64,000 bases of DNA from Diphasiastrum complanatum. Lineage: Eukaryota > Streptophyta > Lycopodiopsida > Lycopodiales > Lycopodiaceae. Shown piece by piece: positions 1 through 64,000 of this stretch. Position 1 is the first letter of the stretch, and each line of letters begins with the position of its first letter. The stretch covers positions 42,681,229-42,745,228 of the forward strand of contig CM055102.1 of NCBI GenBank assembly GCA_029204225.1. Direction: 5' to 3'. The translations under genes and the position numbers were made by a program. The notes below the pieces were generated by a model. That model had not been told where the DNA came from. It made no database searches and worked only from the letters and a program-made list of their open reading frames with translations.

Positions 1-760
1 GATCTATATCTATAAGCATGATTAATATAACCTAGTATTCATGTTTCAATTGAGAGTATTCACACTACAATGGTCACTAGAGTTTACAAAAATTTTACCA
101 ACTCAACTTGGATTAACCAAGCACATGACAGTCTTCATAGCAAGATAATGTAAGGTTGTGGTATATCTTGACCCTCCCCATAAAAATAGATTCTTGGTGG
201 TTCGTCGCCTTTCTTCCACCCCTGTTAGTATTGGCATTTCTTTCTTCTCGCCTTTACGAAGTCTGTTGTTGTCGTTCCCTATTTCGGCCTCCTTCCTTTC
301 CCCAAGCTGGCTTGCTTTTGGATGCTCCCCCTTTAAGGGGTTCGTCTTAAAAATCTTGCTTGCCCTTCCTTGAATTTTGTTTGTCTCCTTTGTTGGTCAG
401 ACACATGGCCATTCTTCCCTTGATGAGCCCATCTAGACCACTTCTCTCTTTCCCCTAGCTTCATCTCCCTCTTTTCTTCTCACCTACGTTTCTTGCCCTG
501 GCTCATATAGGCCTTACCATGTTTTGTTATAGCAAGTGATCGCTATTGTCGCTAGGATCTTTGGTTGGAGGTTGCAAATCTTCTCGTGGTTTTCCACACC
601 TCTGACAGTTGGCACCATTTTGCTAGGCAACTGGCAAATCCATGAACATTCTTTTTTAACATTTTGGTATGTGTACAAGCTCGACGTCTTCTGAAGGATA
701 TGGCAATGCAGAATCACCAGGTTCTTGACGGATCTACATCTCCGCTCCCGCCTGCTTGCG
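1..760. other. Unassigned sequence, left edge
   Basis: No coding, repeat or RNA signal could be supported. The stretch is pyrimidine-rich between about 200 and 500. The short open frames show no recognisable domain or composition. Confidence 0.3.
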
Positions 761-1013
761 ATTTGTTGTGTATTTTTTTTTAAATGCTATATATAGGAAT
801 GTTGGACACCTCCCTGCGTGGTGTGCGAATAGCCACCTTTTACTTAATTATTTAGTGCCCCATAATGGGTTTTCACATTGCTTTGGCAATTTGTTGTGTA
901 TTTTTTAAATGCTATATATAGTTATGTTCGACACCTCCCTGCGTGGTGTGAGAATAGTCATCTTTTACTTAATTATGTATAGTGCCCCATAATGGGTTTT
1001 CACATTGTTTTGG
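761..1013. repeat. Two-copy tandem repeat, about 126-128 bp unit
   Basis: Unit 1 (761-888) and unit 2 (889-1013) are nearly identical. Each begins with ATTTGTTGTGTA, carries a TATATATAG block and a CACCTCCCTGCGTGGTGTG block, and ends with CCCCATAATGGG then TTTCACATTG. Differences are single substitutions and short indels in the T tract. No function is evident. It may be a duplicated piece of an LTR or a small satellite. Confidence 0.8.
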
Positions 1014-1084
1014 CCTTGAGTTGCCGTTTACTTTTTGCACTTGCACCTCTCTCTTTTTTTGCGAAACATTTGGGTTACTATTAA

Positions 1085-1500
1085 ATATTACGTTGACAAA
1101 AAAGTAGATCCTCCTCTTGATAGAAACTTAAACTCCTCATTCACCAAGATCTCTTGCAAATCCACCATACTTGGCAAAGTCTTTTGAATAGCAAAAATTT
1201 GAACAATATTAGCATGATCATCTAACAAGCCATTAACAACAACTTGAACAAGTTCTACTTCCTTAATGCTTTCAGCAATACATGCTAGCTCATCATGCCT
1301 TAACTCTCAAAACAAAAGCATGAGCACTTTCATCCTTCTCTCATAAAGCTTTCCAAGCCTCACTTGATGAAGTACACTTACCAACTTCCTTGAAAAGTTC
1401 ATTAGTCACATTCATCTTGATCACATGTAAAGCTTTCTTTGCCCTCTTGTCATACTGGTTGAAATTAAGCCCACAGTTGCCTCCTTGGAATCATAACTTA
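1085..1500 (-). pseudogene. Degraded copia gag fragment (UBN2-type)
   Basis: The minus strand, read with frame jumps and stops, gives a gag-like string: KALHVIKMNVTNELF, then SSSEAWKAL, then VQVVVNGLLDDHANIVQIFAI. These follow the order and spacing of plant Ty1/copia gag (UBN2 family), with the conserved SEAWKAL helix in place. Several in-frame stops show it is dead. The orientation is opposite to Copia-1, which starts at about 1.9 kb, so it is a separate, older insertion. No LTRs could be paired with it. Confidence 0.45.
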
Positions 1501-1940
1501 GACAGCCAATTTATTTGAAGGACGTCTACAATAAAAACTACAACACTTACCTTCAACTTCTTCCGTTCAATTAATTTTGAAGAAGTCAACTTGTTCACAG
1601 TTCAACAGTTTAACTTTTTCAATACCTTCACCTTTTTTCGCATTTTTCTGAAAAATGCGAAGAGAAAAATTCAGAAGGTCCTCTATTTTTAAGGGTTAAA
1701 CTGTTAAAGACACTTTTGCCAACTTTTAAAGGCAACTTAAACTTGTTTTAAGAGCACCTTCGGTTCTTTCGCTTTTTCCGAGAAGTGCGAGAAAGTTGAA
1801 TTGCTAAAGACATCTTCGCCTATTGAGGGCACCTTAAAAACCTGTTTAAAGGCACCTTCAGCTTTTTCGCAAAAAACCCGAAAGGAGAGAAAAGGTTGTC
1901 TGTTTTGAACGAGGAGCATTACCAACCACTTCTCAAAATT
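1501..1940. other. Unassigned, possibly the outer part of the Copia-1 5' LTR
   Basis: There is no gene. Repeated short blocks (GCACCTT, TTTTCGC, GCGAGAAAG) appear, and one block starts TGTTAAAGACAC at about 1702. The 3' LTR of Copia-1 abuts a deletion, so the real LTR start cannot be confirmed. The true 5' LTR may begin within this stretch rather than at 1941. Confidence 0.3.
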
Positions 1941-2743
1941 TGCAAAGTGAGAGAAAACCACTTCAAGTAAAATGCGACGTGAGAGATTTTGTGACGTCCT
2001 CGTCCATGTCAATGATTCTGATTTGCTGACCGTATATATATTATGTATAGTTGCCACAAAAGTCATGTACTTTCAAGTACAACAACTTTTCTGATTAGGT
2101 GACAAACATTCAATGTAATTAATACACGGATGATATCTATAAATAGATCGTCCAAGCACAGATTATTGGTTGCTCCGTCCATGAGACGTATTATTTGAGT
2201 CTCCCAGTTACGCCGTCAATTCTTTGTTGTAATTGCTATTTGTATTGTGCTTTAGTGTAATATAGCAACAACAACTTTTCTATTTGTGTATAACGTAGAT
2301 GAATTCTTGTTGTGATTAAATGCACTTTATCGTTGTTTGATTGCGCTTGTTTACTCACTCGGATCAGAACACGGATGTCTATGACTACTCGGTTTTTTAT
2401 TAGACGATGGCTGTCTTTGACGCCTGAGGGATTTGCGATATCATACTGCTATTGCTATTTATTTCAGAACTATACTTCTCATTGAATCCATTTTTCAGTA
2501 ATACTACACACACCATCTCTAATCTCATAGGTGGACTGTACTCTTGTTTCTATTAGACTGTTTTTGCATCTAGCAGCTGATTGTAACGGGAGAGCTGTTC
2601 TGCAGTATTTCTGTGATTATATTCAGCATAAACTTTCTATTAGACTGTTTTTGCATCTAGCAGCTAATTGTAACGGGAGAACTATTCTGTAGTATTTCTA
2701 CTCTCTTCTCCGTTCGCGTTCTTCTATCTCCCTTGTCCCATCA
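1941..2743 (+). repeat. 5' LTR of Copia-1 (left boundary uncertain)
   Basis: This segment matches 11152-11946 along its length apart from small indels and substitutions. A promoter-like CTATAAATAG lies at about 2139. The LTR ends in CA at 2743, four bases before a tRNA-Met primer-binding site. The shared sequence begins with TG at 1941, but the downstream copy is joined there to a deletion. The LTR may therefore really begin up to about 240 bp further left. Confidence 0.75.
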
Positions 2744-2746
2744 GAT

Positions 2747-2759
2747 TGGTATCAGAGCA
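2747..2759 (+). other. Copia-1 primer-binding site (initiator tRNA-Met)
   Basis: TGGTATCAGAGCA, complementary to the 3' end of plant initiator tRNA-Met, lies just inside the 5' LTR. It fixes the element as plus-strand and places the gag start at 2812 downstream. Confidence 0.85.
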
Positions 2760-2811
2760 TAGTTCAAATAAACCGAGAGATTGAGTTTGTTCCATTTATA
2801 TTACTGTTATC

Positions 2812-3690
2812 ATGTCTCATCTTGGTAGCTCTTCGTCATCATCCAACGAGGCTAGAATCATTGACAAGTTCAATGGTTCTAACTTCTACATCTGAAAGTT
2901 AAAACTCCGAATGATGTTGATAGATAGAGATCTTTGGGATGTAGTAGAAGGTGCTGACCTGAAACCAGAAGATGGTGATCAAGCAAAGGCATGGAAGATC
3001 AAAGATCAGAAGGCCTTAGCATGTATCACACTCAATCTAGCCGACTCCCAAATATCCCACGTTACCACATGCAAAACCTCTAAGGATGCATTGGATTTGT
3101 TATCAAATCTCTATGAGACTCATGATGTAACCACTAGATTACATCTTAGAAGGAAGTTCTTTACGCTTAGCATGTCTGGTGCTACTGCCATCACTTCTCA
3201 CATCAACAACTTCAAATCTTTATTGGATAAGATATCAGCTGTAGGATGTTCTATTCAAGATGATGATATTGTTATGACCTTGCTTTCTTCTCTTCCAAAG
3301 TCGTATGAACACTTTGTGGTGATGATTTGCACACAACCCGACCTCACTCTTCAAAAGGTGATTGGTCATCTTCTTCAAGAAGAAATGCGGAGAAAGACTA
3401 GCAGCCTATCCATCAAAGACAAATCCATGGCTCTATACACCAAGAAGAAGGACTATTCCAAGGGCAAGAATCAAGTGTAGCAGCAACAGCAGAAGCCTCA
3501 CGTTCAAGATGAGCATGGTGGATCGCACAAGAAGCTTTTCTACAGATATTGCAAGAGAGCCAATCACGACATCAAGGAGTGTCGTATCTGGATCTATAAC
3601 GAGGCAAAGAAGCAACAGCAGCCAGACTCCTCAAACACGGCAGAATTCAAGGAGCAAAACACACACTTGTTCATGGCTTACAACAACAAC
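2812..3690 (+). pseudogene. Copia-1 gag (UBN2-type capsid), broken
   Basis: ATG at 2812 opens a serine-rich leader. An in-frame TGA at 2893-2895 sits where copia gags carry a conserved Trp. The frame reopens and runs to the TAG at 3478-3480. It keeps the gag landmarks: CITLNLADSQI, TSKDALDLLSNLYE, LLSSLPKSYE and LLQEEMRR. The zinc knuckle follows (about 3538-3580), but its first Cys is replaced by Tyr (FYRYCKRANHDIKEC). Gag would form the particle that packages element RNA. The two stops and the damaged knuckle rule out function. Confidence 0.85.
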
Positions 3691-5074
3691 AACAAAGACT
3701 GTGATAGTTGGTACCTAGACAGCGATGCTACTCTCGCAAGGAATGGTTTACCGAGTATGCAGCTTACAGCAGAGATCAATTCATCTATCTCGGAGATTCA
3801 AGCACCATACACATGGAAGGCAAAGGAACAGTGAATATCACCTTCAACAATGATCTATCTATTTGTGTTCCTAATGTCCTTCATGTTCTTCAGTTATCAA
3901 AGAACCTGTTATCAGTCTCTAAGATAACTAATGAGGGCTACACTGTTACTTTCTCATCTTAAGAGTGTATAATACTCGAGGAAGATACTACTCTGACTAC
4001 GTGCACTAGAGCTGGAAATCTTTATGTACTCTCTAATTCAGTTGCATTAGCTAGTATCTCTAATGAAAATGTAAACGACAGCGTTATTCTGTGGCATAGT
4101 CGATTTGGACACGTGAATACAAGATCACTTTCTTATATGCATTGTAATAATTTAGTTGATGGACTGAATTTCCCTTCTTCATTAGATAGGAAATCTTTCT
4201 TTTGTGAATCATGCATCTATGGGAAGCACTCTAGAAGCAAGTTTCCAAAATCACATTCCATCAAAACAAAGCATGTATTGGATCTTGTACATAGCGATCT
4301 TTGTGGTCCAATGCCAACTCCGTCCTTATGAGATGCAATCTATTTTATCACTTTCATAGATGATTATTCTAGATGGTCTACGTTCACATTCATTAAGCAC
4401 AAATCCGAAGCCTTTGAATGCTTCAAGAGATTCAAGACCATGGCTGAGACACAAACGTCTACAAAAGTGAAGGCACTCCGAATTGATGGTGGCGTCAAAT
4501 ACATTTCTAACGAGATATCCGACTACATGGCTGAACATGGTATTAGAAGACAGTTCACTTCCTATTCACCTCAACAGAACGAGATTGCAGAAAGGAACAA
4601 TCGAACTCTTCTCAACTTAGCCAGATCCATGCTACATCAAGCACACCTACCTGCAAAGTTTTGGGCAGAAGCTACTGCCACAACCTGTTATGTGCAAAAC
4701 AGATCCAGCACCAAAGCTGTCAACAACAGAACTCCTTATCAAGTTTGGCATGGGCACAAGCCTAGTGTCAGCCATTTGAAAACCTTTGGTTGTATATATT
4801 TTTTTCACATTCCTAAACAGCTTAGGAAGAAACTGGATCATAGGACAAATAAATGTATTTTTATTGGCCATCCTGATGAACATAAAGCTTATAAAGTTTA
4901 TGATCCATCCACCAATGTAGTATTTGTCTCTAGGGATGTAATATTTCAAGAACATACATACTATGATTTCAAACAACAATCGATAAACGATGCTATGTCA
5001 TTTCATCCTATTTTACGTAGCATGGATTCTTCCAACGTTGATGTTCCTTCTACAGAACCTACAGCTGCAGCTAA
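3691..5074 (+). pseudogene. Copia-1 protease and integrase, broken by nested insertion
   Basis: Protease begins at WYLDSDAT (about 3708); the active-site DSG is changed to DSD. A frameshift leads to the linker LGDSSTIHMEGKG and the stretch ending LSKNLLSVSK. The pre-integrase HSRFGH and zinc Cys pair (CESC) follow at about 4090-4220. The integrase core keeps HSDLCGP with its first Asp, a damaged second-Asp motif (RIDGGVKY), and AERNNRT with the Glu. A TGA at 4329-4331 and other lesions interrupt it. The reading ends at 5074, where the nested LTR element begins. The reverse transcriptase resumes after 9999. Confidence 0.88.
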
Positions 5075-5268
5075 TGTTGTGTCGTCGATGTAGCATAGGG
5101 GTCCGTCGCTGGGAGCGACAACCTCACCTTCACCTGCATAGCAAGAAGAGAGAGGGAGAGGAGAGAGGGGAGAAAGAGAGTGGAGAGAGGGAGAGGGAGA
5201 GGGAGAACGCCTAGGTTGAGAAAGGCCTTGGGGGCTCGAGCGCCTACCCAAAGCTATTCTATCCCAAC

Positions 5269-5367
<99 letters not shown>

Positions 5368-5847
5368 AACCAAGAGAGTTTTATTAGAATAAGAATGGAA
5401 GATGATGCAATACAAAGGAAATGGCTCCCTCTTATAGATTTTAGAGGTGAGCCTCCTTTACTCTCATTGGCCACTTCATTGGGGCAAGGATTCTAATCCA
5501 AGCCTTTAAAATAAACACAACTTAAATCTATTGGTGCTAAGAAAGCACAAGGGCACTCACATGATTCATGTAAATTTTAAGGTAGGCCCTTTTAACTTTT
5601 TTATTTGCAACTTGACTTAGGGCCTCTAATGTCATTTTAGAGTTTTAAGCACCTCGTCTCTTATTCTTAGGAATTACAACTTGTTACTTGTGCTCATTGG
5701 TGGCTAGGCTTATACACACAGGATGTCAGTGCTTTGCACTTATTATTCTACTTTACTATGGCGGGTCCCACTAGGCAAGGCTTGGCCAACAGTATTTTAA
5801 GTGGTGGGACCCACTTATTTATTTGTATACATGAAATACCCACAACA
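5075..5847 (-). repeat. Left LTR (3' LTR) of the nested element
   Basis: It starts TGTTGTGTCGTCG and ends CCCACAACA. Apart from the length of an internal (AG)n tract and a few substitutions it matches 9211-9999. The (AG)n at 5271-5360 lies inside the LTR. Confidence 0.88.
5271..5360. repeat. (AG)45 microsatellite inside the left LTR
   Basis: An uninterrupted AG dinucleotide run of about 90 bp. The equivalent run in the right LTR is longer (9401-9515), so it has changed length since insertion. Confidence 0.97.
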
Positions 5848-6028
5848 AGGTCACGGCCCAAAGTAGTTTCGGTCCCTCGGCACTAGGCTGTCGTGAAGGG
5901 CGTTGTTGTCGGTTCTTTTATTGTTGGGACATGGTGCTTCACGAAAAGCATGGATAAAATTTGCTTACGTAAAACCTGAGGCTTTATTAGATGATGGCGA
6001 TCAGCAAGAACTTGGACTTGCCATATTT

Positions 6029-6706
6029 TCAATAATACCCATAAGGATCTGGTGGCCATTCTGGATAACCTTGTTCATCAACAATTGGGTAGTTGAGGCA
6101 TTCCATCAGAGTATCCCAAGATAAAACTGGATCCTCATAGATTGGCGCAACTGGTCCCAATGTCATGGACTCCCTCAAATCATAATGTGGATATGACATG
6201 CTTGCTTGACTCTCTTGTCTGTCCAGGTATTCGTGGTATGCCATAACCTGACGACTTTCCTCAGCAGTCAATATCAAAGATTTAGGACAAGGCTTTGTCA
6301 TTGTAGGCACTGGTGCTTGCTGTACTGGAGGCCTATTTGGGCTTGGATTCCCTGGATTTGGCCTTTGAAGAATGGATATACCCCGAATTGGCATTGATTT
6401 GGAGGTCTGTTGAATTGTGGAACAATTAGACTTTGGTTGAATCTTGCTCGTTGAGGGGCAATCATCAACTTTAGTCTTCCCTTCGTCATTGCATTTCCCC
6501 ATTGAAGGCTGCATGACTACACTTTTCCTTGGATCTTGTCTTGAATTGCCTTCAAGTTGCTCTGTTGATGCTAGTCCCCTTTGTAATTCATCACTAAGAA
6601 TTCTTTGTAGTGATTGCGCCAAGAGACTTGGTAAAATCCGTTGGACTTCGTCGGATGCCAATTTCTTGACTTCCTCAGTTACCATTGGCGTGATGGATTC
6701 TACCAT
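6029..6706 (-). pseudogene. Gag-like ORF, second part (nested element)
   Basis: A minus-strand open frame of 225 residues. It starts with a helical stretch rich in Lys, Glu and Leu (EEVKKLASDEVQRILPSL), then a Pro/Ser/Gln-rich middle (about residues 95-135), and ends in a Tyr/Pro-rich acidic tail (PEWPPDPYGYY). No conserved domain was recognised. The frame continues upstream through stops towards the zinc-knuckle ORF at 6869-7600, so the two were probably one gag-like protein, now broken. The low-complexity layout suits a structural protein better than an enzyme. It is not known to be a gene of the host. Confidence 0.5.
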
Positions 6707-6868
6707 CTATGTCTTCTGTGATGGTTTTACTTATTTGCCCGAGGGTATCTTTGCGTACTTTGGGACTTTTGCCAGAGTGTCTTCTTCGTCACTCGCTTCA
6801 TAGCTCGGTGGCACTAAGATTTTTCTTTTATAGTGCGTTCGAGGTGGAAGGGTCACCACAGGTGCATG

Positions 6869-7600
6869 TCAGTCTACATAGGCCAAATGCCTCCTAGCTA
6901 TTTGTGGATTTCTCATCGGGCAATCTCGGCATGGATGATTAACTCCACATTGTGAACACGAGGGATCAAATGTTGATGGATCCCCTCGATGTGGACATTC
7001 AGCACGTCGGTGTTTTCCTCCGCATCCATAGCATCTTACCGAGTGCAATACATCATCGTCTCTAAGTTGATAGGCATACACTGGTAATAGATTCCCCTTA
7101 GGATCTTCCACAAAGTAGACTGGTAGGCTGTAATGGTCCTCCATTGAATTCGGTGACATGAAAGAGGATATAACCAAAACTTCTACCTTGCCACTGTTTG
7201 TTGAAGAAACATGTGATTTAGATGGATCAATCTGACATCCATCCTTCTGGTGAGCTCCTTGTTGGCTTGATTCTGCTTTTGACCGTTGAACCGCTGGATC
7301 TTGTTGTCGACAAGCCTGTTGCTCTGTATTTTGTCCTCTTAACAAGCGCGGATTCTTGATTGGACACCTGGTACTTGGATCAAAGCAGAAGGTACATTCA
7401 TCCTTTTCAAGAAACTTAATAGAGCGAGCATAAGCTTGCTGACAGCTTGAACTACAAGACTCTTGGTCTTCTGCTGCACTTGATATGCTTAACCTTGCTG
7501 CACTTTGTTGCCTTGCATAGGGTTTCATTCTTGTTGGATCATTGCTCGTTGTCGACCTTTGTTCTTCTGATTCCCCATACAGTAGCTGTATATGGACCAT
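6869..7600 (-). CDS. Gag-like protein with two short zinc knuckles (nested element)
   Basis: A 243-residue minus-strand frame. The first half is Ser/Gln-rich with scattered Cys. Near the C terminus are two similar knuckles, CYGCGGKHRRAEC and CSQCGVNHPCRDC. Both read C-x2-C-x3-H-x4-C, one residue shorter than the usual retroviral C-x2-C-x4-H-x4-C. Such knuckles bind nucleic acid in Gag proteins. The position, after the primer site and a repeated leader on this strand, suits gag. No protease or polymerase follows. The start at 7600 is simply the first Met of the open frame; the true start may lie elsewhere. Confidence 0.55.
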   Translation of the reverse strand: MVHIQLLYGESEEQRSTTSNDPTRMKPYARQQSAARLSISSAAEDQESCSSSCQQAYARSIKFLEKDECTFCFDPSTRCPIKNPRLLRGQNTEQQACRQQDPAVQRSKAESSQQGAHQKDGCQIDPSKSHVSSTNSGKVEVLVISSFMSPNSMEDHYSLPVYFVEDPKGNLLPVYAYQLRDDDVLHSVRCYGCGGKHRRAECPHRGDPSTFDPSCSQCGVNHPCRDCPMRNPQIARRHLAYVD

Positions 7601-7739
7601 TTCTAGACAATGTGAGTTCTACAAGAGTTCTTGATGGGCAGATTTGTCAAGATCTTGAAAAAACTCAGTTTTTTGGCACTTTTTCTTTGATAATTCTAAA
7701 TATAACCATTGGATCTTCACAAAAATTTCACAGTAGCCA

Positions 7740-8850
7740 TCTTGGTTAGATCTATCTAAAAACCTCTTTGCGAAGGTTACTTCCCAGCAGATCTCATAAA
7801 ATCATGGAAAAAGTGCATTTTTTTGGGGTCTTTTTGCAAAATTTCAATATTTTTTGGGAACAAACCCTCACAGACTGGTATGAAGTTGTATCTCAGTCAG
7901 ATTCAGCTGCTCACCAAGCTGTGAGAGTTACTTCCCAAGTAAACTCAAAAAAAATTGAAAATAGTTTATTTTTTTGTGGTTTTTTTGCAAAATTTTAAGA
8001 TTTCATGAAGACAAACCCTCGCAGACTGGTATGCACTTGTATCTCAATCAGATTCAGCTGCTCCCCAAGATGCAAGAGTTACTTCTCAAGGAAACTCAAA
8101 AAATCTTGAAAAAAGTGCAATTTTTTGTGGTTTTTTTGCAAAATTTTAAGATTTTTTGGGGAAAAACCCTCAAAGACTGGTATGCACTTGTATCTCAATT
8201 AGATTTAGCTGATCACCAAGCTGCAAGAGTTACTTCCCAAGGAAAATCAAAAAATCTTGAAAAAAATTCAGATTTTTTTTTGCAAAATTTTAAGATTTTC
8301 TGGGAACAAACCCTCGCAGACTGGTACGCACTTGTATCTTAGTTAGATTCACCTGCTCACCAAGTTGCGAGAGTTACTTCTCAAGGAAACTCAAAAAATC
8401 TTGAAAAAACTACATTTTTTTGTGGTTTTTTGGCCAAATTTTGAGATTTTCTGGGAACTAATCTTCGCAGGCTGGTATGTGCTTGTATTTGAGTCAACTT
8501 GCTTACCAAGCTGCGAGAGTTACTTCCCAAGGAAACTCAAAAATTTGTTGTCTAAGAAGGTTCTAGGCCACTTCTTGCTCTTGGGGACCTTCACAGGGGC
8601 ACTATTTTTGGGATCTAACTCTCGCAGACTTCTCTGTGTCTTTGTCTAAGTGAGATGGAACTTCAAAGAGCTCTACGAAGGTTAGTTTTGAGTTTTGAAA
8701 AAAAAAATTCATTTTTACAAGGGATTTTTGAATTTTTATGGGTTCTTCTCTGTTTTTTCAAAATCTATTGGGAAGTAACCTTCACAAGCTTCTATGCAGG
8801 TCTGGGACAGTACCTTGGAGCTGCTGCCAATCATGCGAAGGTTAGTTCCT
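7740..8850. repeat. Degenerate tandem repeat, about 150 bp unit, five to seven copies
   Basis: The landmark AGACTGGTA (or variants) recurs at about 7872, 8023, 8174, 8319 and 8469. It is followed each time by GCACTTGTATCT, CACCAAGCTG, GAGAGTTACTTC and a T-rich GCAAAATTTTAAGATTTT block. Weaker copies continue to about 8850. Spacing is 145-151 bp. On the element's minus strand this is the leader between primer site and gag-like frames. The plus-strand open frames here are low-complexity shadows. Confidence 0.85.
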
Positions 8851-9192
8851 GCTGGTTTTTGAGAAATCAAAATCTGATGGGATTTGGCCTCTCTTTTTCC
8901 CTCCAAAAACAGATTTTGAGCTTTTTTTTTCTGATTTTTATGGATTTTATGGATTAACGAAGGGATTGGGTGCTTGGATATGATCCTACCACCCCACAAT
9001 CTCTCCCTACCATGCAAACAAACAAAAAAATCACGAAAAAAAATGGCAAAAACTAACACTACTCACACTATTCTACCCTTAATATTGGTTTTTTTTGATG
9101 AAAAAGAATGATGAGAGAGAATAGGAGAGGGAGAGAAAAGAGAGAAGAAGAGAGTGCGAGAAAAACTATGCGGCAAAGTGAGTGTGTGGCGC

Positions 9193-9210
9193 TCCCCAAC
9201 AAGGGGCCAC
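9193..9210 (-). other. Candidate primer-binding site (tRNA-Asp-like), nested element
   Basis: On the minus strand the bases just inside the right LTR read TGGCCCCTTGTTGGGGAG. This resembles the tRNA-Asp site common in plant gypsy elements (TGGCGCCGTTGCCGGGGA) with a one-base gap and a few mismatches. It supports the minus orientation but is degenerate. Confidence 0.45.
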
Positions 9211-9999
<789 letters not shown>

Positions 10000-11151
10000 A
10001 CTACAGAAGTCGAGCAGCCGACAATACCTATCATCAGACCAGACCAAGCTAGTTTGAGCATATCTAAAAAACTTCAAGAAGAAGCATCATCGCATCCTAG
10101 TCAACCAAACGTCCGCAAATCCTCACGGACTCGGACAGTTCTTGAGAGGTATGCACCTCCATCATTCTGGACTTCATTAGAAGAACCAGAGAGCCTAGCC
10201 GAAGCAATTAACTCCAAGGATGCTGTGAAGTGGCAAGAAGCTATGGAAAGCGAGTATACAACTCAATTTTGACGAATCAGACCTGGACGCTTGTCGACTT
10301 TCCCACTCACAAGAGAGTTATCGACAACAAGTGGATCTTCAAGAAGAAGATCAACTCTAATGGTTCCATTGCCAAATGGAAAGCACGACTGGTGGCTAAA
10401 GGATTCACTCAAGTCCAAGGAGTGGATTATCACGAAATTTTCAGTCCTGTCATCAAGATGCAGTCAATCAAGACTCTGATTGCGTTAGCAGCCATGGAAG
10501 GCCTCGAAATGCACCAAATGGATGTCAAGACAACATTTCTCAATGACAATGTCGAAGAGGAGCTGTACACCTTCCAACCAGAAGGATTTAAAGTCAAAGG
10601 CCAAGAGCACAAAGTGTGCAAGCTGCACAAAGAAATCTACAGTCTGAAACAGGCTGCAAGAGCATGGTTCGATAGAGTGAACTCTTATCCCATTCAATTG
10701 AGATTTGCAAACAATTCAGCTGGCTGTAATGTTTATTCAAAGCATATAGACACCCATTTAGTTCACATAGCTCTTTTCGTAGATGATGCATTTATATTGT
10801 CTAACGACACTTCTCTACTGCACACTACTAAGAGTGATCTGTCAGAGGAATTTGACATGACTGATTTAGGAGCTGTCAATTCTTTGCTAGGATTTCACAT
10901 TACTAGAAATAGACTTCAGAAGAAGATCTATCTTAACCAGTAGGCATATCTAAAAGACATTCTAGAAAATTTTCATATGTCTGATTGCAAACCCATTGAT
11001 ACTCCAATGGATCCAAGTATAGTATTGACTAAACCTACTTGTGCTAATTTTGATAGTGAGTACTCGACATAGTGAAGTACCTTTATCATTCACTAGTAGG
11101 ATCCTTAATGTATGCAATGTTGTGTACTAGACCTAAATTAGCATACAATGT
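10000..11151 (+). pseudogene. Copia-1 reverse transcriptase, broken and 3'-deleted
   Basis: This resumes Copia-1 after the nested element. The N-terminal part carries RTVLERYAPPSFW and AVKWQEAMESEY, then a frameshift at about 10260. The next frame holds the copia reverse-transcriptase landmarks: [36 protein letters not shown] and the catalytic FVDD (usually YVDD) at about 10777. A TAG at 10942 and a further frameshift follow. The sequence reaches GSLMYAMLCTRPKLAYNV and jumps straight into the 3' LTR, so most of RNase H is deleted. Confidence 0.9.
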
Positions 11152-11946
11152 TGTGAAGTGAGAGAAAACCACTTCACGTAAAATGCGAAGTGAGAGATTT
11201 TGCGACGTCCTCCCCGCATCAACGATCCTGATTTGTTGACTGTATATATACTATGTACAGTTGTCACAAAAGCCATATACTTCCAAGTACAACCGCTTTC
11301 TAGATTAGGTGACAAATATTCAATGTAATTAATGCATGGATGACATCTATAAATAGATCGTCCAAGCACAGATTATTGGTTGCTCCGTCCATGAGACGTA
11401 TTATTTGAGCCTCCTAGTTACACCGTCAATTTTTGGTTGTAATTGTAATTTGTATTGTGCTTCAATGTAATATAGCAGCAGTAGCTTTTCTATCTGTGTA
11501 TAACATAGATGAATGCTTGTTGTGATTGAATGCACTTTATTGTTGTTTGATCGTGCTTGTTTACTCACTCTGATCAAAACACGGACGTCTATGACTCTTC
11601 AGTTTCTGATCAGACGATGGCTGTCTTTGACGCCTGAGGGACTCGAGATATCATACTACTATTGCTATTTATTTCAGAACTATACTTCTCATTGAATCCA
11701 TTTTTCAATAATACCACACACACCATCTCTAATCTCTTTGGTGGACTTTACTCTTGTTTTTGAGAATATGAATTAACTATTAAGATCCTGTTGGGCAATT
11801 AGAGCACTTAAAGTTGTGATTATATTTAGCATAAACTTTCTATTAGACTATTTTTGCATCTAGCTGTTGATTGTAATGGGAGAGTTGTTCCACAATATTC
11901 TTGCTCTCTTCTCCATTCGTGTTCTTCTATCTCCCTTGCCCCATCA
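11152..11946 (+). repeat. 3' LTR of Copia-1
   Basis: It matches 1941-2743 and ends in CCCCATCA, the same end as the 5' LTR. It retains the CTATAAATAG promoter-like block at about 11350. Its left end is a deletion junction with the pol coding sequence, with no polypurine tract between, so some of the LTR's 5' side may be missing. Confidence 0.8.
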
Positions 11947-12644
11947 ATAACTCAATTGATCTTGTAGTGATAGAGAGACTCCATAGCTACAACACCAAGT
12001 AGAATAATTTGTTGAGGTAAGCCTATCATTGCCTTCCAACATGAAGCCACTTGAGGTTGCCATGTTGCAATGATCTGATCTTCTCTTTTATCCTATTCCA
12101 ATGCACTAAGAACTCCCTTAAAAATCAACAAATGAAACTCAAGACGAAATCACAAAGATATGGAAACAATCTAGCCTCTCCTTTTTCTCTTTCTAGCGAA
12201 TCCTAGAACATAGAATCTCGATTTCTTGATCACAATAGATCTAATCACAATATGATGAACTTATGCCAACACCTAAGATTGAAATACACTCTTGAAAAAG
12301 TTCAGCAACTTAAAATCAAGAGATCCTATAGGGTTTCTCCAAAAATGCAAAATATTGAATCAAGAGAAATCTACATGGAAAAGCTAGAATCTAGATATCT
12401 AATCCAATAGAATGTACCATTCACAATCATGAGCAATTTTTGTCTCCACATTCCAGTAAGTTGTTTTAAAAATCGGCCATCTAAGTATTTTGACCTAAAA
12501 TGCTTTTAAGATCACAAAGATCCAAACTCTATACTTGAAACTACAAGATTTGAGCTAGAAACACCTCCAAATCCATAGAGAATTTATGGCATCCTGAAAT
12601 CCACCTCTAGAATTGGAAAATCCACCAACTTTGGCCTACAAACT
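11947..12644. other. Unassigned AT-rich sequence left of a minus-strand primer site
   Basis: No open frame or domain was recognised. Because the tRNA-Met site at 12645 faces left, this would be the leader of a minus-strand copia-type element whose coding part is missing. Confidence 0.3.
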
Positions 12645-12656
12645 GCTTTGATACCA
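12645..12656 (-). other. Primer-binding site (tRNA-Met) of a truncated minus-strand LTR element
   Basis: The plus strand reads GCTTTGATACCA, the reverse complement of TGGTATCAAAGC. On the minus strand it directly follows a sequence ending in CA, as expected at an LTR edge. Confidence 0.65.
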
Positions 12657-13190
12657 TGTGAAAAAATACATATCCAAAACACATTGGTGGATCTACAAGA
12701 TTTTGGGCTTTATGCATGCTAGAACTTAGAAATGCACAAAGATATGATCATAAACACTTGATTATGACTCAGTACTATCTTTGTCCATACATAAGTAGTA
12801 AAGTACAGTACTTCACACATGTGGATCCAAGATCTACCAAGAAATCAACATTCTACATATAGAAAACCAAGATAGCAAGAGAGAAACACATGAGATGGAC
12901 ATAGAAACACAAGAGATGAATTCTCCACAAACAAAAAAACTACGATGATTATTTCTCCACATAGATACAGCTATTTAAAGCTTCCAAAATGTCATTTGGC
13001 CACTTGCCCCAAACTTGACCTAATTTGGAAACTTCTAGATACTTCATCAAAAACCTAGAAAATCTAGTCTAGATGCAATGTACCAAAATTAGCCAATTAG
13101 AATGGGTCCAAATCCGACCTCATCCACTTATCTACTTGGAAAAAATAGTAAACTCACTATTTAGGCCCTTATTGACGAGTATGAAACTAT
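12657..13190 (-). repeat. Probable LTR fragment adjoining the primer site
   Basis: On the minus strand this ends TTTTTTCACA immediately before the tRNA-Met site, so it is probably the 5' LTR of a minus-strand element. No second copy is in the window, so the far boundary (about 13190) is a guess. No coding. Confidence 0.4.
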
Positions 13191-13269
13191 CTCTAAGTTA
13201 AGACTTCAAGTTGGCCTCAAAAAATGCCAATAAACCAACAAAACTAACAAAGCTAGTTGAAATTTTTTC

Positions 13270-13525
13270 ACTTAGAGCACCTACCAATCACATAAAACAA
13301 GTGTTAAAACACCACCACGAGTACCTTGCACTGGAGAAGCAACACAGTAATAAGCTATACCAAGCTTCTTTATTAGGCAATGATGGTTGAAGTCCTGCAG
13401 CTTCGTTTCTTGAAGAGCAATCATGACATTGCGTTGTGGATAGGTAGAGAGGACTTGTGCCATAGGCAACTATACCTAACAAGGGCATTCATTCCTCCCA
13501 CATTCCAAGAATAGATTTTCATGCA
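13270..13525 (-). pseudogene. LINE endonuclease fragment
   Basis: The minus strand reads IYSWNVGGMNAL and, after a frameshift, NVMIALQETKL, then GTRGGVLTL. These are the opening motifs of the apurinic-type endonuclease at the N terminus of plant L1-type ORF2: the Asn near the start, the catalytic Glu in LQETKL and the RGG segment. The enzyme nicks target DNA for target-primed reverse transcription. Only about 85 residues remain and no reverse transcriptase follows, so this is a relic. Confidence 0.6.
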
Positions 13526-14156
13526 AGGTCTTTAGTAGGGGGGGGTGCCTGACACCCCAAGGAAGATTCCACAATCAAAGCTAATCTAGTAAGAGCATAA
13601 GCCAATGACTTAGCTAGTAGGTCACGTGCGTTCAATGGAGACAGACCTACTATTAGAGGAGGAGGCATTCACAACGCACTTTTTGGATTTCAAGGCCAAT
13701 GTAGTGGATTTGTAGCAATGGAATCATCCCAATACTACTTCGGGAGGGGGCCAGAGCAACATTGTGCAAGTCGTTGTGAGGGAGAGAAGAAGGCTACAGA
13801 GAGGTATTGGAAAGAGGTTGTGTGTGCATGACATAGAAGATTGATCAAAGGCACTGTCAGCCAAAAGGAGTCCCTCCGAAGGGGAGGGCTAGCGCTTCCA
13901 GTTAATCCACTCAAAGAGCTGACACGGGCGACCTAGGAGTTAATGCACATCCACATATGTTGAGAGAGGCACTTCTGTCATCTCAGTAGCGAAACCACCA
14001 AGGGAATTTTGCTGAGTTGGGGTCATAGGGAGGCACTCATGAATGGGACAGGTTTTCGCTACCTATCCACCAACACTTGGCGACTGAGGAGAGCAAGGAG
14101 GAGCTGGTTCAAGTGCAAAGGCAGTGAGCAAGAAGCTGTAACCACAAAAGGCTTGC

Positions 14157-14510
14157 CTATCGACAACAAGACAAGCAAGGCAGGAGGACTAGGTAGCAAG
14201 GGCTCCTAAGAATGAGTGCTAGGAATTTCCTGCGAGGGCTTGCTTTTCCAAAGCAGGGCCATAGTTTAAGCAATGATAGGCATTGAAGGAAGCACTGGAT
14301 GTTGAGTATGTCTCTTGGCATAAACTGGCTAGGCAACCACAACATGGCCAAGATGTCGGCACCGGTAACAAGATTCAAGAAGCCCTTTGATATGGATCTT
14401 TTGCAAGTATTGGTGCTCCCCCATGCAGTAGAAGCATAACTGCTTAGGCATCGCAAATCAAAAATCTTCCATGCAATGCACACTCGAACATGAGGAGAGG
14501 GATTGTACAT
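14157..14510 (-). pseudogene. LINE ORF1-like zinc-knuckle region
   Basis: In one minus-strand frame this region reads CFYCMGEHQYLQKIHIKGLLESCYRC (broken here) followed by RHLGHVV, giving the C-x2-C-x4-H core of a plant LINE ORF1 knuckle (CYRCRHLGH). The order, ORF1-like to the right and endonuclease to the left on the minus strand, matches a single degenerate L1 element spanning about 13.27-14.51 kb. Frames are broken throughout. The stretch 13526-14156 has no clear coding and may be the decayed remainder. Confidence 0.45.
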
Positions 14511-14601
14511 CTTGGTTGGTTGAATGAGAAGGACTTTGCCCAGGTTGTTTATTCTTATGCTTTTTGTGAGAGAGAAAGGGAGAGAGAGAGAGAGAGGAAG
14601 G

Positions 14602-15123
14602 ATAAGGGAAGCTCCTTAGATCCTGCTTACAAATCCTAAACACAAAGGATAACACATTGTGGAGAAACCACCCAACCAAGTAGAAGCATCCAATCAATCT
14701 CTAGAAGCCTCACCTCCAAGCCAAGGAACAAGAAGCATGAATGTAGAGTGAGAGCCTGGCAATGATTCAAGAACCATGATGAGGAGTAGGGCGAGATTGG
14801 ACCCATTATATAGAGCCAAAAGCATCCTGGGCACACAGCCATGCATAGCCCATGTTTCCTATACATAGATTCACCTAGAATAGAGTCCTGCGCATGGACC
14901 AACTATCCATAGAATTTCTATTGATAACTCTACACATGCATACATTGTCTCATACCTTGTCTAAACTCCATTTATTGTGTTCTGGGCCTCACAAGGATAT
15001 TAGTTACTTTTGGGTCACGTCCAATATGATGTGGCATAACTAACAGCTTGTTTCACTAGAGTACCGTGTATCCAAGACTAGGAGTATACTGTATCCTATT
15101 ATGTACTGGCAATGGACATAACA
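14602..15123 (-). repeat. Gypsy-1 3' LTR (left)
   Basis: The first 200 bp match the right repeat. A minus-strand TATATAA lies at about 14803-14810, separating U3 (to the right) from R/U5. On the minus strand the LTR would start TGTTATGTCC at 15123, preceded by the purine run AAAGAGAGAA. Both ends are inferred; the terminal bases near 14602 are not a clean CA. Confidence 0.6.
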
Positions 15124-15151
15124 TTATTCTCTCTTTAAACTGTTTCTATCC

Positions 15152-15732
15152 TTAGAAACTAAAATTCGGGAAATTCTTCTTTATGCTATCAACTCTCTCC
15201 CATGAATCATCATCCTCAGTACGACCCTTCCACCGAATTAAGCACTCAGAGATAGAACGATTTCTCAATTGTTTATCTCTGGTTCTGAGCACTTTCTCAG
15301 GTTTCAAAGGTACACTAAGCGACAAATCTTCCAAATGGGATAAATCCTCATCCAATCCAACTGTATCACCATCATGTAAACTTCGTTTCAAACGACTTAC
15401 ATAAACACTGCGTGTGCAATCGATTTTCCTTGAAGATCGAGTTCATACGCCAAAGAACCAATTCTACGTACAATCCTGAAAGGTCCACAATAATGGGTAG
15501 ACAACTTATAATGCTTCCCTATACGTAATGTCTTAGAATCTTTTGGAATCCTAAGATATACCCAGTCATCAACTTTAAAATCTCTTGGAGATATCTTAAG
15601 ATCAGTATAGTGTTAGCTCTATCTTGAGCACTTTGGATACTATCCTTAGCCACTTGCAACATTTATTGCATATCATGCAAAAAATCAGCAACCTTCTAGA
15701 TGTAATCAACATGATCTTCGGGGGAGAAAAGC
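15152..15732 (-). pseudogene. Gypsy-1 integrase C terminus and chromodomain
   Basis: On the minus strand, EDHVDYI, KVADFLHDMQ and AKDSIQSAQDRA (integrase C-terminal helix) are followed by DWVYLRIPKDSKTLRIGKHY and CGPFRIVRRIGSLAYELDL. After stops comes a chromodomain-like end, ECLIRWKGRTEDDDSWE. Chromodomains of this type steer integration towards particular histone marks. Stops lie in the helix and just before the chromodomain. The segment is cut from the integrase core by the inversion at about 15733. Confidence 0.8.
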
Positions 15733-16778
15733 TCGATGGGCTGAATTGATGCAAGAATTCAATCATGAAATCCATTACATAAGAGGTAGCTCTAATCAAG
15801 TTGCAGATGCTCTTAGTCAGATCGGTGAACTGAACGAGTTGTCATTCACCCAGCTACGGATCTATATCTTTCGCTGAGAGGAAAATATGAATCAAATTCT
15901 CAATTTTGGTCACATTTGGAACATTGTTCAGACCGAAAGAAATGTGGACAATGTTGAGTCAGAAACACAGGGGACTCAACTAACTAAGAAAGATAAGAAG
16001 ATTGTGGAACAGTTCACCATTCGAGATGGATTACTATTTCGGAATGAGAAAGTTTGCGTACCTGGTGATGATGAGCTCAAACAGAAGATTTTGTTTGAAT
16101 GTCATGACATACCCTGTGCAGGACATCCCGGTATACACAGGACTCTAGACTTGGTTAAGAGAGAATTCTATTGGCCAAAGCTCAAGCCATATGTCGAGTC
16201 ATATATTTGTTAAATGCAAGCCCTGTCAACTAGCAAAGGTTGAACACTTTAAGGCTGGTGATTTGTTGCAGCCGTTAGATATCCCAGATAAGACATGGGA
16301 AAGCATATCTATGGATTTTGTAGTTGGACTTCCAAAGACCCAATGACAAAATGATTCTATTTGGGCTGTAGTGGATCGGTTAACTAAGTTAGCTGCATTC
16401 ATACTAGTCACGTCAACTATAAAGGCTTTTATTTAGCCCAGATCTTTGTTGAAAGATTATTTCGGTTGTATGGTCTGCCAAGTGACATTGTTATTGATAG
16501 AGATCCTAAATTCACAGGCCACTTTTGGTCAGTAGTATTCCATAAACTAGAAACTTCTTTGAGTTTAAGTTATTCTGATCATCCTGAATCAGATGGCTAG
16601 ATAGAATGGACTAATCAAACTATGGAAGATATTCTGAGGACGTATGTTTCTCACAGGCAATCTCATTGGGAAGATTACCTCCCACTAGTTGAGTTTGCAT
16701 ATAATAGTAGAAAATATTCTGATACAGGTTACAGTCCTTTTATGCTTATGTACGATTTTCAACCTATGAGACGCTTAA
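15733..16778 (+). pseudogene. Inverted RNase H C terminus and integrase core of Gypsy-1
   Basis: This roughly 1.05 kb segment reads on the plus strand, opposite to the rest of Gypsy-1. It begins KARWAELMQEFNHEIHYIRG (end of RNase H), then the integrase H-H-C-C zinc region (CHDIPCAGHPGIHRT, then FYWPKLK). The core follows with stops: DFVVGLPK, a second-Asp region near IDRDPKF, and EWTNQTMEDI. It ends YSPFMLMYDFQPM. Flipping the segment back would put both its ends in register with the flanking minus-strand frames at 15732 and 16779. It is therefore a simple inversion and not a second element. Several internal stops and frameshifts are present. Confidence 0.88.
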
Positions 16779-18190
16779 GAGGCTGGTAATCCGTATACAC
16801 TACGAACTTACTACCATACAAGTAGTGTCTCTAGGTTTTAAGTGCATGGATTACAACAAACAATTCCTTTTCTTGCGTAGTATAATGCAACTGAGGACCA
16901 GTGAATTTTTTGCTCTCAAACGCTAGTGGCCTATCCATTTATAATAGAACTGCTCCAACTGCAACATCACTTGCGTTTGTTCTCACGATGTAAGGTAAAT
17001 CTGGATTTGCAATTTGTAACACAGGAGATGAAACAATCATTGTTTTAAGTTTCTCAAAACATTGATTCAATTCCTCATTCCAAACAACAGGCGGGACTAG
17101 GTTGATTCCTCTTTTTCTTTTTATTAACAATTCCTTTTGTCAGATTATTAAGCGGTGCTGCTAACTTAGCATATTCCTCAATAAATCTCTTGAAGAAAAG
17201 TGTAAAACCTAAAAAAGACTTTACTTGCCTCACAGTTCCCGGAATTGGCCACTCAATCATAATCTTGATTTTATCCTTGTCAATCTTGATCCCATTTACT
17301 GTGATCTTATGACCGAGATAAAGCAACTCTTGCTTAAAGAATTCACACTTGGACTCTTTAGCATAGAGTAACTCCCAACGGAGTTTCATCAAGACAATTT
17401 TTAAGTGTTCTACGTGTTCCACCAAGGATTTACTGTAAACAAGAATGTCGTCTAAGAATACAACCGCTAACTTCCCCAAATATGGATGAAATAAATCGTT
17501 CATCATTTGCTGGAACGTTGCTGGAGCATTCGTTAATCCAAATGACAACACTAGAAATTCAAAATGACCAAATCTAGAATGAAATCCTGTCTTTTGGACA
17601 TCTTCCGACTTAATTTTTATTTGATGGTACCCTATCCTGAGATCTATCTTGGTGTAATACAGTGCTCCACCCAAGCGATCTACAAGGTCATCCATCCTGG
17701 GTAATGGATATTTATTCTTTATAGTCACTATATTAAGCCCCTTGTAATCCACACACATCCAAAAACCTCCATCTATCTTTGCTTTAAGAAGAACAAGAGC
17801 GCCCCATGGTGATTTACTAGGTTGTATATGTCCCATCCTCAGATAGTTTTCTATTTGATTTGAAATCTTTGTCTCCTCTTTATGAGAAAACCTATAAGGT
17901 TGTCTAGAGACAAGTTGACTTTCTGGAATTAACTCAATCATGTGGTCTACTAACCTAGACGGTGGTAAACCATGAGGTAATTCAGATGGAAAAACATCCC
18001 TAAATTTATGTATGATCTGTTCTTTCACTGCTTGTTCATGATCTAAATTTACTGAGTTAAGAATTGTTGAGAATTCACAACCATTTAGATTCATTTCAGG
18101 AACATCCACAATTGGAATAGCACAAATTGAAAAAACTTCATAATCAGAATAATCCAATGTTTCCATTTCATTAACTGTATTCACACTCAC
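16779..18190 (-). pseudogene. Gypsy-1 reverse transcriptase and RNase H N terminus
   Basis: A 371-residue open frame (18190-17075) carries a full gypsy reverse transcriptase: PYRFSHKEE, then WGALVLLKAKIDGGFWMCVD, KNKYPLPRMDDL, TKIDLRIGYHQI, FGLTNAPATFQQMMN and the catalytic FLDD with ILVYS. The usual LFV-type thumb region and FLGF follow. After a frameshift at about 17100 the RNase H starts (SDVAVGAVLL) and reads, with stops, to YGSKFVVYTDYQPL at 16779, where the inversion begins. Upstream of VFSICAIPI no DSG/DTG protease motif is found, so the protease has been lost. Confidence 0.9.
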
Positions 18191-18239
18191 AATCAGTCAA
18201 CTTAATTTCCAAAGTCTTACCATTGCCTCCTGGGATTTC

Positions 18240-19149
18240 AATCATGTGAGCAGACACTTTCTTCCTTTCTGGACAAGATTTCATTATATGTCTAGGCTTT
18301 TTAAAGACAAAACATAAGTTCTCTCTTTTAGCCTTTTCCCAGGGCATAGATTTCTAGAATCTCTTTCTCTTCGGCTTCCTGGATTTCGATGCTGCTTGAT
18401 CTAATTCGTCAAAATATTTTGCTTGGCCTGGACCGCGCTTCTTACCCTTCTTGGTTTTCAAAGTGGTTGGAATTTGCGCAAACTGCTTTCTGGATGCCAC
18501 CACTGTGGAATCATATGCTTTCGCAATCCAAAACGCATCCTTGAGGCTTTGAAGCACATTTCGCCTGCATTCGTTCTGATAGTCGGCTGGCAAACCTAGG
18601 ACAAATTGCCAAAGTGCCAACTTCACATTGAATGATGGAACCCTATTCCATAGGTCCATGAATTCTTGGATATAAGAGTCTAAACTCTTTGTACCCATTT
18701 TGCAGTTCACGAACTTCAGGTAGTAGTCCACATCATCATCAACTACGAAAGCTTTCTTAAAAACTTCCGCATATACCTCCCAAGTAGTTGGCTTCACTGG
18801 TAAATCTTGCCACCATGATGACGCTTTGTCGCGTAAGAACAGCACAACGCTTTCAATTTTCTTCTCATCAAGAACACCTTGCAGATTGAAGTAACTACTC
18901 CACTTGGCCAGCCAGTCCTCGACGACCTCAAGTTTCTTCTCCTTCTTCTCGCCCGCATAAACCTCCGAGTTGAAAACCGAGATTGGGTGAAGACATCAAT
19001 TTGACTTGATTCAACAGAACCTCCATTTGCTGATCTCTCATCTGATTATGATTATTCATATCATTGAGTGCCGTACTCAACTGTTGACAAATCACCATGT
19101 AAGATGGCGCACCTGGATTTGCAGCTTGATTTGAAGTTTCTTCGGCCAT
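18240..19149 (-). pseudogene. Gypsy-1 gag
   Basis: ATG at 19149 begins MAEETSNQAANPGAP with a Gln/Asn-rich helix, and after 73 residues a frameshift breaks the frame. The capsid resumes in 18845-18354 with LRDKASSWWQDL, LDSYIQEFMDLWNRVP and LWQFVLGLPADYQNECRR, all typical of plant gypsy retrotransposon gag. A Lys-rich tail precedes a damaged knuckle at about 18290 (CFVFKKPRHIMKSC, second Cys replaced by Phe). The neighbouring minus-strand bases continue towards LTDCECE and stop, where protease should follow. Confidence 0.85.
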
Positions 19150-20770
19150 ATATCTATCCTAGAAATTACTAAATTTAATTAATATCAGATCAGCTCATAG
19201 TGAAGTATTGTTGACCAAAAACTGACTGAAATTGACTTCAGCATGGTCAAATCACTATTTTTAGTCAATTTCATAGATTACAAGAAACTGAAAAAAACTA
19301 AAAACTTCGAGTTTTCGCACTTTTAATTATTATTATTTTTTTTAAATTCACGTTTTCTAAAAATTCATAAAAATTCACAGTCAGTTATTGAGCAATACTG
19401 ATTTTTTTACTTTTACGGAATTTTACGTAAAATCAAGTTCTACAAAATTGTCAGCTATAAAATCCAATTTTGTATCTAACCGTCCAGTACATGCATATAA
19501 CCACTCAAAACAGATCTAAACTACTCATGCATGTCAAAATCACTCTGAGAATCCACATGTAGTCATTCCATGCAAGCACAGTACCTCAAAATAAAAAATT
19601 ATCATGCATGCAATCATAACAATTGGAAATTTTACCAATTTTGCTCACAAAATTGCAAAACTTCAGACGATCGTATCTTTGGCTACAGGACACCAAATTG
19701 GGTGTTGTAAAGCTCAGTACAGAGGGAGACCTAGTGAACAAGACATTTGTCACATCAGCCTGCCACCTAGGACTCACACGTGCGAGTTCAAAATAGCCAA
19801 TTAAGCTGTAGGAGGGCACACTTTTTCAAGATCAATATGTCCAAAAACATGCAAACACTTGTTCAAGCCTAAAAGTGATGATCCAAGCAGTTTTAATGGT
19901 CTCAAAGAGTTCCATGAACCCTCAAACAGATCTTATGAAGCAGTATGGGCTGAGAACCATGAATTTTTTATTTTTATAAGACAAAATTGATGGAATTGAA
20001 ACATAAGCCTCTACCCATCAATTTACAAGTCTGATAGCTTGTTGGAAAGGTAAAAAGAAATACAAATCATGCTGAAAAAAATCCATAATGATCCCCTTAT
20101 GGATTAAGAGAAATCCATCCCATAAAATTCACCAAAATTGGTCAATTTTTTACTTTCTACAAACCCAATTGTTGGAATTCTTGGCTCTATCTTCTAGGAT
20201 AGCTTCAAAAGACTATGATTCATCTTTTTCCAACTTCAATTGATGTTCAACAACCTCCTACCATCCAATTTTATAAAAAAAACAAGCAAAAATCATGAAT
20301 TTTAGTCCTTTCTAGGTGTTTTCACCATGCCCAATTGGAAATCAATTGCAAGAACGTTTTCCAAATCCACATGCAATCCAGAATACAGAGTTATAACCAA
20401 TCAATTGATTTGAACTTGCTGAATTTTGAATTCCATTTTGTGCCAAAATCATGGAAAACAAGCCATATTTGGCCACAAAAGAGCCTAGAATCCAAATACA
20501 TGGGAAGATCCAACATGCAAACTGAATTTCAACTACTTCAAACTGTATAAACTTGCTGGAAATTTCAGATCCTTAGCTAGTTTTGAGCCACACATGCTAA
20601 AACTCCAAAAAAGACACCAAAATTGATTTCCTAGCACAATTCTCCATAAACCACAATGAATTTGAGAGAGATATGGAACATGCAAATTGAATTTGGGAAG
20701 ATCCACCAACTTGCAACCTTGATCTTCTCCTTGAATGAGAATGCTAGTTGAATACCACCTTGTAAGCCTT
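19150..20770 (-). other. Gypsy-1 5' leader
   Basis: About 1.6 kb of AT-rich sequence lies between the primer-binding site and gag. The ORFs in it are short and lack recognisable domains. Long leaders are common in plant gypsy elements. No second insertion was recognised. Confidence 0.5.
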
Positions 20771-20782
20771 GCTCTGATACCA
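20771..20782 (-). other. Gypsy-1 primer-binding site (tRNA-Met)
   Basis: The plus strand reads GCTCTGATACCA, the reverse complement of TGGTATCAGAGC, next to the right LTR fragment. It fixes the minus orientation. Confidence 0.85.
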
Positions 20783-20784
20783 CT

Positions 20785-20990
20785 ATAAGCGTAGCTCCTT
20801 AGATCCTACTTACAAATCCTAAAAACAAAGGATAACACACTGTGGAGAAACCACCCAACCAAGTAGAAGCATCCAATCAATCTCTAGAAGCCTCACCCCC
20901 AAGCCAAGGAACAAGAAGCATGAATGTAGAGTGAGAGCCTGGCAATGAATCAAGAACCATGATGAGGAGTAGGGCGAGTTTGGACCCAAG
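20785..20990 (-). repeat. Gypsy-1 5' LTR, truncated: R/U5 only
   Basis: It matches 14602-14802 with about eight differences in 205 bp. Homology stops at GGACCCA, exactly where the left copy continues into its minus-strand TATA box. U3 and the promoter are absent. Confidence 0.8.
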
Positions 20991-21099
20991 GGCCGTTGTG
21001 GTCGTATTCTTGTCTGTAGTCGTTCGTTCAGCCGCTGATTGTTCGTTCAGCTGCTGTTCATTCATTCAACATGTGATCATTTGCTTCCTTCGTTGGTAG

Positions 21100-21400
21100 C
21101 CGTAAGTGATAACTTACGGAACTAAACAATGAGATGGGCCAATAGTTGTTAGTTGACTTCGTAGGAGCTTGCAAGCTGTTTGTCATTCGTCAACTTCATT
21201 GATAGCCGTAAGTAAGTTACTTACGGTGTTTGATGTCAGTTCATAGACTTCATCGAAGATATTTTTTGATGACTTTGATCACGGCTCTTTCCTTCGTAGA
21301 AGATCGTAAGGAGGTCACTTACGGTGGTCGATAGGATTTTAAGTTCCATTGCCATTGAAGATTTCGCAAGTGCTTGTAGATAGTAACCTACAGGTTTTAA
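21100..21400. repeat. Series of CCGTAAGT/ACTTACGG palindromes, about 100 bp apart
   Basis: Perfect 21-bp palindrome at 21206-21226 (CCGTAAGTAA, G, TTACTTACGG). A related 20-bp one lies at 21100-21119 (CCGTAAGT, gata, ACTTACGG), and an imperfect one at about 21304-21324. A further diverged hairpin (CTTGTAGATAGTAACCTACAG) lies at about 21374-21394. Each sits in a similar CTTCRTTGRTAGCCG context, so the unit is a degenerate tandem repeat. Function unknown; it could be the end region of a transposon. Confidence 0.75.
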
Positions 21401-22509
21401 CAACAACCTGATGTTTGTGGTTCATTGCCTTCACTTTAATCACGTTTCTCCGTAAACGCCGATTTAATGGTGCTCTTCGGTCAAATCGTAGGCATGTGAT
21501 AGCTTTGCGGTTCTGCCTGTTTCTGACTTTGCGTGTATTTTTGCAGATTGATTCAGAGAGAGAGAATTCTTGAGAGATGATGGAGGGTGAAGGGATGAGT
21601 AGGAGAAGATTGAAACACTCCCCCTTAAGCTTAATTGTTGTCTTTCCATGAAATAAGCTATGATAGTACTATTAGTAAGGAAAGCAAGATAACTGTTGAA
21701 AAGAGAAAAATCAAGCTCAAAGGAGTGCACCTTCACATCATCTGGTTCATGATTAGAAGCATATCACCAAGTGAATCTACCACTCGAAGCACTTTATGCA
21801 AGAGGATAATCGTTAAGTGGTGTTGATCCAAAAACTGGTGAGTTTGAGTCTGAAGTTCGAGTGAGCTTTGCTGAGCTAGCTTTTTCAGAAATGTGAGTGA
21901 GCTTTTGAGGTGGATATTTTATAAACAATATTGTAAAGTGATTCCTTAGACATTTTCTTATGTTGTGATGGTTGTTTCATTGTTTTGTCTTCATTTTGAA
22001 TCCATTTCAATTACTTTTATAAATTCTAGGTATATCATTTGATAAATTAAAGTGCAATTGACTTTGTAAAATAAATGAAAATATATCACACAATTGTTAA
22101 CGATGAGTTGGTGACACAACATCAAGTCAATGGAAATTCATGGAATTGCTCGAAACTGTAGAAGGAATCAGAGACATGGTGAATCAAAACGGTAGCTAAA
22201 CGGAAGCCTGAAACTCCATAGAAGGATAGCTTGGCATTTGCAGCTTGTATGCACTCAATTCTCGATCATTTCAAGAACGGATTGGAGCAGTGCATCACAT
22301 GTACTAGGACGACCTCAGAACAAAAGGATTTGCTTGATAAAGTATTGTACAAAGGCTACTAAGTGCCAAGGATGTAGCAGAAACCCTGGCTTGCAGTTTG
22401 AAAGCAAAAAATGCTGGATCTTTCTTCCTAGATCACCTTTTTCTATGCTGTAAATGGCTGTAGAGGGGCGCCCTACTGAGAAGAGACAGATGGCAGAGAG
22501 CCGTGGGAC
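21401..22509. other. Unassigned sequence
   Basis: A CTCCCCCTTAAGC block at about 21619 resembles the polypurine-side edge of an LTR element, and a GTGAGTTTGAGTCTGAAGTTCGAG block lies at about 21839. No gene or paired repeat was found. Confidence 0.3.
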
Positions 22510-22920
22510 GTGACTAGTGCAATTTAAACTTCTCATGTTTACGATCCTTCTACTAATGTAATGATTTTTTTGATGAAGACCTTGTTTTCAATAAAGTATT
22601 TGGGGCAAGAGATTTTGATACTTTTGAAGTACATTTTCAATGATATTGAAGTTGAATCTCGTCCTAATGATCAAGAGGAAGCACAATCAAAGACTCATAA
22701 ATGGCTTTCTAGAATTATACAATAGAGAAATATAAATTGAGCAACGCTCATGGGAGGTCTCAAAGACTTCAAATCTTGTTGATAAACTTGGCATAGTTGG
22801 TAAAACTTATGCAATGTTAGCCTAATTGGAAAGTACTCAACATCTTGCTACATTTTCTGATGCAACAAAATCAGATTTTTGGGTTGATGCACTGGAATGT
22901 AGGAATAATGACTTATCGTA
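22510..22920 (+). pseudogene. Copia relic spanning the integrase end and start of reverse transcriptase
   Basis: The plus strand reads VYDPSTNV then DFFDEDLVFNKVFGARDFDTF, resembling the integrase C-terminal segment that precedes the acidic linker of copia polyproteins. Further right, ATFSDATKSDFWVDALE matches the region just before the copia reverse transcriptase. Stops and frameshifts break it. It belongs to a different copy from Copia-1 or Copia-2. Confidence 0.5.
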
Positions 22921-23199
22921 GATATTGTATATATTACAACATTTTATTAATGTATTACAACCTTGTTATCTTGAGCTTCAAAGGGCCTCCTAGAATAGTA
23001 GATTTTCAATGCCAATGGATTAGGGAGTTTCTACTTTTATGAGTATTTCACCATGATCATTATGAGATAATGCATTCTCTCTCTCATGTTTGATGTAGAT
23101 ATATGATTGTGGACAATGATAGACAAATGACACATGGACCTTCAATGAGAACCAAGTTGAAAAAAGGTCCGAATTGTGTTGAAATAGTCTCTCGTGGGC

Positions 23200-23200
<1 letters not shown>

Positions 23201-23274
<74 letters not shown>
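23201..23274. repeat. (AG)37 microsatellite
   Basis: An uninterrupted AG run of 74 bp. The flanks (GTCTCTCGTGGGCT left, CAAAGAACGG right) do not match the LTRs at 5-10 kb, so this run arose separately. Confidence 0.97.
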
Positions 23275-23275
<1 letters not shown>

Positions 23276-24529
23276 AAAGAACGGCCCAAAAATAAACGTT
23301 GTAGCTCATTTGGGAGCCACAATGCTCAGTTGATAACGTGCAAAACAATGCTCATTTGGGAGCTACAATGCTCGGTGATTTTTTCAGACCAACTAGAAAT
23401 CATTCAAAAATTGGGCAAGATCGGTGATTTTGTAGGTTTTTAAGGATTTATGGAAGCTTTAAGCCAAATTTGAGGTGAAATTATCATTTCTCAGTTAAAT
23501 TATCTGAAGTTAGTTGCTACTCAGTATAGGACCATCAACCTCAATGGCAGATCTATCCACAATATGTAGAAAAATACTTCAAAAATAACTTTTCTACAAA
23601 GCCTCATATGATATTTTGGGTCAATTAAAAAAAGTCATTGAAAAAAATTTAGATCTTATCCAAATTTAGTGAAGTAGAATTTATTCTCATCCTAAGCAAG
23701 TTAATGTCCTGTTTTGTAGAATCAGTTTGCATAAAGAAGAGTCATAGAGAATCTCGATGGAAGAATGACAGAGGCTTGGTTGGAAAAAGTGGTATGATTA
23801 TCAAGCCTTTGAGATTTTGATTGATGGCATGAAAAACCTCATGTGGTGAGAATTTTGCTAGACCCTTAATAGCCAATGGAAATATGAGTTTCTCAGCTTT
23901 GGCCCCATGGAAACTGTTGTTTGGGATCCATGGGGTTGGGCCCTTAGGGCCTCATTACATGCAATCTCGTCATCCCTCAAGATGACCCCCCAAAAAACAT
24001 TTCATTGTAACCCATTAACCATCTCAAGCCATGTGAATCTTCTACTCTTGAGCTCCAATCTTTGTAGTAGATTGCCATGAAAAGGTGATGTTCATGATGC
24101 TGATTTATTGTCTTTTCATGTTCATCATTGACTAAGGGTGTAGATGTATGAATGCCCCTAAGGCCCTTATGGGCACTTCATATGTAACACCAGGGCTTGT
24201 GCTAAGCGCCATCCTGTACATGAGCCATTTTAACATATCTTTCCCTGGAATCCATGTCTGGCCATCCAACAACATGCCACTCAAGTAAACTCTAGTGCTA
24301 TATTGCCAAAGTAATGCGAGAGTGATGATGCGATTCGACAACAAGGAAGATCAAGTAGATGAGGTGATAAATCTGCTACGGGCAAAAGCTTGACTTGTCC
24401 TTCTCAGAGATTGTTGAACAAGAAGCGCGCAAACCCTGTCATCGAAGAGGCGGGTCAAGGGTCAAGGGTGATGCATGGGTCAAGTTACTCTAGAGGCCGT
24501 TTGGGCCCTCTTGACCTCATTTTCAGGAT
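23275..24529. other. Unassigned sequence upstream of the BSD gene
   Basis: No domain, LTR or terminal repeat was recognised. A duplicated GCTCATTTGGGAGC(C/T)ACAATGCTC phrase lies at about 23307 and 23352. The part nearest the gene may hold regulatory sequence. Confidence 0.3.
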
Positions 24530-24535
24530 CACGTG
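24530..24535. promoter_or_regulatory. G-box CACGTG upstream of the BSD gene
   Basis: A CACGTG core about 250 bp before the start codon. Plant bHLH and bZIP factors bind such cores. A six-base palindrome can occur by chance, so this is only suggestive. Confidence 0.3.
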
Positions 24536-24639
24536 AGTGAGGCCTTTGACTCAAGTGACCCTAGAACATGGAAGGCAGAACGGAAATGGGAAAATGGAGA
24601 AATACCAGCAGCATCAAAAGGCGATGAGAGGAGGAGGCT

Positions 24640-24735
24640 ATGGCGGATCCTAGGAAGACAGATGATGCTGCTGCCGTTGCTGCTGTGAGCATGTTTTGCA
24701 GTGAATATGCTGTGATGGTGAGTGTGCCAGAGTGA
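24640..24735 (+). CDS. Possible 31-codon upstream ORF
   Basis: ATG at 24640 (GGCTATGGCGG) opens a frame beginning MADPRKTDDAAAVAAV and ends at TGA 24733-24735. It lies 42 bp before the main ATG and in the same frame. If the transcript includes it, translation would end before the main start and could restrain BSD-protein output. It could instead be the old first exon start: GT at 24718 and CAG at 24766 would make an intron of about 50 nt, too short for plants. Confidence 0.35.
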   Translation: MADPRKTDDAAAVAAVSMFCSEYAVMVSVPE

Positions 24736-24777
24736 TTCATTCAAGGGTGAAGCATTTGAGTTTTCAGAGTAGCGGTG

Positions 24778-25225
24778 ATGGATCTCTTCTACCAGAAAGC
24801 CAGGATTCTGGCGCAAGAAACAATGAAAAAGTCACAGCAAATGGCCAAGGAAGCGGCCAAAGCATCGCAGGACTTTGCTTTGGAAACCGCAAAGAGGTCG
24901 CAGGAAATTGCTTTTGGGACAGCCAAGCTATCACAGGAACTGGCTGCTGAGACTGCCAAAAAATCGCAAGAGATCGCGTTGCAGACTGCAAAGAGATCCA
25001 AAGAGCTAGCTGCCGAGGCAACGAAAAAGGCTGACGAGTTCAAAGCTTTTGCGGGGCAACTAGCGCCCATGTCTCCATCTACTACTTTCCTAAATTTCAC
25101 AGATGCTAAGCCCTCTGTGAATGAGTTGGAGCTGGAGGAGTACGGTATAACCGAAGAACTGCGGGAATTTGTGAAAGGGCTTACTATGCAAACTTTTATA
25201 GATTTTCCGTTGGATGATACTGACA
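24778..25225 (+). CDS. BSD-domain-containing protein, exon 1
   Basis: ATG at 24778 starts MDLFYQKARILAQ, the amphipathic start shared by plant BSD-domain proteins. Seven 11-residue repeats follow (residues 14-90, type ETAKKSQEIAL), predicted to form one long amphipathic helix. A linker and the conserved entry to the BSD region, YGITEELREFVKGLT then FIDFPLDD, complete the exon. The frame reads through to a stop at 25231-25233, but ACA|GTAAGT at 25226 is a strong donor and leaves one base of a codon. Exon 2 at 63438 completes that codon and supplies the expected DLTDWQERHA segment. BSD domains occur in TFIIH subunits and synapse-associated proteins; the plant family is poorly characterised. Codons are intact. 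Confidence 0.88.
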
Positions 25226-25233
25226 GTAAGTAA

Positions 25234-25617
25234 GCTGGCTTTCTTTCTGATCAATATGTTGTCTACATACTTGCCTTATCCCACATTTCACCTTTTTTTT
25301 AGGGTTTTAGGGTTGGTGGTAGCTTGCTGGCACCAGTGGGCCTTAAAGAAATAGGAACAAAATAGCCCATTCTCCCTAAGTTTCTCTACGAATGAATCAG
25401 GGAGAACTAGCATTTAATCGCATGATGCAAAGACCTAGCCAACAGTAGCGATTCCTTACCAGCAGCTAAGGGCTAGCCTTACCAATGTATGCAGCAGATT
25501 AATATAATCTTAAGCATCATCAAGTACATTTTCAAAACCATTAACAATTCCCCATAATAATTTCTTGGTTAAAATCAATCTCCATTGCCATTGGTGAGTA
25601 CATATGATGAGCTAGTG
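25234..25617. other. Intron sequence with no recognised feature
   Basis: Ordinary AT-rich DNA containing a TTTAGGGTTTTAGGGTT phrase at about 25300. Nothing else was recognised. Confidence 0.4.
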
Positions 25618-26035
25618 TTATGTATGTACCTGATGTATACAATGATTAACTAAGGTTTGCAATTCAAGTTGAGGAATCATATTGCTATGAGGAGCTATTG
25701 ACAGCATTTGATCTGGAATAGCACGTACTCTGACATTGAGGCCTTTATTCTCCCTCAGTTTATCTTCTGAAAGTATGGTCAAGTTCTCTACCGACATTGG
25801 AATCTTCTCTTTCTTGGAATTAATCTTGACAATGGTTGCCTGTCTCCTCCTTGTCTTCCAATTTATGCTTAAGGTCTTGGATCTTTGCTGAAGCATCTTC
25901 CATTAGTATGTTCTTTGGAGTTCTGCATTTTCTTGACTTAAATTTTCTATCTCTTCCCAAAGTTTGACAAGTTCCTCTTTCATAGAGCCAATTTGGTTGA
26001 GAACCAACAATAGCTTCTCCTTTATCAAATACCAC
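25618..26035 (-). pseudogene. Possible coiled-coil coding relic
   Basis: Across frames, the minus strand gives helix-like, charged strings: KEELVKLWEEIENLSQENAELQ, broken here, then KIQDLKHKLEDKEET and ENLTILSEDKLRENKG. This pattern occurs in Gag-like and other coiled-coil proteins. No family can be named. It may be a decayed exon of a retroelement or chance. Confidence 0.25.
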
Positions 26036-27347
26036 ATGAGGTTGGTTGTAGGAAAACAGGTGTCATTTTTCACCATTGTCTAGTGTTAGAAGTCCAATGG
26101 AAAAGCTAGCAGTGGAAGAGGATGGATAATGAATACATCAAAAGAAAAGGAAAAGTAGTCATACATTTCGACAAAGAAGAAGAGGAGGGGACAACCCTAA
26201 AAAAGGCAAACAACCTTTAATTTGGGGGAAGGGGGGGGGAATTGGCTGATCATGAAAGAGATAAATGATAGCTCCTTCTTATCTCATAATAAATATGGCA
26301 TCAAAAGACAAAATGATCGTCTATCTCAACTCTACCCTAAGTACACAAGTGGCAAGTTCTGTCAAGCTTGGGGATTGGAGGCTTTATAATGTAACTGACG
26401 TATTGAAAACAATACTTAGACTATCATTATTTTATAAACACGTGGGAGCACAATACTTCTCTTATAACAATTGAATGTTAATCTATATAAATAACAGCTA
26501 GGATTGCTTCAAATGCTAACTTTGTTCAGCTAAAGAGCATGTCCAACCTGCCATGGAAGCACAAAATGACACAAATGAAATTACGTCCCTCATGAGCATA
26601 CCAAGGATGCCTCAAAGGACTCGGATGGGTGACCCTCAGTCCAAGAACAAGTTTAGACAAAGATATTTACTATGTGATTGAGCTTTGACTTGTGGATAAG
26701 CCAATGACCTAGTTCTAGTCGAGCTAGCTCCCAAGCTCGAGTATGGGCCTAGACAACTCTTAAAACTCATTGTGCAAGAGACGAACTAAAACTTTGCTCG
26801 GTGACCTTATGTAGGAAAAAAGTGCCGAGTACCAAAACAACACTATGTGCCAAGATTGATGGGAGGCGCTTAATGGCAAAGTTACCATGAAAGGAGACAT
26901 GCTCTAGGTGTTAGACGTAATTGGTTCTAATACATCTTAGAAAACAAAGTGCATAGTAAGTGATTAATCCATGAGAGATGGGAGGAGAGAGCACCATAGC
27001 TTGCACTAGAATCATAGCACAATGCAATAAGAGAGATGAAGTGGGGAGAGAGAGAGAGGCTCCAATGACCTCTAGTGTCCCTTACAATTTGGTCATTGTG
27101 GTCCGATTACATTTAGAGGGACATAAACCATATTCATTAGATCATAGGCACTTTGGGCCCTTTTGTTATATATTTTTATTGAATAAATTGCAAGTATGTT
27201 TGGTGACGACAAATCATAGCCCAACGGTCCGGATAGCAGAACGTTGTTGAGATCACAAATTTTTTTTTTTGGGGAAAAATGCCCTATGGCTAAATTTTTT
27301 TGTATAGTTTAGCTAGTGTTAAGTGATGTTTTACTGCAATCTTCATT
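26036..27347. other. Intron sequence with no recognised gene
   Basis: Only short tracts (G-run at about 26225, short GA tract at about 27045). The open frames are short and have no domain. Confidence 0.35.
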
Positions 27348-28049
27348 TTATATATTCTGAATAGCCCACATAACGTGAAGCAAATGAGCAACTGCATGTG
27401 TGGGCTTGTGGAAGAAATTCCACCTATCAAGCCACTTCTCTCGGATAGCTAACATCCTACAAATACAAAAAAAGGAATCATTGCATTGTAGCCTGTAGGA
27501 AAAACAACTCAACAACTCAAAAAAACTCAATGCAAATGCACAAAACAGATTACAAAAGAGTATACCTGCGCTCAAATAGCGGATCCTGTCCATAAACTCA
27601 TAAATGAGGCTGAGTGTCGAACCCTCTCGATCCACCAACCTCAACAGATGGTACATTGGTTGCAAGACTTAAACCAGCTGCTTGGTCGGTCGCCAGAAAT
27701 CATCTTCAAAACCAATCCTCTGGAGCCTAAGTCTAGTCGGCTCGCTTGCTACAATGCCACTGTGTTTCCTCAAGGCTGGCTGCCATTGGCACAATTGCTC
27801 CAACACGATGAAGTGGTAGGCAAAGCGTGTGGGTGTTGGCTTCTTCAGATCTAGCAAGCTATATGTCATGAACATGGTAAGGACCCTCTTCTTCCTAGTT
27901 ACAGATGTGACCAGGATGATGGCCCTGGATGTGATGGTGGAAACCCAAGAGGGGCCTCCTATGTAATGCTTCAAAAGATTGATGCAATGTGCTGAACATG
28001 GGTCCATACAATAGCAGAATAGTCTCTGTCCAAGATCACCCATAGCCAC
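27348..28049 (-). pseudogene. hAT-1 transposase core relic
   Basis: Minus strand: PCSAHCINLL, then SVTRKKRVLTMF, LLDLKKPTPTRFAYHFIVLEQL and, across a stop, LLRLVDREGSTLSLIYEFMDRI. A probable intron follows, then REKWLDRWNFFHKPTHAVAHLLH. These are the central helices of plant hAT transposases of the DUF659 type. They parallel, segment by segment, the copy D transposase (residues about 465-680), but the sequence is clearly from another family. The first catalytic segment and the dimerisation end are missing, so it is dead. Confidence 0.75.
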
Positions 28050-28430
28050 ACAATAAAGTACAAAGCATTCAGGATAGCATATCTATAGAAAGCCAAAAAC
28101 AAGGAGATCTCCATGAAATCACGTTAGGCATGGAAGAATGAGTACATAGCAAGGAGTAGAGCATGGGTTCATGTAGACAAGGCACATGAGACCTAGCAAT
28201 GGAAATCCCAAAGCTCACATTCACAAGAGGAAGCTTAGAGCTCTCCTTTGCAAATGAGCCAAAAGATTCTTAGAGTGATGTCTCTTGTGTACTTATAGAC
28301 AATGCCCCAACTTAACTAAACATAACTATCTTGGGGTAGTTGAAATTCAGCCAGACACCTTGTGAACAATCCTTCACAAGCTTGACTTGAGCTCTCAAAA
28401 CCATTCTATGAAGGCCTATAGACCTGTGCT
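28050..28430. other. Unassigned sequence between hAT-1 pieces
   Basis: No coding. Sequence such as CACATGAGACCTAGCAATGG and CTCACATTCACAAGAGGAAGC could be a solo LTR or intron of hAT-1, but no second copy is present. Confidence 0.3.
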
Positions 28431-29858
28431 ATCAAGGTAGACTATGTGTTGCTTGTAGCACTCTCTGGTCTTCTCCTATGTGGCTTCGGGTTCCACTAGC
28501 ATGTATGCATAGAAGCACCGAGTTCCGAAACACCACATTCCCCCCCCCCTTTTTGTGTACAGGTGATGTAGGATTGGCCTGTGTCTCAGCATCGAGATCG
28601 TACATACTAGACAACCTCTGCATATCCAAGTTCTAGAGAAAAGAATCAAGTCATGACTTCTGTTTTGGACCCAACTAGCATTAAGAGTGATAATTACTTG
28701 CCACAATTTTGAAAGGTCTTTTCTTTCTATGCAACCAATTGTTGATGAACCTGCATAGCTCCACCCTTTTATACAGTTTTCCTAAAAGAAATGTCAAGGA
28801 GAAGCAAAAAAATTTAAGGCAAAATAAAAGAAGCAAAATATTTTTGTGTTCCGGGATACATTCTAATCCTAAATTTGGAAATGTGATTCAGATTGTGTTG
28901 TGGAACACATTTCGAAACATGGTTGTCTAGAACGCAAATTTTTTTTTCTCAACTATTCGACGAAGGGGACGTAGTGGGCACGACGCCGGGCACGGGAACC
29001 GAGCGGGGAGTGAGAAAACTTGGATTCCAGGTTTTTCTTGCCTACACATTTCAATTTTCATGATTGTTTTGGGCAGCAAGTCGAGTGCACTAGGCCTGCC
29101 GCATCGATCAAGGGTCTGCTGTTTGGGCCTAACCCCTCTCTGCTGTATATATGTCTCGTGGTCTAGCATGCCCAATGGATGGCTGATCTGTGGGTCTGTC
29201 ACTCTCTCTGGCAGCACCTGTCGAAGCATGTGGTGCATCTGCTGTCGAAGAGGAAGAACCCCCGTTGCCGCTGAACCAACATGCTCATCTGATGCTCGTG
29301 CCTCTGAACCAGGCCCTGCTGCTGCGGATGGAACTGAAGGTGTTGTACTAGGCCCTGCAGTTGTACCATGCCCGTGATGTACTAGGCCCTGCACCTGTAC
29401 CATGCTCTGCCCGTGATGTACTATGCCCTGCACCTGTACCATGCTCTGCCCGTGATGTACTAGGCCCTGTACCCGTGGTAGGCCCTGCCTGCCTGCCTGT
29501 GAGTGTCCCTGTCTAGAACCCTGTGATGCAGCATCGGGCTCGTACATACTAGACAACCTCTGCATATCCTCATTAGAAATCCTGGGGCAATCAGATATGC
29601 CCAATGCCCGCCCATTTGGCCCTCTGACCCGCAGCTAGTGAGCCCTAACTCTGGTGAGTGATCCCGTGAAGCGACCACCGCAATGCAAGCATCTCCATCT
29701 GCGGGTCCCTGAGCCATGGTGTGTAGCCACATCCTCGTCGGTAAGCTCAACCTCGGCCCAAAGGCCTCGGCCCCGCACTGGCATCGTATCAACACGAGAT
29801 CAAACCTGCAAACAAAAATAAGCAAACAAACGTTTAGTAGAAAAAAAATACACTGCAT
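28431..29858 (-). pseudogene. hAT-1 associated low-complexity exons with an internal duplication
   Basis: The minus strand holds a frame ending SNEDMQRLSSMYEPDAASQ at about 29520-29580. It continues into three copies of a VHHGQSMVQVQG repeat (about 29370-29470), then a Pro/Ala/His-rich tail. A second version of the start (MDMQRLSSMYDLDAETQ) lies at 28570-28630, so this piece is duplicated. It adjoins hAT-1 on the same strand and resembles in composition the non-catalytic extension of the copy A-D transposases. No catalytic residues are visible. Function unknown. Confidence 0.4.
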
Positions 29859-30234
29859 TGAACAACATTATTGGGCTCAAATAGAGCTCAAAATATTAGA
29901 GCACACATCACAATGATTCCAATTCACACATCATAGCAAGTGCCAAAAAACACATGAGATTAGGGCGTGGGATAGAATTATTTCAGTATGAGCGATAATG
30001 GGCGACTGACGTTAGCGTGGGAGTCCGTGCAGGCGTAAAGGAGTGTAGTATAGGTCTAAACCACACCCCTGGTAGCGTATTGCCGAGTGAATGCTTGCTG
30101 ACTACCCACACGCGAAGATCCGATGCCTATAGCTCATCAAAAAAATTTTCGCCTCCTCCTCTAGTAGCGCGGTTCTGTCCGTGAGGAGGCGGCCCAAATT
30201 TTATATAATCTGTTTTTTTTTTTTATCACGATGC

Positions 30235-30260
30235 TTGCAGCGAATCGCGATTCGCTGCAA
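30235..30260. repeat. Perfect 26-bp palindrome
   Basis: TTGCAGCGAATCG followed by its exact reverse complement CGATTCGCTGCAA. It is followed by CTATG, as at the termini of the hAT copies to the right. It may be a transposon end. Confidence 0.85.
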
Positions 30261-30610
30261 CTATGTTCTGAATTCAGAAGCGAGTTTATGAGAAACGCGT
30301 TCAGAAACGCCTTTATGAACCGCGTTTCTGATTTGGGGGAGCGTTTCCGAGAAACTTTTAAAATAATAAATATATAAATTTTTGTGGGTAATATGGGTAT
30401 TAGATTAAAGCTCTAATCAAGGGCATTGCATTTGTATAGGTTGCCAGGTGTTTTGGCTACAGTTGGGCTGGTTATAGCATGGTTTAGGTCCAATTGAGGG
30501 CAAAGAATATGTAATTCTGTTTTTTTCTTGGCACGATTCTGGAATTAGAATCCCGTTTCTAGGAACGGTTTTGCCCAGAAACGCGTTTCTGTGCAACTAT
30601 GCTATATATG
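30261..30610. repeat. Block of ACGCGTTTC inverted and direct motifs
   Basis: GAAACGCGTTTC-type motifs recur at about 30291, 30324, 30550 and 30576. The last is the perfect 16-bp palindrome CAGAAACGCGTTTCTG (30576-30591), followed by GTGCAACTATGCTATATATG. The arrangement resembles subterminal repeats of a small hAT-like or MITE element. Confidence 0.5.
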
Positions 30611-31570
30611 TAAAGATATTTTTGTCACATTTGTGCTTATGCATGGGGTAGGAGGATGTATGGGGTGTGCACCCATACATCATCTTTTGACACACTTTTT
30701 TAATGTAAGTGTGAGGGGAGGATGCATGTATGGGGAGGAGCATGCATGGCCCTCATCCCCAAGCATACATCTAAGGGGCCCACTCCAAATTCAAATTACC
30801 CTTTACACACACTCACTCTTATTCATCATTTGTTTCCTGGTGGGTCCCTCTCTCTCTCTCTCTCTCTCTCTCTTCTTGGCAGTTGGTAGGCCTCTCGCTC
30901 TCTCTGTAGTTCCACTCAACCTTGCATGGCAAACCTACGTGGCATAGCTCCTTAGAAAATTGGAAAGCTAGTGAAATTGTTGGGAAACTCTTCAAGAAAG
31001 ATGACAAATTCTAGGAATGGAATCAACATCTTTTTTTGTTTTTATTGTTTTGATTGGATTTTATTTTATTAAATAGTTGCAAAATATAAAATTGTTATTT
31101 TTTGGTTTTCATGGCTAAAAATACTTTAATATATGTCTTTTTAAATTTATAGACAATATATATGTATATATACTTAAAATAGCGTCTCGGACAATGTATA
31201 TATATTGTATATGCAAAAAAGAAATTTAGAATAGCTTTCTAGACAACGTTCTACTGTCCGGAATACTCTTGTTCCAGCGCATTTCTTAATTGGTTATATG
31301 TTAATTGTGCCATTTGTTTGGGCTTAGGGTGTGGGGTTGATGCCATTTCGTTAGGGTTTAGGTTTGTGTTTTTTTCATTAGAGTTTAGGGTGTAGGGTTG
31401 ATGCCAGTCTGCGACAGGGTTTACGGTTTCTGTATAGGGTTTAGGGTGATTCAAATTGCACAGAGCAAACCATTTGAACTTCTACCCTCGCACAATAGCC
31501 ATGACACCAATAAACTATAAAAAATATTTACATATCATTTGCTGCCAATGTACATGATGCTGTATGTGTA
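30611..31570. other. Unassigned sequence with a (CT)n tract
   Basis: (CT)n at about 30847-30873. AT-rich beyond 31000. A group of TTTAGGGT-like phrases at 31320-31450 is too irregular to be telomeric. No gene. Confidence 0.35.
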
Positions 31571-31780
31571 TCAATATCTACATGTCCAAGCTAACAAATC
31601 ATCCCTTTGCGTGTCAGATGCATCTGTAGGGGTGTCAGATACAAACTCAGGCTCGAAGTCTATGTTTGTGGGCATCTGAGACTCCTCCAAGTCTGGGCCA
31701 GATAGACTCCTAGAAAAGTCCTCGATGCGTGGCCTCTTCAGAGGTCTGCCTTTGGGCTTGCCGGAATGTAGCGCAGGCAT
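31571..31780 (-). pseudogene. AT-hook and acidic tail, probable C-terminal exon of hAT-2
   Basis: A 69-residue minus-strand frame: GKPKGRPLKRPR (AT-hook-like, GRP core in basic flanks) followed by an acidic, Ser/Thr/Asp-rich tail ending at a stop. The same basic hook then acidic tail order ends the copy A-D transposases. It lies on the same strand as the hAT-2 core at 35014-35715, with Gypsy-2 between them. I infer it is the tail of hAT-2, cut off by the Gypsy-2 insertion. Confidence 0.35.
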
Positions 31781-32858
31781 CCCAAAGGGAGCCGGGAACC
31801 ACGACTTAGCTTCCCAGCCTTCAACTCTTGCCGTCCCAACTCACTTGACATACAAGCAGCCAACTCGCCAACAACGATCAGACTTAACCAACTTGAAGTT
31901 CGGAAACCAACATTGAGATCCAACCTGGCGCCATGCCAGATCGGGGGTCCCGATGTGGGTGACTTCCCTCCAAGCAGGCTGCCCGACATACATCAAACTT
32001 AACCAACTCGAAGCTTCGTTACAAACGAGTAACATCCATTCCAAGCAAGCGGTCTAACTTACATCAGACTTAACCAACTGAAAGCTTCGTCACGAGCGCT
32101 GGACGCCAACCTGGCGCCACGCCAGACTAGACAGCCATAAACAGGTAACTTCCACCCAAGCAAGCCATCCAACTCAGCCGACAGGTTAGAGCCCGTTCCC
32201 CAAGAGCTTAACCCATTCACGTTCATGCAAGGAACACTCAAAACCACAAGCCGCGACAGATATGGAGACAACCAGTTCCTGGACCAAATGGTCCCGACAA
32301 CATACCGCTGGCGCCATGGACCGAATGGTCCCGACGGCATACCGCTGGCGTCCCGGGATACGATCCTCAGCTATGTGCTAGATCAAAAAGTTTGAAGCGG
32401 CCTTACAACTGGCGCTTTTATCGAACACTGAAACCCAGAAGGTAATCAGAGTCAGTTTGAGGAAAATCCCACTTTATTGATAAGTCTGAGAAGGTTACAT
32501 TCCAAGTGTGTGACCGACCCTAGACTTCGGGGCGTTGGCATGCCAAGGCGGGTGCCAAGACAACATTCCAGCAAGGGAGGCTGAGACTTGGTTGGAGCTC
32601 GCCCCGAGTCGCAACCCGCACTCCCCTATAGTATTGGTGGGATTCGCCACCTCCCCTCATACCAAGTACTCTACCCAGGCTGGTAAAGCACGTTTTCTCT
32701 CTCTAAGATTTTCTCTCTAGAAAGTCATTTTCTCTCTCTAGAATTTATTGATCCCCATGCTTTCTTTAATCATGCCTAGATCGTGTGAGGTGATTGCACA
32801 TCGATATGAGCTCTCTGGACTTCGCTAAAAACGATCAAAGATTTTTAGCCATAGGAAC
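31781..32858 (+). repeat. Probable Gypsy-2 LTR/leader with internal repeats
   Basis: The phrase CAGACTTAACCAACT (or CAAACTT...) recurs at about 31880, 31996 and 32067, with CCAACCTGGCGCCA at 31921 and 32107. A 37-bp tandem duplication (GGACCRAATGGTCCCGAC) lies at 32281-32354. No second LTR is present, so boundaries are uncertain. It precedes the primer site at 32859. Confidence 0.45.
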
Positions 32859-32870
32859 TTGGCGCCGGTT
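32859..32870 (+). other. Candidate Gypsy-2 primer-binding site (tRNA-Asp type)
   Basis: TTGGCGCCGGTT is close to the plant tRNA-Asp site TTGGCGCCGTTG. TGGCGCCGG recurs three more times in the next 100 bp. Confidence 0.5.
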
Positions 32871-33387
32871 GAATTCTGGTCACAGTGGCGCCGGCGTCGG
32901 TGGCAACGGGAGCAGCAGGGGCGCTGCTGGCGCCGGGGACAATGCTGGCACCGATGGCGCCGGAAGTAAGGCTTGTAAGGTAACTTTACAACATCCACCC
33001 CACCTTTATAAAATCTGATGTCCTCATCAGATGTTAGATTAAAGTAAAGGTGCCTCCCAATTAAACATGTACAAGTCCTTATCAATTTGACAATTACCGG
33101 TAAGCCAATTTTTGGGGAACTTTTGTAGCGTTGTTTTTGTGTCAAGCTATAATGATCGGTCTGATTTTTTTTAAACCGCCGATCTTGACAAAACGATGGT
33201 AGGTTTGGTTCTCAGTGTACCCAGTAAGGGATTCGATTCTTTGGTACTATGCTATTTAACCACTTAAGTCTGGAGTAGTGATAGTCCCAGTAAATTGAGT
33301 TAAATGGTGTTTATGGTTGCTTCCTTGAGTAGCTTTTGATTCTCTTTCATCATCTCTTTCTTAATTCACCTCTCTTCTCCTTGTAAA

Positions 33388-34572
33388 ATGGATCCTACTC
33401 CTACCACACAGCTTATGTCCCTTGCTAAGGAGGTTATTGTATTTACCTCTGCTTTAGACCTTGATGCTTTGTTGCTGGCAGTTAACAATCTACAACAACA
33501 GATTGTGGATATGCAAGCTAAGCACAGTCGGGATCAGCAGGATCTCAAGGAATTGACGCAACTAAGGCAATTGGTGCATCAACCCTTGTTAACTCCTGAA
33601 GTTTTTGCTAGGGAAAAGAAGGATAGAACCCTGGAGGCGGTCTTGCAATGGTTGGATCGATGGAATTCGCAGTTTTCCATGCACGATTCGTCCGAGGATA
33701 ACAAGATCAATCTCGTCGTCATGTACCTGCGAGGTAAAGCATTTACCTGGTGGCAAGATATAAGGGGTAAGCCTGAATTTCTAAGGAATTGGGAGGATTT
33801 TTGTAAGGCCTTTAAGGCGGCCTTCCTTCCCATTCTTGATGATTTTGAATTTTACCGTTAATATGCAACGATCCATATGGGGAACCGGCCCTTGGATCAA
33901 TATTTACAAGATTTTCAGGAGGTCTATTCTCGTTTTGCAACTAGAATAGATCCTTTGCTAGTAAAGTTGCATTTTATACTTGGGTTGCCAAGAGACTATC
34001 AGCTAGAGGTCAGGAGGAACCAGCCTCTTACCCTCGAGAATGCTGTTCGCTTCGCCAGAATCTACGATGATACTCGTATGATGGCTAAGCCTGAGACTAG
34101 TGTCTTGCCCGATGTAAAAGGTAAGAAGCCTTTCTTTCCAAAGATATCGAAAGATAAGGCAAAGGATGGGTCTTTAAGTTCAGGTAAATCGAAGAAAAGA
34201 TCTACCTTGGACCAGGAAACCTTTATGAAAGCCAGAAGCGACAATCTATGCTTCAACTGCATGGAACCAGGTCATGTCGCGAAGGAATGTTCAAAGAAAC
34301 GGAAAGCTAAAGGGGCATCTTTTAAGACGCTAGATAACCCTAGCATATCTAGTGTAGATCTTTCCTTTGCTGGCAATTCTGTGTGCAAGCATTGTTGTTT
34401 TAATACGGCTGTTTTTGGCCCTCATGACCTCATTCGGATGAAGGGGGTTGTGGGTGGCCAAGTCGTAACAGTTTTATTTGACGACGGTTCCACACATAAC
34501 TTTATTAACGCTAATTTGTTGCAGAAGCTAAAGGTGGAAACAAGGCAAAGTGACCCCACCGATACACAATGA
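33388..34572 (+). pseudogene. Gypsy-2 gag and start of protease
   Basis: ATG at 33388 follows a pyrimidine-rich leader. One frame of 395 codons is interrupted by a single TAA at 33859-33861. It carries a coiled N-terminal helix (VNNLQQQIVDMQAKHSRDQQ), then capsid motifs VLQWLDRWNSQF, LRGKAFTWWQDI, PLDQYLQDFQEVYSRF and LGLPRDYQLEVRR. A canonical zinc knuckle (CFNCMEPGHVAKEC, about 34249-34290) follows. The protease begins TVLFDDGSTHNFI, with DSG changed to DDG. Without protease, reverse transcriptase or integrase the element is inactive. It resembles gypsy elements of the retrotransposon_gag family. Confidence 0.88.
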
Positions 34573-34775
34573 AGCTAGCAACGAGAGCAGAAAGCCAGGT
34601 TTGGGACCGGATAGTCCCACGTCTACCAATAGAGATTCAAGCCTATAAGGATAAATTAGACTTTCACATTATGAATCTAGATAGGGTAGATGTAATACTT
34701 GGAAAGGAGTGGTTCTATAAGAGGAACGAGTCTATGAAGAAAAACTATGTAACACAGTTTGTCGTTCTTACATAA
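34569..34775 (+). pseudogene. Gypsy-2 protease C-terminal half, frameshifted
   Basis: After a frameshift, 68 residues match the later part of gypsy proteases: FHIMNLDRVDVILGKEWFYKRN, where other elements have a V-[IV]-LG-x-[DP]-W signature. It overlaps the stop of the preceding frame by one to four bases. Beyond 34775 open frames continue to about 35017 without clear domains; reverse transcriptase is absent. Confidence 0.7.
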
Positions 34776-35013
34776 CGGCTCACTCATAGAATTGAATGGA
34801 AATGTTGAGATATTTTTACTCCGTATATGCTTTCTGCTTTGGAAACAGTTAAATGTACGGATGTTGTTGATTGTATTTCTTATTTATGTTTGTTAAAAGA
34901 TTTTACTTACCATGAAGATCGTAGCTTGCAACTTTACAATCTCCAAATGGAACTAATGTCTAATACCCTAAAGCAACAACCAGAAGGTGAAATCTTTAGG
35001 AAACTTAGGGAAT

Positions 35014-35715
35014 CTAAGTGATGAAATTTGAATCAAATTTGATGAATAGAAAAGTAGACCTGGTGGGGGCAGGCCTCAATATGTCGAGGCTAGAATATAC
35101 CCTGAACATACTCAGGATCCTCAGTCTCTTGATGACAAACCTCACCAAGAATTGGCCTATGTCTAGTACCTCGGCAAGCCATGGCAACTTTGCTATATCC
35201 TCAAACAAGAGGTCTAAGCAATGTGCAGCACAGGGTGACCAAAAGATCCAAGGGTACTTTTCATTTACGAGCTTCTCCATGGCAACACAATTTGCTGCAT
35301 TGTCGGTGATGACCTGCAAAGCACAACAATCATCAATGCAACATCGGAACAACCGACATCGATCTTCTCTGAAGTGACAAGTCCATGATCCAAGAAGCAA
35401 CATTGAACAAGTAGTGTAAGTAAAAAGTTTTCACTCTTTTTTATTTCTCACTACACAATTGAAAGTCAAGAATCAATATCTGCACAACATTCTCTTTGCC
35501 GACCTCCACAATGGCCGCGTCAATAAATCCAAACAATGTTTGGGCATCCAAGGTTAAGCCCGAGATGTCGATGGATCTCAAGAACGTTGTGCCTAAGCAA
35601 GAAGAAACCAATATATTTACAATATGGCGCTTCCTGGTATCAGTCCAACCATCTGATATGATGGAGCACCCATACCTAGTTCAAAAGATCTCATTGCCCA
35701 CAAAATTCAGATAAA
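35014..35715 (-). pseudogene. hAT-2 transposase core relic (DUF659 type)
   Basis: On the minus strand, in two exons or broken frames: around 35490-35715 a decayed stretch equivalent to the first catalytic segment, and at 35403-35014 QVITDNAANCV (second catalytic Asp), then WSPCAAHCLDLLFEDIAKLPW, FVIKRLRILSMFRVYSSLD and LRPAPTR. The TDNA.NC and PCAAHC signatures define hAT transposases of this branch. It stops where Gypsy-2 sequence begins at about 35020. It is different in sequence from copies A-D and from hAT-1. Confidence 0.75.
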
Positions 35716-36257
35716 ATTTAACAAATATGTAATTGGTCAATAAATATAACTATTTCAATCATTCTTAATTTTTAAAACATAAAAGTTAAGAGATAGAACT
35801 TAGAAGTTAGAACTTGGCACTCGCCACTTCAAACTTGGAATTTCAAGTTAGAACATAAATGACAATACATATTAGTATCAAATTAGCAATTAGTAATTAC
35901 TAATTACATTAAAGTAGGGTTTAGGAATTAGGATTTACATGGCCCATGATCTCCTGATAGGATGCATCAATGGTCCGGGAACACAGTCCACAGGTACGTG
36001 ATCTCGATACGAACCCAAGGGATCGAGCCTGGCTTGATTTGGGTATCGTTCGGTCAAAATGGCCCTTCGAATGGAGAGAGACGCAATTAGGTCAAGCGAA
36101 ATGGACTAGTTTTGCAACTCTCCATCCGACGGCCCCGTTTCTCCAAACGGGATCCATTTCAGGTGCCGTCTATTTCGGCCAGTGGACAACCTCGATATGA
36201 ACTTGTGGGAACAAATAGGACGAGGAAACGACCGACGGTCGGCCCACAACGTCCGTC
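35716..36257. other. Unassigned sequence left of hAT copy A
   Basis: AT-rich to about 35940, then a GC-richer block (TCGATACGAACCCAAGGGATCG, shortened) without coding. It could be the outer part of hAT-2 or a remnant LTR. Confidence 0.3.
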
Positions 36258-36429
36258 CAGACCCGCGGTACTAGGGCGGCACCATAATAATAATATTTAT
36301 TATTATTATTATTATTATTTTTAATTAAAAACCCCTTTTACTAGGGTAATTTGGGGTAAAAATTTTTGAAAAAAAAAAATGTCAGGGTTTAGAAAAAAGG
36401 GGGGACTGTACAGAGAGGGACTATACAGG

Positions 36430-36690
36430 GGGCATTGTGGGGGAGCAGACCTTGGGGTCAATGGGAGTGCAGCATGTGGGGGAGTAGCAAATCCGGACAG
36501 GTACACCATCACATGGGCATTGTGGGGGAGCAGACCACGGACCCAATCGGAGTGCAGCATGTGGGGGAGCAATACATGGGGTAGGTACAGTAGCACATGG
36601 GCACTGTGGGGGAGCAGGCCATGGGGCTAATGGGAGTGCAGCATGTGGGGGAGCAACAAATGGGGATAGGTACAAGGGCACATGGAGGGA
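36430..36690. repeat. Subterminal 84-85 bp tandem repeat, three copies (copy A)
   Basis: TGTGGGGGAGCAG recurs at 36436, 36521 and 36605, each followed by a GCAGCATGTGGGGGAGCAA block. The same unit, inverted, occurs five times in copy C. Confidence 0.85.
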
Positions 36691-36825
36691 TCATCAACAG
36701 CTGCACATGGGGGAACAGGCTGTGGGGTTAAATAGGCACTCACGAGGCTGTGAGAGCCACTGAGAGGCTGTGAGAGGCATTGTGAGAGGCTGTGAGAGCC
36801 AGTGAGAGAAACAGGGTGTCGTGAG

Positions 36826-37190
36826 ATGGCAGAGCGCATATCACCAAGGCCTGAGGGCGAAGCGAGGAGGAAGCTCGAGGAAGATGTCCGAAGGCACAAC
36901 GAAAGGCTTTGGAAGCAAGAGGCAGACATTGCAGAGATGCTACGACAGGCTCGGCAGAGAAATCCGGAGCCGGAGCACCCAGCCCCCGCTGTGCCCCCGC
37001 CCCCGCTGTCGAGCTGGATTTGGATGAGCAGATCGGAATGAACTTCACACGACGGCAGCTCATCATGGTCAGGGAAAGGGCTGCCCGCCATCGGGCTAAC
37101 CAGGAGGCAGCTCGGGCTAACCGGGAGGTAGAGCGAGAGCGACAGAACAATGCACCTGCCGAGGGTGAGGAGTCTGCGGAGGATCCGTAG
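36826..37190 (+). pseudogene. ORF2 of copy A, frameshifted
   Basis: It starts MAERISPRPEGEARRKLEED like ORF2 of copy D and ends RERAARHRANQEAARANREVE then EGEESAEDP. A small indel in the Pro/Ala codons at about 36985 shifts the frame, so the halves lie in different frames. Otherwise conserved in length and position, convergent with the transposase. Confidence 0.75.
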
Positions 37191-37691
37191 GAATGTTTAG
37201 AATGGATAGGATCCAGCTGTATGTGGCTGGCTGTTGTTATGTAGTTTTCGGCATAGATGAGGCAACCTTTAGTGTTTAACAAACACAGTGTAAAGAACAG
37301 CCCCAGCCGTATGTGGCGGGATACGTATTGTTATTTTGATACCATTGTTGAATTAATGTTCAATGTGTTTTTTGTGCAACGCATGCCTGATGTAATGCAA
37401 TGTAATATGTGTGTTTATGAAATGCTATAAAGGGGGTTGTATTTCTGTGTTGTGCATCTGCTATCAATCTCTGCAGTTGAAACTACTTGAAAATACGCAC
37501 ATACCATTCGAAATAAAATTGAAAACAGAGCATCACAATTACAAATTGACAAATACACAATGTGCAGTGAATAGAGTACGTCCAACACTGGATATAATAT
37601 GGAAAATGGTTTGAATATAGTGTTCGACCATCTAGCCGCCAAACATGGAACATGATATCAAACTGCTAAAAATAAAATAACAGAGCTACAA
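37191..37691. other. Convergent spacer between ORF2 and transposase (copy A)
   Basis: A 0.5 kb gap between the two convergent stop codons. It carries the GTATGTGGC phrases found at the same place in copies B-D, presumably 3' UTR and polyadenylation sequence of both genes. The equivalent gaps are 47613-48137, 54772-55268 and 57545-58067. Confidence 0.5.
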
Positions 37692-40611
37692 TCAATGCTC
37701 TGGCTCTAACTCAGACGAATGCTCCAGAGACAACTCAGGGCCCCAAGCTGACTCTCGCAACTGATATCTATGCCTGTCTGGAAATGGCATGGTATGTGTA
37801 TCTGAGGACTCCTCGTCATCCTCATCCTCCCAATCTGCCTCCGCATCAGCCCCCAAGCAAGCCAAACCGACTAGACCTGCTCCAGCTGGCTTTGATACTG
37901 CACCTCTACCTGCACCCGGGGCCCTGCGAGGTTGTCCTCTCTTCCCTGGCTGTTTCTGTGCTCTGACTTTCTTGTTCGGTGCACCCTTGGGCCTTCCTGG
38001 TCTCTTGCGGACGAGGGGAGCTGTCAATGCCTCATCACCCCCATGCAGATCACCTGGCTGGCTAGGTTGGGCCCAAGCTGAGGCGGGCTGGGATAGAGAA
38101 GCCAAAGATGGGTGCCCCTGTGCAGCTGATAGTGGAGGATAGGTCCGTGGAGTGTGTGCCCGTGGGGATGCTGCCGGCGGAGGAACTGGCTGTGGAGGGG
38201 CCGTCCCTGCAGGAGGCAAGTATAGCGGCGATATGTACTGAAGGGGGCGCTGCGGTGGCCAGTACTGGTACATCCTAGGTGCTGCCACTAGAGGAGCAAC
38301 TGTGGATGTGGGCGCTGCAAGAGAAAACCTGGCCATTGGAGCCATTGGAGGAGCCATTGTGGATGTGGGCGCGGCAAGAGAAAACCTGGGCACAGATGGT
38401 GGCCTGCCATGGAGACCCAGAAGTGGATGGCGATGGAGGGGCTGCAGGCTTCAACGACATCGGTGGCATTGGAGGTGTTGTGCGGCGCACGTACACCCTC
38501 TGAGGAACTGGAGGAACTGCAAGCACCTCGTGTAGCTGCTCTGGTTGAGACTCTGTGTAGGGCATGTTGGCTAGAGAGGATGGGGCGCCCTGACGCTCGG
38601 CATCTGCTGGGCCTCTGAATCCAACTCTGCAATCAAGTCGTCCAGCTAGGCATCCGAATACAAATGCTCTGGGCTCTAGGACTCATCATGTGCACCATCC
38701 TCTGGATCATCTTGTGCCTCATCCCGTGCCTCATTTGGTGCACCATGTGGACCCTGCATGGCCTCCCAATCGGTACAATCAAAGTCATCTGGTGACTCCT
38801 CTGATGTGCTGTCATAGAAATGCCTATGGCTCTGTGATGCACGCATCCAAGCAGCTGCAGAAGGTAAACCCAAATCACTCTGCCCCCTATCAAGAGCCTC
38901 CTCCATCATATTAACATAAGAAGGTATGCCACTGGCCCCCCCTCCTGTGTGCCCCGCCTGTCTCCCGGTATAATCTGTGGCATGTGTCCCACCTCTACCA
39001 CGTGATGCACCTGTGACCCCTGCTTTAGGCGTGTGCCCAACACTTGTATCATATGCCTCATCCCGCTCTGATCTGGCGAACACAACCCGAATGGGCTCAT
39101 CCTCATCCTGATCATCCTTTGACACTGGCTCATGTGCCTCGTACAATGGAGGCTCTCTGTGCTCAAGCCCAAGCTCTCTCTCTCTCTCATCTCGGCAAGC
39201 TCCCTCTCTGTCTCTCTGCCATCAACTGTGTGCCCAGGTCATCTGCAGGCATGGGATGGGTGCTGTCCGTAGGCAAGTCAACCTGGCGCTCCAAATCAGA
39301 TATCTTCGTCTGCAAGGATTAAAATTTGCATGTCAGAGAGACAACTTTTTCAAGAAATGAAACCAACGTACCAGTGGTCAACCAACATGCTATGGGAGAA
39401 TGGCTTATCACCTCTCCTGGCGAGACGTGCATCGGTGCTACAGAACACCAACTGCTCCAACTGACTCACTGACAACCGGTTTCTTCTCCTCGTTTGAATG
39501 AGTGCCCATGTGCTCCAATTACGCTCACACACGGAGGCTGTGCAGTCCTGTGGTACGTGCAATGAAATGCTTCAGCACATGTGCACGGGTGGAAGGTCAA
39601 CGAAACACAACAATGGAGGATGAAATGAAATGCATACTTGAGAAAGGACACGCAGTGCAAGACGCTTATGGATGGATAGGTGCTACCGAACATGGTCCAC
39701 CAGGTAATGGGAAGCTGCCTCCTCTCTGGATCCTGAGCAGCCCGGTGGCCGAACATGCCCATGCCGAAACAAAATGCAGCGAGCTTCTCCATGAGCCTGA
39801 TAGGATCCAAACCTATGTGTGGACCCACCCTGTGAATTGTACTGAAGCCAGCCGGCCTCGAGCTCCCTGTCTGCGATCTGTGTCGGAGAGAGGAAGAGGG
39901 GATGCAGCATGTGTGCAACGTTGTGGATACTCCTGTGGAAGTAGTTCCACCGCGTCTCCCAGATGAACTTCAGCTCGGTCATCCTGCAGGTGAGAGGCAT
40001 GTGGTTTAGGGCATTACGAAAAAACATGACATTGACAGAAAAACAAACTAGCAAACACTGAAAAGATAAAGAACAATTAGAACACTGTATCGCTTACCTC
40101 TCTGGCTGCAAGATGGGCAGTTGCAGGAACTGTCCAATCCGGTCCATGAGCTCATATACCAGTCCAAGTGTTGACCCCTCCCTGTCAGCCATGCGGAGCA
40201 CAATGTAGAGTGGTCGAAGCAGTCCTGACAATGTCTGTGCATCCCTCTAGAACTGGTCTTCCCTCACCGTGGAAGAAAAGTGCTCCCCATCCTCAGTGTG
40301 CTTAAACGTACTGGCACGCCAAAGATCATTGGCAACCATCTCTAGAAGCTGCGCCCTACACCTGATCAAACGTTCGATGACCACCAAGTCGAATGCAAAG
40401 CGTGGGGGGCTGGCTTACGGAGGTCCAGATGGCTGAACACTTGGAACATGGCAAGAACACGCCTCTTCCTGGTGACAAAAGTCACCAGGAAGAGGGCCTC
40501 ACGGACAATGGCTCTAACCCAGGGAAGTGCACCTATGTCCCCCGTCAAAAGGTCTATGCCGTGCACTGCACAGGGGGTATGAACAATGTGAGGGAACTCG
40601 GCCTCTAGCAG
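37692..40611 (-). pseudogene. hAT copy A transposase, C-terminal part
   Basis: It corresponds to copy D residues about 455-1336. The last exon (39309-37692) encodes the acidic, Pro-rich, AT-hook extension (KRPGRPKGAPNKK, shared) but has several stops and frameshifts. Upstream exons hold CERNWSTWALI (about 39530), ELKFIWETRWNYFHRS and, in 40611-40098, HTPCAVHGIDLL and FVTRKRRVLAMF. Splice donors GTAAGC and GTATGC are kept. A base lost in LRKPAP shifts the frame. Continues at 46027 beyond Copia-2. Confidence 0.85.
40607..40611. repeat. Copia-2 target-site duplication, left
   Basis: AGCAG, repeated at 46027-46031 immediately outside the right LTR. It lies within a transposase codon run, so the insertion point in copy A is exact. 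Confidence 0.92.
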
Positions 40612-41011
40612 TGAAGAATTATAAGACCTAGCTATGGAGTATCTTAACTCAGATGCTAGATCAACTATGAAAGCTTGAGAAAACTTGGCTATGGAAATAT
40701 CACACACAAGGAGAATTGCATGAGCATCTCACAAACTCAAAAGTCTCAAGAAGAAATGAATTGCTAGTAAGAGAGAGGAGGGCGTGGGTCCTCCAAATCT
40801 CTTGTGAGGCAAGCACCTCCTTTACATGCATGGAAAGTCTAGGTGTCAACCATGGGAGTGAGCTACTTGGCCAAGTGGGCCACTTGCACTAATTTACATA
40901 ACTTAACAAAAGGGGGGGTCATGCATTTAATTAAAACATGCCCCATGAGTTATGTACAACTTATCTAATGCTTAGCCAAAAAAGGGGTAAAATAGGCATT
41001 ACTCTTCAACA
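40612..41011 (-). repeat. Copia-2 3' LTR (left), 400 bp
   Basis: Starts TGAAGAATTATAAG and ends CTCTTCAACA on the plus strand. Identical, as read, to 45627-46026. The polyprotein stop codon (41006-41008) lies inside it. Confidence 0.97.
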
Positions 41012-44000
41012 CCCCCCCTTAATGGCAATTTTATTCAAACTGACACCCAACAAAGTTCTGAACTTTTCAAACTTATCTTTACTAAGTGGTTTAGTAAAAA
41101 TATCAGCTGTCTGGTCGTTGGTGTCGCAATAAACTAGCTCGATCTCCCCACTGTGCACTTTCTCTCGTATAAAATGCTGGTCCACCTCTATATGTTTTGT
41201 CCGTGCATGATAGACTGGATTCCTTGCAAGCTGAATGCAGCTTTGGTTATCACAATGTAACAATGTAGGTCTTACTTGAGCAATCTGCATGTCCTCAAGT
41301 AGACGGCGTAACCAAATGGCTTCACAGGCGGACCTCGTAGTCGCCCTGTACTCAGCTTCGGTAGACGATAGAGCAATAGTAGGCTGCTTCTTACTGCACC
41401 ACGATATAGCCCCTGAACCTAGGCTGAAGCAATAGCCTGTCGTCGATCTCCGATCGTCTCTATCACCTGCTCAATCAGAATCTGAATAGCCTTCCAGCTG
41501 AAGGTTCCCGTCATCCGTGTATCCAATCCCATAAGTCACTGTCCCTCTCACATATCGTAGGATCCGCTTTGCTGCCTTCCAATGTGCTTCGGTAGGCTTA
41601 CACATGTATTGACTTGCGATTCCAACCGCATAAGCAATATCTGGCCTGGTGGTAGTAAGGTAAATCAGGCTGCCCACTAATTGACGATAGAGCGTCTCAT
41701 CTGCAAATGCTGGACCATCATCTTTTGATGGCTTGTTGCTTGCATCCATGGGTGTGCTGATTGGTTTGCTTTCTTGCATGTTAAACTTCTTCAATAATTT
41801 CTGTGCATACTTTGCCTGTGAGATAAAAAGACAACGCTTTCCTTTCCAAACTTCAACTCCTAGGCAATAGTGTAGCAAACCCAAATCTTTCATTTCAAAC
41901 TCATTAGAAAGATTCTTCTTAACACAAGCAATAAGCTTCTTATTGCTTCCCGTGATGAGTAGATCATCCACATAGAGCACAACAACCACAAAGTCTTCTC
42001 CTTCCCTGAAGACATAAAGATTGCAATCAGACTTACTCTTCTCAAACCCTTGCCTTGCAAAGTACTCATCAATTCGGCTATACCAAGCCCTTGGCGCCTG
42101 TTTGAGCCCATACAAGGCTTTCCTAAGCCTGCAAACCAGATTCTCCTTGCCAGTTATTTCAAATCCCTGCGGTTGTTCCATGTAAACCTCCTCCTGTAGG
42201 TGCCCATTAAGAAAGGCACTCTTGACATCCATTTGATGGACATCCCAATCAAAATATGAGGCTATAGCCAAAACGGTCCTGATAGATGTCATTTTAGCAA
42301 CAGGTGCGAATGTCTCATCATAGTCTAGCCCCTCTTGCTGAGCATAGCCTTTCGCCACCAACCTTGCCTTGTACTTGTCCACTGTTCCATTGGCATGAAA
42401 CTTGGTCTTATAGACCCACTTGCAACCTATTGGTTGCTTCCCTTCTGGCAATGTAGTGAGCTCCCATGTGTCATTCTTGACAATGGAGTCGTACTCCTCC
42501 TGCATGGCATGTTGCCATACCTTTTCTCTCACGGCTTCGTGAAAGAATTGTGGCTCATCTGCATTCAGAATAGTGGACATAAGAGCAAAGTTAGTCTCTT
42601 GTCTCTCATGAGACCTAAGAGATCTTCTGACACCCTGTTCACTGCTCTCTCCTTCTTCAATCATTTGACCTTCTTTGATTGTTTCCCAATACCACCTAGG
42701 TAGCTTCTTCCTAGCAGTAGGTGATGTGGATGGTGACCACGTATCCCATGGTACTGTTTTAGTCTTCCGTTTGTCCCCAACTTCTGCTTCTGGTACTTGG
42801 CCAAAAAGAGGTCTCGAACTAGTAGGTTCGATTTCCTGTTGTTGCTCCTGCACTTGAGGCTTACAGGACTCTTGACTAGGATCCTCATCCGTGGAATCAA
42901 TCAAGGGTATGAACTCAGTAATTCCTTCCTTCTCCTGCTCCTGTATCTTGGGTGCATGCTCTTCATCAAAGATGACATCTCGACTTAGGATCTTCCTCCT
43001 GTTTTCGAGATCATATAGCACATAAGCTTTCTCACCTTCACTATACCCAAGAAAGACACACTTTACGGATTTTGCATCAAGTTTCTTCCGCAAGTCCTTT
43101 GGTATATGTGCATATGCTGTACACCCAAATACTCGAAGGCTGCCCACTTTGGGCTTCTTGCCACTATATGCCTCTTCTGGCGTGATTCCTTCAACTGCTT
43201 TGGTTGGACTTCTATTCAATAGAAAAACAGCAGTTGCTACCGCTTCTGCCCAAAAGGAATTTGGCAACCCCTTTGCCTTGAGCATGCTCCTCGCACACTC
43301 AACTATAGACCTGTTTTTCCGCTCAGCCACGCCGTTTTGCTGCGGTGTATGTGGAGCAGTAAACTGTCTCTTTATCCCACATGCTTTGCAAAGATCTTTG
43401 AACTCATCAGAAATATACTCACCACCCTTATCTGACCTGAGAGTCTTTAACCTCTTTCCTGTGTGGTTTTCCACCATAGCTTTCCACTGTTTGAAGTATT
43501 TGAACGCTTCAGATTTCAGTTTCAGAAAATAGACCCATACCTTCCGAGAGAAATCATCTACGAAGGTCATGAGATAGTATGCCCCCCCTGCTGATTTGAC
43601 CTGCATGGGACCACATAAATCTGAATGCACAAGTTCAAGAATGCCCTTGGCCCTGGTAGCTTTCTCCTTTGGAAACTTTTTCCTCTGTTGCTTCCCTAAT
43701 GCACAAGCCTCACATGTATCTGAAGAAGACTTAATGCTAGGAAGATCTACTACCATTTTGTGCCTGTTCAAAACTTGCAAACTTTTGTAACTCAAATGAC
43801 CATATCTCTCATGCCAAAGCTTGTCCCGATTAGTATCTCTTGCAGACAAGGCCTCTTGGCTAGGAATGGTTGTGAAAAGCTTGTAAAGACCTCCTTCTTG
43901 CATTCCTTTGGCTACCACTTTGAAGTTCTTCTCTTTGTCTTTTACCAAACATTTAGAATCATTAAACTCTACCACCATGTTCTGTTTGGTAATGGCACCA

Positions 44001-45157
44001 ACAGATAACAAGTTCTTAGCCAACCCTGGTACATGCAACACACTTTTAATTTCCTTCACCTCACCTGATGATAGCTGTATTGTAACTGTACCTTTGCCCC
44101 TCACCATACGTGTAGAATTATCTCCAAGGCAAACATGCTGGCTATCTTCTGTCTCCTCATAGGTGCTGAACCAATCTCTATGAGGTGTCATGTGCTTTGA
44201 GGCTCCAGAATCAATATACCATCCACCAAATGTGGATTCAGATGATAGGGCTGCGGTGAATAGCTCAAGCACACCAGATTGCTCCTCCTCTGCAACTTTG
44301 TCAACAAAGTGACTCTGCTGGTTCTTTCCCTTCTTCTGATCACTTTGCTTCTTCCTGCATTCAAAAGCAAAATGCCCATACTTACCACAATAGTTGCAGT
44401 TGCCCTTCCTCTTGGGTGTGGATGAGGAATTGGTGCTTGACTCCTCTCCAACCTGTAACTTGGACACCTGCTGCTCCAAGCTTTGCTTTGAGTTCTTCTT
44501 TTTGCCTTTGCCTTTCTTCTGAAAGTTTTGCTTCTTCTTAGAAGCAAATGCAAGCTCTGGATTATCTTCCCTTTCAGAAAGATTCTTCCTTCTCATCTCC
44601 TCCTGTAAAAGAAGACCACATAACTCCCCAAAGGTTGGGAGTTTCTCCCTAGCAGAAAGGGACATCACATAGTCTTGATAGTTGAATGACAAGCTGTTCA
44701 AGACTATGGGAACAATACTCCTGTCACTTACTTTCTCTCCAACTGAAGCAAGCTGATCCAATAGGTCCTTGACCTTTGTAATATGATCACCAATTGTTGC
44801 ACCTGCTTCCATCTTGAGAGTATGTAACCTGTTTTGCAAATACACCAGCTTGGCTGAATCCACTGTTTCAAACATAGACTTCAGAATTGTCCAAGCATCA
44901 GCTGCATCCCTTGCATTGCAAATGTGAGGAATAATATTGTCCTTGACAGAAAGGTTGATTATCCTATGAGCTTTATGTCTCCTGTTCATGTAGTCCTTCA
45001 ATTCAGGATCAGATGTTGGTACAGGTTCTGTACCTGTCATGACCTCCCAGCAATTCTTATCCATCAAGATATTGGCTATCTTGAACTTCCACACTCTGTA
45101 GTTTGTGCCATCTAGTTTGCTAGATTCACCCAGCAAACTCTCCCCAAGACTTGCCAT
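41006..45157 (-). CDS. Copia-2 gag-pol polyprotein with one premature stop
   Basis: One frame of 1383 codons from ATG 45157 to TGA 41006-41008, broken only by TGA at 41471-41473 region (codon 1229), where copia proteins have the Trp of SDWAGD. Domains by residue: UBN2 gag about 1-245; zinc knuckle [14 protein letters not shown] at 254-267; protease WYIDSGAS with Asp316; integrase zinc H-H-C-C about 450-486; integrase catalytic Asp513 (HSDLCGP), Asp576 (LRSDKGGEY), Glu612 (AERKNR); reverse transcriptase 895-1140 with YVDD at 1062-1065; RNase H after the stop, with SSTEAEY and TKPL. All catalytic residues are present. The TGA truncates RNase H. It could be a G-to-A change (C-to-T on the plus strand) typical of cytosine deamination. 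Confidence 0.96.
41012..41020 (-). other. Copia-2 polypurine tract
   Basis: Plus strand CCCCCCCTT, i.e. AAGGGGGGG on the element strand, directly abutting the 3' LTR. It primes plus-strand DNA synthesis. Confidence 0.85.
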
Positions 45158-45614
45158 GCTAAAATCTGTGCTTAAAACAGAAGCTCAACTTGAAAGAGAT
45201 CAGAAAAGAACAGCTTCCAACAACAAGGGTTTAACCCCAAACTAGGGTATGTAGCCACTTCAAGGCAACCCTTCAGCTCCTGCTTTTGTCTTTGCCACTT
45301 GGTGTGGCCTCACTAGCACAAGCACTAGGCTCCACTGGAACAGAAACCAGAAGCCCCTACAGAAAGTGCGCCCTACTTTTGTGTAAGCTCCTCCAGAAAA
45401 ACTCTCCAAAACTTAGCCAGATTTAGAAAGTTTTTGGATCATCCCCCTCCCCTTGCCAATAGCTCACCAACAGTGCAAGACTCCACCTGATCTGACACCT
45501 GTAGATCAAATGCTCCCTCTTTCAAGATTGAGGTGCTTGTAGAAGATAAGAATCTTCTCAAGAATCTAAGCACTGAAGTTTCTCTCACTCTCAAACTCAC
45601 AGGCTAGACAACCT
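45158..45614 (-). other. Copia-2 leader between primer site and ATG
   Basis: About 455 bp without a coding frame. It lies between the primer site and gag ATG, the usual position of packaging and dimerisation signals. Confidence 0.8.
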
Positions 45615-45626
45615 GCTCTGATACCA
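45615..45626 (-). other. Copia-2 primer-binding site (tRNA-Met)
   Basis: Plus strand GCTCTGATACCA directly abuts the 5' LTR. Confidence 0.93.
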
Positions 45627-46026
45627 TGAAGAATTATAAGACCTAGCTATGGAGTATCTTAACTCAGATGCTAGATCAACTATGAAAGCTTGAGAAAACT
45701 TGGCTATGGAAATATCACACACAAGGAGAATTGCATGAGCATCTCACAAACTCAAAAGTCTCAAGAAGAAATGAATTGCTAGTAAGAGAGAGGAGGGCGT
45801 GGGTCCTCCAAATCTCTTGTGAGGCAAGCACCTCCTTTACATGCATGGAAAGTCTAGGTGTCAACCATGGGAGTGAGCTACTTGGCCAAGTGGGCCACTT
45901 GCACTAATTTACATAACTTAACAAAAGGGGGGGTCATGCATTTAATTAAAACATGCCCCATGAGTTATGTACAACTTATCTAATGCTTAGCCAAAAAAGG
46001 GGTAAAATAGGCATTACTCTTCAACA
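45627..46026 (-). repeat. Copia-2 5' LTR (right), 400 bp
   Basis: As read, every base matches 40612-41011. On the element strand it starts TGTTGAAGAG and ends ATTCTTCA. Confidence 0.97.
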
Positions 46027-46400
46027 AGCAGTACACCCATCTGAATGCAGTTGTCCGTCACAACCGTGACGACATGCTGTGCGCCTATGGACAGGATGGA
46101 AGACCTGATGACATCAAACATGAACTCTGCAGATATGACTCTCCCCCCCCTGCGACAATCCACGGCCCTCAAACACTGTGTGCCCATGCAGCTGGAGACC
46201 AATATGTTGAGCATCGGCCTCCTCCTGGCATCAGTCCAGCCATCGGACATGATGCTGCAACCGTAAGTGGCCCAGTGACGACGTAGAGGCTCCATCTCTC
46301 TAGACAAGGACTCGACCCTATCCCTCAGCATGTGTGTGCGGACAACCTCTGAACTAGGGTGGCGGAAAGCTGGAAAATCCACAACAATGGTCGAAGTAGC
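46027..46400 (-). pseudogene. hAT copy A transposase, DUF659 part
   Basis: Minus strand: SSEVVRTHMLRDRVESL, CSIMSDGWTD (first catalytic Asp) and VVTVVTDN (second Asp) then CIQMGVLL, ending at the Copia-2 duplication. It lacks three codons after TDN relative to copy D (TDNATNCIQM). Upstream the frame meets a deletion that joins it to the 5' leader, removing the BED finger and linker. Confidence 0.85.
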
Positions 46401-46665
46401 AGTAGCAGCGGAAGCGATCTGTGCAACGCAAATACAGTGTGATGGCGAGGAGTGCGCGAACAGCAGAGAGGGCGCAGACAGCAGGAAGAGGGCGCGGACA
46501 GCAGCGAGATGGGCAGGGAGAGAGATGAAGCGAGGGGGGGGATTAGGGTAAAAAAAAATATTTATATATTAAATATTAAAAATTATTAAATATTGTGATA
46601 CCGCCGCGGATCAGTATGGATCCGCGGTACCTGGATCCGCGGATCTTGGTACCGCTGGATCTATG
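46401..46665. repeat. Right terminus of hAT copy A with GGTACC/GGATCC palindromes
   Basis: GCGCGGACAGCAG leader, AT-rich spacer, then a run of CCGCGGATC and GGTACC palindromes (46600-46660) ending GGATCTATG. Inverted, the last 75 bp match the left end of copy C at 50289-50365. Confidence 0.85.
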
Positions 46666-46692
46666 ATATATATATATATATATATATCATAG
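46661..46692. repeat. Palindromic junction between copies A and B
   Basis: CTATG, then 22 bp of alternating AT, then CATAG: a perfect 32-bp palindrome where the inward-facing ends of two hAT copies meet. Confidence 0.93.
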
Positions 46693-47246
46693 TGGCCTCT
46701 GGTACCACTGGTATGGTACTGCCGGTACCATATCATTGGTACCACCGGTACGGTACCACCCTGGGATCCGCGGTACCAGGGCGGTACCATATTTAATATA
46801 GATATATTTTTTATTATTTTTATATTATTTTTTGCCTATTACCTACCAAAATAGGTCAAAAAAATGGAAAAAAAGGGGGTTCTGGGTGTAAAAAAAGAGG
46901 GTACAGTACATGGTGCAGGGGACTGGTGCAACGACATATGGGCACTGTGGGTGAGCAGACCATGGGGCCAATGGAAGAGCAACACAGGAGGGGAGCATCA
47001 CATGGGGGTAGGTACAGAGGCACATGGAGGGATGATGGGGATCCACATGGCCGATCAGGTTGTGGGGATAAAGAAGCACTCAGAATGCCATTGTGGTTGG
47101 CATTTTCAGAGGCTATGAGAGAGCTAGTGATAGACAGTGAGAGAGCAAGCGAGAGCCGATGACAGGCTGTGAGAGGCTGTTGAGAGCCAGGGTGCTGTGA
47201 GAGGGTGTTCAAGGACCGGGGTGTTGTGAGGAGAAGGTCGATCGAG

Positions 47247-47612
47247 ATGGCAGAGCGCATACCACCGAAGCCCGAGGGCGAAGCCAGGAGGAAGCTTGAG
47301 GAAGATATCTGAAGGCACAACGAAAGACATCGGAAGCAAGAGGCAGATATCCGAGAGATGCTGCAACAGACTCGGCAGAGAAATCCGGAACCGGAGCCAC
47401 CCGCCCCCGCTGTGGCTTCTGTCCCCGCTGTCGAGCTGGATTTGGATGAGTAGATCGGAATGAACTTCACACGACGACAGCTCAGCATGGTCAAGGAAAG
47501 GGTGGCCAGACGTCGGGCTAACAAGGAGGCAGCTCGGGCTAACCGGGAGGCAGAGCGAGAGCGACAAAACAATGCACCTGACGAGGGTGAGGAGTCGGTG
47601 GAGGATCAGTAG
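47247..47612 (+). pseudogene. ORF2 of copy B, with two stops
   Basis: The full ORF2 length is present from ATG 47247 (MAERIPPKPEGEARRKLEED) to TAG 47610-47612. TGA replaces an Arg codon in the helix (at about 47310), and TAG replaces Gln of DLDEQIG at about 47451. Both fit C-to-T changes. Otherwise close to ORF2 of copy D. Confidence 0.8.
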
Positions 47613-48137
47613 GAATGTTTAGAATAGATAAGGTCCAGCTGTATGTGGCGGACTGTTGCTACGTGGTTTTCGGCAGTTTAGGGTGCGGCAAATAACTAGA
47701 TGACTGCTTAAAAAAAAGACAGGATATGTAATGTTATCTTTATACAACGGTTGAATCAATATATAGTTGTTTTTTGTGCAACGTGAGCCTGGTCATGTGA
47801 AATGCAATCTCTATAATTTTTTTAAATGCAAATGTATTACATGTGTTTATGAAATGCCGTTTGGGGTGTAGGGGTAATTGCTGTGCTCATGATGTAGGTG
47901 CATTTATGTGAAGCTAACATTCACTTCAATCAAAATTAGTTGAAAATAGGATTCACACACGCACATAGAATTTGACATAAATTGAAAATACAGCATCACA
48001 TGTACAAAGTGACATACGCACAATGTGCAGCAAATAAAGTATGCCAAACACTGTATATAATGTGAAAAATCATCTGAGTACAATGGTAGACCGCCTGCTA
48101 GAGACAAACTACTGAAACTAAAACAATAGAGCCACAA

Positions 48138-49625
48138 TCAATGCTCTGGCTCTGACTCAAACGAATGCTCTGGAGACAACTTTGGGCCCCGAGCTGACTC
48201 TTGCAGCCGATATCTGTGCCTGTCTAGAACTGGCATGGGCTGTGTGTCCGAGGAGGAGGACTCGTCACTAGCATCATCCCAATCTGCCTCCGCATCAGCC
48301 CCAAGCAAGCCAAACCAACAACACCTCCTCCAGTTGGCTGTAATCGTGCACTTTTAGCTGTACCTGGAGCCCTGTGTGGTCATCCTCTCTTCCCTGGCAG
48401 TTTCTGTGCCTTGCCTTTCTTGTTCGGTGCACCCTTGGGCCTTCCTGGTCTCTTGCGGACAAGAGGAGCTGTCAATGCCTCATCACCCCCATGCAAATTA
48501 CCTGGCTGGCTAGGCTGGGCCCAAGCTGAGGCCGGCTGGGATAGGGAAGCAAAAGAGGGAACTCCCTGTGCACCTGAGCGAGGAGGATGAGCTCGTGGAG
48601 TGTGTGCCCGTATGGCTGCTGCAGGTGGAGGAACTGGCTGTGCAGGAGGCGAGTACAACGACGATATGTACTGAAAGGGGCGCTGCGGTGGCCGGTACTG
48701 GTACATCCTGGGTGCTGCCAAAGGGGGAGTGAGTGGAGTGGGTGCTGCCAAAGGATGCAGATGTGGAGTGGGTGCTGCCACTAGAGGAAAAGCTGGAGGA
48801 GCCACTGTGGATGTGGGCGTTGCAAGAGAAAACCTGGGCACAGATGGTGGCCTGCCATGGAGACTTGGTGCTGCAGAAGTGGACGGCGATGGAGGGGCTA
48901 CAGGCCTGAATGGCATCGATGGCACTGGAGGAGCTATGCGGCACACATATACCCTCTAAGGAGCTGGAGGAACTGTAGACACCTCGTGCGGCTGCTCTGG
49001 CTGGGACTCTATGTATAACATGCTGGCAAGAGATGAAGGGGGTGCCCTAACACTCGGCATCTGCCGAGCCTCTGAATCCAATGTGGCAATCAAGTCGTCC
49101 AGCTGGGCATCTGAATACAAATGCTTTGGGCTCTGGGCCTCATCTTGTGCATCATCCCCTGAATCATCCTGTGCACCATCCCCTGAATCAACCCGTGCCT
49201 CATCCCGTGCCTCATCATGTGCACCCTGTAGACCCTGCATGGCCTCCCAATCTGTGCAATCAAAGTCATCTGGTGCCTCCTCTGGTGTGCTGTCGTAGTA
49301 ACGGCCATGACTCTGTACTGCACGAATCCAAACAGCTGCGGGACTGGCATCTAAATCACTCTGCCCTCTATCAAGAGCCTCCATCATGTTGACATAGGTA
49401 GGTATGCCACTGGTCCCCCCTGTGTGCCCTGCCTGTCTCCCGGTATAACCTGTGCCATGTGCCCCACCTCTACCACGTGATGCACCTGTGACCCCTGCAC
49501 CTGTATCATCTGCCTCATCCCTCTCTGATCTGGCAAACACAACCCGAATGGGCTCATCCTCATCATGCTCATCCTCTGACACTAGCTCATCCGCCTCATA
49601 CAATGGGGGCTCTCTGTGCTCAAGC

Positions 49626-49666
<41 letters not shown>

Positions 49667-49782
49667 TCAGCAAGCTCCCTCTCTCTCTTTGCCATCAACT
49701 GTGTGCCCAAGTCATCTGCAGGCATGGGATGGACGCTGTCCGTAGGCAAGTCAACCCGGCGCTCCAAATCAGATATCTTCGT
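48138..49782 (-). pseudogene. hAT copy B transposase C-terminal extension
   Basis: Equivalent to the last exon of copy D: TKISDLERRVDLPTDSV, an Arg/Glu microsatellite, the acidic MYEADELVSEDEHDEDEP block, a Pro/Ala-rich centre (about 48560-48950) and AT-hook KRPGRPKGAPNKKG. It has a stop in PAPQRVYV (Gln to TAG, about 48956) and a frameshift before the second hook. The catalytic exons to the right are deleted. Confidence 0.85.
49633..49664. repeat. (CT)n inside transposase coding sequence (copy B)
   Basis: About 16 CT units encode alternating Arg-Glu on the minus strand. Copy D has only three to four units at the same site (59568-59577). Confidence 0.9.
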
Positions 49783-50275
49783 CTGCAAGGTCAAAATTGA
49801 GCGTGTCAGGACAACAATTTTATCAAAAATTGAAACCTACATTTTAGTGAGATGTCAACCAACATGCTATGGGAGAAAAGCCCATCACCTGCAATGCGCT
49901 CGTAATGGTCGGCAGTCAACTGGAAGGATGGATTGCTGGAAAAAAAACAGCAGGGTTCACTGTTGGAGAGACTTTGAAAATGGGCGAAGGCAGGGCGAAG
50001 CAAGTCGGATGCAAGGCAGGGCGTTGCGTTGGCGAAGGGCGACGCAAATGCAGGGTGGCAACAGCAGCGATGACTTCACACGTGTGAAAGTACGGCCTCC
50101 CACAGTCTGAGTACTGTACACCAGACCTACATTCAATCCGAAGGAGGGCGCAAAAAAATTTCAGAGGAAACGCGAGGGGGGCGGGTAGGTGTTTAGGTCA
50201 AAAAAAAATTAAAAAAAATATTAAATATTAAATAATATTTATATTGTGGTACCGCGGTACCGGGATCCGCGGGAC

Positions 50276-50293
50276 CTATGATATATATCATAG
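50276..50293. repeat. Palindromic junction between copies B and C
   Basis: CTATGATATATATCATAG, a perfect 18-bp palindrome. The spacer between CTATG and CATAG is ATATATAT, exactly 8 bp, the length of a hAT target duplication. Confidence 0.95.
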
Positions 50294-50674
50294 ATCCAGC
50301 GGTACCAGGATCCGCAGATCCCGGTACCGCGGATCCATACTGATCCGCGGTACCACAATATATATTATTTTTTAATATATAATATTTTTTAATATCTAAT
50401 ATACTAATATTTTCTTTTTTGACCTAATCCCCCCCCTCGCTTCATCTCTCCCTGCCCGTCGCCCTACTGTCCGCGCCCTCCCTACTGTCCGCGCACTCTC
50501 TGTTGTATGCCCATCGCCCTACTGTCCGCGCCCTCCCGACTGTCTTCGCATTGCACTGATCGCGTCCTCCCCTGCTATTGCTATTTCGGCCTTTATTGTG
50601 GTTGTTTCAAGCCTTCCGACTCCTATCGCACCCACAGAGATCTCTGCCTTCTTTCTGCAGTCCTTTCTACAGAG

Positions 50675-53600
50675 ATGGTGCATTCCAACCTTGCCGATCT
50701 GTGGGACGAGGTGGACATTGTCAGGTGGGTTCCCGACAAGTCTAACAAGTCCGGTGCAAGGATAGTGCGCTGTCGATATTGCCTGACCGAGTTCGTTGCC
50801 ACCCTCACTTGCCTTAAAGGTCACCTACTCGGCGCACGCGCGAGAGATGGTGGCACACTGAATGCTGCCCCCTGTGCCAGCATGTCCGTTCCCGTCAGGC
50901 AGCGACTTTTGGATACCTACGGGCCACGTCTTGTGGCGGGGGAGAACACCATTTCGGAGGGTGTTCTTCGGTTTTGCACCGCTCCTTACGTGGTTGACCC
51001 CGAGTTGCTGCCTGCTTGGCTGGCACGCACGAGGAGAGGGAGTGCATCCTCGTCCAGTCCTTTTGCCCCTCGTCCCTCTCAGACAGTTCCGCCTCACGCA
51101 CCCCCATCTGCACCCATTCCGGTGGATCCTGTCCCACCGCGTCCGCTTGTTGCCACTGTGGTTCCACCACCACCTACTGTTGCTCGCACTCCCCCAATTT
51201 ACGACTTTCTCATGGACTCTCTGCCTCCCGAGCAGGAGCAGGCCCCCGATGCCAGTGACGAGGCCTTCCAGGATGTTGAGGAGATCCCTTCCTCCCTCCC
51301 TTCACATCCGGATGACCTCCCTACCCAGCAGTTTTTGTATCCCATGCCAGATGTCCACCCTCCACCAATGTACCCCACTTACGCTGCTGCACCCATCCCG
51401 GCCAGTGCATCCCACTCTCCCCATTCCACGTCTACAGCTGATGCATCCACTAGTGCCTAGCCTGTCGCGTCATCATCCATTCCCGTCACGTTTGGTGCAG
51501 CGTGCTGGAGGTCTGCTACCCGTTGCCCAGCTGGGAGAGTTCTTAGGCAGCAGAGCATTCGCGGCGCGCATCAGCCGCACATGGATAGAGAGGCCACACA
51601 GGCCGTGGCCAGCCTGATTTATGAGCTGAACCTTCCATTTGCCATCACTGACTCCGGGCCCTTCAGAAGGGCCTTCCGCCTTGCACATTCTGTCAGCCCT
51701 AGATGGAGAGTCCCTAGTTCAGAGGTTGTCCGCACACACATGCTGAGGGATAGGGTCGAGTCACTGTCTAGAGAGATGGAGCCTCTACGTCGCCACTGGG
51801 CCACTTACGGTTGCAGCATCATGTCCGATGGTTGGACTGATGTCAGGAGGAGGCCGATCCTCAACATACTGGTCTCCAGCTGCATGGGCACACAGTTTTT
51901 GAGGGCAGTGGATTGCAGCAGGGGGGGGAGAGTCATATCTGCAGAGTTCATGTTTGATGTCATCAGGTCTTCCATCCTGTCCATAGGCCCACAACATGTC
52001 GTCACAGTGGTGACGGACAATGCCACGAACTGCATTCAGATGGGTGTACTGCTAGAGGCCGAGTTCCCTCACATTGTTCATACCCCTTGTGCCGCGCACG
52101 ACATAGACCTTCTGATGGGGGACATAGGTGCACTTCCTTGGGTTAGAGCCATCGTCCGTGAGGCCCTCTTCCTGGTGACACCAGGAAGAGGCGTGTTCTT
52201 GCCATGTTCCGGGTGTTCAGCCATCTAGACCTCCGTAAGCCAGCCCCCACACGCTTTGCATTCGACTTGGTGGTCATCTACCGTCTGATCAGGTGCAGGG
52301 CGCAGCTTCTACAGATGGTTGCCAGTGATCTTTGGTGTGCCAGTACATTTTCGCGCACTGAGGATGGGGAGCACTTTTCTTCCACGATGAGGGGAGACCA
52401 GTTCTGGAGGGATGCACAGACATTGTCAGGACTGCTTCGACCACTTTACATTGTGCTCCGCATGGCTGACAGCGAGGGGTCGACACTTGGACTGGTATAT
52501 GAGCTCATGGACCGGATTGGACAGTTCCTGCAGCTACCCATATCGCAGACAGGGAGCTCGAGGCCGATTGGCTTCAGTACATTCTCAGAGTGGGTCCACA
52601 CATTGGTTTGGATCCTATCAGGCTCATGGAGGAGCTCGCTGCATTTCGTTTTGGCATGGGCACATTTGGCCACCCGACTGCTCAGGATCTAGAGAGGAGG
52701 CAACTACCCATTACCTGGTGGACCATGTTCGGTAGCACATACCCATCTATACAGCGTCTTGCACTACGTGTCCTTTCTCAGGTATGCATCTCATTTTATC
52801 CTCCATTGTTGTGTTTCGTTGAAGACAATGTGCTGAAGTATTTCAATGCACGTACCACAGGACTGTGCTGCCTCCGTGTGTGAGCGTAATTGGAGCACAT
52901 GGGCACTCATTCACACGAGGAGAAGAAACCGGTTGTCAGTGAGTCAGTTGGAGCGGTTGGTGTTCTGTTACACCAACGCACGTCTCGCCAGGAGACTTCC
53001 GACCATTACGAGCCCATTGCAGGTGATAAGCTAACCTTTCATAGCATGTTGGTTGACTCCTGGTATGTTGGTTTCATTTCTTGATAGAGTTGTCTCCCTG
53101 ACATGCCAATTTTAAACCTTGCAGACAAAGATATCTGATTTGGAGCGCCAGGTTGACTTGCCTACGGACAGCACCCATCCCATGCCTGCAGATGACCTGG
53201 GCACACAGTTGATGGCAGAGAGAGAGAGAGAGGGAGCTTGCCGAGATGAGAGAGAGAGAGAGCTTGGGCTTGAGCACAGAGAGCCTCCATTGTACGAGGC
53301 AGATGATCCAGTGTCAGAGGATGATCAGGATGAGGATGAGCCCATTCGGGTTGTGTTCGCCAGATCAGAGCGGGATGAGGCATATGATATAGGTGTTGGG
53401 CACACGCCTAGAGCAGGGGTCACAGGTGCATCACGTGGTAGAGGTGGGACACATGCCACAGATTATACCGGGAGACGGGCAGGGCACACAGGGGGGGCCA
53501 GTGGCATACCTTCTTATGTTGATATGATGGAGGAGGCTCTTGATAGGGGGCAGAGTGATTTGGGTTTACCTTCCGCAGCTGCTTGGATGCGTGCATCACA

Positions 53601-54771
53601 GAGCCATAGGCATTTCTATGACAGCACACCAGAGGAGTCACAAGATGACTTTGATTGTACCGATTGGGAGGCCATGCAGGGTCCGCATGGTGCACAGGAT
53701 GAGGCACGGGATGATCCAGAGGATGGTGCTCATGATGAGTCCCAGAGCCCAGAGCATTTGTATTTGGATGCCCAGCTGGACGACTTGATTGCAGACTTGG
53801 ATTCAGAGGCCTAGCAGATGCCGAGCATCAGGGCACCCCCATCCTCTCTAGCCAGCATGCCCTACACAGAGTCTCAGCCAGAGCAGCTACACGAGGTGCC
53901 TACAGTTCCTCCAGTTCCTCAGAGGGTGTATGTGCTCCGCACAGCACCTCCAATGCCACCGATACCGTTGAGGCCTGCAGCCCCTTCATCGCCATCCACT
54001 TTTGCAGCAGTAGGTCTCCATGGCAGGCCACCATCTGTGCCCAGATCTTCTCTTGCAGCACCCACATCTACAGACGCTCCTCCAGTGGCAGCACCCACAA
54101 CATATCCTACTCCATTGGCAGCACCCACGGCACCGGCTCCTCCTTTGGCAGCACCCACAACACATCCTCCTCCTTTGGCAGCACCCAGGATGTACCAGTA
54201 CCGTCCACCACAGCGCCCCTTTCAGTACTTATCGCCGTTGTACTTGCCTCCTGCAGGGACGGCCCCTCCACATCTAGTTCCTCCACAAGCAGGCCCACGG
54301 GCACACACTCCTCGGACCTATCCTCCACTATCAACTGCACAGGGACACCCATCTTTAGCTACTCTATCCCAGCCGGCCGCAGCTTGGGCCCAGCCTAGTC
54401 AGCCAGGTGATCTGCATGGGGGTGATGAGGCATTGACGGCTCCCCTCGTCCGCAAGAGGCCAGGAAGGCCCAAGGGTGCACCGAACAAGAAAGGCAGGGC
54501 ACAGAAATTGCCAGGGAAGAGAGGACGACCTCGCAGGGCTCCAGTTGCTGGTAGAGGTGCAGTATTACAGCCAGCTGCAGCAGGTGTTGTTGGTTTAGCC
54601 TACTTGGGGGCTGATGCGAAGGCAAATTGGGAGGATGAGGATGACGAGTCTTCCCCCTCGGATACACAGCCCATGCCAGTACCACACATACATAGATATT
54701 AGTTGCGAGAGTCAGCTCGGGGCCCTGAGTTGTCTCCAGAGCATTCACCTGAGTTTGAGGCAGAGCATTGA
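50675..54771 (+). pseudogene. hAT copy C transposase
   Basis: ATG 50675 begins MVHSNLADLWDEVD with BED finger CRYCLTEFVATLTCLKGHLL. A TAG at 51458-51460 replaces Gln after DASTSA. A 7-base loss at about 52176 in LVTFVTRKRR shifts the frame. Intron 1 and the start of exon 2 are deleted near 52545. CERNWSTWALI is at about 52885. The C-terminal extension (from 53125) has a further TAG at 53812-53814 and TAG near 54701; AT-hooks KRPGRPKGAPNKKG and KRGRPRR are kept. Compared with copy D, most lesions are CAG to TAG. Not functional. Confidence 0.92.
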
Positions 54772-55268
54772 TTGTAGCTCCGTCATTTTATTTTTAGCAG
54801 TTTGATATCATGTTCCATGTTTGGCGACCAGATGGTCGAACACTGTATTCAAACCATTTTTCATATTATATTTAGTGTTGGACGTATTCTATTCACTGCA
54901 CAATGTGTATTTGTCAATTTGTAATTGTGATGTTCTACTTGCAGTTTTACTTCAAATGGTGTGTGCGTGTTTTCAATTAGTTTTCACTACAGAGTTTGAG
55001 AGCATATGCAGAACACAGAAATACAACCCCCTGATAGCATTTCATAATCACATACATCAGATTGCAATACACAAGGCACCATTGCACAAAAAACACAACG
55101 TACATTAATTCATCAGATGTATCAAAATTACAGTACGTATTCCCGCCGCATATGGCTGGGGCTGTTCTTTACACCATGCTAGACACTAAATACTGCCTCA
55201 TCTACTGATGAACAATACATAACAACAGTCAACCACATACGGCTAGACCCCATCTATGCTAAACATTC

Positions 55269-55613
55269 CTATGGATCCTCCACTGACTCCTCGCCCTCGT
55301 CAGGAGCATTGTTATGTCGCTCTCGCTCTGCCTCCCGGTTAGCCCGAGCTGCCTCCTGGTCAGCCCGACGGCGGGCAGCCCTTTCTCTGACCATGATGAG
55401 CTGCCGTCGTGTGAAGTTCATTCCGATCTGCTCATCCAAATCCAGCTCGACAGCGGGGGCGGGGGCCACAGCGGGGGCGGGGATCTGCTGCTCTGGGTGT
55501 CTCTGCTGAGTCTCTCGCAGCATCTCTGCAATGTCTGCCTCTTGCTTCCGATGCCTTTCGTTGTGCCTTCGGACATCTTCCTCGAGCTTCCTCCTGGCTT
55601 CGCCCTCCCCCAT
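55269..55613 (-). CDS. ORF2 of copy C: charged helical protein, 114 aa
   Basis: An open minus-strand frame from ATG 55613 (MGEGEARRKLEEDVRRHNER) to the stop at 55269. Relative to copy D it lacks the first seven or so residues but keeps the rest in frame. An N-terminal Arg/Glu-rich helix (residues 5-45), an Ala/Pro hinge (AVAPAPAVEL), the motif DEQIGMNFTRRQLIMVRER, and an Arg/Ala/Glu helix before an acidic end. No catalytic motif. It is the only ORF2 besides D that remains uninterrupted, although its transposase partner is broken. Function unknown. Confidence 0.65.
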   Translation of the reverse strand: MGEGEARRKLEEDVRRHNERHRKQEADIAEMLRETQQRHPEQQIPAPAVAPAPAVELDLDEQIGMNFTRRQLIMVRERAARRRADQEAARANREAERERHNNAPDEGEESVEDP

Positions 55614-55869
55614 CTCACGACACCCTGTTGCTCGAAATGACCCTCACAGCCTCTCAATGGCTCTCATTGGCTCTCTCACAGCCCCCCTCTCACAGCCTCT
55701 CACTTGGTCTGTCACACAGCCTCTCACAATGCCTCTCTCTCACAGCCTCCCACTGGCTCTCCTTCACAGCTTCTCACAATGCCTCTCACCCCCTCTCACT
55801 GGCTCTCTCACTGTCTCGTGAGTGCCTATTTAACCCCACAACCTGTTTCCCAATTTGCTTTTGTTCATG

Positions 55870-56270
55870 ATCCCATGTGCCATGTGCTGATCCCCCACAT
55901 GCTGCACTGCGATTGGGTCCATGGTCTGCTCCTCCACAGTGCCCATGTGACGGTGTACCTATCCGGATGTATTGCTCCCCCACATGCTGCACTCCAATTG
56001 GGTCCATGGTCTGCTCCTCCACAGTGCCCATGTGCTACTGTACCTGCCCCATGTGCTGATCCCCCACATGCTGCACTGCGATTGGGTCCATGGTCTGCTC
56101 CTCCACAGTGCCCATGTGACGGTGTACCTGTCCGGATGTATTGTTCCCCCACATGCTGCACTCTGATTGGGTCCATGGTCTGCTCCTCCACAGTGCCCAT
56201 GTGCTACTGTACCTACCCCATGTATTGCTCCCCCACATGCCGCACTCCGATTGGGTCCGCTCTCCCACAG
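55870..56270. repeat. Subterminal 84-85 bp tandem repeat, five copies (copy C)
   Basis: CCCCCACATGCTGCACT begins units at about 55892, 55977, 56061, 56146 and 56230. Alternate units differ in the same way (GCGATTGGG with GTGCTGAT, or ACTCYRATTGGG with TGTATTG), so a two-unit 170-bp block was itself duplicated. Confidence 0.93.
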
Positions 56271-56399
56271 TGTCCCCAGTACAGTCCCCCTGTGCAGTAA
56301 CATCTTTTTTCTAAACCGTAGCCCTTTTTTTTCCTGAATTTTTTACCTAGTTTTAGCCTGTTAAAAGGGTTTTTTTTTTTTTTAAAAATAATAATAAAA

Positions 56400-56513
56400 A
56401 ATATTATTTTTGTGGTGCCGCCCTGGTACCGCTGGTCTGAGGGCGGCACCATAACCGCGGTACCACCATTATGGTACCGCGGTACCATAATGGCGGTACC
56501 ACGTGCCACTATG
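56400..56513. repeat. GGTACC-palindrome terminus, ORF2 side of copy C
   Basis: Nested palindromes: GGTGCCGCCCT against AGGGCGGCACC, and ATTATGGTACCGCGGTACCA with its reverse repeat. Ends GTGCCACTATG. A matching copy forms the terminus at 62978-63080. Confidence 0.88.
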
Positions 56514-56532
56514 ATATATATATATATCATAG
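56509..56532. repeat. Palindromic junction between copies C and D
   Basis: CTATG, 14 bp of alternating AT, CATAG: a perfect 24-bp palindrome. Confidence 0.94.
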
Positions 56533-56759
56533 TTCCTCGTGGTACCGCTGGTATGGTACCGCCGGTACCATATCAGTGGTACCGCCGGTACGGTACCGCC
56601 CTGGGATCCGCGGTACCAGGGCGGTACCATTTTTAATATTTTTTTTTATTTTTTAATATATTTTTAATAATTTTTTTTTGCATATTAACTACCAAAAAAG
56701 GACAAAAAAAAGATATAAAAGGGGGTTCTGGGTGTAAAAAAAGAGGGTACAGTACATGA

Positions 56760-56960
56760 TGCAGGGGACTGTTGCAGTGGCACATGGGCACTGCGAGTGA
56801 GCAGACCGAGGGGCCAATGGGAGACCAACACAGGGGGGTAGCATCACATGGGGGCAAGTACAGAGGCACATGGGCATTGTGGGTGAGCAGACCATGGGCC
56901 CAATGGGAGACCAACACAGGGGGGAGCATCACATGGGGGCGGGTACGGAGGCACATGGAG
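56760..56960. repeat. Subterminal repeat, about 87 bp unit, two copies (copy D)
   Basis: CATGGGCACTGCGAGTGAGC at 56782 and CATGGGCATTGTGGGTGAGC at 56869 begin the units; a partial third start follows. Related to the 84-bp units of A and C. Copy B has one unit at about 46938-47025. Confidence 0.8.
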
Positions 56961-57178
56961 GGATGATGGGGATCCACATGGCTGATCAGGCTGTGGGGAT
57001 AAATAGGCACTCACAATGCCATTGTGGTCGGCATTTTCAGAGGCTGTGAGAGGGCTAGTGATAGACAGTGAGAGAGCAAGCGAGAGCCGGTGACAGGCTG
57101 TGAGAGGCTGTTTGAGAGCCAGGGTGCTGTGAGAGGGTGTTCAAGGATCAGGGTGCTGTGAGGAGAAGGTCGATCGAG

Positions 57179-57544
57179 ATGGCTGAGCGAATACCACCGA
57201 AGCCCGAGGGCGAAGCCAGGAGAAAGCTTGAGGAAGATATCCGAAGGCACAACGAGAGGCATCGGAAGCAAGAGGCAGATATCCGAGAGATGCTGCGACA
57301 GACTCGACAGAGAAATCCGGAACCGGAGCCACCCGCCCCCGCTGTGGATCCTGTCCCCGCTGTCGAGCTGGATCTGGATGAGCAGATCGGAATGAATTTC
57401 ACACGACGGCAGCTCATCATGGTCAGGGAAAGGGCGGCCAGACGTCGGGCTAACCAGGAGGCAGCTCGGGCTAACCGGGAGGCAGAGCAAGAGCGACAAA
57501 ACAATGCACCAGACGAGGGCGAGGAGTCGGTGGAGGATCAGTGA
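57179..57544 (+). CDS. ORF2 of copy D: 121-aa charged helical accessory protein
   Basis: ATG 57179 (GATCGAGATGGCTG) to TGA 57542-57544. An N-terminal helix rich in Arg and Glu (residues 10-50, ARRKLEEDIRRHNERHRKQE) is followed by a Pro/Ala hinge (PEPEPPAPAVDPVPAVEL). Then come DLDEQIGMNFTRRQLIMVRE and a second basic helix (AARRRANQEAARANREAEQE), with an acidic tail (GEESVEDQ). It is probably an alpha-helical, perhaps coiled-coil, nucleic-acid-binding protein, but no family was recognised. It is convergent with the transposase, 0.5 kb away. The same frame, position and ATG occur in copies A-C, showing it is a constant part of the element and not chance. It could aid transposition or be regulatory; this is inference. 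Confidence 0.75.
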   Translation: MAERIPPKPEGEARRKLEEDIRRHNERHRKQEADIREMLRQTRQRNPEPEPPAPAVDPVPAVELDLDEQIGMNFTRRQLIMVRERAARRRANQEAARANREAEQERQNNAPDEGEESVEDQ

Positions 57545-58067
57545 GGGATGTTTAGAATAGATGAGGTCCACCCGTATGTGGCGGACTGTTGCTATGTAGT
57601 TTTCGGCAGTTTATGGTGCAGCAAATAACTAGATGGCTGCTTAAAAAAATGACAGTATATGTGATGTTATCCTGATACAACGGTTGAATATATACATAGT
57701 TGTTTTTTGTGCAACGCGAGCCTGGTCATGTAAGATGCAATGTTTGTAATTTTTTTAAATGCAGATGTATTACATGTGTTTATTCAATGTCGTTTGGGGT
57801 GTAGGGGTGATTGCTGTGCTCATGATGTAGGTGCATCTATGTGAAGCTAGCATTCACTTCAAACGAAATTAAATGAAAATAGGATTCACACACGCACATA
57901 GAATTCTTCAACATAAAATAAAGCATCACATGTACAGAGCGACATACGCACAATGTGCAGCAAATAATGTAGGCCAAACACTGTATATAATGTGAAAAAT
58001 CATCTGAGTACAATGGTAGACCGACTGCTAGAGACAAACTACTGAAACTAAAACAATAGAGCCACAA

Positions 58068-61000
58068 TCAATGCTCTGGCTCTGACTCAGACGAATGCTC
58101 TGGAGACAACTCAGGGCCCCGAGCTGACTCTCGCAGCCGATATCTCTGCCTGTCTGGAACTGGCATGGGCTGTGTATCCGAGGGGGAAGACTCGTCATCC
58201 TCATCCTCCCAATCAGCCTCCGCATCAGCCCCCAAGCAGGCCAAACCAACAACACCTGCTCCAACTGGCTGTGATACTGCACCTCTACCTGTACCTGGAG
58301 CCCTGCGTGGTCGTCCTCTCCTCCCTGGCAGTTTCTGTGCCTTGCCTTTCTTGTTCGGTGCACCCTTGGGCCTGCCTGGTCTCTTGCGGACAAGAGGAGC
58401 TGTCAATGCCTCGTCACCCCCATGCAAATCACCTGGCTGGCTAGGCTGGGCCCAAGCTGAGGCCGGCTGGGATAGGGAAGCAAAAGAGGGAACTCCCTGT
58501 GCAACTGAGCGAGGAGGATGAGCTCGTGGAGTGTGTGCCCGTGGGGCTGCTGCAGGTGGAGGAACTGGCTGTGCAGGAGGCGAGTACAGTGGCGATATGT
58601 ACTGAAAGGGGCGCTGTGGTGGCCGGTACTGGTACATCCTGGGTGCTGCCAAAGGAGGAGGATGTGACGTGGGTGCTGCCACTGGAGGAGACACTGTGGA
58701 TGTGGGCGCTGCAAGAGAAAACCTGGGCACAGATGGTGGCCTGCCATGGAGACCTGGTGCTGCAGAAGTGGACGGCGATGGAGGGGATGCAGGCCTAAAT
58801 GGCATCGGTGGCACTGGAGGAGCTGTGCGACGCACATACACCCTCTGAGGAGCTGGAGGAACTGTAGGCACCTCATGCGGCTGCTCTGGCTGGGACTCTG
58901 TGTGTGGCATGCTGGCAAGAGATGATGGGGGCGCCCTGACACTCGGCATCTGCTGGGCCTCTGAATCCAATGTGGCAACCAAGTCGGCCAGCTGGGCATC
59001 CGAATACAAATGCTCTGGGCTCTGGGACTCATCCTGTGCACCAGCCTCTAAATCATCCTGTGCACCGACCTCTGAATCATCCTGTGCACCAACCCCTGAA
59101 TCAACCCAAGCCTCATCCCGTGCCTCATCATGTGCACCCTGTAGACCTTGCATGGCCTCCCAATCTGTGCAATGAAAGTCATCAGGTGCCTCCTCTGGTG
59201 TGCTGTCGTAGTAACGGCCATGACTCTGTGCTGCATGCATCCAAACATCTGCGGGACCAGCATCTAAACCACTCTGCCCTCTATCAAGAGCCTCCTCCAT
59301 CATGTCGACATAGGTAGGTATGCCACTGCCCCCCCCTGTGTGCCCTGCCTGTCTGCCGGTATAACCTGTGCCATGTGTCCCACCTCTGCCACGTGATGCA
59401 CCTGTGACCCCTGCCCGTGGCGTGTGCCCTGCACCTGTATAATCTGCCTCATCCCTCTCTGGTCTGGCAAACACAACCCGAATGGGCTCATCCTCATCAT
59501 GCTCATCCTCTGACACTGGCTCATCTGCCTCATACAATGGGGGCTCTCTGTGCTCAAGCCCAAGCTCTCTCTCTCTCATCTCGGCAAGCTCCCTCTCTCT
59601 CTCTGCCATCAACTGTGTGCCCAGGTCATCTGCAGGCATGGGATGGGTGCTGTCCGTAGGCAAGTCAACCTGGCGCTCCAAATCAGATATCTTCGTCTGC
59701 AAGGTTTAAAATTTGCATGTCAGAGAGACAACTTTTTCAAGAAATGAAATCAACATACCAGGAGTCAACCAACATGCTATGAAAGATTAGCTTATCACCT
59801 GCAATGCGCTCGTAATGGTCGGAAGCCTCCTGGCGAGACGTGCGTTGGTGCTACAGAACACCAACCGCTCCAACTGACTCACTGACAACCGGTTTCTTCT
59901 CCTCGTGTGAATCAGTGCCCATGTGCTCCAATTACGCTCACACACAGAGGCAGCACAGTCCTGTGGTGCGTGCATTGAAATACTTCAGCACATTGTGGCA
60001 AAGGTGAAACTTCAACGAAACACAAAAAATGGAGGATAAAATGAGATGCATACCTGAGAAAGGACACGCAGTGCAAGACGCTGTATAGATGGGTATGTGC
60101 TACCGAACATGGTCCACCAGGTAATGGGTAGCTGCCTCCTCTCTGGATCCTGGGCAGCCGGGTGGCCGAATGTGCCCATGCCGAAACGAAATGCAGCGAG
60201 CTCCTCCATGAGCCTGATAGGATCCAAACCTATGTGTGGACCCACCCTGTGAATGTACTGAAGCCAATCGGCCTCGAGCTCCCTGTCTGCGATCTGTGTC
60301 GGAGAGAGGAAGAGGGGATGCAGCATGTGTGCAACGCTATGGATACTCCTGTGGAAGTAGTTCCATCGCGTCTCCCATATGAACTTCAGCTCTGTCATCC
60401 TGCAGGTGAGGGGCATGTGGTTTAGGGCATTACGAAAAAGCTTAACATTGACAGAAAAACAAACTAGCAAGTACTGAAAAGATAAAGGTCAATTGCAACA
60501 CTGTACCGCTTACCTCTCTGGCTGCAAGATGGGCAGCTGCAGGAACTGTCCAATCCGGTCCATGAGCTCATACACCAGTCCAAGTGTCGACCCCTCGCTG
60601 TCAGCCATGCGGAGCACAATGTAGAGTGGTCGAAGCAGTCCTGACAATGTCTGTGCATCCCTCCAGAACTGGTCTCCCCTCACCGTGGAAGAAAAGTGCT
60701 CCCCATCCTCAGTGTGCGGAAATGTACTGGCACCCCAAAGATCACTGGCAACCATCTGTAGAAGCTGGGCCCTGCACCTGATCAAACGGTCGATGACCAC
60801 CAAGTCGAATGCAAAGCGCGTGGGGGCTGGCTTACGGAGGTCCAGATGGCTAAACACCCGAAACATGGCAAGAACACGCCTCTTTCTGGTGACAAAAGTC
60901 ACCAGGAAGAGGGCCTCCCGGACGATGGCTCTAACCCAGGGAAGTGCTCCAATGTCCCCCATCAAAAGGTCTATGCCGTGGGCTGCACAGGGGGTATGAA

Positions 61001-62387
61001 CAATATGAGGGAACTCGGCCTCTAGCAGTACACCCATCTGAATGCAGTTCGTGGCATTGTCCGTCACCACCGTGACGACATGCTGTGGGCCTATGGCTAG
61101 GATGGAAGACCTGATGACATCAAACATGAACTCTGCAGATATGACTCTCCCCCCCCTGCTGCAATCCACTGCCCTCAAAAACTGTGTGCCCATGCAGCTG
61201 GAGACCAGTATGTTGAGGATCGGCCTCCTCCTGACATCAGTCCAGCCATCGGACATGATGCTGCAACCGTAAGTGGCCCAGTGCCGACGCAGAGGCTCCA
61301 TCTCTCTAGACAAGGACTCGACCCTATCCCTCAGCATGTGTGTGCGGACAACCTCTGAACTAGGGACTCTCCAGCTAGGGCTGACAGACTGTGCAAGGCG
61401 GAAGGCCCTTCTGAAGGGCTCAGAGTCGGTGATGGCAAAGGGCAGGTTCAGCTCGTAAACCAGACTGGCCACGGCCTGTGTGGCCTCTCTGTCCATGTGC
61501 GGCTGATGCGCGCCGCGAATGGTCTGCTGCACGAGGGCTCTCCCTGGTGGACGACGGGTGGTGGACCTCCAGCACGGTGCACCAACCGTGACGGGAATGG
61601 ACGATGACGCGACAGGCTGGGCGCTGGTGGATGCATCGGCTGTAGACGTGGAATGGGGAGAGTGGGATGCACTGGCAGGGATGGGTGCAGCAGCATAGGT
61701 GGGGTGCACTGGTGGAGGGGCAACATCTGGCATGGGGTACGAAAACTGCTGGCTGAGGAGGTCATCCGGATGGGAAGGGAAGGAAGAAGGGATCTCTTCC
61801 ACATCCTCGAAGGCCCGCCCAGTACCATCCTGGGCCTGCTCGGGTGGCGGAGAGTCCATGAGAAAGTCGTAGACTGGTGGAGTGCGAGCAACGGTGGGTG
61901 GTGGTGGAACCGCAGTGGCAACTGTCGGACGCGATGGGACGGGATCCACCGGAATCTGAGCAGATGGGGGTGCATGAGGCAGAGCTGTCTGAGGGGCAAA
62001 GGGACCAGAGGAGGATGCACTCCCTCTCCTCGTGCGTGCCAGCCAAGCAGGCAGCAACTCTGGGTTAGTCACATAAGGAGCGGTGCAAAATCGGAGAACG
62101 CCCTCCGAAATGGTGTTCTCCCCTGCCACGAGCCGCGGCCCGTAGGTGTCCAATAGTCGCTGCCTGTCGGGGACGGTCATGCTGCCACAAGGGGCAGCAT
62201 TCAAGGTGGCACCATTTTTGGCGCGTGCACCGAGCAGATGGCCTTTAAGGCGAGTGAGGGATGCAGCAAACTCGACGAGACAGTATCGGCAGCGCACGAT
62301 CTTCTGACCGGTCTTGTTGGCCTTGTCGGCAACCCGCCTGACAATGTCTACCTCGTCCCACAGACCGGAAAGGTCGGATTGCACCAT
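58068..62387 (-). CDS. hAT transposase with AT-hook C-terminal extension, copy D (4 exons, 1336 aa)
   Basis: Exons on the minus strand: 62387-60514, 60399-60054, 59960-59799 and 59696-58068. Introns of 114, 93 and 102 nt have GT/AG ends and keep frame. Residues: BED-type finger Cys33, Cys36, His50, Cys67 (CRYC, KGHLLG); Pro/Ser-rich linker about 120-280; DUF659 with SDGWTD (Asp380) and VTDNATN (Asp443), HTPCAAH at 465-470; hAT core to 740; dimerisation region CERNWSTWALIHT in exon 3, whose Glu748 is the likely third acidic residue. Exon 4 (795-1336) is unusual: acidic (SEDEHDEDEP), Gly/Ala- and Pro-rich, then AT-hooks PGRPKG and RGRPRR at about 1230-1260 and an acidic tail. hAT enzymes cut and paste DNA. 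Start chosen at 62387, matching copy C; an in-frame Met lies upstream at 62483. Confidence 0.9.
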
Positions 62388-62771
62388 TGCGATGGAGAAA
62401 ACTAAGGACAAAACGCTGGAAAAAAAACAGCAGGGTACACTATGTGAGAGACGCTGAAAATGGGCGAAGGCAGGTTCTTGCAAATCAGATGCAAGGCAGG
62501 GCGGTCTGTGGGCGAAGGGCGACGCAAATCAGACGCAAGGCAAGGAAGACAGGGCAGCAAAACCAGTAGCGAAGGCAGGGCAACGATGGCTGGAAAAAAA
62601 TTGGGAGAGAAGAAGCGAGGGGGGCGGGTAGATTAGGTTTAAAAAAATTTCAAAAAATATTAAATATTAATTATATTAATATATTATGGTACCGCGGTAC
62701 CATCATGGTACCGCGGTACCAGTACGGTCCCGCGGTACCGGGATCCGCGGTACCCAGTACCGCGGGACCTA

Positions 62772-62773
<2 letters not shown>
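62387..62773. repeat. Leader and right terminus of copy D
   Basis: Leader with GGCGAAGG and CGACGCAAATC repeats, AT-rich spacer, then GGTACCGCGGTACC palindromes (62686-62765), ending GGGACCTATG. It matches the terminus of copy B at 50240-50280 (CGCGGGACCTATG). Confidence 0.85.

Positions 62774-62818
<45 letters not shown>
62774..62818. repeat. (AT)n tract flanking copy D
   Basis: About 45 bp of alternating AT immediately beyond the CTATG end of copy D. Confidence 0.92.
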
Positions 62819-62823
<5 letters not shown>

Positions 62824-62977
62824 ATTTTAGTGGGCAATATGGGTATCAGCTTGAAGCTGTTGACGAGAGCAGTCCATTTCAGGGTAAATTTATAGCTAAA
62901 ACAATATCTTTTGGCTTTTTTTGGGCAGATACAGCATTAGAGAATATTAGGAAAAAATATTAAAAACACAATATATT

Positions 62978-63080
62978 GTGGTACCGCCTTGGTACTGCAT
63001 TCTACAAGGCGGCACCATAATGGAGGTACCACCATTATGGTACCGACGGTACCATAACGGCGGTACCACAGGGAACTATG
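62978..63080. repeat. Isolated hAT-family terminus (fragment E)
   Basis: GTGGTACCGCCTTGGT to GGGAACTATG at 63080, with internal GGTACC palindromes and an AT tract outside. It closely resembles the ORF2-side end of copy C and, inverted, the left end of copy D (CATAGTTCC then GTGGTACCG). No coding is attached. It is a truncated copy or a small non-autonomous derivative. Confidence 0.8.
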
Positions 63081-63437
63081 ATATATATATAAATTAGTAT
63101 TGCATTCCGGAACGCAGACCTCCCAGAATGTGTTCCGGAAGCAACTATGTATATAAATCTTAGTATTCCATTATGAGCATTTTGGAGTGTTGGTGGTTTG
63201 AAATGACATTTCGATGCAACTTAGGGTACAATATTATCTTGAAAACTTGAACAAATATAATTCAATATTCTATTTGTTTGTAATAGATGAAGGTCCAACT
63301 TCTTTCTACACGTACTAGTTTGAAACACTGCTATCAAAATATTTGTATGTTTTATAGGTCCATGTGTTTAAGAACAACAAATTATTTTGATGTTAGACAG
63401 GGCACAAATGGTGGTGTGACTTGTACTTGTAATGCAG

Positions 63438-63541
63438 TGAGCAAGATAGCTGAGAAGCAAACGGCTGGTCTTGGAAACTCTGCGCAAGATTTGACGGATT
63501 GGCAGGAACGACATGCTATTCTAGTTCTCTCAACAGTAAAA
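63438..63541 (+). CDS. BSD-domain-containing protein, exon 2
   Basis: Acceptor TGTAATGCAG ends at 63437. The first two bases complete the codon begun at 25225. The exon encodes SKIAEKQTAGLGNSAQDLTD then WQERHAILVLSTVK, and is followed by a GTATGG donor at 63542. The DLTDWQERHA/LVLSTVK segment is the conserved start of the plant BSD-protein domain, directly following the exon 1 region ending in FPLDD. The next exon would start with the Glu-Ile-x-x-Leu-Arg part of the domain, which is not in the window. Confidence 0.85.
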
Positions 63542-64000
63542 GTATGGATTCTTCTTTGATACCTACTTTTTTGTTCAATTGGTTTCTCTTGCTGATGTAT
63601 ATCAAATTTCTATAGTTTTGTTAAATTATAGCAATTTTCTCTCATTCATTGTCTCTGTCCTGATCTCACCAATTTTTGATATTGCTAGGCATAGATTGCT
63701 CATGCATGTTGAAAGTACTTCAACACTCATAACATTTGCATGTTCACTAAATAGAGTAGGAAAAATTTGTGAAGGGAACAAAGGTGAGTACAAGAATAGA
63801 AGATTGTAAACATTTATTTCTACTGAGTGGTAAGTTTGCAATGCTTTTGAGCTTCTTTGATAAATCACCAAGCAAAAGACATTTCACAAAGTGAGTGGCT
63901 GTTTCATCAAAAGAAAATGCTTTTATTGTCGATTTTTCCCAACTCATGAAATCTACTTGGAAGATAAAACTTTATAGACCAGTTCTTGACTATGTTGAAC
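63542..64000 (+). other. Intron 2 of the BSD gene (partial)
   Basis: GTATGG donor at 63542. AT-rich, T-rich sequence with no further exon recognised to the window edge. The gene continues to the right. Confidence 0.7.

Follow-up and report, generated by a model that had tools for sequence, protein, structure and literature searches.

A two-gene hAT transposon family of the clubmoss Diphasiastrum complanatum that inserts mostly into (AT)n tracts

Copy D and its neighbours

The window, a 64-kb stretch of Diphasiastrum complanatum DNA, carries four copies (A to D) of a transposable element, of which only copy D is intact. Copy D is 6246 bp long (56528..62773, plus strand), with its tips (CATAG...CTATG) placed at 56528 and 62773, and sits in (AT)n, with (AT)7 on the left and (AT)22 on the right. 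It contains 13 GGTACC motifs, all terminal and none in the interior: seven in the left terminal region (56528..56677) and six in the right (62664..62773). Two genes converge within it, ORF2 on the plus strand (57179..57544; 121 aa plus stop) and a transposase gene on the minus strand, their stop codons separated by a 523 bp spacer (57545..58067).

The transposase gene has four exons. Exon 1 (60514..62387) encodes a zinc-finger-like N terminus, a DUF659 domain (Pfam match, 1.6e-40) and the residues D380, D443, C467/H470 and R524-F525. Exons 2 (60054..60399) and 3 (59799..59960, with the catalytic E748 in CERNW) together encode a hAT dimerisation domain, and exon 4 (58068..59696) a low-complexity tail of 542 aa in which two motifs resemble AT hooks (RKRPGRPKG and GRRGRPRRAPG). 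Splicing removes introns of 114, 93 and 102 bp, all bounded by GT..AG, and gives a frame of 1336 aa with a single terminal stop. The dimerisation domain (PF05699, Dimer_Tnp_hAT; 1.3e-09, 38.1 bits, cut-off 21.4) spans the exon 2/3 junction and is matched in Pfam by the spliced exons 2 and 3, but not by exon 3 alone. A C-x2-C starting at C33 is visible in the N terminus, where a Pfam match to zf-BED was not found.

The key residues listed for hAT transposases (D, D, R, W/F, E; PMC6027215) correspond to D380, D443, R524, F525 and E748, which align with those of angiosperm relatives where the relatives cover the site. The CATAG tip fits the hAT terminal consensus [T/C]A[A/G]NG at four of five positions, the exception being a T at position 3 in place of A or G. 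Since an 8-bp target duplication, the hAT dimerisation domain and the catalytic residues occur together, the element belongs to the hAT superfamily. Mutator/MuDR identity is ruled out by the hAT transposase and the 8-bp duplication. PIF/Harbinger identity is likewise ruled out, as DUF659 and Dimer_Tnp_hAT are the only Pfam domains in the element and ORF2 has no Pfam match.

Copy A (36270..46665, plus strand; left boundary approximate, as the tip was not found) contains a Copia insertion (40612-46026); its ORF2 is frameshifted, and its transposase gene has stops in exons 1 and 4. In copy B (46688..50280, plus strand), ORF2 has two stops, and the transposase gene lacks exon 1 and most of exons 2-3. 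Copy C (50289..56513, minus strand) is inverted; its ORF2 is open save for an in-frame deletion of 21 nt, and its transposase is broken by stops and by a deletion that spans intron 1 and the beginning of exon 2. Copies B and C are separated by exactly 8 bp, ATATATAT (50281..50288), a target duplication common to both. Fragment E (62945..63080, minus strand), a left-end remnant of the family of copy D, adjoins another AT tract.

An earlier sequence-only reading had proposed a two-gene hAT element with a four-exon, 1336-aa transposase and a tail-to-tail 121-aa ORF2 some 0.5 kb away, in a layout shared by four copies. The exon count, coordinates, ORF2 length and gap prove right for copy D, and the order of ORF2, gap and transposase tail is the same in 4/4 copies, but A, B and C are damaged. 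The shared layout exceeds chance, because purifying selection has preserved the reading frame of ORF2, and this selected second gene, together with the features that place the element among the hATs, upholds the two-gene reading.

Conservation of ORF2

ORF2 is a real, conserved protein gene under purifying selection, as judged from sequence comparison among copies. Between subfamilies its dN/dS is about 0.15-0.27, the lowest of the six frames (D-A 0.19, D-B 0.20, D-L019b 0.15, D-L010b 0.26, and 0.20-0.26 for D-C over three alignments). The five other frames over the same DNA give 0.9-2.1, save one antisense frame at 0.31-0.45. Fixed differences between subfamilies comprise 18 synonymous changes on 84 sites and 16 nonsynonymous changes on 279 sites. 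When the same substitutions were placed at random, none of 5000 placements gave as few amino-acid changes as observed, for D to A and for D to C. The adjoining spacer is 64-74% identical, and ORF2 is conserved far better than both its flanks. Neutral evolution of ORF2, the outcome named beforehand as fatal to the two-gene reading, was not found: dN/dS between copies lies far below 1 and is frame-specific.

Constraint is weaker inside the C-type subfamily, where 210 pairs give a ratio of 0.38. Taken pair by pair, the selection test gives a weak result for B-D (P 0.03-0.05) and falls short of significance for A-C (0.10-0.13). Such results would be expected of a family with many dead copies. The predicted structure of the protein consists of two long charged helices (residues 10-45 and 66-108), and no Pfam domain is recognised. 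Protein searches (word-based sensitivity, candidates of 0.55-1.75x query length, one search scoring 8000 candidates) gave no relative among their candidates outside D. complanatum, the sole relative found being P0001 of that species. Descent of ORF2 from part of the transposase was also considered and rejected (best BLASTP E 0.33).

Family, target sites and a sister family

The genome contains 1076 exact right tips of the D family, and eight full copies are 98.3-99.95% identical to D. The whole 1336-aa transposase frame is kept in 8/13 near-full loci aligned, and the 150 ORF2 matches that were scored, out of 3748 candidates, are all identical (100%) to ORF2 of D. A 2.6-kb deletion derivative of the family retains ORF2. 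The family is large, young and recently active, its youth following from the identity of all scored ORF2 matches and from the 8/13 loci with an open transposase. Copy D had been thought autonomous from its sequence; this is supported, D being one of many such copies.

Target duplications of 8 bp are exact in 14/15 copies with both ends, and match at 7/8 positions in the remaining copy. Six of the duplications are informative, that is, not pure ATATATAT, an example being GTTCAAAT in L017. The family inserts mostly into (AT)n tracts: ATATATAT stands immediately before 689/1076 right tips, against 0 for control patterns, and the other 387/1076 have no perfect ATATATAT directly before them. In a sample of 20 right tips, nine lay outside AT repeats, two of the nine sharing the same flank.

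The nearest sister family detected in this genome (L031+L036, L078, L079) resembles the D family in its CATAG tips, the AT-hook motifs in its tail, the position of the exon 2/3 junction and its 8-bp duplications (L078, L079). It differs in length (about 5 kb, against 6246 bp for D) and in its terminal motif, which is ACGGTT/AACCGT in place of GGTACC, and the transposase cores are 57% identical over 272 aa. The sister family has at least 1141 right tips, with up to three mismatches allowed, and none of 20 sampled from these 1141 lies in (AT)n. ORF2 is absent from 3/3 sister copies examined; it was either gained in the lineage of D or lost from the sister. The AT hooks of the transposase tail are rejected as a sufficient cause of (AT)n targeting, as the sister has such motifs and none of its 20 sampled tips lies in (AT)n. 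Such targeting could also stem solely from other transposase changes. Several points go beyond the sequence-only reading: the (AT)n targeting and its absence from the sister that lacks ORF2, the tail with its AT hooks, and how large and young the family is.

Possible role of ORF2 and related systems

A hAT element is usually described as encoding one protein, and no two-gene hAT with the layout of D was found in the literature searched, as far as titles and the beginnings of abstracts tell. Plant DUF659 hAT transposons share with the D family DUF659, the hAT dimerisation domain, the catalytic residues and the 8-bp target duplication; the D family is set apart by its long tail with AT hooks, its convergent second gene, its targeting of (AT)n and its CATAG tip with T at position 3. 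PIF/Harbinger elements are also two-gene DNA transposons, in which a Myb-like accessory protein aids the transposase; they belong to another transposase superfamily and make 3-bp duplications, and ORF2 has no Pfam match to set beside that protein. MuDR of maize (mudrA/mudrB) likewise combines a transposase gene with a small second gene, in a convergent layout. It belongs to the Mutator superfamily, its duplications (about 9 bp) are longer than the 8 bp seen here, and the likeness drawn is one of layout. Insertion into TA microsatellites is shared with MuTAnT/AutoMuTAnT of Medicago and with the pineapple Ac-mMITEs. According to PMC4486113 the former are Mutator-related, AutoMuTAnT having a single ORF, and the function of mudrB is "not well defined"; according to PMC8449440 the latter are Mutator-related, non-autonomous elements with 9/10-bp duplications that cluster through adjacent insertion.

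ORF2 is a candidate for target choice, a function suggested by a single evolutionary contrast, that between the D family and its sister. In the working model, which has somewhat less than an even chance of being correct, this is a two-gene clubmoss hAT whose ORF2 product is a helper. The transposase would bind to the terminal GGTACC repeats on either side and move the element by cut and paste, like other hAT enzymes, and the ORF2 protein, with its two long charged helices and perhaps a coiled coil, would guide the complex of transposase and DNA to (AT)n, possibly with a contribution from the AT-hook tail. Since each insertion would still be flanked by AT tract, later copies could land beside earlier ones, building clusters such as A-B-C-D. 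A stronger version, tentative and more doubtful, casts ORF2 as a target selector encoded by the element itself: a small helper protein, acquired by one hAT lineage, that redirects the transposase towards (AT)n microsatellites and away from dispersed sites.

Two other functions are each rather unlikely. ORF2 might act on the element as a regulator or anti-silencing factor, like VANC of the Arabidopsis VANDAL elements, with (AT)n targeting due to the transposase alone. The great amplification of the D family would suit this, and the divergence between the two transposase cores leaves enough room for a change of target, but the AT-hook motifs are common to the non-targeting sister, so that hooks alone do not explain the difference. 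At a similarly low probability, ORF2 might be a general transposition cofactor, as proposed for mudrB of maize Mu, serving in complex assembly, end binding, nuclear import or strand transfer with no specific part in target choice. The convergent arrangement with a small second protein is reminiscent of MuDR, and long predicted helices suit oligomerisation; yet the sister family reached its numbers with ORF2 missing from every copy examined, which argues that relatives need no such cofactor. It is very improbable that ORF2 is a functionless passenger, captured host fragment or chance frame. The lack of a Pfam domain and the single relative, from the same species, would fit, and the 2.6-kb derivative may keep ORF2 merely through its position near the left end, but frame-specific purifying selection rules out a chance frame or neutral passenger, and conservation far above both flanks points the same way.

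One hAT lineage combines a second gene, conserved and orphan, with a strong preference for microsatellites, and a sister in the same genome shows neither. This natural pair makes it directly testable how a cut-and-paste transposase comes to prefer certain targets, and several near-identical, apparently intact copies exist for such study. If ORF2 is indeed a target selector, (AT)n would be a harmless, self-renewing niche that lets the family amplify and cluster.

Gene structure and hAT identity of copy D

Copy D (window 56528–62773), the intact one of four side-by-side copies (A to D) of a two-gene hAT family, begins with CATAG at 56528 and ends with CTATG at 62773. Its transposase gene lies on the minus strand in four exons (62387–60514, 60399–60054, 59960–59799 and 59696–58068) separated by GT..AG introns of 114, 93 and 102 bp, and splicing gives 1336 aa with one stop, at the end, as the sequence-only reading had proposed. 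The convergent second gene of that reading, ORF2 (57179–57544, plus strand; 121 aa), was likewise recovered, about 0.5 kb from the transposase gene, with 523 bp between the two stops.

Exon 1 matches DUF659 (E 1.6e-40). Spliced exons 2 and 3 match the hAT dimerisation domain over the curated cut-off, a match that lends support to the second splice as well; exon 3 by itself shows no match to it. Residues D380, D443, R524, F525 and E748 are present, at positions called essential in plant hAT enzymes (PMC6027215). Fifteen copies, several internally deleted, have both ends in the window and 20 loci fetched from the same genome; 14 carry exact 8-bp target duplications (six other than pure ATATATAT, e.g., GTTCAAAT in L017), and the 15th, L024, agrees at 7/8 positions. 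The tip CATAG differs at position 3 from the published hAT consensus [T/C]A[A/G]NG. Each of D's 13 GGTACC motifs falls within the first 150 or the last 110 bp of the element; these motifs are putative transposase sites.

Adjoining copies are separated by AT repeats only (A–B, 22 bp; B–C, exactly ATATATAT; C–D, 14 bp), and (AT)22 lies 3′ of D in the window. No left tip could be located for A. Copy A carries a Copia LTR retrotransposon (40612–46026) with two 400-bp LTRs that are 100% identical, a 5-bp duplication (AGCAG) and an open gag-pol frame of 1228 aa, and this element probably inserted very recently. Other retroelement fragments, of the Copia and Ty3 types, occur at 2911–5093, 10230–10943, 17075–18845 and 33388–34572, and a tandem array of about five 151-bp units at 7769–8543.

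Selection on ORF2

ORF2 is a gene. Between the subfamilies (A and C versus B and D) the spacer is 64–74% identical, with many indels, and ORF2 is 87–88% identical, with a single in-frame deletion, in C, and a single frameshift, in A. The dN/dS of ORF2 relative to D is 0.19 for A, 0.20–0.26 for C (three alignments), 0.20 for B, 0.15 for L019b and 0.26 for L010b; other pairs gave 0.35 (A–B) and 0.30–0.33 (B–C). The check among genomic copies called for by the sequence-only reading thus returned 0.15–0.26 against D, indicating a gene and not a neutrally evolving frame. Against D, the other five frames gave 0.9–2.1, save one antisense frame (0.31–0.45). When the same substitutions were placed at random, equally few amino-acid changes arose in 0/5000 trials for D to A and D to C, in 0.02% for the reverse directions, and in 3–5% (B–D) and 10–13% (A–C) for the weaker pairs.

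The sole public relative of ORF2 found by protein searches, P0001, is also from Diphasiastrum complanatum. A C-type set was assembled from C and 20 further copies, picked down the ranking of the 150 P0001-query matches listed (five of the 20 with a stop). Its mean ratio against D is 0.25 (range 0.20–0.32), and within the set 0.38. Of the differences fixed in 80% or more of the set, 18 are synonymous (84 sites) and 16 nonsynonymous (279 sites), a per-site ratio of about 0.27. For the transposase, C–D and A–D gave 0.12–0.29 in exons 1–3 and 0.36–0.40 in exon 4, which reaches 0.67 in B–D. In A and C versus D, dS is higher in the ORF2 half (about 0.35–0.37) than in transposase exons 1–3 (about 0.08–0.25), which suggests that A and C are mosaic copies or products of gene conversion.

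Family size and a sister family

The window occupies C11:42681229–42745228 of a 1.74 Gb assembly, in which the exact right-tip pattern of D occurs 1076 times (525 + 551; control, 0). Of 3748 ORF2 candidates, 150 were scored, and every one of them is 100% identical to D. A search with P0001 yielded 4785 candidates; the 150 scored show 90–100% identity (three places at 100% over the full length, in accord with D. complanatum as the host), and about 100 of these, by hand count, have no stop. The 20 loci were taken around DUF659 matches, nearly all with long open frames, so this sample is biased to intact copies. Thirteen near-full loci aligned at 97.5–99.95% identity to D (98.3–99.95% for the eight two-ended ones); all keep the three GT..AG pairs, and the whole 1336-aa frame is kept in eight and broken in five. 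The other seven have larger deletions or incomplete matches. Copy D therefore appears intact, in line with the suggestion that it is autonomous, but it is one among many such copies. Locus L037 (C5:32129600-32138600) holds a 2.6-kb deletion derivative in three tandem copies about 0.5 kb apart (two complete, one cut off in the stretch), with ORF2 identical to D and most of the transposase gone. Other DUF659 hAT families of the genome (L001, L002, L006, L007, L030, L032, L033) show 36–40% identity to the D transposase core.

Among seven DUF659 loci fetched together, L029, L031 and L034 group with D in a tree (support 0.947). L031 is 57% identical to the D transposase over 272 aa, and L029 and L034 match its first part only. 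This sister family (L031+L036, L078, L079) has CATAG right tips, with CATAG left tips also in L078 and L079, which carry exact 8-bp duplications (GACCACCT, GATACTAG); no matching duplication was seen at L031. By tblastn, ORF2 is absent from L031 and L078 (no match) and from L079 (a chance match of 16 residues at E 0.36). Minus-strand frames that begin with ATG and reach 40 aa are lacking from the final 900 bp of L078 and L079, as are those reaching 70 aa from the end of L031. A 20-bp motif, CCCCAGCCGTATGTGGCGGG (L031:3424-3443), comes after the transposase stop in L031 and, in D-family copies, shortly past the stop of ORF2 (20/20 identical in A, 18/20 in C and D), with its orientation relative to the transposase reversed between the two; it may be a 3′ UTR element common to both, or may mark how ORF2 arrived.

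Insertion into (AT)n and the possible role of ORF2

At 40 of 54 family tips (window and 20 loci) the 20 flanking bases show perfect AT alternation to 80% or more, against a background of 0.02% of positions in window 1–36 kb and 0.09% in the whole window. Genome-wide, ATATATAT directly precedes 689 of the 1076 right tips. This is a safer figure than that from 20 tips hand-picked from listed places once the genome-wide listing was known, with 11 in AT repeats and nine outside (two with the same flank). The sister right tip occurs 1141 times at up to three mismatches (control, 0), and none of 20 fetched, all exact matches, lies in (AT)n.

ORF2 and (AT)n targeting thus occur together in the D family, and neither was seen in the sister. 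AT-hook motifs, tried as the sole cause of the preference, are common to both (L031 and L078 have two each, L079 at least the second), so hooks alone do not create it; ORF2 or other transposase changes do. Target selection is, tentatively, the likeliest single function of ORF2, with an anti-silencing factor and a general cofactor close behind. ORF2 has no Pfam match, and AlphaFold2 (five sequences) predicts two long helices (10–45 and 66–108; mean pLDDT 78.6, pTM 0.30), a modelled fold that fits a coiled-coil helper and does not firmly indicate a function.

Neither a two-gene hAT nor a hAT aimed at (AT)n was found in the titles and abstract starts of papers listed by searches of open-licence PMC. 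Clustered (TA)n insertion is described for pineapple MITEs related to Mutator (PMC8449440), and the TA-targeting, putatively autonomous element of Medicago is Mutator-like with a single ORF (PMC4486113). In the D family, clusters of copies would arise if each insertion leaves an AT tract on both sides.
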